DNA of 64,000 nt from SAR202 cluster bacterium AD-804-J14_MRT_500m (GTDB lineage: Bacteria > Chloroflexota > Dehalococcoidia > UBA3495 > GCA-2712585): positions 30,399-94,398 of the forward strand of contig VEXF01000002.1 in the NCBI GenBank assembly GCA_009391275.1, read 5' to 3'. The translations under genes and the position numbers were made by a program. The notes under the pieces are model-generated. The model was not told the origin of the DNA, searched no databases, and saw only the letters and a program-made list of their open reading frames with translations. Positions 1-64,000 of this stretch are shown one piece after another. The first letter of the stretch is position 1. Every line of letters starts with the position of its first letter.

Positions 1-717
1 TTCTGCTGTGGTTAACACTTTACCTGTAAACGTTTGTAATGTAAGGCCTATCACACTAGGCGCCGCTTCTTCCGGTGTAAGCCTCAAATGCCAGTCGTGT
101 TTGGTCCATGGAATAGCGGATGACCCTTCGCTCTTAAGCGGTCCAGGGTCTAGGACGTTTACGCGAATATTGTGTTCCTTCATCTCTTCTGCTAAACAAA
201 GACTCATCAAATGCAACGCAGCTTTACTGCTGCAATATGCTGACCCACCCGCCCTATGATTAGATGCCGCTCCTGAGCCTATGTTTATAACGTGGCCCTG
301 GCGTCTCGCAATCATGTAGGGCAGGACATGTCGGCATGTCAGGTATGGCCCGGTGATATTCGTAGCCATCAAGTTGTCCCACCGGGCAGGGTCTATGTCT
401 AAGAAAGGCTCCCCAGGGATCATAATACCCGCATTATTTACTAAGTAATCCACCTTACCAAACCGATCAATCACTTTCTTTGTCATCTCTCCTACCTGCA
501 TATCATCGGTAGAGTCGCAAGTAATTGCGAGCGCTTCGCCACCTTCACTCCGGATGGCTTCACAGGTCTCTTGAGCTGTGCCTAGAAGACCGGTAGGGGA
601 ACTCGCGCGGGAGGTGACCACCACTTTTGCTCCCTCTTTCCCATACGCCATGGCTACAGCGCGCCCTAGCCCACGACTTGCGCCAGTCACAATCGCTACT
701 TGACCTTCTAATTTCAT
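1..717 (-). CDS. SDR family oxidoreductase (C-terminus beyond left edge)
   Basis: Short-chain dehydrogenase/reductase, NAD(P)-dependent, probably cytosolic. Read on the minus strand from an ATG at 715-717, the frame stays open for 239 codons to the edge. The nucleotide-binding motif TGASRGLG is at residues 11-18, an NNAG motif lies near residue 95, and the catalytic Tyr-x3-Lys is Y161/K165 with a preceding Ser in an INIGSG segment. This is the classical SDR layout of about 250 residues, so only a short tail should be missing. It is divergent from the MFS transporter. The substrate is unknown; many SDRs with this pattern are annotated as 3-oxoacyl-ACP reductase-like. Confidence 0.9.
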   Translation of the reverse strand, partial: MKLEGQVAIVTGASRGLGRAVAMAYGKEGAKVVVTSRASSPTGLLGTAQETCEAIRSEGGEALAITCDSTDDMQVGEMTKKVIDRFGKVDYLVNNAGIMIPGEPFLDIDPARWDNLMATNITGPYLTCRHVLPYMIARRQGHVINIGSGAASNHRAGGSAYCSSKAALHLMSLCLAEEMKEHNIRVNVLDPGPLKSEGSSAIPWTKHDWHLRLTPEEAAPSVIGLTLQTFTGKVLTTAE

Positions 718-899
718 AGTCCACCTCTACAGTTGGAACTGCAACGGAATTCACTCTGTGTGAACAGTGAGTCTACCTACCATTTTTGAGACGGTCAACG
801 AACCCCATTAAAGCATGATTGCCACGGAGTTTGGATCCGGAGACAAATCCACTGACGTAAAATTGATTAAAGTTTACCGTCCAAGAATCACCTTGTATT

Positions 900-928
900 T
901 TGACGATTGCATTCTAGGTCGCTACAGT
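900..928 (+). promoter_or_regulatory. possible sigma70-type promoter upstream of the MFS gene
   Basis: TTGACG (900-905), a 17-nt spacer, then TACAGT (923-928). This is 5/6 and 4/6 to consensus with ideal spacing, in the 267-bp divergent gap between the SDR and MFS genes. A second -10-like TACAAT at 973-978 lies exactly 7 nt before the MFS ATG and could give a leaderless message instead. Confidence 0.35.
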
Positions 929-984
929 CGTCAGGTCCAAACTCGCCATGTCCGTAACTTAAACATTCTATTTACAATTAACTT

Positions 985-2250
985 ATGCTATTCAACCGTA
1001 CTAATTTGTCCCGGCGAACACCTTTCTTCTACGGTTGGGTTGTCTTCGCGATAGCTTCCACATTGTCCTTGGTGAGACCAGTCATGGCCGTGGCCACACT
1101 TTCAGTGTTTGTAGTACCAATGACTTCGCATTTCGGTTGGTCTCGAGGTTCGTTCTCAGCTGCGGTTAGCGCAGGTGGGTTAGCGGGTGCCATTATTGCT
1201 CCTTATTCGGGACGTCTCCTAGATCGTTACGGTTCAGGTCACGTGTTGGCCATAGGCTCCTTCGTAACCGGACTTTGCGCCATAGGCTTATCTCTGGTTA
1301 CCGGTCCCATAAGTTTTGCTTTGGCATATATTATAGGTCGCATGACCTATGTGGGCCCTATGGAATTGGCCCCTTCTACAGCCGTAAGCAACTGGTTCGT
1401 ACGCAAACGCGCTTTGGCCATGGCCTTTATGCAAGCCAGCCAAGGAATTGGTCTTGGTTTAATGCCTTTCATAGCCCAGTTAGCAATAGCAAACTGGGGT
1501 TGGAGATCATCGTGGCAGATGCTCGGCATCATTATTCTGACTGCTGGTATCCTACCACCGTTATTATTCATGCTCAGAAGACCAGAAGACGTTGGATTAT
1601 CTCCAGACGGAGATGCGAATAGATCCGGAAACATTCCCGACCAAGCCAGACAAGATCCATTTAAATACGACTTCACCCTCCGTCAAGCCGTCAAGACAAA
1701 GACCATGTGGATGCTTATGGCATTTAGCGCTTTGATGTTCATGGTACAAGCCGGGGTTAGCCTACACCAGGCACCCTATCATATTCATCAAGGTATGGGA
1801 GCAACTCAAGCGGCAACTATAGTAACGGTTTTCGCTTTTTCTTCTGCTATAGGTGGTTTGTTTTGGTCAGCGCTTATCGTAAAAGTACCACTTAGATTAG
1901 TCATCACCACTGCAGCATTCACTCAGTTTTCTGGAGTGATTGCTATCATGAACTCTCACGGATCAATGTCAGGTTATATTGCCGCCCTAATTTTTGGAAT
2001 GGGATTAGGGGGCGTCGCTGCGCTGATTAGGCTTATATGGGCAGAATATTACGGCAGACGTCATCTCGGTGTCATACGAGGGGTAGCTTTACCAGCTCAA
2101 ATCACCGGACAAGCCATGGGTCCAATTCTCGCTGGTGTGTTTTTCGATTTTACAGGGAACTATATGACAGCTTGGACTATGTTCGCTGTATCTGCAGCGA
2201 TCGGGACCTTATTGATTTCCCTCTCAAAACCGCCACGTTTGATCCCATAA
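985..2250 (+). CDS. MFS transporter, monocarboxylate/oxalate-formate (OFA)-like
   Basis: Major facilitator superfamily permease of 421 residues, the usual size for a 12-TM carrier in the cytoplasmic membrane. A hydrophobic first helix follows a short basic N-terminus (SRRTPFFYGWVV), a start typical of OFA/monocarboxylate-like MFS proteins. The loop after TM2 carries the MFS-A-like segment SGRLLDRYG. A charged central loop near residues 195-225 separates the two six-helix halves. No Shine-Dalgarno precedes the ATG at 985, but TACAAT at 973-978 would place transcription initiation at the start codon. It plausibly imports a carboxylate used by the catabolic genes downstream; this is inferred from position only. 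Confidence 0.85.
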   Translation: MLFNRTNLSRRTPFFYGWVVFAIASTLSLVRPVMAVATLSVFVVPMTSHFGWSRGSFSAAVSAGGLAGAIIAPYSGRLLDRYGSGHVLAIGSFVTGLCAIGLSLVTGPISFALAYIIGRMTYVGPMELAPSTAVSNWFVRKRALAMAFMQASQGIGLGLMPFIAQLAIANWGWRSSWQMLGIIILTAGILPPLLFMLRRPEDVGLSPDGDANRSGNIPDQARQDPFKYDFTLRQAVKTKTMWMLMAFSALMFMVQAGVSLHQAPYHIHQGMGATQAATIVTVFAFSSAIGGLFWSALIVKVPLRLVITTAAFTQFSGVIAIMNSHGSMSGYIAALIFGMGLGGVAALIRLIWAEYYGRRHLGVIRGVALPAQITGQAMGPILAGVFFDFTGNYMTAWTMFAVSAAIGTLLISLSKPPRLIP

Positions 2251-2386
2251 TATCGATCTCCATCCCATAAATGATGAATCCACCAAATCCCGTTCGTAAA
2301 TTGACAACCTTGCCCCTTGTATTTAGTTGAAAGTCCGGCTAGTCTAGGCATACGGGTCAACCCCAAAACCGCCCATAGGAGTCGCT

Positions 2387-2530
2387 ATGCAAGCCTATTG
2401 TGTAAAGTGCCGCGAATCTCGCGAAATCAGTAATCCTCAGCAGATAACTATGAAGAATGGTAGACCTGCCACCCAGGGAACCTGCCCAACTTGTAGCACT
2501 AAGATGTTCCGTATCGGGAAAGCTTCATAA
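2387..2530 (+). CDS. DUF5679 small zinc-ribbon-like protein
   Basis: A 47-residue protein beginning MQAYCVKCRE and ending near MFRIGKAS. Two CxxC pairs (YCVKC and GTCPTC) suggest a small zinc ribbon, and the middle NGRPATQGTC matches what I recall of the DUF5679 family common in Chloroflexota. It starts at the ATG at 2387, preceded by ATAGGAG (2376-2382). It is a single gene between the MFS gene and the decarboxylase genes, followed by a strong hairpin. The function of the family is not known. Confidence 0.8.
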   Translation: MQAYCVKCRESREISNPQQITMKNGRPATQGTCPTCSTKMFRIGKAS

Positions 2531-2564
2531 AATAGATCCCGGATAAGAGAAACTCCGCGCGCTG

Positions 2565-2611
2565 CTGACAGGAGAACTCCAGATCCACAAACATTGGAGT
2601 TCTCCTGTCAG
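2565..2611. terminator. 17-bp perfect stem-loop downstream of the DUF5679 gene
   Basis: The arms at 2565-2581 and 2595-2611 are exact reverse complements (17 bp) around a 13-nt loop. It lies 34 nt after the DUF5679 stop. No T-tract follows the right arm, so it is not a textbook intrinsic terminator; it may stop transcription, stabilise the small mRNA or bind a regulator. Together with the promoter at 2779-2807 it is the only signal I see in the 315-base gap 2531-2845. Confidence 0.55.
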
Positions 2612-2778
2612 ACCACACCATAACGTGAAAGTTTACTTGGATACTCATGGAACCATCCGCGGGTGTTTCGTTAATCTTGAACCCCTGTTCCTAGCCTTCA
2701 GACTGTCCAGATATGATTAAAGGGGTTATGTTACCCTCGGTATCGCAACTGCCAAAACCCGCGCTAATACGTGATCTT

Positions 2779-2807
2779 TTGACAGTGGTTGTTCTCTTTG
2801 TTATCGT
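2779..2807 (+). promoter_or_regulatory. sigma70-type promoter for the decarboxylase operon
   Basis: Perfect -35 TTGACA (2779-2784), exactly 17 nt of spacer, and -10 TATCGT (2802-2807; 4/6). The predicted start near 2814 leaves a 5' leader of about 32 nt with AAGG at 2835-2838 before the ATG at 2846. Confidence 0.5.
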
Positions 2808-2845
2808 GGCTAACGCCACAATATTCACTTCATCAAGGTAACTTC

Positions 2846-3352
2846 ATGCAGTGGGCCACCACACTAGTTGACAGTCTAAAAAAAGCAAACATCTCCCTCA
2901 TAGCCTATGTCCCTGATGTTAGCATCTCAAAAGCTACGCGGCTGATGGAAGATGATCCTTACTTTCACGTGGTTTCCGCCACCAGAGAAGAAGAGGCGGT
3001 TGGAGTAGCGGTTGGTGCATATGCCGTGGGCCGCAGGGCGGCAGTGTTCATGCAATCCAGCGGATTTGGAAACTCAATCAACGCCCTTGCTAGTCTATGC
3101 ATTCCATGCCGTACGCCGGTGCCTATATTTATCAATCTAAGAGGTGAACTAGGCGAATTCAACTTGGCACAAGTTCCGATGGGCCGAGCTATCAAACCCA
3201 TACTTGACTCTTTAGGGCTTCCTCATTACACCCTAACCGATGAGAATAGATTAGGTACGATTATCGATGGTGCTATAGAGCTGTGTTACGCAGCCCGGCA
3301 ACCCGTCGGGCTTTGCATGACACCTCTTCTACACGGAGGCAAGCTTGCTTAG
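2846..3352 (+). CDS. TPP-dependent decarboxylase, alpha (PYR-domain) subunit, sulfopyruvate decarboxylase-like
   Basis: N-terminal half of a split thiamine-diphosphate decarboxylase resembling ComD of sulfopyruvate decarboxylase or the N-terminal half of phosphonopyruvate decarboxylase. About 168 residues from the ATG at 2846, chosen over an upstream in-frame start at 2789 because AAGG precedes it and the domain begins at once. The cofactor-activating Glu sits in REEEAVGVAVGAY, followed by MQSSGFGNSINAL, a hallmark of this subfamily. It overlaps the beta subunit by 8 nt, so the two should be translationally coupled. The substrate is a 2-oxo acid of unknown identity; sulfopyruvate is one candidate only. 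Confidence 0.85.
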   Translation: MQWATTLVDSLKKANISLIAYVPDVSISKATRLMEDDPYFHVVSATREEEAVGVAVGAYAVGRRAAVFMQSSGFGNSINALASLCIPCRTPVPIFINLRGELGEFNLAQVPMGRAIKPILDSLGLPHYTLTDENRLGTIIDGAIELCYAARQPVGLCMTPLLHGGKLA

Positions 3353-3950
3353 GATCGAAGGCATACGAATTGTCCTGCAGCATGCTGGCGAGAAACCTAT
3401 AGTTGGCAACCTAGGCCCGACCAGCGATGAACTCCAATCCCTGGGACATCGCGATCGTAATTTCTATACATATGGCTCTATGGGACTATGCTCTTCAATT
3501 GCGTTAGGCATGGCACTATCCACAGACCAACAGGTAATCTCTTTAGACGGGGACGGCTCTTTGCTCATGAATATGGGTACAATCGCCACCATCGGACGAG
3601 AGAGCCCGCCTAACCTCATCGTAGTCGTTTGGGATAATGAAGAGTGGTGTCAAACCGGCCATCAGCCGTCTCATACTGCTACGAGTACAGACTTGGAAAG
3701 TGTTGCAAAAAGCTGCGGTATCTCACAAACTGCCACAGTTACTAGCGAAGAACAATTCGAAACTATTTTGAAAAGCGCTCTTGACCAACCCGGTCCTTGG
3801 TTTATAGTGGCAAAAATTGATGAAGAAGGCCAACATATTGAAGCAGCACCGACCGAGCCTGAGTTAACCCTCCATAGATTCCGGCAATCTTTCGAACTGT
3901 CTTCCACGAATCCTCATACTCAGCCATGGCACAAACCTAGCGAGGATTAA
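3345..3950 (+). CDS. TPP-dependent decarboxylase, beta (PP-domain) subunit, sulfopyruvate decarboxylase-like
   Basis: ComE-like subunit that binds the diphosphate of TPP; 201 residues. The TPP/Mg motif begins GDGSLLMN and ends at WDNEEW, the expected GDG-x(about 25)-DN pattern. A YGSMGLCSSIALGMAL segment precedes it, as in sulfopyruvate and phosphonopyruvate decarboxylases. The start is TTG at 3345, supported by GGAGG at 3335-3339 with 5-nt spacing and by the 8-nt overlap with the alpha gene. The C-terminal 30 residues are polar and less family-like. The next gene is the first of four amidohydrolases, 105 nt on. Confidence 0.85.
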   Translation: MLRIEGIRIVLQHAGEKPIVGNLGPTSDELQSLGHRDRNFYTYGSMGLCSSIALGMALSTDQQVISLDGDGSLLMNMGTIATIGRESPPNLIVVVWDNEEWCQTGHQPSHTATSTDLESVAKSCGISQTATVTSEEQFETILKSALDQPGPWFIVAKIDEEGQHIEAAPTEPELTLHRFRQSFELSSTNPHTQPWHKPSED

Positions 3951-4055
3951 CTTTTCACCGAGTCTCCCACCGTGTGACGCCAGATTCTCGATTGCAACCG
4001 CTTTGATTGTAATGTACGATTCGCTGCCAAAATAAGCCTCCCTTAGGAGATCGAT

Positions 4056-5183
4056 ATGACAGGAACAAAAATTCTCTCATCCGACTCTCATATCTTAGAA
4101 CCACCCAACCTTTGGACAGAACGCATGGATCCCAAAACCTTCGGGGATCGCATACCACACCTCGTAAAAGGGGACCCATATGACCACTGGTCCGTTGACG
4201 GGGAACTTATGGGAGTAATAGGCACTTTCGGTACTCCAGGCCAACGCTTTGAAAATCCTGAGGAAATCAATCGAGAAGGGAAATACGAGACTATTCGACC
4301 GGGCGGATATGATCCGGAAGAACGGATGAAGGACCTTGCTCTCGACGGTGTATATGCAGACATCCTATACCCTTCCTTCGCTATGGAAATGTACGGGGTC
4401 CGTGATGCTAAATTGCTGGGATCCGTCTTCGCTACCTACAACGATTGGCTTAGCGAGTTTTGCGCTACATACCCTGACCGTCTCAAAGGAATAGCGATGA
4501 TCATTCTTGACGATGATATTCAGGGCGGTGTGTCAGAACTCCAGCGCACAACCAGATTAGGGTTGCCTGGAGCCATGATCAGCTCGTTTCCTCTCCCAGG
4601 AGACACTTACGACCACCCCAAATATGAACCTTTCTGGGCTGCTGCCGAAGAGTTGGATCTCCCAATAAGTCTCCATACCGCAACAAACAGACCAACTCCA
4701 CCAGCCGCTATTGTAGAGGATACCGTCATAAGCCAATCAGGGGCCGCTCGCGTCAACGCCGAATACTGGGTGCGCATGTCGCTTTGCCACATGGTCTATT
4801 CCGGAATTTTCGAACGATATCCAAACCTCCAGGTCGTGAACGTCGAGAACGACCTCGCTTGGTTACCATATTTCCTCAATCGCCTGGACGTTACCTACAT
4901 TGAACGCCCTACACAAACTACGTTCCGATTCAAAAACGATGCTCTTCCAAGTGATTTCATGAGCCGTAACGTTTATCACTCGTTCCAAGAAGATGCTCTT
5001 GGAGTACGCGATCGAGATATCATCGGCGTTGATAGACTACTCTGGGGCTCAGATTATCCCCATGCTGAATCCACCTTTCCGAAATCGCAAGAAATATTGG
5101 ATAGTATCCTAGAAGGCGTACCAGAAGACGAGAAGGCGTTGATAGTTGGGGGGAACACTGCAAAACTTTATAAAATAAGTTAA
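4056..5183 (+). CDS. amidohydrolase-2 family protein, paralogue A
   Basis: TIM-barrel metal-dependent hydrolase/decarboxylase of the Amidohydro_2 family (relatives: ACMSD, gamma-resorcylate decarboxylase); 375 residues. Likely metal ligands: SDSH followed by EPPNLW at the N-terminus, the His of ISLH, the His of SLCHM, and the Asp of WGSDYPH near the C-terminus. The start ATG follows TTAGGAGAT. It resembles paralogue B most: both share QSG-(A/G)-R-V-N-A-(E/D)-YWVRM and the VENDLAW segment. It could be a hydrolase or a non-oxidative decarboxylase of a ring-derived carboxylate; sequence does not decide. Confidence 0.85.
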   Translation: MTGTKILSSDSHILEPPNLWTERMDPKTFGDRIPHLVKGDPYDHWSVDGELMGVIGTFGTPGQRFENPEEINREGKYETIRPGGYDPEERMKDLALDGVYADILYPSFAMEMYGVRDAKLLGSVFATYNDWLSEFCATYPDRLKGIAMIILDDDIQGGVSELQRTTRLGLPGAMISSFPLPGDTYDHPKYEPFWAAAEELDLPISLHTATNRPTPPAAIVEDTVISQSGAARVNAEYWVRMSLCHMVYSGIFERYPNLQVVNVENDLAWLPYFLNRLDVTYIERPTQTTFRFKNDALPSDFMSRNVYHSFQEDALGVRDRDIIGVDRLLWGSDYPHAESTFPKSQEILDSILEGVPEDEKALIVGGNTAKLYKIS

Positions 5184-5267
5184 CCTGACTTATAACAATG
5201 ATATGCAGAATAATTGATCTAACGAATTCCTACTAGTTGTTAACTTTAAGTAGACCATATCCCCGTG

Positions 5268-5297
5268 TTAAAATCCCTGCCATAGCAGAGATTTTAA
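5268..5297. promoter_or_regulatory. 30-bp interrupted palindrome between amidohydrolases A and B
   Basis: TTAAAATC (5268-5275) pairs with GATTTTAA (5290-5297) and CTGC (5277-5280) with GCAG (5285-5288), around a CATA centre with one C/A mismatch. It lies in the 180-bp gap between paralogues A and B, the longest gap inside the amidohydrolase run. The AT-rich symmetrical form suits an operator for a dimeric regulator at an internal promoter. It could also be a weak terminator, but no T-tract follows. Confidence 0.45.
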
Positions 5298-5363
5298 GCT
5301 TGGAAACGCCCATCACTCTAAGTCTTATCAACCGATCAAAACAATAGCAACTGCGAGGATATT

Positions 5364-6500
5364 ATGAGCACTTTGAACGGCATAAAAGTAATCTCTTCAG
5401 ATTCTCACGTGTTAGAACCTCCAGATCTTTGGACCTCCCGGATGCACAGCAAATGGGGCGATCGAATACCCAAGGTCATAGCTGGACAAGATGCCGATCA
5501 CTGGGTAGTCGATGGTGAGGAGATGGGCATAATCGGGACATTTGGCGCTTCAGCCGGAATGCGCTTCGAAAATCCTGGAGACATCGTGCGGGAGGGTCGA
5601 TATGAGGACATTAGAAAAGGCGGGTTCGACCCACACGCCAGGATGGAAGACCTTCAATTAGATGGGGTTCATGCAGACTTTCTGTATCCGTCATTTGCCA
5701 TGGAAATGTATGCAATTCCAGACACTCAGCTTCTCCAAGGTATTTGCAGCGCATATAACGATTGGCTTATAGAATATTGCGCAGCGTACCCTGACAAACT
5801 CAAAGGGATCGCAATGATCGCCTTAGACGACGATATTGAAACTGGGATATCTGAGATCCGTCGTTGCGCAAACTTGGGGCTTGTCGGCGCAATGATCACA
5901 GTTTGGCCAAGACCCGGGGAAACCTATGATCACCCAATGTATGATCCTTTTTGGTCCACTGCGCAAGAACTAAACATCCCACTAAGTCTTCATCAAGTAA
6001 CTAACCGAAGTGTACCTAAAGCACCCGACGCCGATACAGTTGTGATATCACAATCAGGTGCTGGCCGAGTCAACGCCGACTATTGGGTGCGAATGTCTCT
6101 TTGCCACATGATCTATTCAGGCGTCTTCGAGCGCTACCCAGACCTTAACGTAATCAACGTAGAAAACGATTTGGCTTGGCTTCCGTATTTTATCAATCGA
6201 CTGGATGTCACATACATAGAGCGACCCACCCAAACCGCGTATCGCTTCAAGGACGGCGTTCTCCCAAGCGACATTATGCGTAGGAATGTTCACCACTCTT
6301 TTCAAGAAGACGGCATAGGAATCCGAGATCGCGACATAATTGGAGTTGAAACACTGATGTGGGGGTCAGACTATCCACATGCTGAGTCCACTTTCCCTAA
6401 ATCCAGAGAAATTCTTGATAGCATCCTTGAGGGCGTCTCAGAAGAGGAAAAAGCGATGATTGTCGGAGGAAACTGTGCCAAACTCTATAACTTAGAATGA
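5364..6500 (+). CDS. amidohydrolase-2 family protein, paralogue B
   Basis: Second tandem Amidohydro_2 protein, 378 residues, closest to paralogue A. It keeps the SDSHV-x-EPPDLW opening, the LSLH and SLCHM histidines and the WGSDYPHAESTFPKS segment. The start ATG follows TGCGAGGATATT. Differences from A gather in the loop after LSLH (HQVTNRSVPK against HTATNRPTPP), the region expected to touch substrate. That suggests duplication with shifted specificity rather than a simple dosage increase. It is separated from C by 52 nt. Confidence 0.85.
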   Translation: MSTLNGIKVISSDSHVLEPPDLWTSRMHSKWGDRIPKVIAGQDADHWVVDGEEMGIIGTFGASAGMRFENPGDIVREGRYEDIRKGGFDPHARMEDLQLDGVHADFLYPSFAMEMYAIPDTQLLQGICSAYNDWLIEYCAAYPDKLKGIAMIALDDDIETGISEIRRCANLGLVGAMITVWPRPGETYDHPMYDPFWSTAQELNIPLSLHQVTNRSVPKAPDADTVVISQSGAGRVNADYWVRMSLCHMIYSGVFERYPDLNVINVENDLAWLPYFINRLDVTYIERPTQTAYRFKDGVLPSDIMRRNVHHSFQEDGIGIRDRDIIGVETLMWGSDYPHAESTFPKSREILDSILEGVSEEEKAMIVGGNCAKLYNLE

Positions 6501-6552
6501 TTATCTTGCCAGTTCCCGTCAATTCAACCATCTACTCTACAGGAGGCTTCTA

Positions 6553-7692
6553 ATGGCCGACCAATTGGTAATCTCGTCTGATTCACATGTTGTAGAACCA
6601 CCTAACCTTTGGATCGATAGAATGGATCCAAAATTTTCAGACCGCATACCTCACCTTGAAAAAGGCGATCCTTTCGATCAGTGGTTTTGCGACGCCCATC
6701 CCATTAGCACCCTGGGAGCTTTTTCAGCAGCCGGCAAGCGTTTCTCCGCACCGCAAACGATAGATTTAGACGGACGATTTGATGATGTGCCCGCAGGAGG
6801 ATACGACCCCACAGCGCACATCAACGATCTGGCTATAGACGGTGTGTACGCAGACGTCCTGTATCCATCTATAGGTTTGGGTCTCTTCGGTATTCCTGAT
6901 CCAGTTCTCATTAGTAATGTTTTTTCAGCTTACAACGACTGGTTATCCGAATTTTGTTCCGCATATCCCGACCGTCTTAAGGGTGTTGCCATGATCTTGG
7001 CAGAACCCAGCAATATAGAGACCTCAGTTGCCGAACTCAGGCGTTGTACCGAAATTGGATTAGTGGGTGCAATGATTAGCGTATATCCATCGCCCGGCAT
7101 GTATTACGACTCGCCGTCTTATGATCCTTTCTGGGCAGCTGCCCAAGAATTAAACATGCCGGTCAGCCTCCACGTCTCTACTAATCGCCCGGGATCTGTA
7201 GAACACAACATTGACGCAGGTAAACCCAGTCAATCTGGCGCCGACAGATCAAACAGTGACCACTGGGTAAGGATGTCACTGAGCCACTTAGTCTTGGGGG
7301 GGGTTTTTGAGCGATTTCCAGACCTTAAAGTGATTAATGTAGAACATGAATTATCTTGGATGCTCTACTGGATCCAACGTATGGATCTCACCTACATAGA
7401 GCGAACCACCCAGACACCCCATCGTTTCAAAAATGACATGCTCCCCAGTGATTTCGTAAGACGAAATATATATCACTCTTTCCAAGAAGACTCTATAGGC
7501 ATACAGTTTCGTGACATGATCGGTGTTGACAACCTTATGTGGGCTTCCGACTATCCCCATGCCGAAGCTACCTTTCCAGAATCTCAACGAATCCTTTCAG
7601 AAATTCTCGAAGGTGTCCCGCAAAAAGAACGCGATCAAATCGTAGGAGGAAACTGTGCACGCATGTATGGGTTTTCTTTTAACGGAAGTTGA
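6553..7692 (+). CDS. amidohydrolase-2 family protein, paralogue C
   Basis: Third tandem Amidohydro_2 protein, 379 residues, forming a pair with paralogue D. It has SDSHVVEPPNLW at the start, VSLH, LSHL and WASDYPHAEATFPES. The A/B signature VENDLAW is VEHELSW here, and the A/B LCHM is LSHL, so the pairs differ in second-shell or active-site positions. The start ATG follows CAGGAGGCTTCTA, a strong SD. No signal peptide. The reaction is unknown within the hydrolase/decarboxylase range of the family. Confidence 0.85.
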   Translation: MADQLVISSDSHVVEPPNLWIDRMDPKFSDRIPHLEKGDPFDQWFCDAHPISTLGAFSAAGKRFSAPQTIDLDGRFDDVPAGGYDPTAHINDLAIDGVYADVLYPSIGLGLFGIPDPVLISNVFSAYNDWLSEFCSAYPDRLKGVAMILAEPSNIETSVAELRRCTEIGLVGAMISVYPSPGMYYDSPSYDPFWAAAQELNMPVSLHVSTNRPGSVEHNIDAGKPSQSGADRSNSDHWVRMSLSHLVLGGVFERFPDLKVINVEHELSWMLYWIQRMDLTYIERTTQTPHRFKNDMLPSDFVRRNIYHSFQEDSIGIQFRDMIGVDNLMWASDYPHAEATFPESQRILSEILEGVPQKERDQIVGGNCARMYGFSFNGS

Positions 7693-7755
7693 ACCAATCA
7701 ACTAACCAGATTCATTACAGTTCAAACCATCAACTTAACCCACTGGAGGAATCAC

Positions 7756-8889
7756 GTGACTAGTCCCCTAATCATTTCTTCTGACTCACACGTAGTAGAA
7801 CCACCAAATCTCTGGACTGATCGTATGGACACCAGATTCGGAGACGGAATTCCGCATCTAGAGCATGACGAGCCTTACGACCAGTGGTATTGCAAAGGGC
7901 AAGGGGTCAGCACATTAGGTGCGTTTACATCAGCGGGAAAACGTTTCTCCAAGCCCGAAACTATAAATTTGGAAGGTAGTTTCGCCGAAGTACCCCCAGG
8001 TGGATATGATCCTGATGCTCACGTCAAAGACTTGGCCATAGATGGGGTGCATGCCGATGTCCTTTATCCCTCGGTAAGCCTCGGCCTCTATGGAATAAAC
8101 GATACTAACCTTCTTCGTCCTATATTAAGTGCATACAATGACTGGCTTGCAGAATTTTGTGGGAGCCACCCAAAGGTTCTAAAAGGCATCGCTGCAATTC
8201 TTTTAGAGGACGATATTCCCGCGGGTATCGCCGAGATGAAACGCGCAGCTGGGAAGGGCCTGTCCGGGGCAATGATCAGTGTATATCCTGGTCAAGGATA
8301 TTTTTATGACGAGCCTATGTATGACCCATTCTGGGCCGCCGCTCAAGAGTTAAACATGCCCATAAGCCTCCATGTTGGCACTGGTCGATTGGGGAGAGCA
8401 CAGTTAGTAGAAGATGGTAAAATTGTCCAAACAGGCGCCGACAGATCAAACAGCGATCATTGGGTTAGAATGTCTCTGAGCCACCTAGTCCTCGGTGGTG
8501 TTTTCGAACGATTCCCGGACTTAAAAATCATAAATGTTGAACACGAGCTCGCATGGATGCTGTACTGGCTCAATCGTATGGATATGACATACGTCGAACG
8601 AACTACGCAAGCTACCTATCGTTTCTCATCGGACATGCTCCCAAGTGACTTCGTGCGACGGAATATCTATCACGCCTTCCAAGAGGACGCTATCGGTATT
8701 CAGCATCGAGACATGATAGGTGTCACACAGCTGCTTTGGGCCTCAGATTATCCCCATGCCGAAGCTACCTTTCCGGAATCTCAACGAATCCTTTCAGAAA
8801 TCCTAGAAGGTGTACCACAAGACGAACAAGATCTCATTGTTGGCGGCAACTGCGCCAGAATGTATGGGTTTGATTCCGACATCAAGTGA
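7756..8889 (+). CDS. amidohydrolase-2 family protein, paralogue D
   Basis: Fourth tandem Amidohydro_2 protein, 377 residues, nearest to paralogue C. Both share QSG/QTG-ADRSNSDHWVRMSL, the VEHEL segment and the tail IVGGNCARMYGF. The start is GTG at 7756 preceded by TGGAGGAATCAC, a strong SD. The family metal ligands are present (SDSH, ISLH, LSHL, WASDYPH). At 7758-7840 and 8740-8800 the DNA is very close to C, so the C/D duplication looks more recent than the split from A/B, or the pair has undergone gene conversion. Confidence 0.85.
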   Translation: MTSPLIISSDSHVVEPPNLWTDRMDTRFGDGIPHLEHDEPYDQWYCKGQGVSTLGAFTSAGKRFSKPETINLEGSFAEVPPGGYDPDAHVKDLAIDGVHADVLYPSVSLGLYGINDTNLLRPILSAYNDWLAEFCGSHPKVLKGIAAILLEDDIPAGIAEMKRAAGKGLSGAMISVYPGQGYFYDEPMYDPFWAAAQELNMPISLHVGTGRLGRAQLVEDGKIVQTGADRSNSDHWVRMSLSHLVLGGVFERFPDLKIINVEHELAWMLYWLNRMDMTYVERTTQATYRFSSDMLPSDFVRRNIYHAFQEDAIGIQHRDMIGVTQLLWASDYPHAEATFPESQRILSEILEGVPQDEQDLIVGGNCARMYGFDSDIK

Positions 8890-8986
8890 CCTACTTCACT
8901 AACGATCCAGAGCTAACCATCACGTTGTACAAGCCTATGCCCAACGTGATGTTGACCTTACCAGGTTAAATCTAAGGAGGACATAC

Positions 8987-9889
8987 ATGGCTAATTTCAA
9001 AGGAGTATTCCCTGCAATTATCACACCGTTCGACCACCAGGGAGAACTTAACGTTGATGCTTTCCGACAAGTCATGGAGTCCAACATACAAGCCGGAGCC
9101 AACGGCTTCTGGATTTGCGGTGGGACCGGAGAAAGCGTGTATCTCACATCTGACGAAATTAGCAGGGTAGCCGAAGCTTCGGTAGATCAATCCGGAGGCC
9201 GGGCAACCACAATTGTTCATGTCGGATCAACTACTACCAGTCAGGCAGTCCGAAATGCCAAAGCATCCGCAAATGCGGGCGCGGATGCCATATGCTGCGT
9301 GCCACCATTCTTCTATGGTCCCTCGGAACAATCTCTAGTGGACTTCTACAAAACGGTTGTAGATGCTGCCGACGGACTTCCTCTTTTCGTTTACAACCTC
9401 CCACAGTCAACCGGCACCGAAATAACATCCGACATAATGGAAACTTTGGTACGGGAAATTCCAGAACTAAAAGGCGTAAAGCACTCCGCACCAAATTTTG
9501 AAAATATCCGGAATTTCGCCTCCTTAGGCATATCTGTTTTTAGTGGCAATGGATATATGTTGCTAGCAGCACTCTGCAACGGAGCAATAGGTGGAATAGA
9601 TGGACCATTAAACATAGCTCCACAACTCTGGGTTGAGGTTTACAACCATTTCCAATCAGGGGACATCCAACGAGCCATGGACGCCCAGGAGCGCGCAAAC
9701 AAACTAATGGACCTCACGAGAAGCTCCTTGTTCCCTGCAGTATTTAAACACCTAGTAGGTGAACAAGTAGGTGTTGACTGCGGCGACCCACGGCCACCTC
9801 TTCCCGCGTTATCCAAAGCAGCCGCACAAGAACTATCCCAAAAGGCAGATTCGCTTGGGTTACTACCAAAACCAGCCGCCGTTCGCTAA
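8987..9889 (+). CDS. dihydrodipicolinate synthase / N-acetylneuraminate lyase family aldolase
   Basis: Class I (Schiff-base) TIM-barrel aldolase or dehydratase of 300 residues, the normal family length. Pyruvate-binding GGTGES stands where GTTGE is usual. The catalytic Tyr is in VYNLPQSTG and the Schiff-base Lys in GVKHSAP. The start ATG follows TAAGGAGGACATAC, a strong SD. It sits in a catabolic run, not with lysine genes, so I read it as a degradative aldolase or dehydratase (as in sugar-acid or aromatic side-chain pathways) rather than DapA. It may form or cleave a 2-oxo acid handled by the TPP decarboxylase; that link is inference. Confidence 0.85.
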   Translation: MANFKGVFPAIITPFDHQGELNVDAFRQVMESNIQAGANGFWICGGTGESVYLTSDEISRVAEASVDQSGGRATTIVHVGSTTTSQAVRNAKASANAGADAICCVPPFFYGPSEQSLVDFYKTVVDAADGLPLFVYNLPQSTGTEITSDIMETLVREIPELKGVKHSAPNFENIRNFASLGISVFSGNGYMLLAALCNGAIGGIDGPLNIAPQLWVEVYNHFQSGDIQRAMDAQERANKLMDLTRSSLFPAVFKHLVGEQVGVDCGDPRPPLPALSKAAAQELSQKADSLGLLPKPAAVR

Positions 9890-9907
9890 TATTCCACAAT
9901 AAAGTTC

Positions 9908-10366
9908 ATGAAACGAGAAGACCTCGAAAACTGGATCCAAACTCAAACTGATATCAGGGATATTGAGAACCTAAAGGGGCGTTATGCCGCGTTCTGTGAC
10001 GACGGCTATAACCCAGACGGCATAGCATCGCTCTTCACCAGTGACGGCGTGTGGGAAGCACCATGGCAAGGCAGATTCGAAGGGCGGGAAGAGATAAAAT
10101 CATTCTTCCAACGGGTCTCTGGAACCATCACATTCTCGATCCACGGCGTGGTTAACCCTGTGATCAACGTGAACGGAAATTCTGCTGACGGGAGATGGTA
10201 CTTGTTCCAGCCTTGCATAATTAACGGAGAGGCTTACTGGGTATCAGGAAAATATTTGGATGAATATTCTAAAATTAATGGCGAATGGTTTTTTAAATCT
10301 CTAAAAGTATCTTCCTTCTTTCGTGCACCGTTCGCTTCCGGTTGGAACTGCAAGCCACTCGGTTGA
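9908..10366 (+). CDS. SnoaL-like (NTF2-fold) protein, copy 1
   Basis: 152-residue NTF2-fold protein of the SnoaL-like group, which includes dehydratases, isomerases and small subunits of ring-hydroxylating enzymes. An N-terminal helix with IENLKGRYAAFCDDGY leads to FTSDGVWEA, the usual strand with an acidic residue of this fold. It begins 18 nt after the aldolase stop. It is a tandem paralogue of the next gene: both carry NLKGRY-x-AFCDDGYN-x-DGIASLF and a C-terminal FKSL/FKNL motif. Catalytic role unknown. Confidence 0.8.
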   Translation: MKREDLENWIQTQTDIRDIENLKGRYAAFCDDGYNPDGIASLFTSDGVWEAPWQGRFEGREEIKSFFQRVSGTITFSIHGVVNPVINVNGNSADGRWYLFQPCIINGEAYWVSGKYLDEYSKINGEWFFKSLKVSSFFRAPFASGWNCKPLG

Positions 10367-10464
10367 AACATACTTTTGATAGATCTGAGCCTGGACCCGA
10401 ATCCTCGGCGCCTGAATATATGAGTTGCCTCGCTACACAATAACCATCCCAATAAGGAGCCAAC

Positions 10465-10929
10465 ATGACTGACCTAGATCTCGCTGCTAAAATTCAACGC
10501 CTAGATGATATCGAAGCCATCCGGAATCTTAAGGGCAGATATTGCGCTTTTTGCGACGACGGCTATAATGCCGATGGCATAGCTAGTTTGTTCGTTGAAG
10601 ACGGAATATGGGACGGTGGGATACGGGGGAAATACGACGGCCGTGAAGCCATCCGGTCTTTTTTCACCACCGGCACTAGCCGTATTACATTCGCAGTCCA
10701 CAATGTTCTCAACCCTATCATCGAAGTCAACGGTGACACCGCCCACGCGAGCTGGTATCTATTTCAACCCTGCACAGAAGCCGGACAAGCCTATTGGGTA
10801 TCAGGCGTATACCAAGATGATTACGTAAAAGTAAATGGCCAATGGTTCTTCAAGAATCTTCAAGTGACTTTTAATTTCTGGACACCTTTCGAACAGGGTT
10901 GGGCCAAGCAACCTTTCCCCAACCCATAA
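10465..10929 (+). CDS. SnoaL-like (NTF2-fold) protein, copy 2
   Basis: 154-residue paralogue of the preceding gene with the same NLKGRYCAFCDDGYN opening, a DGIWDGG strand and the YWVSG-x-Y segment. The start ATG follows ATAAGGAGCCAAC, a good SD. It is the last plus-strand gene of the cluster and converges on the DUF35 gene 59 nt away. Two tandem NTF2-fold proteins could form a heteromer or act on successive intermediates. No further function can be read from sequence. Confidence 0.8.
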   Translation: MTDLDLAAKIQRLDDIEAIRNLKGRYCAFCDDGYNADGIASLFVEDGIWDGGIRGKYDGREAIRSFFTTGTSRITFAVHNVLNPIIEVNGDTAHASWYLFQPCTEAGQAYWVSGVYQDDYVKVNGQWFFKNLQVTFNFWTPFEQGWAKQPFPNP

Positions 10930-10988
10930 ACCCGACTTCAGCGTGAGAAAATAATTGTCCTAAGGAAGCTGAGTGGCTGCCACGAAAT

Positions 10989-11327
10989 CTACAGGGAGAG
11001 AGAAGACATATTCTCAACGAATATACCTTCCTCATCATTGGGTTCGCTGCAAATCACTCTCACACCCGTCCTTATATTGTCCCCCTTTTTCAATCGTCCT
11101 ATCAACCTCGGCCCTTCGTCGAGTTGCACTAAGACCACCGTATAAGGGACGTCGTCGGCAAAACGGTCCGGAGCTACGTAGATAGTAGTGCTGGTAAGTA
11201 CAATTCCTTCCCCAAGGACTTCTGCCAACCCAATCACTGCGTTGCCACAGTTAAAGCACATCGGGATTTTAAACAGATACGTTGAGTCACAATCGTTGCA
11301 TCGGTAACCGTGAAGCATCCCAGCCAT
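10989..11327 (-). CDS. DUF35 / OB-fold acyl-CoA-associated zinc-ribbon protein
   Basis: 112-residue protein with an N-terminal rubredoxin-like zinc ribbon (YRCNDCDS and MCFNCGN, Cys at 10, 13, 24, 27) followed by an OB-fold with the PYTVVLVQLDEGPRLIG strand pattern of the DUF35 family. In archaea and many bacteria DUF35 proteins partner a thiolase of the SCP2/acetoacetyl-CoA type and help channel acyl-CoA. Here it lies 3 nt downstream of such a thiolase, the typical arrangement. It is the last gene of the minus-strand CoA operon. Confidence 0.85.
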   Translation of the reverse strand: MAGMLHGYRCNDCDSTYLFKIPMCFNCGNAVIGLAEVLGEGIVLTSTTIYVAPDRFADDVPYTVVLVQLDEGPRLIGRLKKGDNIRTGVRVICSEPNDEEGIFVENMSSLSL

Positions 11328-11330
11328 ATA

Positions 11331-12539
11331 TCAATTCTTACCCAGAATGTGAACCGTGGCGACTGCTCCAGAACCACCTAAATTATGGGCTAATCCCACA
11401 TCTGCTTTCCTAACTTGATTGGATGCAGTGCCCCTAATCTGTTGCACCAGTTCATATATCTGCGCCAACCCGGTAGCTCCGACGGGATGTCCTTTGGCTA
11501 TAAGACCCCCACTCGGATTCACCGGTAATTTCCCTGCCAACTGGGTCAACCCTTCGTATACGGCTGGACCACCTTGCCCCTTGTCAAAAAACCCCAAGTC
11601 CTCTGTAGCAACAATTTCAGCTATAGTAAAACAATCATGTACTTCCGCAAAATCTATTTCACTTGCTTTTAATCCAGCCATACCGAACGCCTCTTGCGCA
11701 GCTTTTACAGAAGCTGGAAAAGTTGTGAGATCCTCCATCTGGGACAACTGGGCTGGCCCTGAAGCGTGCCCTGATCCAAGCACCTTGACGGGTTGGCTGT
11801 TAAACTGAGATGCGATTTCCAATGGGCACAATACTGCAGCCGCTGCACCATCGCTTATAGGTGGGCAGTCAAAGAGTCGAATAGGATCTGCAACAAATCG
11901 CGACGTCATCACCTCTTCTAAATCTGTCTGTTTCCTGAATTGTGCTTTTTCATTCGTAACACCGTTACCATGATTTTTTACTGAAACCATGGCAATTTGT
12001 TCCCGCGTCGTACCCCACTTGAACATATGTTGTTCCATTATCATAGCGAATGCGCCGGGGAATGTGAGTCCACTACGCATTTCTAGGATCTCATCCCCAG
12101 CAGTCGATAATGCAGCCGTAATCTCCCCTGTACCGACACCCGTCATTTTCTCTGTCCCAACGACCAGCACAAAATCATACAACCCCGCTGCTACAGTCAG
12201 GTACCCGTGCCTAAATGCTATACCTGCGGACGCGCAGGCTCCTTCTACCTTAGTAGCGGGTATGCCAGTAATCCCCAACCTCCCAGCTACCATAGGTGCC
12301 AACGCTCCCTGATTAGAAAGACGTTCCGACGCAAAGTTCCCAAGATACAACGCTTGGATCAATTCTGGCGCAATATACCCATCAAGCATTGCCTGTTGAC
12401 ACGCTTCAACAGCTATAGATACGACATCTTGTCCATCCAAACGGCCAAATCCCGTAGACCCCACTCCAACTACCGCAACCGGACGCAAGTTCGGACGGCT
12501 CAGATTAAAACCATAATCTTCCACACTTACCTTGCCCAT
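11331..12539 (-). CDS. thiolase family protein (SCP2-type acetyl-CoA acetyltransferase-like)
   Basis: 402 residues. The nucleophile Cys102 is in VEGACASAG and the C-terminal NPSGGLIAKGHPVGATG carries the catalytic His; HDCFTIAE holds the usual second active-site segment of this subfamily. The ATG immediately follows the TAG stop of the acyl-CoA synthetase gene (12540 onward), implying translational coupling. Paired with a DUF35 partner, it would cleave or form 3-oxoacyl-CoA or an acetoacetyl-CoA analogue in the cytosol, closing a beta-oxidation-like route with the acyl-CoA synthetase and enoyl-CoA hydratase nearby. Confidence 0.88.
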   Translation of the reverse strand: MGKVSVEDYGFNLSRPNLRPVAVVGVGSTGFGRLDGQDVVSIAVEACQQAMLDGYIAPELIQALYLGNFASERLSNQGALAPMVAGRLGITGIPATKVEGACASAGIAFRHGYLTVAAGLYDFVLVVGTEKMTGVGTGEITAALSTAGDEILEMRSGLTFPGAFAMIMEQHMFKWGTTREQIAMVSVKNHGNGVTNEKAQFRKQTDLEEVMTSRFVADPIRLFDCPPISDGAAAAVLCPLEIASQFNSQPVKVLGSGHASGPAQLSQMEDLTTFPASVKAAQEAFGMAGLKASEIDFAEVHDCFTIAEIVATEDLGFFDKGQGGPAVYEGLTQLAGKLPVNPSGGLIAKGHPVGATGLAQIYELVQQIRGTASNQVRKADVGLAHNLGGSGAVATVHILGKN

Positions 12540-14099
12540 CTATATGTTCCTTTCCCTCTTTGTCCAATATGGTTTTCGAAGGTCATTTTTTTCTACTTTT
12601 CCGTAAGCATTTTTCGGCAAAGTCTCATGAAAATCAATAGATTGAGGCTTTTTATAGCTTGCCATGTTCAGCCTGCAAAAATCTATGATTTCTTGTTCCG
12701 TTGCCTGAGCATCAGACGACAATACCAAAGCTGCCTTGACAGACTCACCCCAGACTGCGTCGGGCACTCCGAATACTGACACCTCGGCCACCGACGGATG
12801 GCGAGCAATTACTTCTTCTACTTCGCGTGGATAAATGTTCGCTCCTCCGCTGATAATCATGTCATTCTTCCTATCAGTTATGAACAAATACCCTTTTTCA
12901 TCCAAGTGGCCTAAATCACCGGTGTGTAACCACCCATTCCTGAGCGTCTCTGATGTGGCTAGAGGGTTGTTGAGATACCCACTCATGACTAGATCGCTTT
13001 TGACTCCAATCTCACCTGTGACCCCAACTTCAAGTTCGTGGTCGTATTCATCTAAAATTGCAACGCGTACACCAGTTACCTCTCTGCCCGCTGACCCGAG
13101 GCGGATGAGGCGGTCTGGATCATCTTCAATCACGTGTTCTTCCTTGGGCAAGGTTGTGATAGTCATGGGAGCTTCTCCTTGCCCGAAGATTTGTACGAAT
13201 ATATTTCCAAATATTTTTATAGCTTGCAACATGTGTTCCGTATACATGGGTCCACCCCCATACACGACTGTATGTAAGCTGGACAGGTCATATTTATCTT
13301 TTGACTCACTCGCTACAAGCATGTTAATCATAGTTGGGGCCATAAACATCGTGGTCACCCTATAACGTTCGATGGCATCGAAAATCAGAGGCGGATCGAA
13401 TCGCCGGGTTCCCGGAAAAGCGTTCGCGGCGCCACGGGCTATGTGGTGGAACATGCTTAATCCCGACCCATGAGTGATCGGTGCCGCATGTAACAATACA
13501 TCTTCGGGTTTAGCGGGGTTAATATCAGTCAAAAATGCTTGAGCCATAGATAGAAGGTTTCTGTGCGAAAGCATCGCGCCCTTAGGTTGTCCAGTTGTAC
13601 CTGATGTAGAGAATATCCAAGCCAGGTCTTCCGGGTTAATAGAAACATTTGGGGCATTTTGGATCGACGAAGATAGCAAATCTTCATACTCTAGGGACCC
13701 ATGCCCATGGGCCCCTAGACAGATATAATGTTCGAGTTTCGGCAGTGCAGATTTAATCGCATCTACCTCGCTACTGAAGTCACCACCGTACACTAACCCG
13801 GTAGCGTCTGTATTGTTTAACAAATACTGAATCTCTTTAACATGGAGACGTGCATTCATAGGAACAATCGCCATCCCAACTTTCATAGAAGCAAGGATCG
13901 TCTCTAATCCTTCGTAACAATTGTTTACCAACAACCCTACTCTCTGCCCTTGCTTCATTCCTAAATCAATCAGTCCATTAGCTAATCGGTTAACGCGCGC
14001 TTCAGCTTCATTAAATGAAATAACCGTTCCGTCTTGAATCCATGCTGGCCTTTCAGGCCACCTACGAGCTGCCCTAGTGAGGATGTCTCCTACGCGCAC
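12540..14099 (-). CDS. acyl-CoA synthetase (AMP-forming), class I adenylate-forming enzyme
   Basis: 519 residues. The ATP/AMP signature STSGTTGQPKGAMLSH lies near residues 163-178, followed by the adenine-binding FGQGEAP, the hinge TGDLGHLDEKGYLFITDRKNDMI and the C-terminal catalytic Lys in NAYGKVEK. It activates a carboxylic acid to acyl-CoA. The start is GTG at 14099 with GGAGG six nt upstream. It is followed directly by thiolase. The substrate (aliphatic, aryl or ring-cleavage acid) cannot be set. It is the entry step of the minus-strand CoA module. Confidence 0.9.
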   Translation of the reverse strand: MRVGDILTRAARRWPERPAWIQDGTVISFNEAEARVNRLANGLIDLGMKQGQRVGLLVNNCYEGLETILASMKVGMAIVPMNARLHVKEIQYLLNNTDATGLVYGGDFSSEVDAIKSALPKLEHYICLGAHGHGSLEYEDLLSSSIQNAPNVSINPEDLAWIFSTSGTTGQPKGAMLSHRNLLSMAQAFLTDINPAKPEDVLLHAAPITHGSGLSMFHHIARGAANAFPGTRRFDPPLIFDAIERYRVTTMFMAPTMINMLVASESKDKYDLSSLHTVVYGGGPMYTEHMLQAIKIFGNIFVQIFGQGEAPMTITTLPKEEHVIEDDPDRLIRLGSAGREVTGVRVAILDEYDHELEVGVTGEIGVKSDLVMSGYLNNPLATSETLRNGWLHTGDLGHLDEKGYLFITDRKNDMIISGGANIYPREVEEVIARHPSVAEVSVFGVPDAVWGESVKAALVLSSDAQATEQEIIDFCRLNMASYKKPQSIDFHETLPKNAYGKVEKNDLRKPYWTKRERNI

Positions 14100-14169
14100 G
14101 TTTGTCCTCCCTTATGGTCACTTCTGTAAATTTCTAAACTCAGGTCATGCCGTAATTCCCAGTTCATGC

Positions 14170-14601
14170 TTATGCGTTTTCACTGCCGGAATTGCTAGCC
14201 TTTGTAGACATCACCAATTGAGTTTGGGTAACCACAGCGGCCGTTTTGCCATCTCCCCTTATTACATTAGTCTGCCAAACCATCGTCGTCCGCCCCAAAT
14301 GTAAAGGTATACACACTCCTTTAACTCTGTCTCCCTCTGGAATTCCTGCTATGAAATTCGTCTTACTTTCTATAGTGGTGGTGGCAGCACCCTGAGGGAT
14401 ATTTGCCATAGTTCCGATCGCACCCAAGGTGTCGGCCAGGGACATCACCGCTCCACCATGCATTATGCCTGTACCTGTAGTAAGGTCATTCGTCACATCT
14501 AACACCCCTATTACACAATCCAGTGTAGTACTGATTAATTTCAACCCTAAAGTCTGTGCGAAAGGAATTGATTCGATAGCTGAGTTTGCATTGGTTTGCA
14601 T
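14170..14601 (-). CDS. PaaI-like hotdog-fold thioesterase
   Basis: 143 residues with the hotdog signature GTGIMHGGAVMSLADTLGAIG, which contains the HGG and the acidic active-site residue of the PaaI/YdiI thioesterase family. It hydrolyses acyl- or aryl-CoA, often to release dead-end thioesters. The start ATG has AAGGAA five nt upstream. It is 70 nt upstream of the acyl-CoA synthetase and probably in the same unit. Confidence 0.82.
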   Translation of the reverse strand: MQTNANSAIESIPFAQTLGLKLISTTLDCVIGVLDVTNDLTTGTGIMHGGAVMSLADTLGAIGTMANIPQGAATTTIESKTNFIAGIPEGDRVKGVCIPLHLGRTTMVWQTNVIRGDGKTAAVVTQTQLVMSTKASNSGSENA

Positions 14602-14649
14602 GAACGTTCCTTCATTCCAGTTTCAATTTGTTCAAATACTTTTTCAGTC

Positions 14650-14671
14650 TCTATACCTACAGGGGTATAGA
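14650..14671. terminator. 8-bp perfect hairpin between enoyl-CoA hydratase and thioesterase genes
   Basis: TCTATACC (14650-14657) and GGTATAGA (14664-14671) form an exact 8-bp stem with a 6-nt loop. It lies 40 nt past the enoyl-CoA hydratase stop on the minus strand. No clear T-tract follows. It may be a processing or attenuation hairpin splitting the hydratase from the downstream CoA genes. Confidence 0.4.
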
Positions 14672-14710
14672 AATAACTTCTTTACTCCAATGAAACTTGG
14701 ATTCGTAGTG

Positions 14711-15517
14711 TCAGTTTGTTTCTAAATTAGTTTTCTTCGTTCCGGTAAATCTGCGGACAGTCTCTTTAGTTTTATCTGACGAAAATACCTTGGCATACCA
14801 GTCTTTTTCTATTTCAAACCCTTCTTTCAAAGGAACCTTTAAACCATTCCGCACAGACATTTTAATAGCTGTAATTGCCAAAGGTGATTTCGTCATTAAT
14901 TTTTGACAGAACCCGATAGTAACTTTTAATGCGGTATCCTGATCAACGACTTTCGTTAACAACCCCAATGACATAGCTTCATCCGCAGATACTAACTCTC
15001 CTGTTACCAACAGTTCCATCGCTCTTGTTGGACCGATTATCCGTGACAAGCGTTGAGTTCCACCCCAACCTGGTATAATCCCTAGGTCTACTTCCGGACT
15101 TCCAAAGGTTGACATGCGACCAGCTATCTTAAAGTCACATGCCATCATCAATTCGAATCCGCCCCCCACACATGTCCCTTCAGTTACTGCGATCATAGGT
15201 TTTGGCGACGCCTCGATAGCATCACACAAGCCCTGCCCTAACCCTACAAAGTCTCGACATTCGGAATGTTCCATGGTGACCATCTCTTTAATATCCGCAC
15301 CAGCACTATATATCACTTTTAGTGCACTCGAAATAATCACTACCCGAGATGACACATCGTCACTCAGTTCCCTAACAGTCTCCGTAAGTTCCTTTACTAG
15401 GCTACGGTCCAATGCATTCACTGGTGGACGGTTCAACTGAACCAACGCTAAGCCATTGTCTACGCTCACATTTAAAAAAGACGTTGCCAACTTACCTCCA
15501 AGGGTTAGGTGAGACAA
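14711..15517 (-). CDS. enoyl-CoA hydratase/isomerase family protein
   Basis: 268-residue crotonase-fold protein. The oxyanion-hole segments are SAGADIKEM (residues 70-78) and CVGGGFELMMACDF (about 120-133). The glutamate of PEVDLGIIPGWGGTQRL matches the catalytic Glu of true hydratases. It would hydrate 2-enoyl-CoA, or isomerise in some relatives. The first possible start is TTG at 15517 with a weak SD; a slightly later start is possible because the first 12 residues are poorly conserved. It lies upstream of the thioesterase, synthetase and thiolase genes on the same strand. Confidence 0.88.
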   Translation of the reverse strand: MSHLTLGGKLATSFLNVSVDNGLALVQLNRPPVNALDRSLVKELTETVRELSDDVSSRVVIISSALKVIYSAGADIKEMVTMEHSECRDFVGLGQGLCDAIEASPKPMIAVTEGTCVGGGFELMMACDFKIAGRMSTFGSPEVDLGIIPGWGGTQRLSRIIGPTRAMELLVTGELVSADEAMSLGLLTKVVDQDTALKVTIGFCQKLMTKSPLAITAIKMSVRNGLKVPLKEGFEIEKDWYAKVFSSDKTKETVRRFTGTKKTNLETN

Positions 15518-15622
15518 CTGACCACCTATGTCGAAAGGTCCTTACATCTCACTAGTTGAAAAACGGCGCGGTATGCCCACAGTCCGCCGGGCCGGCTGGT
15601 TTAAAAAAGAACGTCAAGATTT

Positions 15623-16774
15623 TCAGGAACTGGAGCATGTAGCAATTTGAGCACCTTCAGACAACGATTTTAACTTAGCCCATACCAGGCCTCTATCGAC
15701 CCGTCCGGCCCCAGCAGAGGTATCGAACCCGCAATCTGTTCCTGCTATTACACGACTCTTGCCACCTAGGATCTGAGCCACTCGCAATATCCTATCCGCT
15801 ACAACTTGGGGATGTTCAACGTATTTCGTTTTAGTATCTATAACCCCGACCACCAGCATCATGGAATCAGGCAGAGGAAACTTTTCAAATACTCTGTACT
15901 CGTGAGCATGACGTGGATTGGCCATCTCTAAAGACAGGGCACCAACATTCGCATCATATAAATATGGAAGTATATCTTCAAGAGGAACGTCATGATGGTG
16001 AGGACCTTCGTAGTTACCCCAACATACGTGTAGCCTAACGCGTTCTGGAGGAATATTCCTCAATGACTTGTTGATCGCTTTAATGTTCAGCGCCACACGG
16101 TCCTGAAATGAAGCCAAGGATTTATCTTGGTAAGATATATGTCGTTCCATGGCCAAGTCTGGACAATCAAGCTGTAATACAAATCCCTTGGACACTATCA
16201 GTTCGTATTCTTTACGCATCTCTTCAGCTACTGAAAAAAGGTAATTTCCATAGTTAGAGTAATGATCGTTTTGCATGGTCATTGCGATGACTCCAGGAGA
16301 TGCTGCGGTCATAAAAGCTTCTTCAAACGCTCGGTTTGAATCGCCAATGATCCTAGTAAACTCATCACACTCATTAAGTGCCGCATCTAGGCATTCATAG
16401 TGAACGGGTGCTACGCATTTAGGTGGGGCTCTCAGATTTACTGCTGAGGGATTCGCCATCCCAGGTTGCGATAATCCATGTTCAACCAGATCCCTTGCAT
16501 TCATCCTCTGTCCGTGGGAACCAAATCCTGTCATTCTTTGGGTCACATAGCTAGAAAAACTTATCCTAGCCTGCTCGCCGCTGTTGCCCACATCTATTCC
16601 TACTTCTAGTTGCCGAAGTATAACTTCTTTAGTCGATTCGCTAACTGCCTCAGACAATTCTTCTTGATCCGGTTTTTCTCCTCTCGCAAATGCAGCCATC
16701 AAAGGTTGTAATCTATCTGTCCTAGGCAGGCTTCCGCAATGGGTTGTTAGAACGCGGTTCTCGCTCCCCTTCAT
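15623..16774 (-). CDS. MetE C-terminal-domain-like zinc methyl/alkyl transferase (cobalamin-independent methionine synthase II family)
   Basis: 383 residues, one TIM barrel related to the catalytic half of MetE. The zinc ligands are conserved: His-x-Cys in RLHVCWGNYEGPHHHD, Glu in LSLEMANPRH, and Cys in IAGTDCGFDT. The N-terminus (RVLTTHCGSLPRTD) is typical of stand-alone family members. Stand-alone members include core methionine synthases and the epoxyalkane:coenzyme M transferases, whose HxCxGN motif this resembles. The ATG at 16774 overlaps the stop of a 15-codon leader ORF as ATGA and lacks its own SD, so translation is probably coupled. Confidence 0.82.
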   Translation of the reverse strand: MKGSENRVLTTHCGSLPRTDRLQPLMAAFARGEKPDQEELSEAVSESTKEVILRQLEVGIDVGNSGEQARISFSSYVTQRMTGFGSHGQRMNARDLVEHGLSQPGMANPSAVNLRAPPKCVAPVHYECLDAALNECDEFTRIIGDSNRAFEEAFMTAASPGVIAMTMQNDHYSNYGNYLFSVAEEMRKEYELIVSKGFVLQLDCPDLAMERHISYQDKSLASFQDRVALNIKAINKSLRNIPPERVRLHVCWGNYEGPHHHDVPLEDILPYLYDANVGALSLEMANPRHAHEYRVFEKFPLPDSMMLVVGVIDTKTKYVEHPQVVADRILRVAQILGGKSRVIAGTDCGFDTSAGAGRVDRGLVWAKLKSLSEGAQIATCSSS

Positions 16775-16818
16775 TGCACGATATCTAGGCCAGCAATGAT
16801 CAATTTCTTAGACATCAT
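16771..16818 (-). CDS. 15-codon leader ORF coupled to the MetE-like gene
   Basis: A minus-strand ORF MMSKKLIIAGLDIVQ with AGGAG at 16822-16826, 3 nt before its first ATG and 6 nt before the second. Its TGA stop (16771-16773) overlaps the ATG of the MetE-like gene (16772-16774). The downstream gene has no SD of its own. This is the classic form of a leader peptide or coupling ORF. It could be fortuitous: the peptide has no recognisable homology. Confidence 0.4.
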   Translation of the reverse strand: MMSKKLIIAGLDIVQ

Positions 16819-16862
16819 TAACTCCTGAAGTGAATAAACACGACTAATGGTCTTTAATTGAT

Positions 16863-16908
16863 TTACGATTTACAGTATATTATACTGCGGTAATATCGTA
16901 TATCGTAA
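16863..16908. promoter_or_regulatory. nested inverted repeats in the divergent metE-like / VOC promoter region
   Basis: Outer arms TTACGAT (16863-16869) and ATCGTAA (16902-16908) enclose a near-perfect 15-bp palindrome CAGTATA-T-TATACTG (16873-16887) and an overlapping direct repeat of ATATCGTA. The region is AT-rich and lies between two divergent genes, so it probably contains minus-strand promoter elements and an operator. A plus-strand -10 TATAAT is at 16980-16985. Confidence 0.45.
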
Positions 16909-17030
16909 TTCCGGCTGATCCTAATTTTGGATCACCGATACTGTACCTGATAGCCCTAATCAAGGCAACCTTATGGCGCTATAATCTACTCTTAAACTTT
17001 TTGCACTTACAGCAGATCCGGAGGCGTATC

Positions 17031-17471
17031 ATGGCAAAAAAACGGATTGGCGATCCTTGGGTACCGGCTGCCCAATATGGGCGCTCTCTTCCAAAATTCA
17101 TGGTAAACCTACTGATGAGGGACGTCCGTTCAAGCGTGGAATTCTACCAGCAAGTTTTGTCAGTTCAGTGCGTTTATCAAGATGAGGATTTCGCCGCGCT
17201 AGAACTCAACGGATTCAAGTTGATGCTACATGCAGATCATACCTATGACCATCATCCGTGGTACAAATGTTTGACGGGAAATCAGGTTCGAGGCTTAGGG
17301 GTAGAACTACGCCTATTCGATGTTGATCCAGATCTTATAGAATCAAAAGCTCGTAAATTTGGTTCACCTATTTTACAGAAGGCCACCACAAAAGCCCACG
17401 GCTGGCGCGAGGCGTGGATACAAGACCCAGCCGGATATGTGTGGGCTGTCGGTCAAGCCACCTCTGCTTGA
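17031..17471 (+). CDS. VOC/glyoxalase-fold protein
   Basis: 146-residue vicinal-oxygen-chelate superfamily protein. The segment FMVNLLMRDVRSSVEFYQQVLS is the usual first beta-alpha-beta of the fold, and the C-terminal WIQDPAGYVWAVGQ resembles the closing DPDGxxW strand. The ATG at 17031 has GGAGG at 17020-17024; an in-frame ATG at 17001 lacks an SD. VOC proteins include lyases, extradiol dioxygenases and binding proteins; which applies is not clear. It lies upstream of, and probably in one unit with, the M20 protein and RidA. Confidence 0.8.
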   Translation: MAKKRIGDPWVPAAQYGRSLPKFMVNLLMRDVRSSVEFYQQVLSVQCVYQDEDFAALELNGFKLMLHADHTYDHHPWYKCLTGNQVRGLGVELRLFDVDPDLIESKARKFGSPILQKATTKAHGWREAWIQDPAGYVWAVGQATSA

Positions 17472-17552
17472 CCATAACCTAGGGTTACGGCACACTATCA
17501 ACCTAGCAGTTTGGATAATTTCAGCTCTTTATTCGATTGAGGGTAACGATCA

Positions 17553-18797
17553 ATGATGAATCCCGATATTCAACAAGTATTAGATCAGTTCAACCGCAAC
17601 GATATGCTAGAACTGGCTAAAAGCCTTGTCCGCATCCCCAGTTTCAAGACCGAAGAAACCGCGGTTGCCAGTTTCATAGCAGAACAACTCGAGGAATGGG
17701 GCTACCAGGTACAACTTCAAGAGGTCCAGCCTGGTAGATTCCAAACGATTGCCGTGATGCCTGGAACTGGCGGGGGCAAATCCCTCATGTTCAACGGCCA
17801 TATCGACATTGACCCAATAGCTCGTGGTTGGAACAGGGATCCCTGGAATCCAGTCGTCGAAGGGGATCGCTTGTATGGCGGAGGAATCCGTAACATGAAA
17901 AGTGGTGTAACCGCTATGATCCATGCCGCTGAAATGATACGCCGTTCAGGTATCAAACTTAAAGGCGATTTGGAAATAGCATGCGTAGTCGGAGAACTGC
18001 AAGGTGGTGTAGGTAGTATTTACTTGTGTGAGAATGGCCCGCTGACTGATATGGCAGTTGTCCCAGAGCCTTTTGGAGCCGACAATATCCTTACTGTACA
18101 CGCAGGTGTCGTAGAAATGGCTGTCCACACTCTCGGCCGTGCCAGGCACATTAGCCGCCAAGAGGAAGGAATAGATGCCATAGATAAAATGTGCAAAGCA
18201 ATACCTGCGATTAAGGGGGTGAAGTTCCGACATACTCCCAGGCCAGATCTTCCCGCTTTGCCCAGAATCAACGTTGGATCCATCATAGGTGGTATGGGAA
18301 GAGAATATGATCTCAAAGGGCCAAATTTTGTTCCAGACTTTTGTACTGTCATAGTAGACGTCCGATTCCTCCCTGGCATGACGACCCAATCGGTAAAAGA
18401 AGATATACAAGCAGCGTTAGACAGCATCAAAGGCGAAGACGAAGACTTCGAATACGAAATAGAGATGCCCCCTCACCCAAAACACAAAGTCTTCACAGAA
18501 GTAATGGAACCGTTCGACCTCCCCAGAAACGAATACATCCTTGACACGGTCCTTAGGCAATATCGGACCATAACCGGTCGAGAGCCTGAAAACGTGGGAG
18601 CTGTCCCACCGGGATCGTACAGCGGTGATGACACTTGCCATTTATGGAAAGCAGGTGTGCCATGTCTTTTATACGGACCTGGAGGTGGTCCCGAATCTGC
18701 CACCGTCCCAGATGAATACACACGGATTAGCGATATGGAGCAAGTTGCCAAAGTCTTAGCTCTTACTGCTATAGACGTCTGCAACTTGCCGAAATAG
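17553..18797 (+). CDS. M20-family ArgE/DapE-like protein with altered metal site
   Basis: 414 residues with the M20 architecture: catalytic domain, central dimerisation lid (about 195-300), catalytic domain. His83-x-Asp85 (NGHIDID) and the general-base Glu148 (VGELQGG) are present. However, the bridging Asp of the usual DMKGG is Asn114 (RNMKSG), the next Glu ligand is Leu149, and the C-terminal His of the AHxPDE motif is Thr384 (SATVPDEY). A normal di-zinc site is therefore unlikely. It may use one metal, another metal, or serve a different chemistry; a misreading of the alignment is possible. Followed 23 nt later by a RidA protein. Confidence 0.8.
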   Translation: MMNPDIQQVLDQFNRNDMLELAKSLVRIPSFKTEETAVASFIAEQLEEWGYQVQLQEVQPGRFQTIAVMPGTGGGKSLMFNGHIDIDPIARGWNRDPWNPVVEGDRLYGGGIRNMKSGVTAMIHAAEMIRRSGIKLKGDLEIACVVGELQGGVGSIYLCENGPLTDMAVVPEPFGADNILTVHAGVVEMAVHTLGRARHISRQEEGIDAIDKMCKAIPAIKGVKFRHTPRPDLPALPRINVGSIIGGMGREYDLKGPNFVPDFCTVIVDVRFLPGMTTQSVKEDIQAALDSIKGEDEDFEYEIEMPPHPKHKVFTEVMEPFDLPRNEYILDTVLRQYRTITGREPENVGAVPPGSYSGDDTCHLWKAGVPCLLYGPGGGPESATVPDEYTRISDMEQVAKVLALTAIDVCNLPK

Positions 18798-18820
18798 AAA
18801 TTAAAGAAGGAGCATAGATA

Positions 18821-19285
18821 ATGCCGCAAATTGAAGAAAAGCTAAAACAGATTGGATATGAGTTACCACCACCACCACCACCGGGTGGCAACTATGTTCC
18901 CGCTGTAAGAACCGGGAATCTTGTATTCTTAGCAGGTGTAGTATCTAAACGTGCGGACGGGTCAACCATAGTAGGGAAGCTAGGCAGAGATCTGACAATC
19001 GATGAAGGCTATGAAGCCGCGAGATTATGTGCTCTTAACCTGTTGTCTAATCTAAAAAAAGAATTAGGAGACCTAGACAAAATAAAACGTATAGTCAAGC
19101 TTTTAGCCATGGTGAATTCAGATCCGGAATTCCCTTCACCTCCTGCAGTAGCAAACGGATGCTCTGACTTGTTCGTTGAACTATTCGGAGACAAAGGGAA
19201 ACATAGTCGTTCAGCAGTTGGTCTAGCTACACTTCCAAATGGCGTAGCAGTAGAGATTGAAGCCATCGTAGAGGTCGAAGACTAA
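18821..19285 (+). CDS. RidA/YjgF/YER057c family protein
   Basis: 154 residues of the Rid family: GNLVFLAGVVSK near residues 30-41, central ARLCALNLLSNLK, and the C-terminal LPNGVAVEIEAIVEV. Rid proteins hydrolyse reactive enamine/imine intermediates or act as related deaminases. The canonical RidA Arg105 is not obvious, as in the longer subfamilies. The SD GAAGGAG precedes the ATG. A run of six Pro codons at 18866-18883 near the N-terminus would need EF-P for efficient translation. It likely works with the upstream M20 protein on an N-containing substrate (inference). Confidence 0.85.
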   Translation: MPQIEEKLKQIGYELPPPPPPGGNYVPAVRTGNLVFLAGVVSKRADGSTIVGKLGRDLTIDEGYEAARLCALNLLSNLKKELGDLDKIKRIVKLLAMVNSDPEFPSPPAVANGCSDLFVELFGDKGKHSRSAVGLATLPNGVAVEIEAIVEVED

Positions 19286-19290
19286 TTATC

Positions 19291-19360
19291 GAGACAAAGT
19301 GGTGTCCTGGGTGAAATTTTAGGTCCGACAGTTAAATCCGCCCAGGACACCAGTAGTCTC
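19291..19360. terminator. long bidirectional hairpin between converging ridA-like and ggt genes
   Basis: The main stem of 14 pairs (19300-19313 with 19339-19352, one G-T) is extended by GAGAC (19291-19295) with GTCTC (19356-19360) across a small internal loop. It sits between convergent stop codons (19285 and 19390). No T-tract follows on either side, but its position and stability fit a bidirectional terminator. Confidence 0.55.
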
Positions 19361-19389
19361 ACCAAAAACGATTGTTAATAACGATGTGG

Positions 19390-21069
19390 CTACACTCCCA
19401 ATGCGTAGCCATCCCTACGAGGATCGGCACCACCCATTAAAACCCCTGTATCCGGATCTAGCGCGATTGCGTGACCACCACCTACCTCTGTAGTCCATTC
19501 ACCTAAAGTGTTCACGTCGTGACCACGGGATTCTAACGATTCCCTGACTTTCGTTGATATACGATCTTCCATATTAATGCGAACCCCGCCCATTACCCGA
19601 AATCTGGGCGCCTCTATAGCTTCTTGTACATTCATCCCAAACTCTAGAACGTTAAGCAACATCTGAGCGGTAGTTTGAGGTATGCCGTAAGATCCTGGGG
19701 TTCCTATAGAAAGGACAAATTTACCGTCCTTGAACACCTGTACCGGAGCCATATTACTCCCTGGCCTTTTCCCAGGAGCCAATAAGAGCCGGCTGTCACT
19801 TTTCGGATCTATGTCCATGAGATCAATAAGGTTGTTTAGGAGTACGCCTGTAGAGCCCGCTACGACTCCACTTCCGAACGCCGATCCCAAAGTTTGTGTG
19901 ATAGTTACTACAGTCCCTTGGCCATCAGCAGCAGAAAGATGAGTCGTCTCTCCACTTTTAAACCCTGTTGGGCTACCAGCCTGCAGGGAACCACTCGAAG
20001 GGTCTGACGTAAACCTCTCTCCCATGACTACCGAAGCACTATTGCGGTCGATACGCTTTTTCTGGCTTAATGCATAATCCTTAGATATAAGTCCTGTGAC
20101 TGGCACATCGACAAAATCCGGATCACCACCGTAAATAATGCGGTCAGTAACAGCAAGTTTAATAGCCTCTGACACAAGGTGGATGTACTCTGCGGAGTTA
20201 TGTTCTAACCCATCTACTCCGGACTCTTCTAATATGTTTAGGGTTTGCAAAATCTGAAACGCGTTGGAGTTTGGTCCAGTTGTCACAATTTCGTACCCTT
20301 TGTATGTAGATGCGATAGGCTCTTGCCACTTGGGATGGTAGGATTCAAGGTCAGATTCTGTGATAAGCCCATCCGATGCTCTCATAAACCGATCTATCTC
20401 GGTAGCAACCTCACCGGTATAAAATCCACCTACCCCTTGAGATGCCAACGAGCGGAAGGTGCTTGCTAAGTTCTTCTGCACCAAGATTTCTGATTCTGAT
20501 ACAGGACGTTCGCCTTTACCAAATGCCCGTCTGCTCGAATCGAATTTCGATAATTTCTCAAAATTTACCTCAAAGAACCTGCCATCCAGTTCAGAAACAA
20601 CGTACCCATCTTCTGCCAAATCGATAGCTGGCCCTAAAACGTCGGAACCCTGCAGTGTTCCATAAGCCTGTAACACCGCTAACCATCCGGCTGGATTGCC
20701 AGGTACAATCGGGCAGCGAACACCGACGCTATGCGAGCCAGGAGTGAACGCTGCCGGAACTGCTTTTTGAGGAACTACACCTGAGAAGTTCAACACTTCC
20801 CGATATTCACCGTAGTTTCGGCTGATCACCAAAAAACCCACACCCCCCAAGCCAGACATATAGGGCTCAACGACATTCAACGCTGCTGCCGCGGCAATAA
20901 CAGCATCAACTGCATTACCACCTTTGAAAAACATCTGAGCTCCTGCCATGGACGCAGCATAATGAGCACACGCAACCATGCCTTTACGGCTTTTTACTAC
21001 CGGTCGATGAGCCCTCAACACCCCACCTTGTGGGAGGCTGCTCTTAGATAAGTACGTAGGTCGATGCAT
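19390..21069 (-). CDS. ggt: gamma-glutamyltransferase family protein
   Basis: About 559 residues, an Ntn-hydrolase proenzyme that self-cleaves before a Thr. The nucleophile is Thr376 in GETTHLSAADGQG. The large-subunit N-terminal ACAHYAASMAGAQMFFKGGNAVDA and the small-subunit GSNMAPVQVFKDGKFVLSIGTPG are family hallmarks. No signal peptide is visible, so it is probably cytosolic and may act on gamma-glutamyl compounds or related amides (capsule hydrolases and cephalosporin acylases are in the same family). An ATG at 21069 is preferred to the adjacent TTG. It is last in a minus-strand run after the formamidase and amidohydrolase genes. Confidence 0.88.
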   Translation of the reverse strand: MHRPTYLSKSSLPQGGVLRAHRPVVKSRKGMVACAHYAASMAGAQMFFKGGNAVDAVIAAAAALNVVEPYMSGLGGVGFLVISRNYGEYREVLNFSGVVPQKAVPAAFTPGSHSVGVRCPIVPGNPAGWLAVLQAYGTLQGSDVLGPAIDLAEDGYVVSELDGRFFEVNFEKLSKFDSSRRAFGKGERPVSESEILVQKNLASTFRSLASQGVGGFYTGEVATEIDRFMRASDGLITESDLESYHPKWQEPIASTYKGYEIVTTGPNSNAFQILQTLNILEESGVDGLEHNSAEYIHLVSEAIKLAVTDRIIYGGDPDFVDVPVTGLISKDYALSQKKRIDRNSASVVMGERFTSDPSSGSLQAGSPTGFKSGETTHLSAADGQGTVVTITQTLGSAFGSGVVAGSTGVLLNNLIDLMDIDPKSDSRLLLAPGKRPGSNMAPVQVFKDGKFVLSIGTPGSYGIPQTTAQMLLNVLEFGMNVQEAIEAPRFRVMGGVRINMEDRISTKVRESLESRGHDVNTLGEWTTEVGGGHAIALDPDTGVLMGGADPRRDGYALGV

Positions 21070-21142
21070 CAACTAATCCGCCATATTTGCAGGATATAGA
21101 ACTCTCAGCGAGGTTGTAGTTGTCGCCGTTTATCTCGTTGCT

Positions 21143-22234
21143 TTAGTCATGACTGCCCAATTTATATATTCGGGTGGCTGTGTCATGAAACAAAGCTGCT
21201 CTTTCTTCATCCGAGTACCCTTTAGATAAACGTTTGAAGGCGTTGTACATCACATTGTAGGAGTACGAAATTTTATCTACAGGGAAATTACTCTCAAACA
21301 TACTCCTGTTGGGGCCAAACTTATCAATACAATAGTCCATAAGCGGGGCCATAGCATCAGCTAACTCTTCGGATCCAATCGGTTCGGAACGCGCGTGCCA
21401 ATCAAACCCTGTTTGCGGCATACCAATGCCGCCAAGCTTGATAGTGACATTTGGGCATTCCGCTAACCTGGTAATCCCACTCCGCCAGGTCGTCATTACC
21501 TCATCTTCTCTATTTGCATAGGGACCGATTCTCATTAATCCACCTATGTGGTTTAACACTATGGACAAGTCGGGTACACAATTCGCAAAATCAGCTAATT
21601 CTGCCATCTGATGAAAATAAAGCCACGCTTCTAGAGACAATCCCATACGTGACAGAACCCTCGCACCTGCTCGAAATTCGTCATTGGCAAGTTGTCCTTC
21701 TAATCTAATAGCGGCAGTATTTTCAATTTCAGGGTTAGGATCCCACGTAACAGAATGTCGAATACCCCGGAACCGATTTGGACTCGCAACCTGTAATGCT
21801 TCTAGAACAGGTTCAACCTGGTCACCTAAATTAAGGTTTGCCCGGCCCACTATGCCAGCCGCTGCTCGACAATCACCGTACAGACCGCTGGCGCTGGCAG
21901 CAGCAAGTCCTTGTACAAATTCTACCTCACCAACCGACCGCATCTCCTCGGATCCCTCGGCCCTATACATTGCCCTTGCTTCAACAAACACGGTTGACCG
22001 AACGTTATGTCCGCTACTGACATCCTCTATTAATTCGTGCAAAAGATATCGCTGGTACGGTATTCGTTGAATTCTAAAATCCCAAAAGTGATGATGCGGG
22101 TCACAGATCGGAATCTCCGGCTCTAATGCCGGTTCTTGTGTCAAATTAAGCCAGTCAGGACCTCCGAATGGCATGGTATAGCCTCCTACCTTAATGTCAT
22201 CACCCCAATCATAACTCCTCCGCGTTCTATTCAT
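21143..22234 (-). CDS. amidohydrolase (COG3618-like TIM-barrel metal-dependent hydrolase)
   Basis: About 363 residues. Opens with CDPHHHFWD, the His-x-His metal motif of the lactonase/dicarboxylate-hydrolase-like Amidohydro_2 group. It also has LNHIGG and the ending MFESNFPVDK, which replaces the SDYP motif and is normal for this subfamily. The preceding SD is weak. It differs clearly from the four tandem paralogues at 4-9 kb. Flanked by acetamidase upstream and ggt downstream on the same strand. Likely hydrolyses a lactone or cyclic amide; this is inference from the family. Confidence 0.82.
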   Translation of the reverse strand: MNRTRRSYDWGDDIKVGGYTMPFGGPDWLNLTQEPALEPEIPICDPHHHFWDFRIQRIPYQRYLLHELIEDVSSGHNVRSTVFVEARAMYRAEGSEEMRSVGEVEFVQGLAAASASGLYGDCRAAAGIVGRANLNLGDQVEPVLEALQVASPNRFRGIRHSVTWDPNPEIENTAAIRLEGQLANDEFRAGARVLSRMGLSLEAWLYFHQMAELADFANCVPDLSIVLNHIGGLMRIGPYANREDEVMTTWRSGITRLAECPNVTIKLGGIGMPQTGFDWHARSEPIGSEELADAMAPLMDYCIDKFGPNRSMFESNFPVDKISYSYNVMYNAFKRLSKGYSDEERAALFHDTATRIYKLGSHD

Positions 22235-22420
22235 CAAAACGCGGCAACGGTTTACTGGTGAATTAAAGGTCGTGCCTTAAAAACTCGGGCCGACATCGAG
22301 AGACGAGCAATCGATTCTACCGTCATTGCCATCACGATACTAGATATGCCAATAACTCCTAATTAGCTGCCAACTACCCCAAACCGATCGTGATCTTTGC
22401 GCTTTAACCAACTGCATAAC

Positions 22421-23530
22421 TCACAACTCGAAGATATTTTCCGGCAAAAACGCAGATACAACGAAGTTCGGAACATCGACAACATTGCTAATCTTTAAAT
22501 CTACAGCGACACTGCACAATATGTACGCTTGATCTTTCGTCCACCCGCGCTCCTGCAAAAGATCTATCATGTTCAATAAAGCGTTTCTTGCAGCCAAAGT
22601 TAAGTCTTCACCCTCATTCGTTCCATCTTCCCGTATCGGCATTCCCATAGTAGCTACGAAATTTTTAGGTACAGCCCATTCTGGATTCACAAAATATCCA
22701 GAGTGTGAAAAACGCGGCCACTTGATACCCTTACGTTCAGCTTCTCCCTTATGGATCTGGAAACGGACTGCAAGTGTCGAGCCCATCTCTATCGCGGTTA
22801 CACAACACTCTCCATCACCTTGAGCAAAATGTCCATCACCTGCCGAGTACAAACCACCATCCACAAAAACTGGTATGAATAACTTCGAACCTTTAGTCAA
22901 TTGTTTTACATCAGCATTTCCACAATTTTCGCGAGGTGGCAACGTCCTCAGACCTTCTCGTGCAATCAACTCATTCCCCGGCACCGCATCAGACGGATCT
23001 GGTGGCATAACAAACCCACCTCGTTGCCGCAGGGCTTCTTCTCGCTGAGTCCATTCTTTTACCTGTTTTTGAGATGGGGCAACGCCAGCCGTACCCATAA
23101 AACTACTGTCAGGTATTCGTACTCCTGGAAGAGATGTCGAAGTTGCTGATCCATCATTGATCTCCCAATGAACCAGATAAGGGTCCACGAATATATCCCG
23201 CAAAAATCCTAGACCAGGAGCTAAACGAGTCCATCCTGTAGGTTCTGGAAGGATTTCTAAATACTCAACCTCCAAGAGATCCCCCGGTACCGCACCTTTA
23301 ATGTACACCGGCCCGGTCAACGGGTGCGTAGCACCACGTGACATCCCGGTAATATCTTCGTTGGTCATCCCAAAGGAAATTTGTCCATCGGACGCATCTC
23401 GGCACTGCAAAACGACCTCTTCACCTGGATCCACTTCTATCACCGGTGTGATATCTGGATGCCACCGGTTGTGACCAGTTATACGCTCTTCACGGAGACT
23501 TATAGCCCGATTTATCTCTACACTTTTCAA
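22421..23530 (-). CDS. acetamidase/formamidase family protein
   Basis: 369 residues of the FmdA_AmdA family. It opens with HNRWHPDITPVIEVDPGEEVVLQCRD and has GPVYIKGAVPGDLLEVE and the later GDGHFAQGDGECCVTAIE, all family hallmarks. It hydrolyses short amides to ammonia and the acid. The start is TTG at 23530 with a strong GGAGG seven nt upstream. Probably first gene of the minus-strand set with the amidohydrolase and ggt, though a 183-bp gap follows it. Confidence 0.88.
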   Translation of the reverse strand: MKSVEINRAISLREERITGHNRWHPDITPVIEVDPGEEVVLQCRDASDGQISFGMTNEDITGMSRGATHPLTGPVYIKGAVPGDLLEVEYLEILPEPTGWTRLAPGLGFLRDIFVDPYLVHWEINDGSATSTSLPGVRIPDSSFMGTAGVAPSQKQVKEWTQREEALRQRGGFVMPPDPSDAVPGNELIAREGLRTLPPRENCGNADVKQLTKGSKLFIPVFVDGGLYSAGDGHFAQGDGECCVTAIEMGSTLAVRFQIHKGEAERKGIKWPRFSHSGYFVNPEWAVPKNFVATMGMPIREDGTNEGEDLTLAARNALLNMIDLLQERGWTKDQAYILCSVAVDLKISNVVDVPNFVVSAFLPENIFEL

Positions 23531-23720
23531 TGTTTCCCTCCTAGGCGTGAAGTCTTACTTTAACATAGCATTCAGTCCTCGCAACTTCGCCTTCATTTTC
23601 TTCTACATGAATTCTAAGAGAATATAGGTTTCGACACAGAATATTCAGATTCCATTGCCAACTGCCATCTGATAAAATCCAATCCGCCAAGTTACAACCG
23701 AGGGCTCTAAAGGAGATAAC

Positions 23721-24086
23721 ATGAAAGTAATCAAGCACGATCAGGTTTCTAAACAGGACGCAACAAGTGCGCCACTTTTCTATGGTGGTACAGTGTCACG
23801 TCAACCCTTGGTTGATGCCGAGATGAGCAAATATTTCAGCTTTAGCATAGTCAACTTCGATGCTGGAGCAAAGAATAAGTTTCATGCACATTCCAGCGAT
23901 CAGATTCTCTTGGTGACCAATGGAACCGGCATCGTAGCGGACGAGCATGAAGAACATATAGTCACCGTAGGAACCACAATCCATATACCTGCAGGGGAAA
24001 AACACTGGCACGGAGCCACTGATGACTCCGATTTCTCTCACATATCACTTACCTCAGCTGATAGCCAAACCGAGATGTTGGGGTAG
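23721..24086 (+). CDS. cupin-domain protein
   Basis: 121-residue single-domain cupin. Motif 1 is NKFHAHSSDQILLVTNGTG and motif 2 is HIPAGEKHWHGA, with His/Glu positions fit for a metal. The ATG has AAAGGAG six nt upstream. Its TAG stop abuts the ATG of the molybdoenzyme gene, so the two are co-translated. Its role may be as a small metal-dependent enzyme or sensor linked to that enzyme; unknown. Confidence 0.82.
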   Translation: MKVIKHDQVSKQDATSAPLFYGGTVSRQPLVDAEMSKYFSFSIVNFDAGAKNKFHAHSSDQILLVTNGTGIVADEHEEHIVTVGTTIHIPAGEKHWHGATDDSDFSHISLTSADSQTEMLG

Positions 24087-25190
24087 ATGGATAATATAGA
24101 GAGCACTAATGTCGTAGATTCCACCCTGTTATCGGTCTCGCGAGAACCTTTCTGTGCAGAGACCAAGTTAGATTCACTAGATAGCGGAATTACGCCAACC
24201 CATAGGTTCTATGTACGAAGCCATTTTGCTGATATACCGTCGTTAGATCCCGACACTTGGAATCTGGAAATTTGCGGGGCAATAAAACACCCCATTTCCT
24301 TCACACTCGATGAAATTAAAGCTATGCCAAGCCGAGAAACCGCTATCACCCTAGAATGCGCTGGAAATAGTCGCTCCTACCTTGCCCCTCCAGCTGAAGG
24401 GCTTTTATTCGGACATGGCGCTGTTAGCACAGCCATGTGGAAAGGTGTTACATTGGCCCATGTCCTCAAGTCTGCAAACGTTCAACCGGGCGCGAACGTC
24501 ATCATATTCACAGGCGCGGATAGCGGAGAAGAAGAGGAACATGGAGTTGCTTTTCAACTAGCATACAGTCGTTCTATCCCACTTGATACAAACTTACTGA
24601 CTGATATTATCCTGGCTTATGACATGAATGGACTACCCTTAACTAAATCTCACGGTTCCCCACTTCGCGTTGTTGTCCCACGATGGTATGCGATGAGCTC
24701 CGTTAAATGGCTAAAAAGAATCGAAATCTCAAACACTCCATTTAATGGGTTTTTCCAAAAAAGACGATATGTTTTCATAAACGAAGGAGAAGAACGCCAG
24801 GAATCCCGAGAACCAGTTACACTGATGCGAGTCAAATCGATTGTCATATCACCTAACCATGGTGCAATAGTGCAGCGTGGACCTTTTACAATCACGGGTT
24901 ACGCCTGGTCGGGGGAAGCCGCCGTAACTCGAATAGAACTAAGTACAACTGGCGGAAGAACATGGCAAGACGCTACGCTTTTTGGGCCACTGGGAGAACA
25001 TGCATGGAGACCTTGGGTGTTCCAATGGTCAGCAGATGAGCCGGGCCATTATATAATCAAGGTCAGAGCCACCGACACTTCGGGCAGAACCCAACCTGAT
25101 TCTATACCATGGAACTTCCGTGGATATGCTAACAATTCCATTCACACAATAGCGGTAGAAGTCCCGTCCACAGATGACCCCAACCCTTAA
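24087..25190 (+). CDS. sulfite-oxidase-family molybdopterin oxidoreductase
   Basis: 367 residues: an N-terminal oxidoreductase molybdopterin-binding domain (about 30-215) and a C-terminal Mo-co dimerisation, Ig-like domain (about 245-365, with ITGYAWSGEAAVTRIELSTTGGRTW). The Mo-ligating Cys is in TLECAGNSRS. No Tat or Sec signal is seen, unlike many periplasmic relatives, so it should be cytosolic. It needs molybdenum cofactor; moaA and moaC occur at 37-38 kb. It may oxidise sulfite, which would fit a sulfopyruvate-type pathway, but relatives act on other substrates. Confidence 0.85.
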   Translation: MDNIESTNVVDSTLLSVSREPFCAETKLDSLDSGITPTHRFYVRSHFADIPSLDPDTWNLEICGAIKHPISFTLDEIKAMPSRETAITLECAGNSRSYLAPPAEGLLFGHGAVSTAMWKGVTLAHVLKSANVQPGANVIIFTGADSGEEEEHGVAFQLAYSRSIPLDTNLLTDIILAYDMNGLPLTKSHGSPLRVVVPRWYAMSSVKWLKRIEISNTPFNGFFQKRRYVFINEGEERQESREPVTLMRVKSIVISPNHGAIVQRGPFTITGYAWSGEAAVTRIELSTTGGRTWQDATLFGPLGEHAWRPWVFQWSADEPGHYIIKVRATDTSGRTQPDSIPWNFRGYANNSIHTIAVEVPSTDDPNP

Positions 25191-25274
25191 CAATTACCGT
25201 TTTTTGCCTCCTTGCCAGCGCTCGTATGCTTCGTAGCGCAACCTAGACTTGGGACTAAATATAAGAATTGAATC

Positions 25275-26207
25275 ATGAATAAAATAGGTGTTAGCTTCGG
25301 TGGAGGTATGTCCCCGCCTGATATAGTAGACTGTGCTCGCGCCGCGGACGAATTAGGATACGATTCAGTGTGGATGACCGAAGGAAACGGCGGCGACCAG
25401 TTCACCATCCTAACCGCATGTGCACTGACGACTGAAAACGTTCGTCTCGGCACTGATATAAGTAGCGTTTATGTCCGAAGCGCTCCAACTATCGCTATGG
25501 CATCGGCAAGTGTAGATCATTTTTCCAATGGACGGTTCATCCTAGGTCTCGGTTCTAGCCACCGCGTTCAGGTTATTGGACAGCATGGACTACCATATAC
25601 AAAACCCCTATCCAGGGTAATAGAGTATGTGGAAATTATCCGCCAACTCATCAAAACCGGCTCAGTATCGTACGACGGAGACATCATCGCAATAGACAAC
25701 TTCACATTTTCATTTGACCCTATTAGGCGCCATATTCCAATTTTCTTGGCAGCTGTTTACCCAAAAATGCTAAAGGTTTGTGGCCATATTGCACAAGGTG
25801 TGATATTAACTCAAAACACACCTGCTAATATAAAAGAGGCAGTGGAACACATCACCATTGGCGCTCATGAAGCCAACAGAGACATAAACGACATCGAAAT
25901 CTCCAGTCTTATCACATGTTTCGTCACCAAAGACCAAACTCTCGCTCGCTCGGATGCTCGTAACTCCCTGGCTTACGCATGCGGGTTTTATCCTCGCTAC
26001 GGCGGGTTCATAGGAGCTAGTGGATTCCAGGAAGAAGCTTCGGCGATTCGAGCAGCTTGGCTTGATGGTGATCGAGCCAAAGCCAGCCGACTGGTGACCG
26101 ACCAAATGATAGATTCTTTTACTATCATTGGAGATGCAGACCATGTCTTGACCCGACTAGAAGAACACCGTGCGGGGGGGGGTTACGTTACCTATAATCA
26201 CTTTTAG
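25275..26207 (+). CDS. LLM-class (luciferase-like) flavin/F420-dependent oxidoreductase
   Basis: 310-residue TIM-barrel luciferase-like protein. The N-terminus KIGVSFGGGMSPPDIVDCARAADELGYDSVW, then TTENVRLGTDISSVYVRSAPTIAM and RFILGLGSSHRVQ match the F420-dependent LLM oxidoreductases, in particular methylene-H4MPT-reductase-like ones. No SD precedes the ATG; TATAAG at 25260-25265 is 9 nt upstream, compatible with a very short leader. The electron carrier (F420 or FMN) cannot be fixed from sequence. Confidence 0.85.
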   Translation: MNKIGVSFGGGMSPPDIVDCARAADELGYDSVWMTEGNGGDQFTILTACALTTENVRLGTDISSVYVRSAPTIAMASASVDHFSNGRFILGLGSSHRVQVIGQHGLPYTKPLSRVIEYVEIIRQLIKTGSVSYDGDIIAIDNFTFSFDPIRRHIPIFLAAVYPKMLKVCGHIAQGVILTQNTPANIKEAVEHITIGAHEANRDINDIEISSLITCFVTKDQTLARSDARNSLAYACGFYPRYGGFIGASGFQEEASAIRAAWLDGDRAKASRLVTDQMIDSFTIIGDADHVLTRLEEHRAGGGYVTYNHF

Positions 26208-26301
26208 GCCTGGCATGCATGATGCAAAAACGCGGGTGTTAGAAACTATCCGTGCTTGTGCTCCCAGGTAATGCCGCCACTAAATAAGGAGCTACCGTTA
26301 C

Positions 26302-27138
26302 ATGGAAACTCGAGAAATGAAAGGCATGACTATACCAGTAATCGGTTTGGGTTCCGCAAACACATTCGATGTCGTATCGGCTTCTGAGATAGCAAACGTG
26401 CGTGGGATTTTTGCGAATTGTCTGGAACACGGCTCCACATTCGTGGATACATCACCCATGTACAGACGTGCAGAAGAAGCTATAGGGCATGCAATGGATG
26501 GCTACCAAACCAGATTTCAACTGGCAACAAAAGTCTGGTGTTCTGGCAAACAAACTGGAATAGATCAGATGACGCGCTCATTCGCTCTCCTTAAAAGAGA
26601 GTTTATAGAAGTGATGCAGATCCACAACCTAATGGATTGGCAGACGCATCTCCCGGTTCTCGAGGACATGAAGCACAGAGGACTTATAGGTCTCATAGGT
26701 GCTACGCATTATGCCCCGAGTTCCCTGGCAGAGCTTGCTAAAATAATGCGTACTGGGCGAATCGACGTGATACAGATTTCATACAACGTTATGGAGCGCG
26801 AAGTTGAAGAAGAGATCTTACCTTTGGCCAAAGAACTGGATATCGGAGTAATCGTAATGCGTCCAGTAGGTGCAGGATTATTGTTCGAGCGACTTAGTCA
26901 ACAGCCTGATCTAACACCTCTAACACCATATGGTATAGAAACGTGGGGACAAGCCTTAATGGCCTGGATTCTGGCCGAGCCTACGGTCACTACTCTGATT
27001 CCTGCAACTACGCGCCCCGAGAGAATTCATGAAAATGCAGCGGTCGGATCGATTTCAATCCCCAACGATGCTAAGGACTACATACTAAGTGAAGCACGCC
27101 GATGTCTTCTGCCCGGCAACTACTACCTGGGTGCTTAA
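26302..27138 (+). CDS. aldo/keto reductase family protein
   Basis: 278-residue AKR barrel. FVDTSPMYRRAEEAIG carries the Asp and Tyr of the AKR tetrad, LATKVW the Lys, and VMQIHNLMDW the His. The C-terminal PATTRPERIHENAAVG binds the NADP phosphate in the family. A weak SD GGAG lies about 10 nt before the ATG. It probably reduces an aldehyde or ketone in the same pathway as the LLM gene upstream. Confidence 0.88.
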   Translation: METREMKGMTIPVIGLGSANTFDVVSASEIANVRGIFANCLEHGSTFVDTSPMYRRAEEAIGHAMDGYQTRFQLATKVWCSGKQTGIDQMTRSFALLKREFIEVMQIHNLMDWQTHLPVLEDMKHRGLIGLIGATHYAPSSLAELAKIMRTGRIDVIQISYNVMEREVEEEILPLAKELDIGVIVMRPVGAGLLFERLSQQPDLTPLTPYGIETWGQALMAWILAEPTVTTLIPATTRPERIHENAAVGSISIPNDAKDYILSEARRCLLPGNYYLGA

Positions 27139-27318
27139 GTGTTTGTTCTGTCAAGCTTAACTTGCATCAACTCTAGGCAACACTAAATGTCATAGTTAAA
27201 AGGCTCCCGTTAGAACTACCGGTAAAACATCGAGTACCAAGACTTGACCGGGTTCCTTATTTTCGGGCATCTGATGTACAGTTGGCTTTTCCGCAGAACT
27301 CCCCACAAGGAGGCCATA

Positions 27319-28560
27319 TTGGTCGAATCACGAATAAAACCACAACGTCTTATTGATTCATTGGCAACACTCGGACGAATTGGCGAAACGCCTCAGGGCA
27401 TGATGCGTCTTGCATTTTCCCCTGCAGATTTGGCGGGACGTAAATACGTGACCGATCTTATGAAAAGCGGCGGTATGACAATCCGCATTGACAGTGCTGG
27501 AAACCTAATTGGTCTCAAAACCGGTGATAATCCTGCTCTACCATCTATTGCCATAGGCTCACACACAGATACTGTGCCGAACGGGGGGAAGTACGATGGT
27601 TCCCTAGGAGTTCTAGCCGCAATTGAATGCATTAACACTATGAAGGACCTGTCCATTACAACTCGTCATAACCTCGAGATAATTGATTTCACCAACGAAG
27701 AAGGTACTGGATATGGGCGTTGGCTGTATGGCAGCCGTGCAATGACCGGTCTTCTCGAGGACGGCGACCTATCTGCAATAGATGAAAATGGGATTCCCAT
27801 AGGGAGCCGTCTACAAGACGTCGGCGGTGATGTAAGGCGCATCCATGAATCTGAACGACAACCTAATGACTTCGCCGCTTATCTTGAGCTTCACATAGAG
27901 CAAGGTCCGGTCCTGCACAGTTCTGGTATACCGATAGGAAAAGTGACTGGCATAACAGGGCGAATCGCGTTAGAGATCACTATTCGTGGGTTCGCCAATC
28001 ATGCGGGCACAACTCCTATGTCTGGACGTCGTGATGCGTTACTGTCAGCTGCAAAAATAATTCAAGCGGTAAACACCATTGCCACCGACGAAGAAATTTG
28101 CCGAGTTGGTACAGTGGGAATAGCTCGAATTAGCCCGGGGGCCGATAACGTGATTCCCGGACGAGCCACACTTTCTGTAGAATTCCGGGACGAGAACATC
28201 AAACCAATGTTGGATGCTGAAATTCGGATAACTCAACTCTGTCAACAAGAAGCCCGCATGTCCAAGGTTGAAATAACGATTTCGAGGATCGGTATCACTA
28301 AGCCTTCACCTATGGACTCAAATATTCAAAAAATCATTGATGAAGCAGCACACAATCAGCAATTAGAAACCAGATCTCTCCCTAGTGGTGCAGGGCATGA
28401 CGCCCAGTCCATGTCTACGCTGACCCCGTCTGGCATGATTTTCGTGCCCAGCATAGACGGAATCAGTCACTCACCGAACGAATACAGCTCACCAGAATCA
28501 TGCGCTATAGGTGCCAATGTTCTGCTATCCACTCTTCTTACTATAGACCGGCAGTTCTGA
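27319..28560 (+). CDS. M20 amidase, hydantoinase/carbamoylase family
   Basis: 413 residues from the TTG at 27319, chosen because AAGGAGG lies 5 nt upstream; an open frame extends back to 27244 without a better start. Metal ligands are intact: GSHTDTVPNGGKYDGSLG, the Glu pair of FTNEEGTGY, the His of ELHIEQGP, and the C-terminal ISHSPNEY. This pattern is that of N-carbamoyl-amino-acid hydrolases, allantoate amidohydrolases and ureidoglycolate-type enzymes. It hydrolyses an N-carbamoyl or similar amide with release of ammonia and CO2. Confidence 0.88.
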   Translation: MVESRIKPQRLIDSLATLGRIGETPQGMMRLAFSPADLAGRKYVTDLMKSGGMTIRIDSAGNLIGLKTGDNPALPSIAIGSHTDTVPNGGKYDGSLGVLAAIECINTMKDLSITTRHNLEIIDFTNEEGTGYGRWLYGSRAMTGLLEDGDLSAIDENGIPIGSRLQDVGGDVRRIHESERQPNDFAAYLELHIEQGPVLHSSGIPIGKVTGITGRIALEITIRGFANHAGTTPMSGRRDALLSAAKIIQAVNTIATDEEICRVGTVGIARISPGADNVIPGRATLSVEFRDENIKPMLDAEIRITQLCQQEARMSKVEITISRIGITKPSPMDSNIQKIIDEAAHNQQLETRSLPSGAGHDAQSMSTLTPSGMIFVPSIDGISHSPNEYSSPESCAIGANVLLSTLLTIDRQF

Positions 28561-28684
28561 ATTATACCTAACTCAGAAACCCGCTTCAGTTGCCATCATA
28601 TGATTAACCTCGATTCGTTATTGAGACTCCACAATCCAAGATGGGAGTTGCAAGACCCCACTCGCCACTCTTGAATTCCGGTGC

Positions 28685-28690
28685 TATCAT
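28685..28690 (+). promoter_or_regulatory. extended -10 element upstream of aconitase
   Basis: TGC-TATCAT (hexamer 28685-28690) is an extended -10 with no convincing -35. It gives a leader of about 37 nt that includes the SD AGGAGA before the ATG at 28734. Confidence 0.35.
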
Positions 28691-28733
28691 GGAGTCAAGC
28701 GCCTACCAATCCATACTTAGGAGAGATTGAATC

Positions 28734-31007
28734 ATGACGACCATAGATTCCGCACCGGAATTCGTCGCCAGTGCCTATAAAAAAATGGAGTCTAATCTCG
28801 ACATCGTTGGTGAACGTCTTAACCGTCCTTTGAGTTCATCAGAAAAGGTTCTCCTCTCTCACCTTGACGACCCAGCCAAAGCGGACCTCATCCCAGGGGA
28901 AAGTTATATTCAACTCCGTCCAGACCGTGTCGCTCACCAAGATGTAACGGGACAGATGGCTATCTTGCAATTTATGCAAGCGGGCAGGGATCGCGTAGCC
29001 GTACCAACTTCGGTGCACTGTGATCATCTGATCCAAGCACGGGTCGGAAGTAACTCTGATACAACCGATGCGTTGGAAGAAAATCATGAAGTCTATCAGT
29101 TCCTTCGCTCTTCGTCGGCACGCTACGGGATGGACTTCTGGAAACCCGGCGCCGGTATAATTCATCAAGTAGTGTTGGAAAATTATGCTTTCCCTGGTGG
29201 CCTGATGATCGGCACAGATTCGCACACTCCGAATGCCGGAGGATTAGGAATGCTAGCTATAGGCGTGGGTGGAGCTGACGGCGCAGATGTTATGGCAGGA
29301 CTTCCTTGGGAGCTTTTGTACCCCAAACGTATCGGCGTATATCTCACAGGAGCACTTCAAGGATGGACCTCCCCAAAAGATGTAATCCTTTATCTTGCAG
29401 GCATTCTCACCGTATCCGGTGGCACCAATAGCATTATAGAATATCTTGGGCCGGGTGCATTAACCTTGAGAGCAACAGGGAAAGCCACCATATGTAACAT
29501 GGGCGCCGAGCTAGGAGCAACTGGCTCCATTTTCCCATTTGATCCTTCTATGGCACGCTATCTCACCGGAACGAGGCGTGATGATCTAGCAGCTCTGGCT
29601 TCAAGCATGAACATCATGCTCCGAGCAGATCCCGAGGTTGAATCTAACCCTGAAGACTTCTTTGATCGAGTGGTCCACATTAACCTCTCTACACTAGAAC
29701 CGCACATCGTAGGTCCACATACACCGGACTTGGCTAGGCCTATATCTAAGATGGCCGACGACGTTAAGGAAAACGGCTACCTTGATGAAATCTCCGTTGC
29801 GCTGATTGGAAGCTGTACCAACTCATCTTACGAAGATATGAGCCGTGCCGCCGACGTAGCTCAACAGGCAACTGACCACGGGAATAGAGCTACATCCTCT
29901 ATCCTGGTTAGCCCAGGATCGGAACAGATTCGTGCAACTATTCAACGTGACGGGCAAACAGAAACCCTTGAAAATATTGGCGCTACTGTTCTCGCCAACG
30001 CATGCGGCCCTTGCATAGGGCAATGGCGCCGATCAGAACTAAAAGATGGCGAACCTAGTACCATAGTCAGTTCATTTAACCGTAACTTCCCACAGCGAAA
30101 TGATGGACGCCCCACCACGATGAATTTCATCGCAAGCCCCGAGATAGTCGTTGCGCTTGGACTGGCGGGACGACTTTCATTCAACCCACTGACAGACACA
30201 TTGACTGCTGATGATGGAACTACATATAAACTCGAACCGCCTAGAAGGGGCCCAGATGTTCCTCCTGATGGGTTCGACCCAGGAGACGAAGTTTATGTGG
30301 CACCCCCGGACGATGGAACATCAGTAACAGTGGTGGTTAATCCTGATAGCCAACGACTCCAAATTCTCCAACCATTCGAACCATGGGATGGCAAAGATTT
30401 TGTAGAGGTACCAGTCCTTCTAAAAGCTAAAGGGAAATGCACCACCGACCACATCTCACCCGCTGGCCCATGGCTCAGGTTTCGTGGACACTTGGACAAT
30501 CTTAGCAACAATATGTTCCTAGGAGCAGTCAACGCGTTCACTGATGAAGTAGGAAAAGGACTTAATCCTCTTTCAGGGAAACCAGGTCAGGAATTTACAA
30601 AGATCGCTCGTGAACTTAAGACGAAAAGGCAAAATTGGGTTGCTGTCGGCGATTTTAACTACGGAGAAGGCTCTAGTCGAGAACATGCTGCCCTATCACC
30701 CAAACTATTAGGCGCCGTAGCAGTGATAACCCGTAGCTTCGCACGTATTCACGAAACTAATCTCAAAAAGCAAGGTCTTCTTGCACTAACATTCACCGAC
30801 TCTAACGACTACGAAAAGGTCCTGGAAGGAGATCGTGTGACCCTTCACGGTCTGAAAAAACTCGCTCCAGATACTCCAGTGAAGTGCACTTTGCACCATT
30901 CTGACGGAACTAGCGAATCTGTCACCTTATCGCATACTCTCAACAAGGCCCAAATCGAATGGTTTAAAGCTGGCACGGCCCTGAATCTCATCCGGAAATC
31001 GACCTGA
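28734..31007 (+). CDS. acn: aconitate hydratase
   Basis: 757-residue aconitase of the mitochondrial-like length class. It interconverts citrate and isocitrate in the cytosol through a [4Fe-4S] cluster. Cluster cysteines are visible in GSCTNSSYEDM and ACGPCIGQW, and the swivel domain at the C-terminus contains GDFNYGEGSSREHAAL. TDSHTPNAGGLG is another active-site signature. The start ATG follows AGGAGAG. It stands alone on the plus strand between two gaps and links the accessory catabolic block to the TCA cycle. Confidence 0.95.
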   Translation: MTTIDSAPEFVASAYKKMESNLDIVGERLNRPLSSSEKVLLSHLDDPAKADLIPGESYIQLRPDRVAHQDVTGQMAILQFMQAGRDRVAVPTSVHCDHLIQARVGSNSDTTDALEENHEVYQFLRSSSARYGMDFWKPGAGIIHQVVLENYAFPGGLMIGTDSHTPNAGGLGMLAIGVGGADGADVMAGLPWELLYPKRIGVYLTGALQGWTSPKDVILYLAGILTVSGGTNSIIEYLGPGALTLRATGKATICNMGAELGATGSIFPFDPSMARYLTGTRRDDLAALASSMNIMLRADPEVESNPEDFFDRVVHINLSTLEPHIVGPHTPDLARPISKMADDVKENGYLDEISVALIGSCTNSSYEDMSRAADVAQQATDHGNRATSSILVSPGSEQIRATIQRDGQTETLENIGATVLANACGPCIGQWRRSELKDGEPSTIVSSFNRNFPQRNDGRPTTMNFIASPEIVVALGLAGRLSFNPLTDTLTADDGTTYKLEPPRRGPDVPPDGFDPGDEVYVAPPDDGTSVTVVVNPDSQRLQILQPFEPWDGKDFVEVPVLLKAKGKCTTDHISPAGPWLRFRGHLDNLSNNMFLGAVNAFTDEVGKGLNPLSGKPGQEFTKIARELKTKRQNWVAVGDFNYGEGSSREHAALSPKLLGAVAVITRSFARIHETNLKKQGLLALTFTDSNDYEKVLEGDRVTLHGLKKLAPDTPVKCTLHHSDGTSESVTLSHTLNKAQIEWFKAGTALNLIRKST

Positions 31008-31280
31008 GAACTAATAGGCCCTTCATCATAGACAGGAGATGAGTAACTCCCATGGATATGGTGCTAGTTAAGGCTTCTAAGACCTGTTCTCGTTCACTCT
31101 GGTTGTTACGTTTCATGTCCACAATGTCCGTCTGAGGCCCGCGCAAGGTTCAAGGTAGAGGAGGCCTAACCATATCCCCACCATGCGATTACTTGTGTTT
31201 CTATGGGCTGTTGCGGACAATAGCCAAGTCGCAAAAGTCAACATTAAACGCCAACTATAGCAGCCAAGTCAGGAGGCGCG

Positions 31281-32645
31281 ATGGAAGAGCCCCACATCGA
31301 TCAGTTGTCACGTCAAGCGAAAGAACATCTGTGGCCTCACTATACAGGGCACAACACCTATGGGGACATGTCAGACTTTGGCATAGCGGTGGAGGCCAAG
31401 GGTAACTATTACATAGACGACAAGGGCAAGCGTTACCTAGATGGCACTGGCGGATCACATTGTTGCTTGATAGGCCATGGCCGCCAAGAGGTAGCGGATG
31501 CCGTCTATCAACAGATGAATCAGATGGAATTTATAGGCGAAAGCCTCGGCCTGCGTTTAACCACTGTTCCCACCACCCAGCTAAGCGCCAGGCTCGCACA
31601 GATGACTCCCGGAGACCTCTCAAAAGTATATTTCTCTCTCTCAGCCACTGAGGCCATCGAAGACGCCCTTAAGATGGTTATTCAATATCAGTCCCAGGCA
31701 GGTAACCCACGAAAATACAAAATCTTGTTCAGAGATGGGTCCCATCATGGTTATACCTTTGGAGCTATGGCTGTAAGCGGAGACCGAGCAATAAAGTCTC
31801 CAATTTTCAGTTCAGTCACTCCGTCGATGGGCGTGATGGTACCTGAGGCCCACGAATACCGCTGCCGTTTCTGCACCGGAAGTTGTAACCTCGGATGCGC
31901 TATTGCGGTCGAAGACGCGATTCAATTCGAAGATCCTGAAACTGTAGCGGCCTTTATGATGGAGCCAGTGGCTAAGGGCGCGATAGTACCACATGCCGAC
32001 TATTGGACCACTGTAAGAGCCATCTGCGACAAGTACGGCATCCTGATAATCGATGACGAAGCAGTCACTGGATTTGGGCGTACCGGCACCTTGTTTGGTG
32101 TTGATCACTGGGGTCTAAAGCCAGATATTATGATTTTAGGAAAGACCCTGGCAAGCGGCTATCAGCCCATTGGAGCGACCATTACAACCACAAAAGTGGC
32201 TGAACAATTCGTTGGACCAGGGAAAGAGTTGAAAATGGCACATACTCTGGCAGGCCATCCCGCTGGGACTGCAGCGGCCATCGCGAACCTAGATATCATT
32301 GAGCGTGAAAACCTGGTAGAGCGCTCAAAGAAGCTAGGCGAATATCTCCTGATCAAGCTTGAAACGCTGATGGAACACCACATCGTCGGAGAAGTCCGAG
32401 GGATAGGTCTGCTAGCAGCCGTAGACCTGGTTAAGGACAAGAATACCAAGCAAGCTCTAGACGACCCCGCTCTGGGACGCAAAATGACTCGTTTTATGTT
32501 GGACAATGGCCTGTACTTTTATACCCGGGGGACTCGACTTGAAATCCATCCCCCTCTTACAATAACCGAAGCTGAAATTGACGATATGATCTCTATACTC
32601 GACCAAACTATGAACTATGCGGAACGAGAGCTAAATATCAAGTGA
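31281..32645 (+). CDS. class III (PLP-dependent) aminotransferase
   Basis: 454 residues, fold type I. The PLP Lys is in ILGKTLASGYQPIGA, the pyridine-binding Asp is in LIIDDEAVTGFGRTG, and the glycine-rich DGTGGSHCCLIGHG is near the N-terminus. The ATG at 31281 has AGGAGG shortly upstream (31270-31275). A central segment carries four clustered Cys (RCRFCTGSCNLGC), a variant of the Cys-rich loop seen in some class III enzymes. Likely an omega-amino acid:2-oxo acid transaminase; substrate unknown. Confidence 0.9.
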   Translation: MEEPHIDQLSRQAKEHLWPHYTGHNTYGDMSDFGIAVEAKGNYYIDDKGKRYLDGTGGSHCCLIGHGRQEVADAVYQQMNQMEFIGESLGLRLTTVPTTQLSARLAQMTPGDLSKVYFSLSATEAIEDALKMVIQYQSQAGNPRKYKILFRDGSHHGYTFGAMAVSGDRAIKSPIFSSVTPSMGVMVPEAHEYRCRFCTGSCNLGCAIAVEDAIQFEDPETVAAFMMEPVAKGAIVPHADYWTTVRAICDKYGILIIDDEAVTGFGRTGTLFGVDHWGLKPDIMILGKTLASGYQPIGATITTTKVAEQFVGPGKELKMAHTLAGHPAGTAAAIANLDIIERENLVERSKKLGEYLLIKLETLMEHHIVGEVRGIGLLAAVDLVKDKNTKQALDDPALGRKMTRFMLDNGLYFYTRGTRLEIHPPLTITEAEIDDMISILDQTMNYAERELNIK

Positions 32646-32732
32646 TATCGGATCATTAGTTTTCACACACATAGCTATGTAGACCTATATTCTAGGGTAA
32701 TTCTGACCTTCGGAATCTTTCTTGCTCTAGGA

Positions 32733-35700
32733 TTGATTGTTCCTTCTTTTGTCCAGGCTGCTCCATCCGAGGTAACCTCTACTCAAAACACAACACCATC
32801 TGCGATAGTTGCTTCAGCTAGTGAAACCTATAGCGCAAGTGCGTCGAACCTTCATCCCAATGTCCCAGCTTCGGCCTTTGATGGAAAAGAATCATCAGCA
32901 TGGATTAAAGACAACATGACTTCCGGTTGGATCAAAGTTGATCTAGGATCGAATGAACAATCAGTTGTCAGCGGACTCGAACTTACCCCAGCACATTCAA
33001 CGTGGCCAGGCAGCGGAGTGAGAGACTTTACTCTCGAAGGTTCCGACGATGATCGTTCCTGGGCTACGCTTTTCAATGGAACTGCAGAAAATTCTACTTC
33101 CCTTCAACGATTCACCTTCCCTAACTCTACTGCCTATAGGTTTTATCGCGTCAGTATCCTTAATTCTTACACCATTCATATTGGTCTCTCTGAAGTAGAA
33201 TTGATTCCTTCTACTCAAAACACAACACCATCTGCGATAGTTGCTTCAGCTAGTGAAACCTATAGCGCAAGTGCGTCGAACCTTCATCCCAATGTCCCAG
33301 CTTCGGCCTTTGATGGAAAAGAATCATCAGCATGGATTAAAGACAACATGACTTCCGGTTGGATCAAAGTTGATCTAGGATCGAATGAACAATCAGTTGT
33401 CAGCGGACTCGAACTTACCCCAGCACATTCAACGTGGCCAGGCAGCGGAGTGAGAGACTTTACTCTCGAAGGTTCCGACGATGATCGTTCCTGGGCTACG
33501 CTTTTCAATGGAACTGCAGAAAATTCTACTTCCCTTCAACGATTCACCTTCCCTAACTCTACTGCCTATAGGTTTTATCGCGTCAGTATCCTTAATTCTT
33601 ACACCATTCATATTGGTCTCTCTGAAGTAGAATTGATTCCTTCTACTCCCATATCAACGCTTTCCTGGTCAGCTGGGGCCGTTTCTCCCATGGGGAAAAA
33701 CCACACATGTGCCCTGACCACCACCGGTATTGTGAAATGCTGGGGATCTAATGGCTATGGTCAGATAGGGGATGGAACGACCAATGACCAAGCGACCCCG
33801 AGAGACGTTTCTGGCCTCTCGGATACTGTGACTCATATCTCCGCTGGGAATGACCATACTTGTGCCCTGACCACTGATGGCGTCGTGAAATGTTGGGGAC
33901 GAAATGGTCAGGGCCGCCTTGGCGATGGTACATCCACTCACCAAGCAATCCCAGTAGACGTAACTGGACTAACCGATGAAATTATCGCTGTGGCAGCTGG
34001 GTACAATCACACATGTGCCCTGACCACCACCGGTACTGTGAAATGCTGGGGACGAAATGACAATGGCCAGCTAGGAAATGGCACAACCACCCGTCAAGCG
34101 ACCCCGGTAGTCGTTTCCGGCCTCTCGAATACTGTAGCCGCTATCTCTGCTGGAGCTAATTACACATGTGCCCTGACTGCGGAAGGCGTCGTGAAGTGCT
34201 GGGGACGAAATGGTCAGGGCCGCCTTGGCGATGGTACATCCACAGATCAGTGGTCGCCCGTAGATGTTAGGCTAACAGGTCGGGCTACTGCAGTATCAGC
34301 CGGAGCTAATCACGCATGCGCCCTGACTGCGGAAGGCGTCGTGAAATGCTGGGGACGAAATGACAATGGCCAGATAGGGGATGGAACGACCAATGACCAA
34401 GCGACCCCGAGAGACGTTTCTGGCCTCTCGGATACTGTGACTCATATCTCCGCTGGGAATGACCATACTTGTGCCCTGACCACCACCGGTATTGTGAAAT
34501 GCTGGGGATCTAATGGCTATGGTCAGATAGGGGATGGAACGACCAATGACCAAGCGACCCCGAGAGACGTTTCTGGCCTCTCGGATACTGTGATTCATAT
34601 CTCTGCTGGTAATGATCGCACATGTGCCCTGACTGCGGAAGGCGTCGTGAAGTGCTGGGGACGAAATGACAACGGTCAGCTGGGAGATGGGGCTAATATG
34701 GACAGACTGATACCGGCAGCAGTCAGTGGTGCAACCACACCAGGAACTACACCCGATCCCGATCCTATTCTTGCCACCACTAATTCCGAAGTCCACGTGG
34801 ATTGTACTAACGAGGTAAAGGCAACTGGAACGCCTTACTTCGTAGATAAAGTAAAGGGCAACAACATGTTTCCCGGTACTTCGTTATGCCCTTTGAAAAC
34901 TATTCAAAGGGCAGCAGATCTCATGAATGACAATAACGAAGCCACTATTCGTGGAGGACGGTACCATGAGATTGTGACAGTTAACGGTAAAAACAACCTC
35001 ACCATTGGGGCTGCAGACGGTGAACATGTCATATTTGACGGATCAGTAGATGTCAGGGCAGACCTTGGAGCAGTGTGGGTGCCCTACAAGGACGGCATCT
35101 ACAAAGCAAGACTTGGCACAGATGCCTGGCAGCTTTTCGTTGATTGGACGGAGATGGTACCGGCCCGATGGCCGAACGCCAACTTTGTAGATGGCTCAAT
35201 TTTCGATAAAAAGAATCACTGGGCTCATGGGACAAATGGGGAATCTATGGCAGGTTATGATAACGGACGTCTGGTAGACGCCACTGGGATTTCAGATGGC
35301 CGTGAAAGTTTGATCATGAGTGGCGTTGACCCAACCGGTGCGATCGCTGTCCTAAACGTGGCTAATTTTAAAACCTGGAGCCGCTATGTTACCGGTTACG
35401 ATAATATAACCGGCACCATCGAGTACGACGAAGTTCCAATGTGGAAAAAAGTACATCACGACTACTTCCTAGAAGGAAAACTGGAACTCCTCGACGTACC
35501 AGGAGAATGGTTCTTCGATCGTGAAAATACTGATATGTATTTTATGCCACCCCTTGGCAGCGATCCAAATGATATGAATATTCGCGTAAAGACCATGAGT
35601 TATGCGTTCCACTCGACAGGTGGTGACAATGTTCACCTTAAAAACGTTGAATTCTTCGCAACCACATTCAAGTTTGATAACTGCAAAGGATGCTCTGTCG

Positions 35701-36662
35701 ACAATATTGGCTTGCTTTATCCAAGCACATCAAAGCGCTCCCTTGGAATCGCCGGTGAAGATGCCGAGGATAGATGGGTTACCCGGTTTAACGATTGTCG
35801 CAAATGTAGTGTTAAGGGTTCGAGTTTCTTGTACACAGACGGATCTGCACTCGAGATGTATGGCGGACAAAACACCATAGAGAACAGCTATTTCTATCAC
35901 ATAGACTGGAGTGGAGCCGATCTCCCCAGGGTCGGGAGCACAATCCTTATGGCCGGCTCGAACAATATTTTCACCCGAAACACACTTCACAAACTTGGTG
36001 CTTCTGAAACCCTGAATCCAGGCAACAGAGCAACAATAACTTTTAACGACATCAGCGATACTGGTCTAGTGCAAAGTGATGGTGCGATGATCCATTTGAT
36101 GCAGCCTCAGATGAACGGGGCTACGGTTGCACACAACTGGGTACATGACAGCGTCAAGATAGGCATTCGTATGGATGGACCTCAACATGATTCCAATACT
36201 GGCCATAGCACCAACGTCCACCATAATGTGATATGGGGCGTCAACGTCGGCATAATGGTAAAGGGCGATAGCCATACAATAGAAAATAACACAGTGTTCG
36301 GTAACTGTATGTGTGAAACTACGGGTTCGAAAATTAAGAACGATATTGTCGTAATGCTCGGTGGAGGTAACACCAAAACCATAACGCAAAACAATGCCGC
36401 CGACAAAATTTCCGGTCACCGTACTGGCAGCTACCCTGTTTATCCGGTGCCAGGCGAATACCGCAACAATTTTAACGGGTACATAGACAGTGGCGGCTCA
36501 GTTGAGTCACAACTAACGTATCCCGCGGCGCATGACTTTCGTCCTAAACCAGGATCAATCTTGGCTGTTCTTGGCATGGGGGCTTACGAAAGCTCCGATA
36601 CTCCCCTATGGACGGCAGGAACTACTTCACGCTTCAAATTCCCTACTTCGCCCAATTATTAA
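32733..36662 (+). CDS. large predicted secreted protein: two discoidin domains, seven RCC1 repeats, right-handed beta-helix
   Basis: About 1309 residues from the first conventional start (TTG 32733). Residues 17-160 and 161-304 are two identical F5/8 type C (discoidin-like) domains. About 310-670 holds seven RCC1-type blades, each with a CALT-x(2)-G-x-VKCWG core. About 690-1309 is a right-handed parallel beta-helix with a pectate-lyase-like start (IQRAADLM ... ATIRGGRYHE) and QLFVDWTEMVPARWPN, seen in glycan-active beta-helix proteins. The signal peptide ending FVQA|APSE runs upstream of 32733: the frame is open from 32646 and reads VILTFGIFLALGLIVPSFVQA with no ATG/GTG/TTG. The true start is therefore unclear. 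Probably an extracellular carbohydrate-binding or carbohydrate-cleaving protein. Confidence 0.8.
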   Translation: MIVPSFVQAAPSEVTSTQNTTPSAIVASASETYSASASNLHPNVPASAFDGKESSAWIKDNMTSGWIKVDLGSNEQSVVSGLELTPAHSTWPGSGVRDFTLEGSDDDRSWATLFNGTAENSTSLQRFTFPNSTAYRFYRVSILNSYTIHIGLSEVELIPSTQNTTPSAIVASASETYSASASNLHPNVPASAFDGKESSAWIKDNMTSGWIKVDLGSNEQSVVSGLELTPAHSTWPGSGVRDFTLEGSDDDRSWATLFNGTAENSTSLQRFTFPNSTAYRFYRVSILNSYTIHIGLSEVELIPSTPISTLSWSAGAVSPMGKNHTCALTTTGIVKCWGSNGYGQIGDGTTNDQATPRDVSGLSDTVTHISAGNDHTCALTTDGVVKCWGRNGQGRLGDGTSTHQAIPVDVTGLTDEIIAVAAGYNHTCALTTTGTVKCWGRNDNGQLGNGTTTRQATPVVVSGLSNTVAAISAGANYTCALTAEGVVKCWGRNGQGRLGDGTSTDQWSPVDVRLTGRATAVSAGANHACALTAEGVVKCWGRNDNGQIGDGTTNDQATPRDVSGLSDTVTHISAGNDHTCALTTTGIVKCWGSNGYGQIGDGTTNDQATPRDVSGLSDTVIHISAGNDRTCALTAEGVVKCWGRNDNGQLGDGANMDRLIPAAVSGATTPGTTPDPDPILATTNSEVHVDCTNEVKATGTPYFVDKVKGNNMFPGTSLCPLKTIQRAADLMNDNNEATIRGGRYHEIVTVNGKNNLTIGAADGEHVIFDGSVDVRADLGAVWVPYKDGIYKARLGTDAWQLFVDWTEMVPARWPNANFVDGSIFDKKNHWAHGTNGESMAGYDNGRLVDATGISDGRESLIMSGVDPTGAIAVLNVANFKTWSRYVTGYDNITGTIEYDEVPMWKKVHHDYFLEGKLELLDVPGEWFFDRENTDMYFMPPLGSDPNDMNIRVKTMSYAFHSTGGDNVHLKNVEFFATTFKFDNCKGCSVDNIGLLYPSTSKRSLGIAGEDAEDRWVTRFNDCRKCSVKGSSFLYTDGSALEMYGGQNTIENSYFYHIDWSGADLPRVGSTILMAGSNNIFTRNTLHKLGASETLNPGNRATITFNDISDTGLVQSDGAMIHLMQPQMNGATVAHNWVHDSVKIGIRMDGPQHDSNTGHSTNVHHNVIWGVNVGIMVKGDSHTIENNTVFGNCMCETTGSKIKNDIVVMLGGGNTKTITQNNAADKISGHRTGSYPVYPVPGEYRNNFNGYIDSGGSVESQLTYPAAHDFRPKPGSILAVLGMGAYESSDTPLWTAGTTSRFKFPTSPNY
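32778..33648 (+). repeat. 432-bp exact tandem duplication (discoidin domain)
   Basis: Copies at about 32781-33212 and 33213-33644 appear identical base for base by eye. The period is 432 bp (144 codons), so the reading frame is kept. The repeat tract with its few shared flanking bases spans 32778-33648. Confidence 0.9.
33650..34740 (+). repeat. seven RCC1-type repeats with near-identical DNA blocks
   Basis: Seven units of roughly 150 bp, each encoding CALT...VKCWG...GQ(I/L)GDG. The block beginning GGGGATGGAACGACCAATG is present three times (about 33768, 34376 and 34529) with almost no changes across more than 90 bases, which points to recent duplication or gene conversion. Confidence 0.85.
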
Positions 36663-36717
36663 GGACACCCTGTAAACAAAAACGTTTATATATTCATGGG
36701 TGCGTCTAGACCTAAAA

Positions 36718-36793
36718 TGGTGGCAACGACTGGGTTCGAACCAGCGACCTAGCGCTTATGAAGCGCCCGCTCTAACCACTGAGCTACGTTGCC
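36718..36793 (-). tRNA. tRNA-Met (anticodon CAT)
   Basis: Minus-strand cloverleaf: acceptor GGCAACG/CGTTGCC, D-arm GCTC...GAGC, anticodon stem GGCGC/GCGCT with loop TTCATAA, T-arm GCTGG-TTCGAAC-CCAGT, discriminator A and an encoded CCA (36718-36720). The first pair is G-C, so it is probably the elongator rather than an initiator. A lysidine-modified tRNA-Ile(CAT) cannot be excluded. It lies between the beta-helix gene and moaC. Confidence 0.93.
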
Positions 36794-36835
36794 ACCTGAG
36801 GCATGCCGGCCAAACACCAAGCATCACCTAGATTT

Positions 36836-36865
36836 ACTATAGCCAACCGTCTAATCCAGTGTCAA
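36836..36865 (-). promoter_or_regulatory. promoter of tRNA-Met
   Basis: On the minus strand TTGACA (36865-36860), an 18-nt spacer and TATAGT (36841-36836): 6/6 and 5/6 to the sigma70 consensus, about 40 bp upstream of the mature tRNA 5' end. Confidence 0.7.
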
Positions 36866-36890
36866 CGAACTCCACGTCCAAACCCATATA

Positions 36891-37373
36891 CTATTCTAGA
36901 ACTATTTCCCCACTCTTTCCGCCCCGCTTACTTACTAACCGGATATTTCCGATCTGCATACCCCGGTCAACTGACTTACACATATCATATACCGTTAATG
37001 CCGTTATACTGACAGCTGTCAAAGCTTCCATCTCTACACCAGTTCGACTAGTGCACTGCACCGTAGCAGTGATAACAATCTGATTTTTATCAACATCAGG
37101 CTCGAGATTGACTGTCACCTGGTCTAAAGGCAAGGGATGACACAAAGGTATCAAACTGGGGGTCTGCTTTGCTGCCATAATACCCGCCAATCTTGCAGTT
37201 GCTAATACGTCTCCTTTTGAAATATCACCTCCCACAATGGATTCCAATGTTTGTGATTTAAGAAATATAGATCCACAGGCAGTTGCTACCCTCTGAGTAA
37301 TGGGCTTTCCTCCCACATTGACCATCTGTGCTTTGCCTTCATTATCTAGATGTGTAAAAGCATTATTTTGAAT
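36891..37373 (-). CDS. moaC: cyclic pyranopterin monophosphate synthase MoaC, apparently with ATT start
   Basis: Second step of molybdenum cofactor synthesis. The core is clear: MVNVGGKPITQRVATACG, the LIPLCHPLPLDQV active-site segment, and GVEMEALTAVSITALTVYDMCK. The first ATG (37325) would remove the conserved N-terminus FTHLDNEGKAQMVNV, which is present in frame upstream. The only start that restores it and has an SD is ATT at 37373-37371: GGAGG ends 6 nt before it, inside the end of moaA. That gives 160 residues, the usual MoaC length. moaA ends 2 nt upstream. Confidence 0.88.
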   Translation of the reverse strand: MQNNAFTHLDNEGKAQMVNVGGKPITQRVATACGSIFLKSQTLESIVGGDISKGDVLATARLAGIMAAKQTPSLIPLCHPLPLDQVTVNLEPDVDKNQIVITATVQCTSRTGVEMEALTAVSITALTVYDMCKSVDRGMQIGNIRLVSKRGGKSGEIVLE

Positions 37374-37375
37374 CT

Positions 37376-38386
37376 TTAACCTCCTATCTGATACATCTCT
37401 ACTTTTCTTTTTGGAACATTTATTAAAGAAGATCTATCTTCAGAATACTTGTCGACCCTGTTCTGCCATACCTTCGTGATAATCTCTGTAATTTGATCAT
37501 CTGTGGCTCTCTTACGCATTGGGCCACGGAGATCCTGTCCATTTTGAGCGAATAGGCACGTGTACAATTTCCCGTCGGTGGAAAGCCTTGCCCGTGTACA
37601 ATTCCCACAGAATGGGTTTGACACAGACGTGATTACCCCAATTTCTCCATTGCCATCTTTATACCTATAGCGACGAGCGACTTCACCGGGATAGTTTGGT
37701 TCCAAAGGCTCTAATGGAATCTCCGAATGGATCTTTGAGACGATCTCATCTACTGTGACCACTTGGTTCAAATCCCATCCATTTAAGTTCCCCACATCCA
37801 TGTATTCAATGAACCTTACAATATGTCCCGTTCCTTTAAAGTGCCTGGCTAAATCTACTATTGTGTGATCATTGACCCCGCGTTGAACTACCGCATTGAT
37901 TTTTATGGGCTGTAGACCTACCTCATGTGCCTTACCTATGCCATCTAGCACCCGGTCTGGACTATAGTTTTTTCCATTCATTATTTGAAACACATTGTTA
38001 TCTAGGCTGTCCAGACTAACTGTCACTCTACTTAAGCCCGCGTCTTTGAGCACCTGAGCTTTTTGCTTTAACAAATAGCCGTTTGTTGTAAGCGTTAGAT
38101 CTTCAACGCCCTTGATCCGGGCAATCATCTCGACAAGCTCTTCTACATTTTGTCGCACTAACGGTTCACCACCTGTTAGTCGGACCTTAGTTACTCCAAG
38201 TGACACGAATATTCCCACCAACCGGGCAGTTTCTTCAAACGATAACACTGATGACTTAGGGAGGAACTGGTACCTCTCGCCATAGACTTCAGCTGGCATG
38301 CAATATGGACATCTAAAGTTGCATCTGTCAGTTACAGATACCCTAAGGTCTCTAAGATGTCTCTTGTACTTATCACTGATAGACAT
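37376..38386 (-). CDS. moaA: GTP 3',8-cyclase MoaA (radical SAM)
   Basis: First step of molybdenum cofactor synthesis. Radical-SAM cluster TDRCNFRCPYC at the N-terminus, the second [4Fe-4S] site CGNCTRARLSTDGKLYTCLF near the C-terminus, and the LTGGEP motif. From the ATG at 38386 the protein has about 336 residues and starts MSISDKYKRHLRDLRVS, which fits the family. An upstream in-frame TTG (38416) would overlap rdgB. The gene overlaps the ribosome-binding site of moaC. moaD, moaE and mogA are not in the window. Confidence 0.93.
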   Translation of the reverse strand: MSISDKYKRHLRDLRVSVTDRCNFRCPYCMPAEVYGERYQFLPKSSVLSFEETARLVGIFVSLGVTKVRLTGGEPLVRQNVEELVEMIARIKGVEDLTLTTNGYLLKQKAQVLKDAGLSRVTVSLDSLDNNVFQIMNGKNYSPDRVLDGIGKAHEVGLQPIKINAVVQRGVNDHTIVDLARHFKGTGHIVRFIEYMDVGNLNGWDLNQVVTVDEIVSKIHSEIPLEPLEPNYPGEVARRYRYKDGNGEIGVITSVSNPFCGNCTRARLSTDGKLYTCLFAQNGQDLRGPMRKRATDDQITEIITKVWQNRVDKYSEDRSSLINVPKRKVEMYQIGG

Positions 38387-38400
38387 TTGGTACTGCCGGC

Positions 38401-39033
38401 CTACGTCTTGATCCAATCGTTGTATGCCTTTAATCCTTCGGACGCCAGCGCAACGGCTTTTGCTCTATGGCTTATTTGGTTTTTTTCGGCAGGTGACAGC
38501 TCGGCCATAGTTTTACCTAACTCTGGTATAAAAAAGACCGGATCGTACCCAAACCCGTTTCCACCCTTCGGATCCTCAATAATACGCCCTTCACATTCCC
38601 CCGAGAAAATTTTGGGAGATCCGCCGGGCTGCATTACAGCGATAACACATTTAAAACGAGCTTTCCACTGAGATCCTCCGACAGTTTTCAGTTTTTTAAT
38701 AAGGAATGTAATCTTCTGGGAATCACTTGCCGATGGACCAGCGTACCTCGCCGATCTGACCCCTGGCTCTCCCCCTAATGCCCCTACTTCCAAACCTGAG
38801 TCATCCGCCAAAGTAAGCATACCACTTAACCGGGAATAGGCGTCGGCTTTCAAAATAGCGTTATCTTCGAAAGTCAAACCTGTTTCAGGAACATCTGAAT
38901 GTATCCCTAGGTCAGCAAGCGACACTAGGTCAAACGGACAACCAGCAAGTATTTTTGTAATTTCATGAAACTTTCCTTGATTAGTAGTGGCTATGAGGAG
39001 CTTACAGGTTCCCCTGTCCACCTTACTCTGCAC
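38401..39033 (-). CDS. rdgB: XTP/dITP diphosphatase (RdgB/HAM1)
   Basis: About 210 residues. LLIATTNQGKFHEI is the nucleotide-binding start, LTLADDSGLEVGALGGEPGVRSARYAG the conserved centre, and GNGFGYDPVFFIPELGKTMAELSPAEKNQISHRAKA the C-terminal signature. It cleaves non-canonical purine triphosphates to keep them out of DNA. The start is GTG at 39033 (or GTG 39021), 3 nt after the aldolase stop, so it is in the same operon. Confidence 0.93.
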   Translation of the reverse strand: MQSKVDRGTCKLLIATTNQGKFHEITKILAGCPFDLVSLADLGIHSDVPETGLTFEDNAILKADAYSRLSGMLTLADDSGLEVGALGGEPGVRSARYAGPSASDSQKITFLIKKLKTVGGSQWKARFKCVIAVMQPGGSPKIFSGECEGRIIEDPKGGNGFGYDPVFFIPELGKTMAELSPAEKNQISHRAKAVALASEGLKAYNDWIKT

Positions 39034-39036
39034 CGC

Positions 39037-40074
39037 CTAAACGGTGGCGGCCTCCCGTTCCATTTCTTGAGTGTATGCCCCCTGGCGTGCCGCACTGGTT
39101 ACCAACGCCCTATGAAGAAACACACTTTGCGCTTTTCCAGTATTGGCTGCCAAGCCAGCCCAGGCTTTTAAAGGCGCAGATTGAAGGCCACGCCCATATG
39201 AGAAGCTTAGTTGCCATGGCGCGCCGACGACAGCAGCTTCTTGATTAATAGCATTAAGATTGACTGTTGCTTCTTCGTCGCTTTGGCCACCAGACAGAAA
39301 CACCACTCCGGGTAATGCGGGAGGCAATACACTCTTGAAGCAGTCTACCGTCTGTTTCCCAACTTCTGACGGTGTCGCGCGGTTTTTTGCTGACTTGCCG
39401 GACAGGACCATGTTAGGTTTCAGTAAGATTCCTCCTACATCCACCCCTTGGATGCCCAACTGGTAGAATACCTCTCTAAGAGTCATTTGAGTAACCTCAC
39501 AGCAACGTTCTATACTGTGATCTCCATCCATCAACACTTCGGGCTCCACGATAGGTACAAGACCCGCTTCTTGGCTCAATGCTGCATAACGAGCAAGGGC
39601 GTGAGCGTTGACATCGATACAATATTTGGTAGGAATTGCCGACCCTATAGTTATTATGGCACGCCATTTCGTGAACTGAGCCCCAAGTGAAGAATACTCG
39701 AAAAGTCGTTCTCTTAGACCATCAAGCCCTTCGGTTATTTTCTCGGTAGGTGACCCGGCGAGATCCTTACCGCTTTGGTCAACCTTAATCCCTGGTATTA
39801 TGTTTTGATCCTTCAAAACTTGAACTAACGATGTACCATCAGCTCCATTTTGCCTTATTGTTTCGTCGAATAAAATTATCCCACTAATATAATTATTAGC
39901 ACCTTTGGCACGAAATAACATCTCTCGATAATCGCGCCGATTCTCTTCTGTAGATTCTACTTGAATAGAATCAAACCTTCTGGCGATTGTCGGTGAACTT
40001 TCGTCTGCAGCCAATATACCTTTAGCGGGTGCAACCAGTGCATGAGCCGTACTAGCTAGTTTCTGGTGGTCCAT
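39037..40074 (-). CDS. class I fructose-bisphosphate aldolase
   Basis: 345-residue Schiff-base aldolase of the eukaryotic-like class I type. The N-terminus APAKGILAADESSPTIARRF is a family hallmark, LLKPNMVLSGKS contains the active-site Lys region, and VFLSGGQSDEEATVNLNAIN is also conserved. It acts in glycolysis and gluconeogenesis. ATG start at 40074 follows GGGAGACGATC. It sits directly after FBPase, giving a gluconeogenic pair. Confidence 0.93.
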   Translation of the reverse strand: MDHQKLASTAHALVAPAKGILAADESSPTIARRFDSIQVESTEENRRDYREMLFRAKGANNYISGIILFDETIRQNGADGTSLVQVLKDQNIIPGIKVDQSGKDLAGSPTEKITEGLDGLRERLFEYSSLGAQFTKWRAIITIGSAIPTKYCIDVNAHALARYAALSQEAGLVPIVEPEVLMDGDHSIERCCEVTQMTLREVFYQLGIQGVDVGGILLKPNMVLSGKSAKNRATPSEVGKQTVDCFKSVLPPALPGVVFLSGGQSDEEATVNLNAINQEAAVVGAPWQLSFSYGRGLQSAPLKAWAGLAANTGKAQSVFLHRALVTSAARQGAYTQEMEREAATV

Positions 40075-40116
40075 GATCGTCTCCCTTAGCTAATTTCCGA
40101 ATACTGTTCCCGGCAA

Positions 40117-41079
40117 TTACCCATTCTTGATAGTGTCTACAATCTGTTCCACTACAGCTTTGTTGCCTAGTATTAGTGGTGTTCGTTGGTGGAGTTTCTT
40201 AGGCTGAATATCTAAAATCCGCTCTCTCCCGTTTGAGGCCGACCCACCAGCTTGTTCCGCAACGAAACCTAACGGATTTGCTTCATACATCAACCTCAGT
40301 TTACCTTCAGAATTCTTTTGGTCGGCTGGGTACAAGAAAACCCCACCTTTCAACAGGTTCCGATGGAAGTCGGCAACAAGGGAACCCACGTAACGAAGCG
40401 AATACGTGTCTCTCAGAGCAATTACCGCTGACTGCGTCGGTTGATCCAAACGCTTAAAGTTACCGTCATTTGTGCTGTAATATTGGCACTCGTTTGGAAT
40501 TCTAATATCCGACTGTGTCAGGGAAAATTCACCAGTTGATGTGTCAAGAGTAAATGCTTGCACGCTTTCCTGTGTTGCGGTGACCAAAACGGTACTAGAC
40601 CCATAAATGACATAGGCTGCCGCTATCTGCTCGTTTCCGGGTCTCAACAACGTAGACTCATCCACGGGTCCTCCATCGGTTCTACACCAGATGCCAAATA
40701 TAGAGCCTATACTTACCGCTACGTCTATGTTAGATGATCCATCCACTGGATCCATGAGCACAATGTATTTGTGCTCATGGTCCTGACCGACCATGACAGG
40801 GTCTTCGAGTTCTTCGCATCCAATTGCTGCTACTCTGCCAGATTCGCTTAAGACCTTGACGAAAATGTCGGATCCTGCGCTATCCAGTCGCTGAACCATT
40901 TCTCCCTGGACATTAACTTCCCCAGTGGAACCTAAAACATCAACCAACCCAGCATTTTCTACTTGAGATTGGAGTAAACGCGCTCCTTTTGATATAGCCA
41001 ATATGACAGCGTCAAGTCCTTCGTATCCGGCACTATCTCCCCAAGCAGAAACAGTATAATTCTTGATCGTCTGTTTCAA
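40117..41079 (-). CDS. fbp: class 1 fructose-1,6-bisphosphatase
   Basis: About 320 residues of FBPase class 1. The metal-site motif is MDPVDGSSNIDVAVSIGSIFGI, with AIGCEELEDPV before it and FHRNLLKGGVFLYPAD and GKLRLMYEANPLGFVAEQAGG after it. TTG at 41079 is preferred: GGAG stands 8 nt upstream and it matches the usual N-terminus (KQTIKNYTVSAW). A further TTG at 41112 has no SD. It gates gluconeogenesis. Confidence 0.92.
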   Translation of the reverse strand: MKQTIKNYTVSAWGDSAGYEGLDAVILAISKGARLLQSQVENAGLVDVLGSTGEVNVQGEMVQRLDSAGSDIFVKVLSESGRVAAIGCEELEDPVMVGQDHEHKYIVLMDPVDGSSNIDVAVSIGSIFGIWCRTDGGPVDESTLLRPGNEQIAAAYVIYGSSTVLVTATQESVQAFTLDTSTGEFSLTQSDIRIPNECQYYSTNDGNFKRLDQPTQSAVIALRDTYSLRYVGSLVADFHRNLLKGGVFLYPADQKNSEGKLRLMYEANPLGFVAEQAGGSASNGRERILDIQPKKLHQRTPLILGNKAVVEQIVDTIKNG

Positions 41080-41220
41080 TATCTCTACTCCATTTGCCCA
41101 ACCATGGCCCAAGAATCAAAGAAATGCCAAGAGATGTTGTAATCTTATCCAAGAGCGGATCAACCCAGACCGATGGGTACAAACAGCAACCTTCGCAAAA
41201 CCACTAATTAGCTCAACTGT

Positions 41221-41249
41221 AATCTATCAGACCGATTTATGGGTGTCAA
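41221..41249 (-). promoter_or_regulatory. promoter upstream of fbp
   Basis: Minus strand TTGACA (41249-41244), a 17-nt spacer and TAGATT (41226-41221). Lies in the 263-bp gap between the mutase and fbp genes; the predicted leader of about 135 nt is long enough to carry regulation. I see no further element there. Confidence 0.5.
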
Positions 41250-41342
41250 ATTCACAACTAGTTGGACTGAATATTTTCGTGCATTTATGCTTTATACGTA
41301 TGCTGATATCGTTATATATCTGAGATAAACAACGTTTTATGG

Positions 41343-42950
41343 CTATAGCAACCATGTAGGCTTATATTCACCGAACACTTCCCTAAAAACGCCCATCATC
41401 TCCCCTAATGTGGCATACGATTGTACTGCGTCAAGGATGTAGGGCATTAGATTATCTGTGCCTCTCGCAGCCGTTTCCAAATCTCTAAGCCGACTTTTTA
41501 CCTGTCTGTTGTCTCTGGTACGGCGCACATCATTCAAACGCGATATTTGCCGGTGTTCACCTTCCATGTCAACCTTTAGCAACGGTATCTCTAATTGTTC
41601 TCCCAAAGACTCATACGCATTTACTCCCACCATAACCCTATCGTGTCGGTCCATCTCCTGCTGATATACGTATGCTGATTCGGCTATTTCTCTTTGAAGG
41701 AAACCACTCTCTATTGCTGGAATTACTCCTCCAATGTCCTCTATTCGATCAAAGTACACCTGTGCTCCGTCAGCCACCTGACGTGTCAATGTTTCCAGGT
41801 AAAAGCTGCCACCCAATGGGTCAACAGTGCCGGTCACCCCCATCTCTTCGGCTATTACTTGTTGGGTACGCAACGCTATCAATGCCGCCTTCTCTGACGG
41901 CAGTGCCCACGCTTCGTCCATAGAGTTTGTATGAAGTGATTGGCAACCCCCTAAAACAGCAGCCATCGCTTGAAGGGCCACTCGTGTAATGTTATTTTCC
42001 GGCTGCTGCGCAGTAAGCGTAAATCCGGCAGTTTGAGCGTGGAACCTCATCCACCAGGACCTTGGGTTTTTAGCACCGTATTTATCTCTCATCGCTTCCG
42101 CCCATAATTTCCTGGCAGCGCGGAATTTTGCTATTTCTTCGAAAAAATCATTATGTACGTTAAAAAAAAAGCTCAACCGAGGCGCAAAAGAATCTATAGA
42201 AAGACCTCGATCCAGACACCAGTCCACATATTCAAACCCATCCGCCAGAGTGAACGCTAGTTCCTGGACAGCGGTTGATCCGGCCTCACGAATATGGTAT
42301 CCACTTATACTGATTGGGTTCCATTTGGGTAATTGTCCGGATGCAAATTCCACCGTGTCGGTAACCAATCTCATGGATGGCCCAGGCGGGAAAATATACT
42401 CGTTTTGAGCACTGTATTCTTTAAGAATATCATTCTGAATCGTTCCACCTAGTGTCTCAAGCGGCAGTCCTCGTTTTTGAGCTAACGCTATATACATAGC
42501 CCATATGATTGCCGCCGGGCTATTTATAGTCATGGATGTCGTAATTTGGTCCAAAGGGATTCCGTCAAATAAGGCTTCCATGTCTGCTAGTGAAGACACT
42601 GCTGTGCCACACCTGCCAAATTCTCCTGCTGCTGCTTTATCGTCGGTGTCATACCCATATAACGTAGGCATATCAAATGCCACACTGAGTCCCGTCTGAC
42701 CTTGATCTAGTAGGTATTTAAACCGGGCGTTCGTTTCTTCAGCAGTTCCATACCCGGCAAACATTCTCATAGTCCACAGTCGTCCACGATACCCTGTAGC
42801 GTGTACCCCGCGCACGAACGGAAATTCACCAGGCAATCCTACGTCCCTGGATTGCTCGTTTCCGTCGGAATAGGCCTGTTCGTAGACTCTATCAATCTCT
42901 ATCCCAGAAGGGGTCTTGAACAGCGATTTCCTCTCTGGGGACGATTCCAA
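41343..42950 (-). CDS. acyl-CoA mutase large subunit (methylmalonyl-/isobutyryl-CoA mutase family), no B12-binding domain
   Basis: 535 residues: the substrate TIM barrel only, so a separate B12-binding subunit (not in this window) is needed. Hallmarks: [50 protein letters not shown] and [22 protein letters not shown]. Tyr54 aligns with Tyr89 of methylmalonyl-CoA mutase. The residue aligned with carboxylate-binding Arg207 is Gln182 ([11 protein letters not shown]), as in isobutyryl- and 2-hydroxyisobutyryl-CoA mutases. It may therefore not be a methylmalonyl-CoA mutase. The start is TTG at 42950 with GGTGA six nt upstream. Confidence 0.9.
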
Positions 42951-43008
42951 ATTAAATCACCTCTGATTCTTGTTCTTAAATAAGTCTCGCAACCTCAAGA
43001 AATCCTAG

Positions 43009-43218
43009 TCAATTCCGAATGTCTCCTGTTGCACGGGCAGATCGTATTTCTTTAACTTTACTCTCTAATTGTGCCCTATAAAACATGGTCAACCTCCCAC
43101 AACCAAAACATTCCAACCCAACATGGTCACCTAAGCGTGTGACTTTCCATCTAAATTCTCCACAGGGATGCCGTTTTTTTAGGTGTATGTAATCTCCTAA
43201 TCGGAGCTTCAAGGCCAT
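43009..43218 (-). CDS. DUF951 family protein
   Basis: 69 residues matching the DUF951 pattern: LKKRHPCGEFRWKVTRLGDHVGLECFGCGRLTMF, with Cys residues in HPCG and ECFGC. It is a small, widespread protein of unknown function in Firmicutes and Chloroflexota. The ATG overlaps the end of pyrF by 10 nt and has AAGGA upstream. Confidence 0.88.
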   Translation of the reverse strand: MALKLRLGDYIHLKKRHPCGEFRWKVTRLGDHVGLECFGCGRLTMFYRAQLESKVKEIRSARATGDIRN

Positions 43219-44045
43219 CCTTTTCCTTTACTTTCCAGTTCGTTTGTTATTTCTCGATTCATAGCCAGTGCTTGTCGCCTTGCTGCCTGAGCGAAGTCTT
43301 TTCCAGAAGAAGCGTAAATCACTGACCTAGATGAATTTATGATAGCCCCACGTCCAAACTTGTTGACTCCTGACCGGACTACAGATTTAAGGTCACCCTC
43401 CTGAGCTCCTACACCTGGTATCAAAAAAGGCATTCCTGGATATTCTTCTCGTAGACATCCTAAATCTTGTGGATAGGTCGCACCAACTACCAACCCCAGA
43501 TTCTGGTTTGTGTTCCATTGATCCAGCTTTCGAGCTATCAACTCGTACAACCGCACCATTCCTTTATCATCGTCTACTACAGCATCTTGAAAATCCTTGG
43601 CGCCAGGATTAGATGAACGACACCATACATATACACCTTTATCATGGTACTGGAGAAAAGGTTCTATAGAGTCTTGTCCTCCATAAGCATTGACCGTCAC
43701 GGCATCGAAGCCCCACATATCGAACAATGCTCTTGCATAACTCGCGCTGCTATTCCCAATATCTCCCCGTTTACCGTCCCCGATCAACAGAACATCACTG
43801 GTTTTACCCCGAATATATTCCAAAGTTTTATCTAACCCCTTTAACCCAGGTATTCCCAAGGCTTCGTAAAACGCCAAGTTAGGTTTGTATGCGCACACCA
43901 CGTCAAAAGTTTCATCTACGATCCGGCGATTGAATTCATATACATCACTTAGTGGCATTCTACTTGGATCGGGATCCAAGCCAATTGAGACTAAACTGCG
44001 CGAAGTATTCCATGCCCGATCCAGCCTTTCGTAGAACAATGACAT
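43209..44045 (-). CDS. pyrF: orotidine-5'-phosphate decarboxylase (type 2)
   Basis: 278 residues, last step of UMP synthesis. It has SIGLDPDPSRMP at the start, the catalytic cluster LLIGDGKRGDIGNSSASYARAL (the D-x-K-R-x-D pattern), and LIPGVGAQEGDL near the end. This is the longer type-2 form. The ATG at 44045 has no SD, but a -10 TATACT at 44061-44056 places the transcript start about 4 nt before it. It is the first gene of the pyrF-DUF951 unit. Confidence 0.94.
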   Translation of the reverse strand: MSLFYERLDRAWNTSRSLVSIGLDPDPSRMPLSDVYEFNRRIVDETFDVVCAYKPNLAFYEALGIPGLKGLDKTLEYIRGKTSDVLLIGDGKRGDIGNSSASYARALFDMWGFDAVTVNAYGGQDSIEPFLQYHDKGVYVWCRSSNPGAKDFQDAVVDDDKGMVRLYELIARKLDQWNTNQNLGLVVGATYPQDLGCLREEYPGMPFLIPGVGAQEGDLKSVVRSGVNKFGRGAIINSSRSVIYASSGKDFAQAARRQALAMNREITNELESKGKGWP

Positions 44046-44055
44046 AATGCAACCC

Positions 44056-44080
44056 AGTATAACCCAAAATTTGCTAACAT
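44056..44080. promoter_or_regulatory. back-to-back -10 elements in the 44-bp pyrF/sfsA divergent gap
   Basis: Minus-strand TATACT (44061-44056) serves pyrF. Plus-strand TGC-TAACAT (hexamer 44075-44080) serves sfsA. Each is 9-10 nt from its start codon and neither gene has an SD, so both messages are probably leaderless or have leaders of 2-4 nt. Confidence 0.45.
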
Positions 44081-44089
44081 CACGAAACT

Positions 44090-44779
44090 ATGCGATTTAA
44101 AGCTAAACTCATCGAAGCTCGCTTTAAGCGACGTCTTAATCGTTTCGCGGCTTTAGTTGAAATCAAAGGCACCGAAACTCTGGTACATATAGCAAATTCA
44201 GGACGAATGAACGAGATCTTTGTCCCAGGTTATCGAGTCTACCTCCAGCCAGCTTCAGGTTCACACAGAAAAACAGCTTTCGATCTTGCTCTGGTTGAAC
44301 TCGGTCCTTTGCTTTGCTCAATAGACTCACAGCTCCCGCCGTTGCTCTTCCAAGAAGCATATCACCGAGGTTTACTACCCGAGTTCTCTGATTTCGATCG
44401 TTTGCAGCGAGAACAAACTTTCGGAGATAGCCGTATTGATATACTTGTTTCAGGACGTTCGGGACTTTGCTATATCGAAACTAAGTCTGTAACTTTAGTC
44501 CGCAATGGGGTGGGTCTCTTCCCAGACGCTCCCACTGACCGGGGACGAAAACACCTCCGCGCCCTCTGTAATGCTATTAAGATAGGATACAGCGCTTCTG
44601 TAATATTCATCATCCAACGTCCAGACTGTAACGCATTTTCTCCGAATGACACGGCAGATCCAAAATTCGGCCAAGCTCTACGGGATTCATTAACATCTGG
44701 TGTTACCGCCCACGCCTACAATTGCCACGTCAATCTTGACGGCGTCCAACTGGATACAGAAATACCAATCCTGTTATGA
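44090..44779 (+). CDS. sfsA: SfsA family DNA/RNA nuclease-like protein
   Basis: 229 residues. N-terminal OB-fold with RFAALVEIKG, HIANSGRMNEIFVPG, then the nuclease-like core with RIDILVSG, YIETKSVTLV and PDAPTDRGRKHLRAL, matching the SfsA family (sugar fermentation stimulation protein). The core resembles PD-(D/E)xK nucleases (the IETK and DI motifs). The biological role is poorly defined. Divergent from pyrF. Confidence 0.92.
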   Translation: MRFKAKLIEARFKRRLNRFAALVEIKGTETLVHIANSGRMNEIFVPGYRVYLQPASGSHRKTAFDLALVELGPLLCSIDSQLPPLLFQEAYHRGLLPEFSDFDRLQREQTFGDSRIDILVSGRSGLCYIETKSVTLVRNGVGLFPDAPTDRGRKHLRALCNAIKIGYSASVIFIIQRPDCNAFSPNDTADPKFGQALRDSLTSGVTAHAYNCHVNLDGVQLDTEIPILL

Positions 44780-44840
44780 GTTTCGCACATGAAACAATGT
44801 CTTGATCCATCTTTCCCAAACCAGCCAGGCAAATAAGGAT

Positions 44841-45530
44841 ATGCTTCCCGTACCCTCCAACCAACCTGTCTCAACCAATGTATCTGATATTTACCGACGG
44901 CTCTTAAATGCATATGGTCCACAATATTGGTGGTCAAGTGATTCGAAATTTGAAATCATAACAGGCGCAATTCTCACCCAATCCACGTCTTGGAATAACG
45001 CAGACCGTTCCGTGCGACACTTAAAATCTATCGGGTTGTTGTCCTATTCCGCTTTATGTAACGCTTCCGAACATGAAATCGCTCGGGCGATAAGACCCTC
45101 AGGCTTCTTCCGAAGAAAACCAAAAATAATCATGGGTTTCGTCGCTCACATCTCCGAGATCCATCAAGGAAGCCTAACATCCCTATTGCGAAGCGACCCA
45201 GTAAAGCTAAGACAAGAGCTATTATCAATATTTGGCATCGGCCCTGAAACTGCCGACAACATCCTCGTCTACGTGGCGAAGTTTCCGTCTTTCATTATTG
45301 ACGCTTACACGAAGCGCATATTAAAACGTCTAGCATTGGACGCAGAGGCTTGCAGTTATTCAGACTGGCAACAAGTTTTCCATAAGGGATTGAAGAAGAA
45401 CACAGCTCTTTTCAACGAATATCACGCCTTACTGGTTAAACACGGCAAGATCTCCTGTAAAAAAATCCCACAATGCATCGGTTGTTGCCTACTCGAAGTC
45501 TGCCCTAGCGGTTTGTCGAGAGTCGGATAG
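44841..45530 (+). CDS. endonuclease III-like HhH-GPD DNA glycosylase with C-terminal Fe-S cluster
   Basis: About 229 residues. GAILTQSTSWNNADRSVRHL is the usual start of the HhH-GPD domain. The hairpin is FGIGPETADNILVYV, with the catalytic Asp in SFIIDAYTKR. The four Cys of the [4Fe-4S] loop are in SCKKIPQCIGCCLLEVC. In E. coli Nth the hairpin reads GVGRKTA with the Schiff-base Lys; here it is GPETA, so lyase activity is doubtful. That fits the monofunctional MagIII-like group. The start at ATG 44841 is chosen by family length; the frame reaches back to a TTG at 44802. Confidence 0.85.
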   Translation: MLPVPSNQPVSTNVSDIYRRLLNAYGPQYWWSSDSKFEIITGAILTQSTSWNNADRSVRHLKSIGLLSYSALCNASEHEIARAIRPSGFFRRKPKIIMGFVAHISEIHQGSLTSLLRSDPVKLRQELLSIFGIGPETADNILVYVAKFPSFIIDAYTKRILKRLALDAEACSYSDWQQVFHKGLKKNTALFNEYHALLVKHGKISCKKIPQCIGCCLLEVCPSGLSRVG

Positions 45531-45584
45531 CCACATCACCCCAACATGTAACTGTACTGGCTATATCAGCCCTTAAAGCGCTGT

Positions 45585-47111
45585 TTAATGCCTAAAATGA
45601 CGCCTTCCCGTAAACACCATGGAAATTCCACGCTGATTGGCTGAATCAATAGAGTTTTCGTCACGAATTGACCCGCCGGGTTGTATGATGGCAGTCACTC
45701 CTCCTTCGGCAGCTGTCTCGACACTATCTGAAAACGGAAAAAATGCATCCGACGCAAGAACCGCTCCCTTGGCTTTCTCTTTAGGTGAGCCTTCAAGCGC
45801 TAATCTAACACTGATTACTCGGTTCGGTTGCCCAGCACCCATACCTAGCAACGCCTTATCCTTAACTACAACAATCGCGTTCGATTTGATATGTTTTGCC
45901 GCATGCCAGGCAAACAACATATCCTCCATCTCTCGATCGGTCGGCAAGCGTTCAGTGACGGTTTTCCAAGAATGTACATCTTCCGATATAGTATCTGAAT
46001 CCTGGACCAACATTCCTCCAGCTACTGGCCTAAGGTCCAAAGTAGCATGATCGACGTTTCCTTCAGGCATTCTTAAGATCCGAAGGTTTTTACGGCGCAT
46101 CAATACCTCTAACGCTTCCGGATCGTATCCCGGTGCAACCACTACTTCATAGAAGATCCCTTTCATAGCCTCGGCCGTCTCTTTTTCTACGTTTCTATTA
46201 AATCCCACTATCCCACCAAACGCTGAGACCGTGTCCCCTTGGTATGCCAATTTATATGCTTCGGGTTGACTAAAATGGCTAGCTAACCCGCAAGGGTTAG
46301 AGTGTTTTATGATCGCCACCGCTTCGTCTTTAAAATCGCTCACCACACGCCAAGCCGAATCTGCATCCATGATATTATTGTATGAAAGCTCTTTTCCATG
46401 GAGAAGAGTAGAATCAGGAAAACCTCCATTGCTTGATGGAGATGCATATAAGGCTCCCCTTTGGTGTGGATTTTCACCATAACGCAGTTCCTGCCTCTTG
46501 CTGTAGGTCAGAGTAAGGTCTGACGGCATACCAGATCCTCCCTGGGCTAGATAACTAGAAACCGCAGCGTCGTATTCAGATACGTGTCTAAACGCCTTTT
46601 GTGCTAGCTTTCGCCGTTCATCCTGTGATAAACCTTCTCCCAACAATTTTGAGCCTACCCAAGCGTAATCTGATGGATCTACAACCACTACGACGTAAGG
46701 GAAGTTCTTAGCACCAGCTCGCAACATGGTGGGACCACCTATATCAATGTTCTCCAATGCATCTTCCAAAGTGACGCCTTCCCTACTAACCGTTTCCACA
46801 AATGGATATAGGTTTACTACGACTAGGTCTATGGTAGAAATCCCTTCTTTTTTTAAATCTGCGATGTGATCCGGGTTGTTGCGAAGGGCCAATAATCCCC
46901 CATGTACTTTTGGATGTAGCGTTTTCACTCTGCCATCAAGAATTTCAGGGAAACCCACTAGATCAGAGACTTTTCCCACTTCTTTTATCAGTTCTTTAGA
47001 CAAAAGTTCATAGGTCCCGCCAGTGCTAAATATATCTATTCCTGCACTCTGTAGTGTGGAAGCAAATTTACCAATACCTGATTTATCGTATACGCTAACC
47101 AGAGCTTTCAA
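45585..47111 (-). CDS. purH: bifunctional AICAR transformylase/IMP cyclohydrolase
   Basis: 508 residues, last two steps of IMP synthesis. N-terminal MGS-like cyclohydrolase domain (LVSVYDKSGIGKFA; STGGTYELL; HGGLLALRN) and C-terminal transformylase domain (ELRYGENPHQRGALY; AIIKHSNPCG with the catalytic Lys-His; SDAFFPFSD; IQPGGSIRDENSI). The start is TTG at 47111 with AGGAG nine nt upstream. It follows purM by 43 nt in the purF-purM-purH order. Confidence 0.96.
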   Translation of the reverse strand: MKALVSVYDKSGIGKFASTLQSAGIDIFSTGGTYELLSKELIKEVGKVSDLVGFPEILDGRVKTLHPKVHGGLLALRNNPDHIADLKKEGISTIDLVVVNLYPFVETVSREGVTLEDALENIDIGGPTMLRAGAKNFPYVVVVVDPSDYAWVGSKLLGEGLSQDERRKLAQKAFRHVSEYDAAVSSYLAQGGSGMPSDLTLTYSKRQELRYGENPHQRGALYASPSSNGGFPDSTLLHGKELSYNNIMDADSAWRVVSDFKDEAVAIIKHSNPCGLASHFSQPEAYKLAYQGDTVSAFGGIVGFNRNVEKETAEAMKGIFYEVVVAPGYDPEALEVLMRRKNLRILRMPEGNVDHATLDLRPVAGGMLVQDSDTISEDVHSWKTVTERLPTDREMEDMLFAWHAAKHIKSNAIVVVKDKALLGMGAGQPNRVISVRLALEGSPKEKAKGAVLASDAFFPFSDSVETAAEGGVTAIIQPGGSIRDENSIDSANQRGISMVFTGRRHFRH

Positions 47112-47154
47112 CGGTTGCTGCTCCTATTCTATTTGATGGCCACTCTGAATTGTT

Positions 47155-48171
47155 TCAATGTATAACGACCTGTGGTTCTCCACCGTTTCCTATTAACTCT
47201 CCGATCACATTCGCCGTTGGAACAGAACGAACAAGATCATCTACATCGGACCGGTCACATACCAAAACTATCCCGATCCCCATGTTGAAAACTGTAAACA
47301 TATCCTCGTCACTTAACCCTCCAACGCTTCGGAGTAAATCAAAAATAGGCTGCGGTTCCCATGAAGAGCGATCTATTGAAGCACTAATTCCATCTGGTAA
47401 TATCCTGGCCAGATTTCCAGATATTCCGCCACCGCTTATGTGTGCAATTCCTTTCGCTCGGCTAAGACATGGGGCAATCATGGGATAGTAACATTTGTGT
47501 GGAATCAGGAGTTCTTCACCAAGCCCATGTCCTAGATCATTGAATTTTTGATATAGCACAGCGGGATTCGTATCAATATCGAATACCTTACGAACTAACG
47601 AAAACCCGTTAGTATGTAACCCACTCGACGGGATTCCCAGGACCACGTCACCCGGCTTTATATCTGAACGAGTCATTATATCTTCTTCTTCCACCACACC
47701 AACGATCATACCAGCAAGATCAAACTGATCTTCTGCATACATATTCGGGGACTGGGCAGTCTCACCTCCTATCAAGGCGCAATCTGCCTGTTTACATGCC
47801 CACACCATTCCTCTGATTAACTGGTCCAATGTCTGATGATCTAGCTGCGACATCGATATGTAATCCAAGAAGAAGAGCGGCTTGGCTCCACAGGTCACAA
47901 TATCATTCACGTTAAGGTTAACTAAATCTATCCCCAGAGATTCATAATGCCCCAATATAGACGCCACTTTAAGCTTCGTGCCAACTCCGTCTGTACTAGC
48001 AACCAGAACTGGACTCCCATAACCTTCAAGCCTGAACATACCTGCAAAACCACCAGAATTGCCCAAAACTTCCGGTCCGTGAGTCAAGGCAGCCAAACTC
48101 CGTATACGTTCTTTGGAATTTTCAGCAGCAGCCAGGTCAACCCCTGCTTCTTTATAGGCTTCCGACGTCAA
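47155..48171 (-). CDS. purM: phosphoribosylformylglycinamidine cyclo-ligase (AIR synthetase)
   Basis: About 338 residues, step five of purine synthesis. DGVGTKLKVA, NDIVTCGAKPLFFLDY, LIGGETAQSPNMY and AHISGGGISGNLARILP are PurM signatures. The start is TTG at 48171, because AGGAGG lies 7 nt upstream and the protein then begins TSEAYKEAGVDL, as in other PurM proteins; a TTG at 48198 is less likely. Confidence 0.95.
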   Translation of the reverse strand: MTSEAYKEAGVDLAAAENSKERIRSLAALTHGPEVLGNSGGFAGMFRLEGYGSPVLVASTDGVGTKLKVASILGHYESLGIDLVNLNVNDIVTCGAKPLFFLDYISMSQLDHQTLDQLIRGMVWACKQADCALIGGETAQSPNMYAEDQFDLAGMIVGVVEEEDIMTRSDIKPGDVVLGIPSSGLHTNGFSLVRKVFDIDTNPAVLYQKFNDLGHGLGEELLIPHKCYYPMIAPCLSRAKGIAHISGGGISGNLARILPDGISASIDRSSWEPQPIFDLLRSVGGLSDEDMFTVFNMGIGIVLVCDRSDVDDLVRSVPTANVIGELIGNGGEPQVVIH

Positions 48172-48360
48172 ACCAATCCCTCCTAAAATTCTTACCAAGT
48201 AGGCTTTATCTCCCTGAAGTTGCAGGCAGAATCAACGTAAACTTTGAACAACTCGGTTCCTGGAAGCACATCCCTAGACCAATTTAAACGATGGTGCCAC
48301 GCATGCGTTATCCGTGTGAACAGATTGCCATGAAACACCAAATTACGGCGCAGGCAAGAA

Positions 48361-49815
48361 TCAGATCTCCTGACGCTCCAAAATGAGTTTGTCCATCTCT
48401 AACTGAACGGGTATAGGATATGTACCGGTAAAACAGGCGTTACAGAAACCATCGTCCCCATCGCCCCCATCGGTCACCACTTCCATTAACCCTTCCACGC
48501 TCAAATATCCCAGAGTGTCTACCCCGATCTTTTCTCTTATTTCGTCAACAGAATAGTTCGCAGCGATCAGTTCTCGTCTCGTAGCCATATCTACTCCAAA
48601 ATGGCATGGCCACATGATTGGAGGTGCACAAATCCTCATATGTATCTCGGTGGCACCAGCTTTTCTAAGTAATCCAACGACGCGTGGCGTTGTGGTTCCC
48701 CGAACAATACTGTCGTCTACTACGACAATCTTTTTGCCGGAAATTACTTCCGACAAAGGGTTGAATTTCAGTTGAACGTCCAAGCTCCGTAATCGTTGAT
48801 CAGGTTCTATGAATGTGCGTCCCACATAACGGTTTTTTACCAGCCCATCACTATACGGCAGACCGGATGCCTGAGCGTAGCCCATTGCCGCCGCTGTAGC
48901 CGAATCTGGTATGCCTATGACCAGATCCGCGCAGGCAGGATTTTCCTCGGCTAGTTTCGCTCCCATAGCGACCCGGCGTCCGTGCACCTGCCTTTTATCA
49001 ATCAAACTGTCTGGCCTTGCAAAATATATCTGTTCGAATACACACATCGCACGACGCCCGTCTCGCCCTGGCCACAGGTATGACTCGATACCATGCTTAT
49101 CTATTCGGACAGCTTCGCCTGGCTCAAGTTCTCGTTCAAATACTGCTCCGACATGGTCGAGAGCACAAGATTCCGACGCTATCACCCACCCCCGATCTAA
49201 CCTCCCCAAACATAAAGGTCTGACCCCTAATGGATCTTTAATACCGATGATCGCGTCTTTGGTTTGGACAACAGCGGAAAACGCCCCCCGAACTTGCCGC
49301 ATGCACTGCCCAATTTGATCTTGCCATGTTTGTCCTGACGCCTTGGCGATTATTTGAGCTAGAACTTCAGAATCCGTGGTTGAATTAAATTCGCAAGACC
49401 AACTCTTTTTTAGCTCTTTGCGAAGTTCAACCGCGTTGATTATATTCCCATTGTGTGCTAGCGCCAGATCCCCATTCGTGCTTTGGACTTTGAAAGGTTG
49501 AGCATTGGCAAGCGTACTGGATCCCGTCGTAGAATAACGAGTATGGCCTATCGCCATTTCACCATCTAAAGGAACCAGAGTATCTGCACCAAAGGCCTGA
49601 GTCACTAGACCCATGCCCGTATGCACACTGATTCGCTGACCATTGGATGCCGCTATCCCAGCACTCTCTTGGCCCCTATGCTGAAGCGCAAACAGACCAA
49701 AAAAAACCACGCGTGCTGCGTGGTCGCCCGGAGTATATGCCGCCACCACCCCACACTCTTCCCGTGGGTGGTCGGTTGGCTCAATCGGCTGTGGGATTCC
49801 AGCCTTTTGACTCAC
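48361..49815 (-). CDS. purF: amidophosphoribosyltransferase
   Basis: 484 residues, first committed step of purine synthesis. The Ntn nucleophile is Cys21 (REECGVVAAY) after a propeptide of about 20 residues. The glutaminase domain has LFALQHRGQESAGI and ALAHNGNI. The PRPP loop is KIVVVDDSIVRGTT, and a C-terminal Cys region is present (GDDGFCNACFTG). The GTG at 49815 is placed exactly where a TTGACC-17-TATAAT promoter should start transcription, with no SD: a strong leaderless candidate. Confidence 0.95.
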   Translation of the reverse strand: MSQKAGIPQPIEPTDHPREECGVVAAYTPGDHAARVVFFGLFALQHRGQESAGIAASNGQRISVHTGMGLVTQAFGADTLVPLDGEMAIGHTRYSTTGSSTLANAQPFKVQSTNGDLALAHNGNIINAVELRKELKKSWSCEFNSTTDSEVLAQIIAKASGQTWQDQIGQCMRQVRGAFSAVVQTKDAIIGIKDPLGVRPLCLGRLDRGWVIASESCALDHVGAVFERELEPGEAVRIDKHGIESYLWPGRDGRRAMCVFEQIYFARPDSLIDKRQVHGRRVAMGAKLAEENPACADLVIGIPDSATAAAMGYAQASGLPYSDGLVKNRYVGRTFIEPDQRLRSLDVQLKFNPLSEVISGKKIVVVDDSIVRGTTTPRVVGLLRKAGATEIHMRICAPPIMWPCHFGVDMATRRELIAANYSVDEIREKIGVDTLGYLSVEGLMEVVTDGGDGDDGFCNACFTGTYPIPVQLEMDKLILERQEI

Positions 49816-49821
49816 CGGCTG

Positions 49822-49850
49822 ATTATACGTCCCCTTTTCATGACGGTCAA
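49822..49850 (-). promoter_or_regulatory. purF promoter with predicted start at the GTG codon
   Basis: Minus strand TTGACC (49850-49845), a 17-nt spacer and TATAAT (49827-49822). Seven nt downstream is position 49815, the G of the purF GTG start. Confidence 0.65.
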
Positions 49851-49931
49851 TCCGATCTTCTTACCATTTTATTCCAAGTGCGTACTTTCGATTACCAAAG
49901 CAAAGGGACAACAGCTAAATATCCGTTCTAT

Positions 49932-50582
49932 CTAAACTGGACTAATTACTACGCCGCGTCCGGAACCACGTCCATTGCTCTCTGTCGTTACTCGTGGGTT
50001 ATCGGCCAACGCCATATGTACTATTCGTCGATCTGCAGGGGTCATTGGCTCCAAGTAGACTGGCCTACCACTAGCTATAACCCTTTCAGATGTCCGACGT
50101 GCCATTTCTTCTAAGGAAGCTTGTCTTCTACTACGATATTGCTCTACGTCTAAAGTCACCCTCACTGGTCCTTGACGGTTGTTGTTGACTATGATGTTTA
50201 CAATAAACTGGTAGGCTCGTAGTGTTTCCCCACGTCGTCCAATCAGCAACCCCGAGTCTTCACCCTCGATGTCAATTAACGGTCCCCCAGCTTCTGAGTC
50301 AAAAGCGCTACTAAGGGTCGCTACTGCAGAAACGTTCATCATCTCCAATATTTTTGAAACTGTTTCCATAGATTTGGAACTCACGTCTTCGTTAGCTGAA
50401 AGTTTCCTTATACGTACTCGGGCCAGTTCGGACCTGATCCCAAGAAATCCTGGTTTACCCGGATTTAGTACCTCTACCTCTACTTCGTCTCGAGCGGCGT
50501 CGAGTTCGTGAAGCCCGACCTCTATGGCTTCCTCCACGGTCTTCGCCGTCGTCTCCATCTCCTGAATCTCCTGCTCCAGCAT
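49932..50582 (-). CDS. jag: Jag/SpoIIIJ-associated RNA-binding protein
   Basis: 216 residues: Jag_N domain (AKTVEEAIEVGLHEL ... VEVEVLNPGKPGFLG), KH domain (IEGEDSGLLIGRRGETLRAYQF) and C-terminal R3H domain (EPMTPADRRIVHMALAD). The ATG at 50582 has AAGGAGG nine nt upstream. It overlaps the 3' end of yidC by 128 nt in another frame. Jag binds RNA and is coupled to YidC in envelope biogenesis. Confidence 0.92.
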   Translation of the reverse strand: MLEQEIQEMETTAKTVEEAIEVGLHELDAARDEVEVEVLNPGKPGFLGIRSELARVRIRKLSANEDVSSKSMETVSKILEMMNVSAVATLSSAFDSEAGGPLIDIEGEDSGLLIGRRGETLRAYQFIVNIIVNNNRQGPVRVTLDVEQYRSRRQASLEEMARRTSERVIASGRPVYLEPMTPADRRIVHMALADNPRVTTESNGRGSGRGVVISPV

Positions 50583-51369
50583 CTTCTGTAGCCTCCTTTT
50601 CCTGCTGGACTTCGTCTGCTTGGCCCGTCGTCGGAGCTTTTGCAAACAAAGGTTCCCAGCCTGTTATGAAATATTGAGTTCCGATTCCTACTATATTGGA
50701 CACTACCCAGTACAACGCCAACCCGCTAGGGAAGGTCATGGTTAACAATCCCAGCATAATCGGCATCATCCACAACATCATCTGCGAAGTAGATTGCTGC
50801 CGGGGATCCGCCGACGGCGTAGTGGTCATTTTTTGCTGCACCCAAGTGGAACCTCCAACGAGCAAGGGCATTACTATATTGGTGGGATCTGATTCCGCTA
50901 GATTCATCCATAAGAACCCGCTGTTGAGCGGGATAGACTCATGCGCAAAAGGAACCCATGAATATAGTTTTTCCGATAATTCAACTAGCCGATCAGGATT
51001 CGTTGGCAGGGTTTGAATGAGTGCCTGAAACAGACCTATCCAGACCGGAAATTGCACTGCTAGGGGTCCAATGCATCCCAACGGGTTCACCCCAGCTTGG
51101 CGATATAACTTGAGAGTTTCTTGAGATACTTTTTTGGGTTCACCCTTATATTTTTCTTTTATTTCAGCGAGTTTCGGTTGAAGTCCACTCATGGCACGCA
51201 TTTGGCGGACTTGCTTAATAGTGAGCGGAGTTGTTGCCAGCCTTACCAGGATAGTGAAGGCTATAATCGAGAATCCCATTTGATTCCCAAGCACCGCGTA
51301 CAGAAACACTAGACCGTTAATCATCGGCCGCAGTATTCCTTCGGTCCAAACGAAAATTATTGCGTCCAT
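50455..51369 (-). CDS. yidC: YidC/Oxa1 membrane protein insertase
   Basis: 304 residues. Five-TM insertase core without the Gram-negative periplasmic domain: RLATTPLTIKQVRQMRAMSGLQPKL carries the substrate-groove Arg. A GLFQALIQTLPTNPDRL loop and MMLWMMPIMLGLLTMTFPSGLALYWVVSN follow. The C-terminal tail is acidic, then strongly basic (RTRRRSRRSRGRG), as in ribosome-binding tails of YidC/Oxa1. This tail is encoded on DNA shared with the jag N-terminus in another frame. Part of the rpmH-rnpA-yidD-yidC-jag locus. Confidence 0.93.
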   Translation of the reverse strand: MDAIIFVWTEGILRPMINGLVFLYAVLGNQMGFSIIAFTILVRLATTPLTIKQVRQMRAMSGLQPKLAEIKEKYKGEPKKVSQETLKLYRQAGVNPLGCIGPLAVQFPVWIGLFQALIQTLPTNPDRLVELSEKLYSWVPFAHESIPLNSGFLWMNLAESDPTNIVMPLLVGGSTWVQQKMTTTPSADPRQQSTSQMMLWMMPIMLGLLTMTFPSGLALYWVVSNIVGIGTQYFITGWEPLFAKAPTTGQADEVQQEKEATEDAGAGDSGDGDDGEDRGGSHRGRASRTRRRSRRSRGRGTKSG

Positions 51370-51375
51370 CTACCC

Positions 51376-52647
51376 TCAGTCACCAGCGTCGAATAGCAAA
51401 TTATTTTGCCAAGCCCGCACGTTGATGCTCCATATTCGGCTTTCACGATCCCCTAAAAAAACCATATTATCATCTAAACTTCGTCCTAGCGCTAACGGGG
51501 CCCGCACCTCCTTGTCCAGGGCTATTGGTACCTTCTCCACACTCCCTGTCGAAAGACCCAAGCGCGAAATTAGTCCATCCATCCTTGCCACTACTAATTT
51601 GCCACCGGAGATCACAGGAGTGGCCGCAACAGCTCCACCCAAATCCTGCACCCATTTCGCAGGTTCACCTGAATGACGGTCTACCGGTAGCGCAAATACT
51701 TTCCCATCCATGTCCGCTATATAGATAGTTTTTCCATCAGATACAGGACTTGCCCAAAACCAGTTTTCTGAATCAAAACTCCACCGAAGTCGTTCCTCGC
51801 CTGTACCACCAGAGCTATTCCCTATTTTGAAACCATATACTTTCCTATCGAATGACCCAAACACTACCAGTCCATCTACTACCAACGGTTGGCCTAACAC
51901 AACCCCTCCTGTCTGATATTTCCACTGAAGATCCATATCCAATTGTCGCCTACCATCTACTACCGTTTCCGACAATTCAACTGCGTAGAAGAAATCATCC
52001 ATGCCTCCGAAATATGCGATTCCGTCGACAACAATCGGGGTTGACCAGATGCGTTTGTCTTTATCTTTGCCTTGCTTCAGTCCTTCAGTCTCGAAATAGC
52101 CGATTTCTTCACCGTTGCCAGTATCAAATGCGTAAAGCCTGCCGTCTTCGCTTCCGATTAACACGGTCTGGCCAAACACCGTAGGGCCCCCAACAAACGG
52201 ACCTAATTGGATATCAACTGCCCACTCGCCACGGTTGAACTCAACACGAGTCCCGCTACCTCGATCAAGGTTTAAAGCAATCAACCTCCCCTTATCGCCA
52301 TCTCCTACAGAACCAGCCACGTAGAGTTTCTCAGCATCCATACCCGGCGTTCCAAACACTCCACCTAATTGTTCTTCTTCTGGTGGGCTATAACGCCATA
52401 TCAAATCCCCACTATCAGTGTTAAGAGCTAATACCTCTCCGGCTCGGCTTGCTAGGTACAACTTGCTATTTGGGGCGTCGACGATCACTGGCGTCCAACC
52501 CTCAGCTGATCCAATCACATTCCCCGGTCTACAGCTCATCAGAACCAGTCCAATTGCCATGACGACCAACATCAAACAACGCATTTTGACTCTGTGAATT
52601 CTTACAAGTTTCCGCAACGAATAATCCGAATCAGTCATAGCAATCAC
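51376..52647 (-). CDS. PQQ-like beta-propeller lipoprotein
   Basis: 423 residues. A basic N-terminus, a hydrophobic stretch LMLVVMAIGLVLMSC with a lipobox-like LMSC, then about seven PQQ/WD-like blades (GEVLALNTDSGDLIWRY, GRLIALN, GRLYAFDTGNGEE, GKVFALPVD). It is probably anchored outside the membrane. The start is GTG at 52647 with GGAG nine nt upstream; an ATG three codons later is an alternative. It sits 6 nt upstream of yidC in an operon where such a gene is unusual. A BamB-like scaffolding role is conceivable but not shown. Confidence 0.8.
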   Translation of the reverse strand: MIAMTDSDYSLRKLVRIHRVKMRCLMLVVMAIGLVLMSCRPGNVIGSAEGWTPVIVDAPNSKLYLASRAGEVLALNTDSGDLIWRYSPPEEEQLGGVFGTPGMDAEKLYVAGSVGDGDKGRLIALNLDRGSGTRVEFNRGEWAVDIQLGPFVGGPTVFGQTVLIGSEDGRLYAFDTGNGEEIGYFETEGLKQGKDKDKRIWSTPIVVDGIAYFGGMDDFFYAVELSETVVDGRRQLDMDLQWKYQTGGVVLGQPLVVDGLVVFGSFDRKVYGFKIGNSSGGTGEERLRWSFDSENWFWASPVSDGKTIYIADMDGKVFALPVDRHSGEPAKWVQDLGGAVAATPVISGGKLVVARMDGLISRLGLSTGSVEKVPIALDKEVRAPLALGRSLDDNMVFLGDRESRIWSINVRAWQNNLLFDAGD

Positions 52648-52870
52648 TTGTCTTTTCTCCAGCCCACAGCCTAGCTCTGGATTTCGGAAGGGAATTAATA
52701 TATCCGTAATATTCCAATTTTAACTGGTCTCCGATTCAACGGTCGATATATTTTCGATGCGGATTAACACGTCTCAATCCCTGTACCTAAAACCACGTTC
52801 ATGGAGATCATACAAAGCCCTCATAACTGAACCCTCCACGAGACGTGATGTCCAATTTAGGGCAGAGAAG

Positions 52871-53083
52871 TTAGCGCGGAACAGGATCGTAGCCTCGCCT
52901 TCCCCATGGATGGCATCTAATCAGTCGCTTGATCGTAAACGCTAGTCCTTTCCAGAGCCCGTGACGATTGACAGCATCATAAGAATAACGAGAGCAGGTG
53001 GGTTCAAATCTACACACCGTGAACAAATACGGTGCGACACCACGTTGATACACCTTAATGGCCAGCAATACCAAGATTTTCAA
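52871..53083 (-). CDS. yidD: membrane protein insertion efficiency factor YidD
   Basis: 70 residues with the YidD core: AIKVYQRGVAPYL, CRFEPTCSRYSYDAV and RCHPWGRRGYDPVP. Small membrane-associated protein that assists YidC. The ATG overlaps the last 4 nt of rnpA (53080-53083). Confidence 0.95.
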   Translation of the reverse strand: MKILVLLAIKVYQRGVAPYLFTVCRFEPTCSRYSYDAVNRHGLWKGLAFTIKRLIRCHPWGRRGYDPVPR

Positions 53084-53439
53084 GTAATTGTTGCCTTCCC
53101 CCTGGAAGTGGACATTAGTAGATCCGCTTTGTGTAATAAGCTCTGGACAGCCATTCGAAGTTCGACAAACCTATGAACACCTTTCCGGTTCCGTGCTATT
53201 AACACAATATCCCATCCAGGTTTTACCGGAATGTCACGTACAACCTCTCGCAAACGCCGTTTCACTTTGTTTCTCACCACGGCCTTCCCAATCCTGCGAG
53301 TGGTAATGATGCCAAATCTAGTTTCGTTACCTTCGTGCGGAAGCGCCTTTAGAACTAACAACGCGTTTACCCAAGACCGGCTTCCCTGATGGATTTGCGA
53401 AAAGCGCTCGCTGCTGGTTAATCGCAGCCGTTTCTGCAT
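53080..53439 (-). CDS. rnpA: ribonuclease P protein component
   Basis: 119 residues, basic. Begins MQKRLRLTSSERFSQIHQGSR; the RNR motif is RNKVKRRLREVVRD near residues 56-69. It binds RNase P RNA for 5' processing of tRNA. It follows rpmH by 17 nt, the conserved order. Confidence 0.95.
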   Translation of the reverse strand: MQKRLRLTSSERFSQIHQGSRSWVNALLVLKALPHEGNETRFGIITTRRIGKAVVRNKVKRRLREVVRDIPVKPGWDIVLIARNRKGVHRFVELRMAVQSLLHKADLLMSTSRGKATIT

Positions 53440-53456
53440 TTAAAAGAACAAGACGT

Positions 53457-53594
53457 TTATACCGCCAACCGGTGCCGACCCTTAAATCTTCGATTCTTCA
53501 ACACCGCGCGACCCCCCCTAGAGAGCATTCGACGCATAAACCCGTGCACTCTTTTTCTGCGTCGATTTTTGGGTTGGTAAGTTCGTTTTGGCAC
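53457..53594 (-). CDS. rpmH: 50S ribosomal protein L34
   Basis: 45 residues, beginning [19 protein letters not shown] and ending RHRLAV, an unmistakable L34. The start is GTG at 53594 with AGAGGA about 10 nt upstream. It is the first gene of the rpmH-rnpA-yidD-PQQ-yidC-jag unit. Confidence 0.97.
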
Positions 53595-53620
53595 TAGACT
53601 ATAGTCCTCTCAGCTTGCGG

Positions 53621-53650
53621 ATTATAAATTATCCAGATTTTAAGTGTCAA
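53621..53650 (-). promoter_or_regulatory. consensus promoter of the rpmH operon
   Basis: Minus strand TTGACA (53650-53645), an 18-nt spacer and TATAAT (53626-53621), a perfect match to both hexamers. The predicted leader is about 20 nt and includes the rpmH SD. Confidence 0.75.
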
Positions 53651-53705
53651 TTTCTTCGGCTTCAATAGTCGCCACTCCGGGCATCATCCTGCATCTCGTT
53701 ATTCT

Positions 53706-53742
53706 AGAACATTAAGTCAAGTCATGTTCTGGTACTTAATGT
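53706..53742. promoter_or_regulatory. two overlapping inverted repeats in the rpmH/tlyA gap
   Basis: AGAACAT (53706-53712) pairs with ATGTTCT (53724-53730), and ACATTAAGT (53709-53717) pairs with ACTTAATGT (53734-53742). The two stems share bases, so they are mutually exclusive. They lie in the 359-bp AT-rich divergent gap 53595-53953. Apart from these, the rpmH promoter and the tlyA -10, I see only one DnaA-box-like site, TTATCCAGA near 53628 (one mismatch). Confidence 0.4.
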
Positions 53743-53943
53743 TGCCATAACACAATGCCCAGTACGATGGCCCGACAAATCGTAGCCACAGGAAACGATA
53801 ATTATTTAATTAGATCGGGACAAACCAGTGATACTCGCACCCATAATACAAGCCACACATAAAAATTGGTATATTTTGAGAAGTTATGTAATACCTATAA
53901 ATCTTGATCCCACCATTAAGATCTAGGCAGAGGCTTTTTACTT

Positions 53944-53951
53944 GCTATAAT
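53944..53951 (+). promoter_or_regulatory. extended -10 element at tlyA
   Basis: TGC-TATAAT (hexamer 53946-53951) lies 2 nt before an ATG at 53954 and 8 nt before a second in-frame ATG at 53960. No SD and no clear -35. The predicted start near 53958 favours a leaderless message read from 53960. Confidence 0.5.
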
Positions 53952-53953
53952 TT

Positions 53954-54718
53954 ATGGTAATGAGATCCAAACCATCGAAAAAATCCCGCCTCGATCTTTT
54001 AATTCTTGAGCACAAGTTAGCCAACACGCGCCAGAAAGCGCAAGCGCTCATAATGGCTGGACAAGTTTTGGTGAACGGACGGCAAGCTTCCAAACCAGGA
54101 ACTCTATTTCCGTACGATTCTCACATTGTCCTCAAAGCTTCCCCTCAATATGTTGGCCGAGGAGGTTTTAAGCTGGCCCATGCCCTCCGCGTTTTCTCGG
54201 TGGACCCAACAGGACTAACTACCCTTGATGTAGGTTCGTCGACCGGCGGATTTACTGATTGTCTCATTCAACACGGGGCTTCCCGAGTATATGCTGTCGA
54301 TGTTGGCCGGGCTCAGCTCCACGATCGTCTCCGTAAAGATTCCAAAGTAGTGGTGATGGAAGGGATCAATGCTCATTATCCTTTCACACTCCCAGGCCCT
54401 GTTTCTTTAGCAGTAATGGACGTCGCCTTTATCTCCATCGTCAAAGTCATCCCGTCGGTTGTAACTCATCTAACGCCCGGGGGGATGATTTTAGCTTTAA
54501 TAAAACCCCAATTTGAAGCTCGCCGAGAAGAGATAGGTAGAAAGGGTATCGTCAAAGATCCTACCGTACACGCACGCGTGATAGGCCGCATTGCAAATTG
54601 GTCTGTTAACTATGGACTTCGTATCCTTAATCTTACATCCTCACCCATCAGAGGTGCGGGAGGCAATAGAGAGTTTTTCATCTCCCTCCAAAAAAATGAC
54701 GGTAACCCGTATTCCTGA
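53954..54718 (+). CDS. tlyA: TlyA family rRNA 2'-O-methyltransferase/hemolysin-like protein
   Basis: 254 residues: N-terminal S4 RNA-binding domain (RLDLLILEHKLANTRQKAQALIMAGQVLVNG) followed by an FtsJ-like Rossmann methyltransferase (LDVGSSTGGFTDCLIQHGASRVYAVDVG; VMDVAFISI; LIKPQFEA). Homologues methylate 16S/23S rRNA ribose. The true start may be the ATG at 53960 if the message is leaderless. It overlaps the PfkB gene by 23 nt. Confidence 0.92.
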   Translation: MVMRSKPSKKSRLDLLILEHKLANTRQKAQALIMAGQVLVNGRQASKPGTLFPYDSHIVLKASPQYVGRGGFKLAHALRVFSVDPTGLTTLDVGSSTGGFTDCLIQHGASRVYAVDVGRAQLHDRLRKDSKVVVMEGINAHYPFTLPGPVSLAVMDVAFISIVKVIPSVVTHLTPGGMILALIKPQFEARREEIGRKGIVKDPTVHARVIGRIANWSVNYGLRILNLTSSPIRGAGGNREFFISLQKNDGNPYS

Positions 54719-55571
54719 TCTCCTAGTAATCGGGCACGTGACCACAGACATCATAGATGGTAAACCTGTCCCCGGAGGAGCAGCTTATTACTCTTCTATC
54801 ACCGCAGCAAGACTGGGATATTCAGTGTCACTTGTAACAAGAGGCGCTTCTGCTCATGCATTGAAACTTTTGACCCCACTCGTTACCGTTCTTAATTTAC
54901 CTTCACAGAACGCAACCATCTTTCATCACAAATACAAAAATGGAAAACGGGAACAATGGATAACGTCGCGTAGCGAAGACATCTCTCCTGACCATATGCC
55001 CACGAACTGGAAACATTGTCCACTAGTTTTATTAGCTCCTGTAGCCAACGAATTGCCAGTGTCTATGAGCAAGATGTTTCCAAATGCTCTACTAGGTATC
55101 AGCCCACAAGGGTGGCTTAGAATCTGGAATGCGGACGGACATGTCATACCTCATGTTTGGCCAAATGTTTCACTACCTTCAAATTCACTAGTAGTCGTAT
55201 CTAAAGATGATCTTTACGAAGAAATAATGCCTTGGTCATGGTTGTCGGATCAAACTCACGTGGTCAGGACGGATGGTGCGTTAGGCGCTTACATACACTA
55301 TCGTGATCATCTGTGGCACATACCACCATTCCCGGTCAAGGTAACCGATACAACCGGTGCAGGGGATATTTTCACTACAGCCTATCTGGTACGATATTCA
55401 GAGACTAGGGACATTAAAGCTTCTGGAATCTTTGCTAGCAGTGCTGCTTCTTTATCGGTCAAGAAGTCAGGCTTGGATTCTGCGCCCGACCGAGCTCTCA
55501 TAAAACAACAGTTAGAGGCTCACGATAATCTGAAAGTACACACACGCCGACCATTTATGCACTCTAACTAG
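54696..55571 (+). CDS. PfkB family carbohydrate kinase
   Basis: 291 residues from the ATG at 54696, inside the end of tlyA; an earlier in-frame start at 54591 would add a non-homologous segment. It begins PDLLVIGHVTTDII and has PGGAAYYSSITAARLGY; the C-terminal anion-hole and catalytic motif is TDTTGAGDIFTTAYLV. Ribokinase-like sugar or nucleoside kinase, substrate unknown. Translation is probably coupled to tlyA. Confidence 0.87.
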   Translation: MTVTRIPDLLVIGHVTTDIIDGKPVPGGAAYYSSITAARLGYSVSLVTRGASAHALKLLTPLVTVLNLPSQNATIFHHKYKNGKREQWITSRSEDISPDHMPTNWKHCPLVLLAPVANELPVSMSKMFPNALLGISPQGWLRIWNADGHVIPHVWPNVSLPSNSLVVVSKDDLYEEIMPWSWLSDQTHVVRTDGALGAYIHYRDHLWHIPPFPVKVTDTTGAGDIFTTAYLVRYSETRDIKASGIFASSAASLSVKKSGLDSAPDRALIKQQLEAHDNLKVHTRRPFMHSN

Positions 55572-55627
55572 TCCAGTTTGATAGATCATCAGGCAATATA
55601 TATAGAGGAAAAGGTAATATCGCGGCC

Positions 55628-58600
55628 ATGTTTAAAAAGGTAACCAATCGCGTCAACTTTCCCAAGTTGGAAGAAGAAATCCTTGAGTTTTGGAAAACTC
55701 ATGACATTTTCTCCAAAAGCGGAAACGGAACCGACAAACCACGATTTATGATGTTTGAAGGCCCTCCTACGGCCAATGGAAGCCCGGGCATTCACCATGT
55801 TCTGGCCAGAGTGTTCAAGGACATCATCTGCCGATACAAAACTATGAAAGGCTTCTCACCTATACGAAAAGCAGGTTGGGATACTCACGGCCTTCCTGTC
55901 GAATTAGAGATAGAACGGGAGCTTGGGCTCAAATCAAAGCGTGATATCGAAGATTTCGGCATTGAAGAATTCAATAATAAATGCCGCCAAAGTGTTTTTC
56001 GTTACGTCAAAGAATGGGAGGACTTAACAGACCGCATAGGATATTGGGTAGATATGGATGATCCCTACATTACGCTTGATCGCACTTACATCGAGACCGT
56101 TTGGTGGCTTTTAAAGCAAATGTGGGAGAATAACCGGATATACAAAGGAATGAAAGGGACGCCGCATTGCCCACGATGCGTGACTTCGTTGAGTTCTCAC
56201 GAACTTGCGCTCGGATATCAAGAGAATACTCCTGATCCGTCAGTTTATGTAAAGTTCAGGATCAAATGGGATACCCAAGTTAGCCGTCGCATATTGGCCA
56301 ATATTTCAGCTAAAAAAAATGTCCGGCTTGACAACCACTTTTTTCTGGCTTGGACAACAACTCCTTGGACGTTACCAGGAAACACGGCTTTAGCTGTTAA
56401 TCCAACGGCCGAATATGTAATCGTGCATCTACCAAACAATGACGATCCTTCTGACGGTTCATTTATTTGTCTTTCTGCCAAACTAGCAGAGTCTGTGATA
56501 CACGATCCTTACGAAATTATCACAACCTGCACCGGTCAAGAATTAGTAGGTATAACCTACGAGCCTCTTTACGATCCTTATTACTATAACGTCGAGGTAC
56601 GACGTTTCGAAGATTCCGAAACGTCGGCGACTGGTATTCCCCAATTGGTTGATACGAACAAATTCGAGCCCCAGGTAATCGGCGGCGACTTCGTGTCATT
56701 AGACGACGGTACCGGCATAGTTCACATAGCCCCCGCCTTCGGTGACGAGGACCTAGACGCTGGGCGACAGAACGGACTCGCCTTCATCCAACAAGTGGAT
56801 CCCCAAGGATACCTGACCGGTGATTATCCATTTGCCGGACAATTTGTTAAGGACGCAGATGAAGACATCATATCGGATTTAGCATCCCGCAACCTCTTGT
56901 TTCGACGATCTATATATAAACATACTTATCCTTTCTGTTGGCGTTGCCATACTCCTCTTTTGTATTACGCAAAAGAGTCTTGGTATATACACACCACGGC
57001 TGTTAAAGAAGAATTAGTTCGTGGGAATCAATTAATAAACTGGTACCCTGACCATATCAAAGAAGGACGGTTCGGAGAATGGCTTCGTAACGGAGTTGAT
57101 TGGGCTATCTCACGAGAACGCTATTGGGGGACTCCCATCCCATTCTGGCATTGTGAAAAATGTGATGACTACCTATGTGTCGGGAGCTTGGAAGAGTTAA
57201 AAAAATATGCAATACCGCATGATAATCAAGACCTAGACAGTATAGATCTCCACCGCCCTCATATTGACAACGTGTTACTGAGCTGCCCCAAATGCGATGG
57301 TGGAATGCGACGTATTCCTGAAGTCATGGACGCTTGGTTCGATTCCGGTGCAATGCCTTTTGCTCAATGGAACATTACAAGCCCAAGTCAACTGGCAGAA
57401 ATCAGGAGCGACGGCCGCTTCCCAGCGGAATACATTTGTGAAGCAGTAGACCAAACACGCGGGTGGTTTTACAGCCTTCTCGCAATTTCAACCCTTGTAG
57501 CTGGAGAGCCAAGCTATAAGAATGTGATTTGCCTCGGCCTCATCTTAGATGAGAAAGGCCGAAAAATGAGCAAATCTCTGGGCAACGGTATAAACCCCTG
57601 GGATATCCTCAACACCCAAGGAGCCGACGCCATACGTTGGTATCTTTTTACGGCTACCCAACCTGGTGACTCACGTCGATTTTCCGAGAAACTCGTTAAC
57701 GAAGTAGTTAGAAGATTTATGTTGACGTTGTGGAACGTTTACTCTTTCTTCGTAACTTATGCTGAAATAGATGGGTACGATCCATCGCTCAAACCATCTT
57801 CCCCACAGAACCCCACTGAATTAGACCGTTGGATCCTTTCAGAACTTAACAGCCTAGTCGCACAAGTGGACCACTCTCTGGAATCTTACGATCCCACAAA
57901 TGGTGGTAGGCGCATACAAGAGTTCGTGGACCTTCTCTCTAACTGGTATGTCCGACGCAGTAGACGTAGGTTTTGGCGCAGCGGCAACGACTCAGATAAG
58001 CTTTCTGGTTACAGTACACTCTACCAGTGTTTAGTTACACTATCGAAGCTAATGGCTCCCTATGCGCCTTTTTTGGCCGAAGAACTGTATCAGAATTTAG
58101 CGCGTACTGTCGATTCCACTAGTCCGGAAAGCGTTCATCTCTCCGAATTTCCCAGTACAGAAAAGTTACTTATCGACCAACCTCTCATGGAAGCCACTAG
58201 ACTGGCAATGAAAATCTCTAGCTTAGGTAGAGACGCCCGCTCTCGAGCTGGCAAAAAAGTGAGAGTCCCCTTACAAACTATACTTGTCCATCCTCAAAAT
58301 AATAAGGAGATCTCTTATTTTTCTAACATCACTTCTCAAATTCTGGAAGAGTTGAACATCAAAGAACTTATTATTTTAGATAATGACGATCCTTTCTATC
58401 GGAAGGTGATAGGTAATGCGAAGGATACTCGATCGGTTTTATTAGATGGCTATCAAGTCGTCTTGGACAGCGGATATATGATTGCAGTCGACACTAACAT
58501 CACTCCTCTTCTGGCGGAAGAAGGACTCGCACGCGAACTAGTCCACCGGATTCAGAACATGCGACGATCTGCCGGGCTACAGATCACGGATAGGATCAGA

Positions 58601-58798
58601 ATCCATTACCAAGGTTCAACGGAGTTGATCCAGGTAATTTCCAATTATGGAGATTATATCCGCGAGGAAATACTAGCTGATGACATTATCCAAGCACCAG
58701 CGATAGAGGGATCACATGTAGAAAGCTTTAACGTTGATGGACTCGAATTAACGATCTCCATTACATCCAGCTATCTAGGAAGCCGGACGTCGTCCTAA
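55628..58798 (+). CDS. ileS: isoleucyl-tRNA synthetase
   Basis: 1056 residues, type-2 (eukaryote-like) IleRS. The HIGH-type motif is GSPGIHH (residues 51-57) and KMSKS is at 646-650. Editing domain with WTTTPWTLPGNTALAVN, and AWFDSGAMPFAQW before the Rossmann end. The C-terminal anticodon-binding region is present; type-2 enzymes usually tolerate mupirocin. The ATG has no close SD; TAATAT at 55615-55620 stands 7 nt before it, so a leaderless start is possible. Its last 24 nt overlap the convergent htrA-like gene. Confidence 0.95.
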   Translation: MFKKVTNRVNFPKLEEEILEFWKTHDIFSKSGNGTDKPRFMMFEGPPTANGSPGIHHVLARVFKDIICRYKTMKGFSPIRKAGWDTHGLPVELEIERELGLKSKRDIEDFGIEEFNNKCRQSVFRYVKEWEDLTDRIGYWVDMDDPYITLDRTYIETVWWLLKQMWENNRIYKGMKGTPHCPRCVTSLSSHELALGYQENTPDPSVYVKFRIKWDTQVSRRILANISAKKNVRLDNHFFLAWTTTPWTLPGNTALAVNPTAEYVIVHLPNNDDPSDGSFICLSAKLAESVIHDPYEIITTCTGQELVGITYEPLYDPYYYNVEVRRFEDSETSATGIPQLVDTNKFEPQVIGGDFVSLDDGTGIVHIAPAFGDEDLDAGRQNGLAFIQQVDPQGYLTGDYPFAGQFVKDADEDIISDLASRNLLFRRSIYKHTYPFCWRCHTPLLYYAKESWYIHTTAVKEELVRGNQLINWYPDHIKEGRFGEWLRNGVDWAISRERYWGTPIPFWHCEKCDDYLCVGSLEELKKYAIPHDNQDLDSIDLHRPHIDNVLLSCPKCDGGMRRIPEVMDAWFDSGAMPFAQWNITSPSQLAEIRSDGRFPAEYICEAVDQTRGWFYSLLAISTLVAGEPSYKNVICLGLILDEKGRKMSKSLGNGINPWDILNTQGADAIRWYLFTATQPGDSRRFSEKLVNEVVRRFMLTLWNVYSFFVTYAEIDGYDPSLKPSSPQNPTELDRWILSELNSLVAQVDHSLESYDPTNGGRRIQEFVDLLSNWYVRRSRRRFWRSGNDSDKLSGYSTLYQCLVTLSKLMAPYAPFLAEELYQNLARTVDSTSPESVHLSEFPSTEKLLIDQPLMEATRLAMKISSLGRDARSRAGKKVRVPLQTILVHPQNNKEISYFSNITSQILEELNIKELIILDNDDPFYRKVIGNAKDTRSVLLDGYQVVLDSGYMIAVDTNITPLLAEEGLARELVHRIQNMRRSAGLQITDRIRIHYQGSTELIQVISNYGDYIREEILADDIIQAPAIEGSHVESFNVDGLELTISITSSYLGSRTSS

Positions 58799-60061
58799 TT
58801 CCACCATGAAAGTGTGTACCCGATCATCTCTCCACACTTCCAACTCTACGACACTTCCTACACGGAACTCGAATCTAAGCACCCGAGTAAGGTCTCTCAC
58901 AGCCGACAAATCCTGACCAGAAACCGATAGCATCACATCCCCAGGTCTAATCCCTCCTGACCAAGCCGGGCTATCGATAACTACATCTGCCACTAAAATA
59001 CCATGCTTTACTGGCAGTACAAGCTCTGCTGATTGTTGCGCATCTAACTCTTGGATGAACACACCTAACCATGGCCAAAGCACTTCCCCCGATTCCATCA
59101 AAGCCTCAGCTACCAACAATGCGGTATCCCCACCCACAGCGAACCCAATCCCTTCTACTTGATTGCCTCTTAATACCGCCGTATTAATGCCAACGACTTC
59201 ACCCGCCAAATTCAACAACGGGCCTCCACTGTTCCCTGGGTTGATCACAGTGTCTGTTTGAACTAAACCATACAGCGTAGAGTCCTGATCAATCTGAAAA
59301 GATCTATCCAATGCACTTACGATTCCCAGAGTAACAGTAGGCCCACCTGGCAACGCTAAGGCATTACCTATAGCCACCACCCAATTTCCAACCCGCAGGG
59401 TACTTGGGTCAGCAAATGGTAAATATGGCAGATCTGCCTCATCCACTTTGAGTAATGCAATATCTGTAAGGGGATCCTTGCCTATAATCTGGGCTTCCAT
59501 CTGTCGGCCATCATCCAACGTCACTAATATGCTACTAGCGCCATCTATTACGTGATGATTGGTAACAATATGCCCTCGGTCATCAAATACAGCCCCTGAA
59601 CCACTGGAAAAGCTCACCTGCTTTCTTCCAAAAATATCCATAGTAGTCACAGACGCTACGATAGAGACTACAGATCCCCTGACTCTGGCTACCATATCTG
59701 CGATCTCTGGCGCGACCATCACCCCCACAGGATCAGGTGGCGTAGGTATGGGCAAAACGGTAGGCGTAGGTATGGGCAAAACGGTAGGCGTAGGTGTTGG
59801 GGTTTTGGTTTCACCCAAAGGAGACGGTAATTTAGTTTCGAATATTGTTATCACAGTCGGAGTAGCGTTAGCGTTTTGGCCTAACACTGGTGGAGTTTTA
59901 GATATCATCGACAAATCGTTTGTCTGATTTATGTTTTCGTCTGCTGGCGACACCTTCGATTCACAACCCACTAAAATAAAAGCAATTGTCAAAACAACGA
60001 ATGAAACGTGCGGTATAAAGATTAACGTTTTTTTCATTTTTGAAATCTTTTCAACCGTCAT
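58775..60061 (-). CDS. HtrA/DegP-type serine protease, predicted lipoprotein
   Basis: About 428 residues from the ATG at 60061 (or 60037); the frame continues upstream into rph but that part is not plausible. Signal peptide and lipobox: KKTLIFIPHVSFVVLTIAFILVGC. Then a Pro/Thr-rich linker, a trypsin-like domain with His in TNHHVIDGA, Asp in PLTDIALLKV and Ser in NPGNSGGPLLN, and a C-terminal PDZ domain (GGIRPGDVMLSVSGQDL). Extracytoplasmic quality-control protease. It follows rph by 34 nt and overlaps ileS by 24 nt tail to tail. Confidence 0.9.
   Translation of the reverse strand: MTVEKISKMKKTLIFIPHVSFVVLTIAFILVGCESKVSPADENINQTNDLSMISKTPPVLGQNANATPTVITIFETKLPSPLGETKTPTPTPTVLPIPTPTVLPIPTPPDPVGVMVAPEIADMVARVRGSVVSIVASVTTMDIFGRKQVSFSSGSGAVFDDRGHIVTNHHVIDGASSILVTLDDGRQMEAQIIGKDPLTDIALLKVDEADLPYLPFADPSTLRVGNWVVAIGNALALPGGPTVTLGIVSALDRSFQIDQDSTLYGLVQTDTVINPGNSGGPLLNLAGEVVGINTAVLRGNQVEGIGFAVGGDTALLVAEALMESGEVLWPWLGVFIQELDAQQSAELVLPVKHGILVADVVIDSPAWSGGIRPGDVMLSVSGQDLSAVRDLTRVLRFEFRVGSVVELEVWRDDRVHTFMVELGRRPAS
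59740..59787 (-). repeat. 24-bp perfect tandem repeat in the protease linker
   Basis: Two exact copies, 59740-59763 and 59764-59787, encode repeated TPTVLPIP in the linker between lipobox and protease domain. In frame, so length can vary without damage. Confidence 0.85.
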
Positions 60062-60095
60062 ACTCAGTAATCGATATTTAACCCTAAATTCAGAA

Positions 60096-60857
60096 TTACC
60101 GAGCCATCTGAGATCGCAATGAAGCAATAGCACCTTGTTGCAACGATATGAGATCGTCAATCCCTTTGGCCGCCAAATCGGTTGCTCTTGAAATCAGCGT
60201 TTGGTCGAATGGTCCTCCCTCGCCAGTGGCTTGTATTTCAACCACCCTACCATCTCCCGTCATAGCAAAGTTAAAATCTACGTCTGCCCTAAAGTCTTCT
60301 TCGTAGCAAAGATCTAACAGTAAAGTCTCATCTACTAACCCCACGCTGATGGCTGCGAGGCTAGTTTTTAACGGTATCCTATTGAGGATCCCATTATTAA
60401 CCAGTCCGCCCAATGCTTGGTTCAGTGCAACATATCCGCCCGTAATAGCTGCAGTACGAGTTCCCCCATCAGCCTGAAGAACATCACAATCTAATACTAC
60501 GGTCCGTTCCCCTAAGGAACTGAGATCGGTTACTGCCCTCAAAGATCGTCCAATCAGACGTTGTATTTCGTGGTGACGGCCTTTCACAGATCCCCCAGTG
60601 ACATCTCTGACCGAACGGGATAGAGTAGATCTAGGTAGCATGGCGTATTCGGACGTTACCCATCCCCGATTCTCTCCTCTAAGAAATCCTGGAACGCGCT
60701 CTTCAATCGTAGCCGAGCATATAACTTTAGTATTCCCCATCTCGATTAGGACTGAACCTTCTGCAAACGTTTGATATCCAACAGTGAGACCCGTCTTACG
60801 GATCTCGTCGTTGCGTCTTCCGTCAATTCTCACCCAGCTGCCTCCAGTTATTGCCAT
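60096..60857 (-). CDS. rph: ribonuclease PH
   Basis: About 253 residues from the ATG at 60857. RIDGRRNDEIRKT, GNTKVICSATIEERVPGFLRG, EYAMLPRST, GRHHEIQRLIGRSLRAVTDL and LDCDVLQADGGTRTAAITG are RNase PH signatures. It trims tRNA 3' ends phosphorolytically. No SD; an extended -10 TGC-TATACT (hexamer 60872-60867) puts the transcript start about 3 nt before the ATG. An ATG at 60887 lies upstream of that box and is rejected. Confidence 0.94.
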   Translation of the reverse strand: MAITGGSWVRIDGRRNDEIRKTGLTVGYQTFAEGSVLIEMGNTKVICSATIEERVPGFLRGENRGWVTSEYAMLPRSTLSRSVRDVTGGSVKGRHHEIQRLIGRSLRAVTDLSSLGERTVVLDCDVLQADGGTRTAAITGGYVALNQALGGLVNNGILNRIPLKTSLAAISVGLVDETLLLDLCYEEDFRADVDFNFAMTGDGRVVEIQATGEGGPFDQTLISRATDLAAKGIDDLISLQQGAIASLRSQMAR

Positions 60858-61071
60858 TTGGAGCACAGTATAGCAGCCCCTAGGCATTCTAATTTATACT
60901 AAGCTATGATTTTAACGATATAGACTTATGGCAACGACCTCGATGGTTTTAATCACCTGAAGACGCCTGTCTCAAACCAGCCATAAGCTGCTGACAAACC
61001 AGTTTTAAACCGACGGCAACCGTCTATAACAAGACAAAGCCACTAGACCATTTCGCATTTCATCCAACTTA

Positions 61072-61100
61072 TTGTGCTTACGTTGCAGCGACATTATAAT
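61072..61100 (+). promoter_or_regulatory. promoter of the ilvE-plsY unit
   Basis: TTGTGC (61072-61077), 17 nt, then perfect TATAAT (61095-61100). The predicted leader of about 28 nt contains AGGAG at 61124-61128. Confidence 0.5.
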
Positions 61101-61134
61101 TTGGTCACCGTTTAATAACGGCCAGGAGTTGCAA

Positions 61135-62073
61135 TTGAGCGCTCGGCAATACGCCTTCTTCAAAGGTGAATACGTACCATTGGAAGACGCTCGCGTCAGC
61201 ATATCCACACATGCCCTTCACTATGGCACTGGTACTTTTGAGGGCGTGCGCGGAAACTGGAACCCCGATAAAGCGACTACTTTCATCTTCCGGCTTAGAG
61301 AACACTACGAGCGACTTTTGACCGGATGCAAGCTACTGATGCTAAACATACCTTATTCCGTGGACGACCTTTGTAACATCACAGTAGAACTTGTAGAACG
61401 ATGCGGTTATACCAGCGACATATACATCAGGCCTCTGGCGTACAAGAGTGCAGAATTAGTGGCCAACTTGAAACTTCACGAGCTTGAAAGTGACTTTTGT
61501 TTGATTGTGACTCCTTTCGGGAATTACCTCGGCACAGACACTCTCAGGTGCTGCACCTCCGGCTGGCGTCGCCCTGATGACCAAACCATCCCACCCAGAT
61601 TTAAGCTAACCGGGACGTACATTAATAGCGTACTAGTAAAAACTGAAGCTGTGTTGGCCGGTTTTGATGAGGCCATCGTGCTGAACCGTGAAGGTTATGT
61701 TGCGGAAGGCTCCGGGGAAAACGTTTTCGTTGTAATGAACAATAAGCTTCACACACCTTCTCTCGATGACGGCGCCCTGCCAGGTATCACAAGGAACACA
61801 ATCATAGAGTTAGCCCGTGAAGAACTTGGTTTAGAAGTAATTGAGGGTCATATCAGCAGAACTGAGCTTTACTTAGCCCAAGAAGCGTTCCTCACAGGCA
61901 CAGCAGCTCATGTGACTCCTATGGTAGAACTGGACAGCCGGGCCATTGCGGACGGTCAAGTAGGTCCGATATCCGAACGTCTGCGAGATCTATACTTTAG
62001 CGTGGCCACTGGTAATCATCCCAAATATATGCATTGGTGTACCCCCGCCATCCCCAGGATGGCACCTACCTAA
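61135..62073 (+). CDS. ilvE: branched-chain amino acid aminotransferase (class IV)
   Basis: 312 residues from the TTG at 61135, which has AGGAG six nt upstream; the frame runs back to 61072 without support. ISTHALHYGTGTFEGVRG is the class IV start, the PLP Lys is in RFKLTGTYINSVLVKTEA, and LNREGYVAEGSGENVFVV is the family signature. It transfers amino groups to branched-chain 2-oxo acids. Confidence 0.93.
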   Translation: MSARQYAFFKGEYVPLEDARVSISTHALHYGTGTFEGVRGNWNPDKATTFIFRLREHYERLLTGCKLLMLNIPYSVDDLCNITVELVERCGYTSDIYIRPLAYKSAELVANLKLHELESDFCLIVTPFGNYLGTDTLRCCTSGWRRPDDQTIPPRFKLTGTYINSVLVKTEAVLAGFDEAIVLNREGYVAEGSGENVFVVMNNKLHTPSLDDGALPGITRNTIIELAREELGLEVIEGHISRTELYLAQEAFLTGTAAHVTPMVELDSRAIADGQVGPISERLRDLYFSVATGNHPKYMHWCTPAIPRMAPT

Positions 62074-62124
62074 TCGATAACGTCATCAACTGTCTGTAGA
62101 ACCGACGGAGAACCCGAGAATTAA

Positions 62125-62733
62125 ATGGATGCTATTAGTTGGGCCTTCGTAATCATCGTGGGCTACCTAATAGGCTCCCTCCCCTCTGCATATATCGCAG
62201 GCCGAATACTAAAAGGGCGAGATATTCGTAAGCTGGGTGACAATAACTCAGGGGCAGCAAATGCCTATCACAACCTAGGGCGTATCACTGGTATAACTGT
62301 ATGTGTAATAGACACTGGAAAAGGGGCCGCTGCCGTTCTCTTAGCACACACCATAAATGACGCGAGTACAATACATATGGTAGCGGGAATATCAGCTGTG
62401 GCAGGGCACAATTGGCCTTTTTTCCTACATTTCAGAGGCGGCAGAGGTGCCGCAACAACTCTTGGAATACTAATGTTCATAGCACCTATTGCTGCAATAC
62501 CTATGTCCCTTGGTTGCCTAGTCTTGCTGCTCTTTTCTCGTAACCCGATTGTTGCGTTGAGTTTCGCATTTATAGCCACACCTATATTGGCTTGGATTCT
62601 GGGAATCAACTTCAACACGATAGCTTACATGATCCTCCTTCCCACTATCGTGGGAATAAGCCATTTCTCTGGTGTCATGCGAGCATCTCGAACACATATC
62701 ACAAAACAAACAGCATCCCGGATTTCGGAATAG
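62125..62733 (+). CDS. plsY: glycerol-3-phosphate acyltransferase PlsY
   Basis: 202-residue membrane protein. GYLIGSLPSAYIAGRILKG, DIRKLGDNNSGAANAYHNLG, VAGHNWPFFLHFRGGRGAATTLG and NPIVALSFAF are the conserved PlsY loops. It transfers acyl from acyl-phosphate to glycerol-3-phosphate in phospholipid synthesis. The ATG is 51 nt past ilvE; the SD is weak. Confidence 0.93.
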   Translation: MDAISWAFVIIVGYLIGSLPSAYIAGRILKGRDIRKLGDNNSGAANAYHNLGRITGITVCVIDTGKGAAAVLLAHTINDASTIHMVAGISAVAGHNWPFFLHFRGGRGAATTLGILMFIAPIAAIPMSLGCLVLLLFSRNPIVALSFAFIATPILAWILGINFNTIAYMILLPTIVGISHFSGVMRASRTHITKQTASRISE

Positions 62734-62739
62734 CTATAA

Positions 62740-63207
62740 TTGCCTTTTCCTCTCGACTATTTCCTTCTCATTTTCCTGGCTACTTGCGGGGTTATACAGT
62801 TAATTTCCCTCTTGAATGGTCTGATATTTATATCTTTCACCACTCGGTTTATAATTGGCCTGCCACTGGCAATCGTATTGATTGCGGGCCCTTTTATCTG
62901 GTTCTTTATTTCCGAGAACCGTAATGTCTCTGATACTGCCATTGGATTAGACGGAAATCAGCAAGCTATACTATTCATTTCAGGGAGTTTAGCAGGCCTT
63001 ATTTTTACCCTGGTAGTTACGTCGCTCCGTCGCACCAAACTTGACAACGATGCTGAGCATTACAGTCCAGGACTAGATGCGTTGAGACAAACTTCGTACC
63101 TACGAGCTTTGACACTAACTTTTAGCCGCATAAACCGGAATGAAAAATTTCGACACACAAATCATCATCGAATTAAACAGGTTGATTGGGAACAATCAGA
63201 ATTTTGA
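62740..63207 (+). CDS. hypothetical membrane protein
   Basis: 155 residues with three clear hydrophobic segments (about 6-31, 35-58, 75-97) then a polar basic tail. No family recognised. It begins with a TTG at 62740, 6 nt after plsY, and its tail overlaps the PAP2 gene by 68 nt. A TATAAT at 62735-62740 overlaps the proposed start, so the real start may be internal. Context (PlsY upstream, PAP2-like downstream) hints at a membrane-lipid role, no more. Confidence 0.5.
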   Translation: MPFPLDYFLLIFLATCGVIQLISLLNGLIFISFTTRFIIGLPLAIVLIAGPFIWFFISENRNVSDTAIGLDGNQQAILFISGSLAGLIFTLVVTSLRRTKLDNDAEHYSPGLDALRQTSYLRALTLTFSRINRNEKFRHTNHHRIKQVDWEQSEF

Positions 63208-63721
63208 TAAAGTTTTAGGAATTCTCGCTAGTGACTACCTCATCCCGGCCGTCATGGCTTTGAGTTTAGTAGCATTCTGGTTCAGTGGCCATTCATCATC
63301 GGACCGATTTCCGCGTCAATGGTCTATCCTATCCGCAGTGCTTGCCTTAGGACTAGCAAACCTGATCGTTCTTTTGTCAAACGACCTGTATTTTAGACCC
63401 AGACCATTCATCGAAAACGAACTCACGCTCATTCTCTACATGCCAACTGACTCATCATTCCCAGCAAACCCAGCAGTCCTGTCATTTGCGCTAGCCTCAA
63501 GCCTTTGGCGCAATCACAAACGTATTTCCTTGACTTTAATGATCACGGCCTCTGTATGGTGTTTCTCTAGAGTCGTAGGGGGCGTTTTTTATATTTCGGA
63601 TGTATTAGCAGGTGCCATTATAGGTATGGCAATCGCTCTTCTCGCGATGTATATACTTCGATGGTTGGAACCAATCCCATCTTTGTTGATCCGCACCGCA
63701 CGTTTACTGCATTTAGCGTAG
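63140..63721 (+). CDS. PAP2-superfamily-like membrane protein lacking the phosphatase residues
   Basis: 193 residues, about five TM helices. The overall PAP2 layout is visible: RPRP (86-89), FPANPAV (107-113), SRVVGGVFYISDVLAG (143-158). But the Lys of K-x6-RP is Asn81, the PSGH motif is P-A-N-P (108-111), and the His of SR-x5-H is Phe150. Arg88, Arg144 and Asp154 remain. The catalytic His pair is missing, so phosphatase activity is unlikely. It may be a binding or structural derivative. Confidence 0.75.
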   Translation: MKNFDTQIIIELNRLIGNNQNFDKVLGILASDYLIPAVMALSLVAFWFSGHSSSDRFPRQWSILSAVLALGLANLIVLLSNDLYFRPRPFIENELTLILYMPTDSSFPANPAVLSFALASSLWRNHKRISLTLMITASVWCFSRVVGGVFYISDVLAGAIIGMAIALLAMYILRWLEPIPSLLIRTARLLHLA

Positions 63722-63866
63722 TGTGTGTGTAGTTCACGCTATCAGTCGAGATTTTGGCAACGAATTAAACCTGATATCTGTTTTTCGTCCATTATTCATC
63801 GAGATCATTTTCGACTTGGGATCCATATAGTAAAATGCTTTATCAACCACCTCTGGGAGCTAAGAT

Positions 63867-64000
63867 ATGGTTCAAATCACAAAACTATTTCAAGAGATCC
63901 GGCAGGAGTCCGAAGCATTAGCGTGGGAGGGTACTTTTCGAGAATACCTGAAAATGGCAATCAAGACACCTAAGATCGTGCAAACTTCCCACGCTAGGGT
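63867..64000 (+). CDS. prkA: PrkA-like serine protein kinase (N-terminal fragment at right edge)
   Basis: 44 codons from the ATG at 63867 to the edge, with GGGAG eight nt upstream. The start MVQITKLFQEIRQESEAL continues into WEGTFREYLKMAIKTPKIVQTSHAR, closely matching what I recall of the PrkA/YeaG N-terminus (WEGTFxEYL...HxR). The ATP-binding AAA and kinase parts lie outside the window, so the call rests on this segment only. Confidence 0.7.
   Translation, partial: MVQITKLFQEIRQESEALAWEGTFREYLKMAIKTPKIVQTSHAR

Follow-up and report, generated by a model that had tools for sequence, protein, structure and literature searches.

Amidohydrolase-related dinuclear oxygenases (AROs), among them PtmU3, AibH2 and SfbO, are PF04909 TIM barrels in which a dinuclear Fe/Fe or Mn/Fe centre uses O2 and electrons to hydroxylate C-H bonds. 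The class has been defined only recently and few of its members are characterised. According to excerpts of PMC10811679, the dinuclear PF04909 enzymes (AibH2, PtmU3, SfbO and three candidates) are monooxygenases or redox-active diiron sites, and the remaining characterised PF04909 enzymes are mononuclear or metal-free. Details of PtmU3, a monooxygenase of platensimycin/platencin biosynthesis (PDB 6omp), were taken from excerpts of PMC7782822, PMC10401708 and PMC10811679; a literature search returned no paper on DitZ from Rhodococcus rhodochrous (PDB 8uyr) or on TruffO.

The locus compared here with these enzymes lies in a window of 64,000 nucleotides, the whole stretch of SAR202 DNA that was analysed. 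Nine ORFs follow one another on the plus strand at positions 2846-10929, and their family matches (E-values from 1.7e-8 to 6.9e-60) confirmed the genes and families named in the preliminary description. TPPa (2846..3352; PF02776, TPP_enzyme_N, E 1.7e-8) overlaps by 8 bases with TPPb (3345..3950; PF02775, TPP_enzyme_C, E 1.3e-21), which has a TTG start. Four Amidohydro_2 (PF04909) genes encoding predicted AROs come next: AH1 (4056..5183), AH2 (5364..6500), AH3 (6553..7692) and AH4 (7756..8889, GTG start). The series ends with a DHDPS-superfamily class I aldolase/dehydratase (8987..9889; PF00701, E 6.9e-60) and two SnoaL_4/NTF2-fold proteins, the candidate lyase or dehydratase SnoA (9908..10366; PF13577, E 7e-24) and SnoB (10465..10929), which is 55% identical to SnoA. 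From TPPa to SnoB, the successive intergenic gaps measured -8, 105, 180, 52, 63, 97, 18 and 98 bases. Inspection by eye placed AGGAG/GGAGG-type Shine-Dalgarno sequences upstream of six of the nine genes (TPPb, AH1, AH3, AH4, DHDPS and SnoB), in line with the previous remark that most genes had their own; the sequence was weak at TPPa and AH2, and none was seen at SnoA. A scan for promoter- and terminator-like sites found them no more often at the locus than in shuffled sequences, so that it was uninformative and neither supported nor contradicted co-transcription of the nine genes.

When the four barrels were aligned to PtmU3 and DitZ, each of them presented D10, H12, H207, E264, D333 and H336 together with an acidic residue, E338. 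The first six are equivalent to the AibH2 ligands D25, H27, H211, E265, D337 and H340, as listed in an excerpt of PMC7782822. The glutamate occupying the position of AibH2 D342 and PtmU3 E313 was found in all four window proteins and in 43 out of 43 aligned sequences, which are close homologues by selection. AH1-AH4 also have the PF04909 TIM barrel that characterises AROs. PtmU3, which carries all seven signature residues with Glu at the acidic position, was their best sequence match (E 9.7e-48) and tied for best fold match, and DitZ, which shares the fold and the six ligands and has Asp at the acidic position, was with it one of the two closest relatives of known structure by both sequence (E 9.7e-37) and fold. 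Taken together, these alignments make it likely that AH1-AH4 are AROs, that is, predicted dinuclear oxygenases. The four proteins were 54-71% identical to one another, and a tree from which one long G001 protein (at least 560 aa) was omitted grouped AH1 with AH2 and AH3 with AH4 as sisters. Beyond the window, an AH1 homologue (P0102) reached 84% identity, and viral contigs contained one relative with 28% identity.

The barrels had previously been likened to ACMSD and gamma-resorcylate decarboxylase, and both enzymes, as well as LigW, do share superfamily and fold with AH1-AH4. Mononuclear Zn/Mn hydrolysis or non-oxidative decarboxylation of this kind is nevertheless very unlikely, since the barrels carry dinuclear oxygenase ligands and matched PtmU3 and DitZ far more strongly. 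LigW, the sole decarboxylase compared residue by residue, lacked the signature, and so did 14 out of 15 control PF04909 proteins, which were the best-scoring of 17 and 41 matches in two genomes (G003 and G004), a choice that favours canonical members. LigW and these 14 controls have a beta-6 His and no D-x-x-H, where AH1-AH4 have Glu and D-Y-P-H-x-E. ACMSD/LigW-type chemistry was accordingly considered improbable, as both the ligand residues and the two best relatives point elsewhere. When relatives were searched with a profile of the window proteins, with no more than 33 candidates scored in each genome, G004 had 11 matching genes, so that its lower-scoring PF04909 genes probably include AROs. 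A dinuclear centre might alternatively serve to hydrolyse substrates such as CoA thioesters, lactones or amides with no O2 activation. Hydrolysis is the reaction of most amidohydrolase-superfamily enzymes (in an excerpt of PMC7782822), no Rieske partner was found nearby, and amidase-, peptidase- and transporter-like genes, named by eye from the starts of their sequences, recur close to the paralogues; yet the known dinuclear PF04909 enzymes are the monooxygenases and redox-active diiron sites cited above, and we judge this alternative unlikely.

The electron donor bears on the same choice. Among the window ORFs, those at least 60 aa long contained no Rieske motif, and two relatives with 43 and 29 PF04909 genes had 3 and 1 Rieske domains; in G001, one small Rieske frame and one ARO are about 4 kb apart. 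We found no dedicated electron donor. In the 2.5 kb around each of 66 placed ARO-like genes, the commonest neighbour clusters were solute-binding-protein-like, as judged by eye (near 15 genes), and further PF04909 genes (near 14). An adjacent small Rieske ferredoxin, with 90% co-occurrence, belongs to the AibH2-like ARO branch (PMC10401708). AH1-AH4, which have no such neighbour in the window, are not assigned to this branch; AROs overall are not defined by this feature.

The two genes preceding the barrels are predicted to encode a split ComDE-like TPP-dependent 2-oxoacid decarboxylase, with TPPa as the alpha subunit (N-terminal TPP-binding domain) and TPPb as the beta subunit (C-terminal TPP-binding domain). 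Both motifs of the TPP-dependent decarboxylase superfamily, one Glu-containing in the N-domain and the other GDGS...N in the C-domain, were present, and we take 'TREEEA' at residue 46 of TPPa and GDGS...DN at residue 69 of TPPb to fill these roles. ComDE sulfopyruvate decarboxylase is likewise a two-subunit split TPP enzyme with TPP-type motifs in common. The window pair nonetheless fell short of the NCBIfam equivalog cut-offs for sulfopyruvate as well as phosphonopyruvate decarboxylase. In the sulfopyruvate decarboxylase comparison, TPPa reached 136.9 bits against TIGR03845 (cut-off 147.95) and TPPb 169.7 bits against TIGR03846 (cut-off 221.5). The best PDB match of TPPb was 9iz3_B, the putative beta subunit of a phosphonopyruvate decarboxylase. 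TPPa orthologues of 46-78% identity were detected in 27 out of 60 relatives of G001.

Comparison of the related loci showed which part of the gene series is shared. The two-subunit decarboxylase anticipated by the preliminary description was borne out, and in six out of 27 related loci (G001, G002, G005, G006, G007 and G009) it is followed by one to five ARO-type barrels, whereas the remaining 21 carry the TPP pair with no barrels. Three of the six contigs (G005, G006 and G009) stop inside a barrel. At the three loci readable past the barrels (G001, G002 and G007), the DHDPS, SnoaL and CoA-operon genes had no match, and the window MFS gene was unmatched at all six as far as the contigs reach. 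The expectation of conserved synteny held for the TPP pair with tandem barrels and found no support, in the three readable loci, for the DHDPS gene, the SnoaL genes and the CoA operon. Because these genes do not follow the barrels there, the single nine-gene pathway proposed earlier is so far unsupported, and so is their inclusion in a conserved module.

In two distant relatives, L207 and L208, a DHDPS homologue precedes the TPP pair and is accompanied by other genes than those of the window; in a third relative, L200, one lies about 6 kb upstream of the pair. The window protein contains the motifs GGTGES, YNLP and GVKHS and scored under the equivalog cut-offs of DapA, NanA and KdgD, which leaves it with superfamily membership only; presumably it acts on a 2-oxo acid. 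SnoA homologues were present in 17 out of 294 genomes at E 1e-15 and in 37 out of 250 at E 1e-20, one of them (P0019) being 69% identical. A SnoaL locus, L242, contained an acyl-CoA synthetase match.

It is quite possible, if not the view we favour, that there is no functional island here and that genes of unrelated pathways adjoin by chance or through lineage-specific rearrangement, a question of gene linkage and not of barrel identity. The unmatched DHDPS, SnoaL and CoA-operon genes and the 21 barrel-free TPP pairs argue for it, as do six SnoaL loci from five other genomes, some cut by contig ends, that had no matched TPP, DHDPS or PF04909 neighbour. Homologues of AH1 (84%), AH2 (83%) and SnoA (69%), known from homologue lists and not from gene order, lie on 667201-base contig(s) that probably represent one relative, which speaks for linkage; no DHDPS homologue on such a contig was among the 120 matches listed. 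The recurrence of the TPP pair with one to five barrels in six genomes also argues for linkage, as does a SnoaL homologue about 9.4 kb past the barrels in G007.

The signature extends well beyond the locus. It was complete in 36 out of 43 and 26 out of 29 PF04909 proteins of two related single-contig genomes, and in 14 out of 20 sampled from the 74 of a Binatia genome (G520) and 15 out of 19 sampled from the 58 of an Acidimicrobiia genome (G523), both samples being hand-picked from the better-scoring listed matches. FMNO-type matches numbered only 16 in G001 and 12 in G002, and each genome had one enolase-type match, that of G002 lying under the cut-off. In the five SAR202 papers that were searched by keyword, no report of this ARO-type expansion was found. 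COG3618 is, we presume, a PF04909-related lactonase family and not AROs. Its expansion has been described in SAR202 group I (PMC10444878). Excerpts of PMC6123686 describe a SAR202 genome in which ring-decarboxylases and 'numerous metal-dependent hydrolases' cluster with enzymes that modify rings; some of these hydrolases and decarboxylases could be AROs.

On our best reading the locus is oxidative and catabolic, its predicted core consisting of a ComDE-like 2-oxoacid decarboxylase and, next to it, a tandem array of C-H monooxygenases with a dinuclear Fe/Fe or Mn/Fe centre. AH1-AH4 would bind two metals and carry out O2-dependent hydroxylation of organic acids or their CoA esters that may differ among the paralogues, and the TPP pair would decarboxylate a 2-oxo acid derived from the hydroxylated product. 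Hydroxylated or 2-oxo intermediates could be handled by the DHDPS aldolase and both NTF2-fold proteins, but the module shared with relatives, where these are readable, does not include them. This pathway order is much less certain than the ARO identity of the barrels. A more speculative and less probable extension is that a SAR202 lineage with no large FMNO or enolase expansions depends instead on C-H monooxygenases that use Mn/Fe or Fe/Fe, are present in dozens under amidohydrolase annotations and draw on one common electron donor of a non-Rieske type, and that the locus is a hydroxylation-then-decarboxylation module for related acids. If the signature holds, tens of O2-dependent C-H hydroxylases per genome would be hidden under hydrolase labels in an uncultured lineage. 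This would alter what is predicted about the breakdown of recalcitrant dissolved organic matter by SAR202-type bacteria and would tie that chemistry to the supply of Mn and Fe. The seven-residue test could also be used for re-annotation of PF04909.

Compared with known systems, the FMNO, enolase and ring-hydroxylating dioxygenase expansions of SAR202 (PMC6946804, PMC10444878) are likewise large per-genome catabolic families, but of a different enzyme family. PtmU3 is 28% identical to the window barrels and belongs to a biosynthetic cluster, in contrast to the tandem genes of this SAR202-type genome and their predicted substrates, and DitZ is 26% identical. The Mn/Fe 2-aminoisobutyrate hydroxylase AibH1H2 is 19% identical and has its partners, the ferredoxin AibG and the reductase AibF, encoded alongside, and AibH1 lacks the acidic residue that is present in all four window proteins. 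AH1-AH4 nonetheless share the six ligands with AibH2, and AibH1H2 resembles the predicted system in its catabolic setting and its two adjacent PF04909 genes.

The preliminary description had placed nine genes on the plus strand at positions 2846..10929, encoding a split ComDE-like TPP decarboxylase (TPPa and TPPb), a DHDPS-family protein, four tandem amidohydrolases (AH1 to AH4) and two SnoaL-like, NTF2-fold proteins (SnoA and SnoB). ORF calls and a Pfam search confirmed both positions and families, with the amidohydrolases as PF04909 barrels. The TPP subunit genes overlapped by 8 bases and the remaining intergenic gaps measured 18-180 bases; strong Shine-Dalgarno sites were seen by eye upstream of six of the nine, in agreement with the claim that most genes had their own. 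The interval that separates the TPP genes from the MFS gene contained a 47-residue open frame with two zinc-ribbon-like C-x-x-C pairs (2387-2530, plus strand) and a perfect inverted repeat of 17 bases with a 13-base loop and no T-run after it (2565-2611). A convergent CoA-type operon (10989-15517, minus strand) started 60 bases past the end of SnoB and, as read by eye, encoded zinc-ribbon/OB-like, thiolase, acyl-CoA synthetase, hotdog and enoyl-CoA hydratase proteins. Further along, the window encoded another amidohydrolase-like protein (21143-22237, minus strand) with the pattern H-H-?-H-N-V-K, without the ligands of amidohydrolase-related dinuclear oxygenases (AROs), and a 1309-residue protein (32733-36662, plus strand) with long near-identical internal repeats, noted by eye.

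For comparison we used, among others, two single-contig Dehalococcoidia MAG chromosomes, G001 (OX638324.1, locus L001) and G002 (OY282371.1, locus L002); the window IleRS was 66% and 67% identical to theirs, respectively, and 64% identical to that of G007. These relatives suggest that the window is SAR202-type. Of 60 G001 relatives, 27 had a TPPa orthologue (46-78% identity), and the neighbourhoods of all 27 loci were examined. TPPb lay beside TPPa in every one. The synteny anticipated for the island recurred in part: the TPP pair was followed by a same-strand barrel of the AH1-AH4 clade in 6 of 27 loci, with two barrels in G001, one in G002 and five in G007, and, on contigs ending inside a barrel, at least one in G005 and in G009 and three, the last one cut, in G006 (locus L005). 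At the other 21 loci no barrel of this clade was matched beside the pair. Downstream gene content was readable in G001, G002 and G007, and in these loci the DHDPS, SnoaL, CoA-operon and MFS genes of the window had no match at E 1e-3; a SnoaL homologue of G007 lay about 9.4 kb past the last barrel. Beyond the barrels, G001 carried ArgE, RidA, GGT, FmdA, sulfite-oxidase-like, AKR and AmaB homologues in the same order as further along the window, while in G002 this run was inverted, and so the adjacency of TPP genes and barrels may partly reflect colinearity. In two distant relatives (L207 and L208) the decarboxylase had other neighbours, with names given by eye: a DHDPS homologue preceded the TPP pair together with an SDR-like gene, and aminotransferase-like and amidase-like genes followed it.

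In the tree, AH1 and AH2 were sisters (support 100/99), as were AH3 and AH4 (100/100), and all four fell within a 19-row clade that also held the TPP-adjacent barrels of relatives. Homologues 84% identical to AH1 and 83% identical to AH2 apparently occurred in one relative, and for this reason the AH1/AH2 duplication probably predates the split from it. On the printed tree, 27 of 29 G002 rows had a G001 row as sister, indicating that most of the expansion is older than the G001/G002 split. The placement of PtmU3, an ARO, and of DitZ, a protein of the same fold, was unsure because of long branches.

This expansion was rich in the full ARO signature, namely six metal ligands (D10, H12, H207, E264, D333 and H336) and an acidic seventh residue (E338). 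Specifically, 36 of 43 PF04909 proteins in G001 (44 Pfam matches falling in 43 genes) carried it and 40 had all six ligands, as compared to 26 and 28 of 29 in G002. Among the 15 best-scoring PF04909 proteins of the controls G003 and G004, only one had the full signature; in each of the 14 others His occupied the site of the Glu and the residue three positions past the Asp was not His, and an H-H-H-H-D pattern was present in 10. The full set also appeared in 14 of 20 sampled proteins (of 74) from a Binatia genome and 15 of 19 (of 58) from an Acidimicrobiia genome. Searched with a profile built from AH1-AH4, 17 of 60 G001 relatives gave matches at E 1e-30 or better, with a maximum of at least 33 per genome. 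FMNO or enolase expansions are described for SAR202 groups III and I in passages of PMC6946804 and PMC10444878. FMNO-type matches were few (16 in G001, 12 in G002) and enolase-type matches numbered one in each, so that neither genome shows those expansions.

We take COG3618 to be a PF04909-related lactonase family. It forms an expanded set in SAR202 group I according to a passage of PMC10444878, and a passage of PMC6123686 describes metal-dependent hydrolases clustered with ring-modifying enzymes. Keyword searches of main texts gave no occurrence of COG2159 in PMC6946804 (whose heatmap could hold such a row), PMC10444878, PMC11245477 and PMC5395668, nor of PF04909 in PMC10444878 and PMC11245477. 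An ARO expansion in SAR202 was mentioned neither in the keyword passages of the main texts nor in titles and abstracts on SAR202 amidohydrolases, COG2159, TIM-barrel or metal-dependent hydrolases, Chloroflexi PF04909 monooxygenases or AROs.

The signature, the fold and the position of barrels next to the TPP pair are established, and AH1-AH4 would most likely catalyse C-H hydroxylation of organic acids or the corresponding CoA esters, where we infer the substrates, O2 use and the metal. The TPP pair would most likely decarboxylate a 2-oxo acid downstream of the hydroxylation, in a putative order of steps. A search for an electron donor found no Rieske motif in window ORFs of 60 aa or more, and only three Rieske domains occurred in G001 and one in G002. 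The legend in PMC10401708 counts 555 AibH2-like proteins, including Chloroflexi members. Tandem pairs of a full-signature protein and a partner without the acidic residue were found at L165 in G001 (2026110/2025284) and at L176 in G002 (362867/364026), and these pairs, with one member devoid of the acidic seventh residue, recall AibH2/AibH1.
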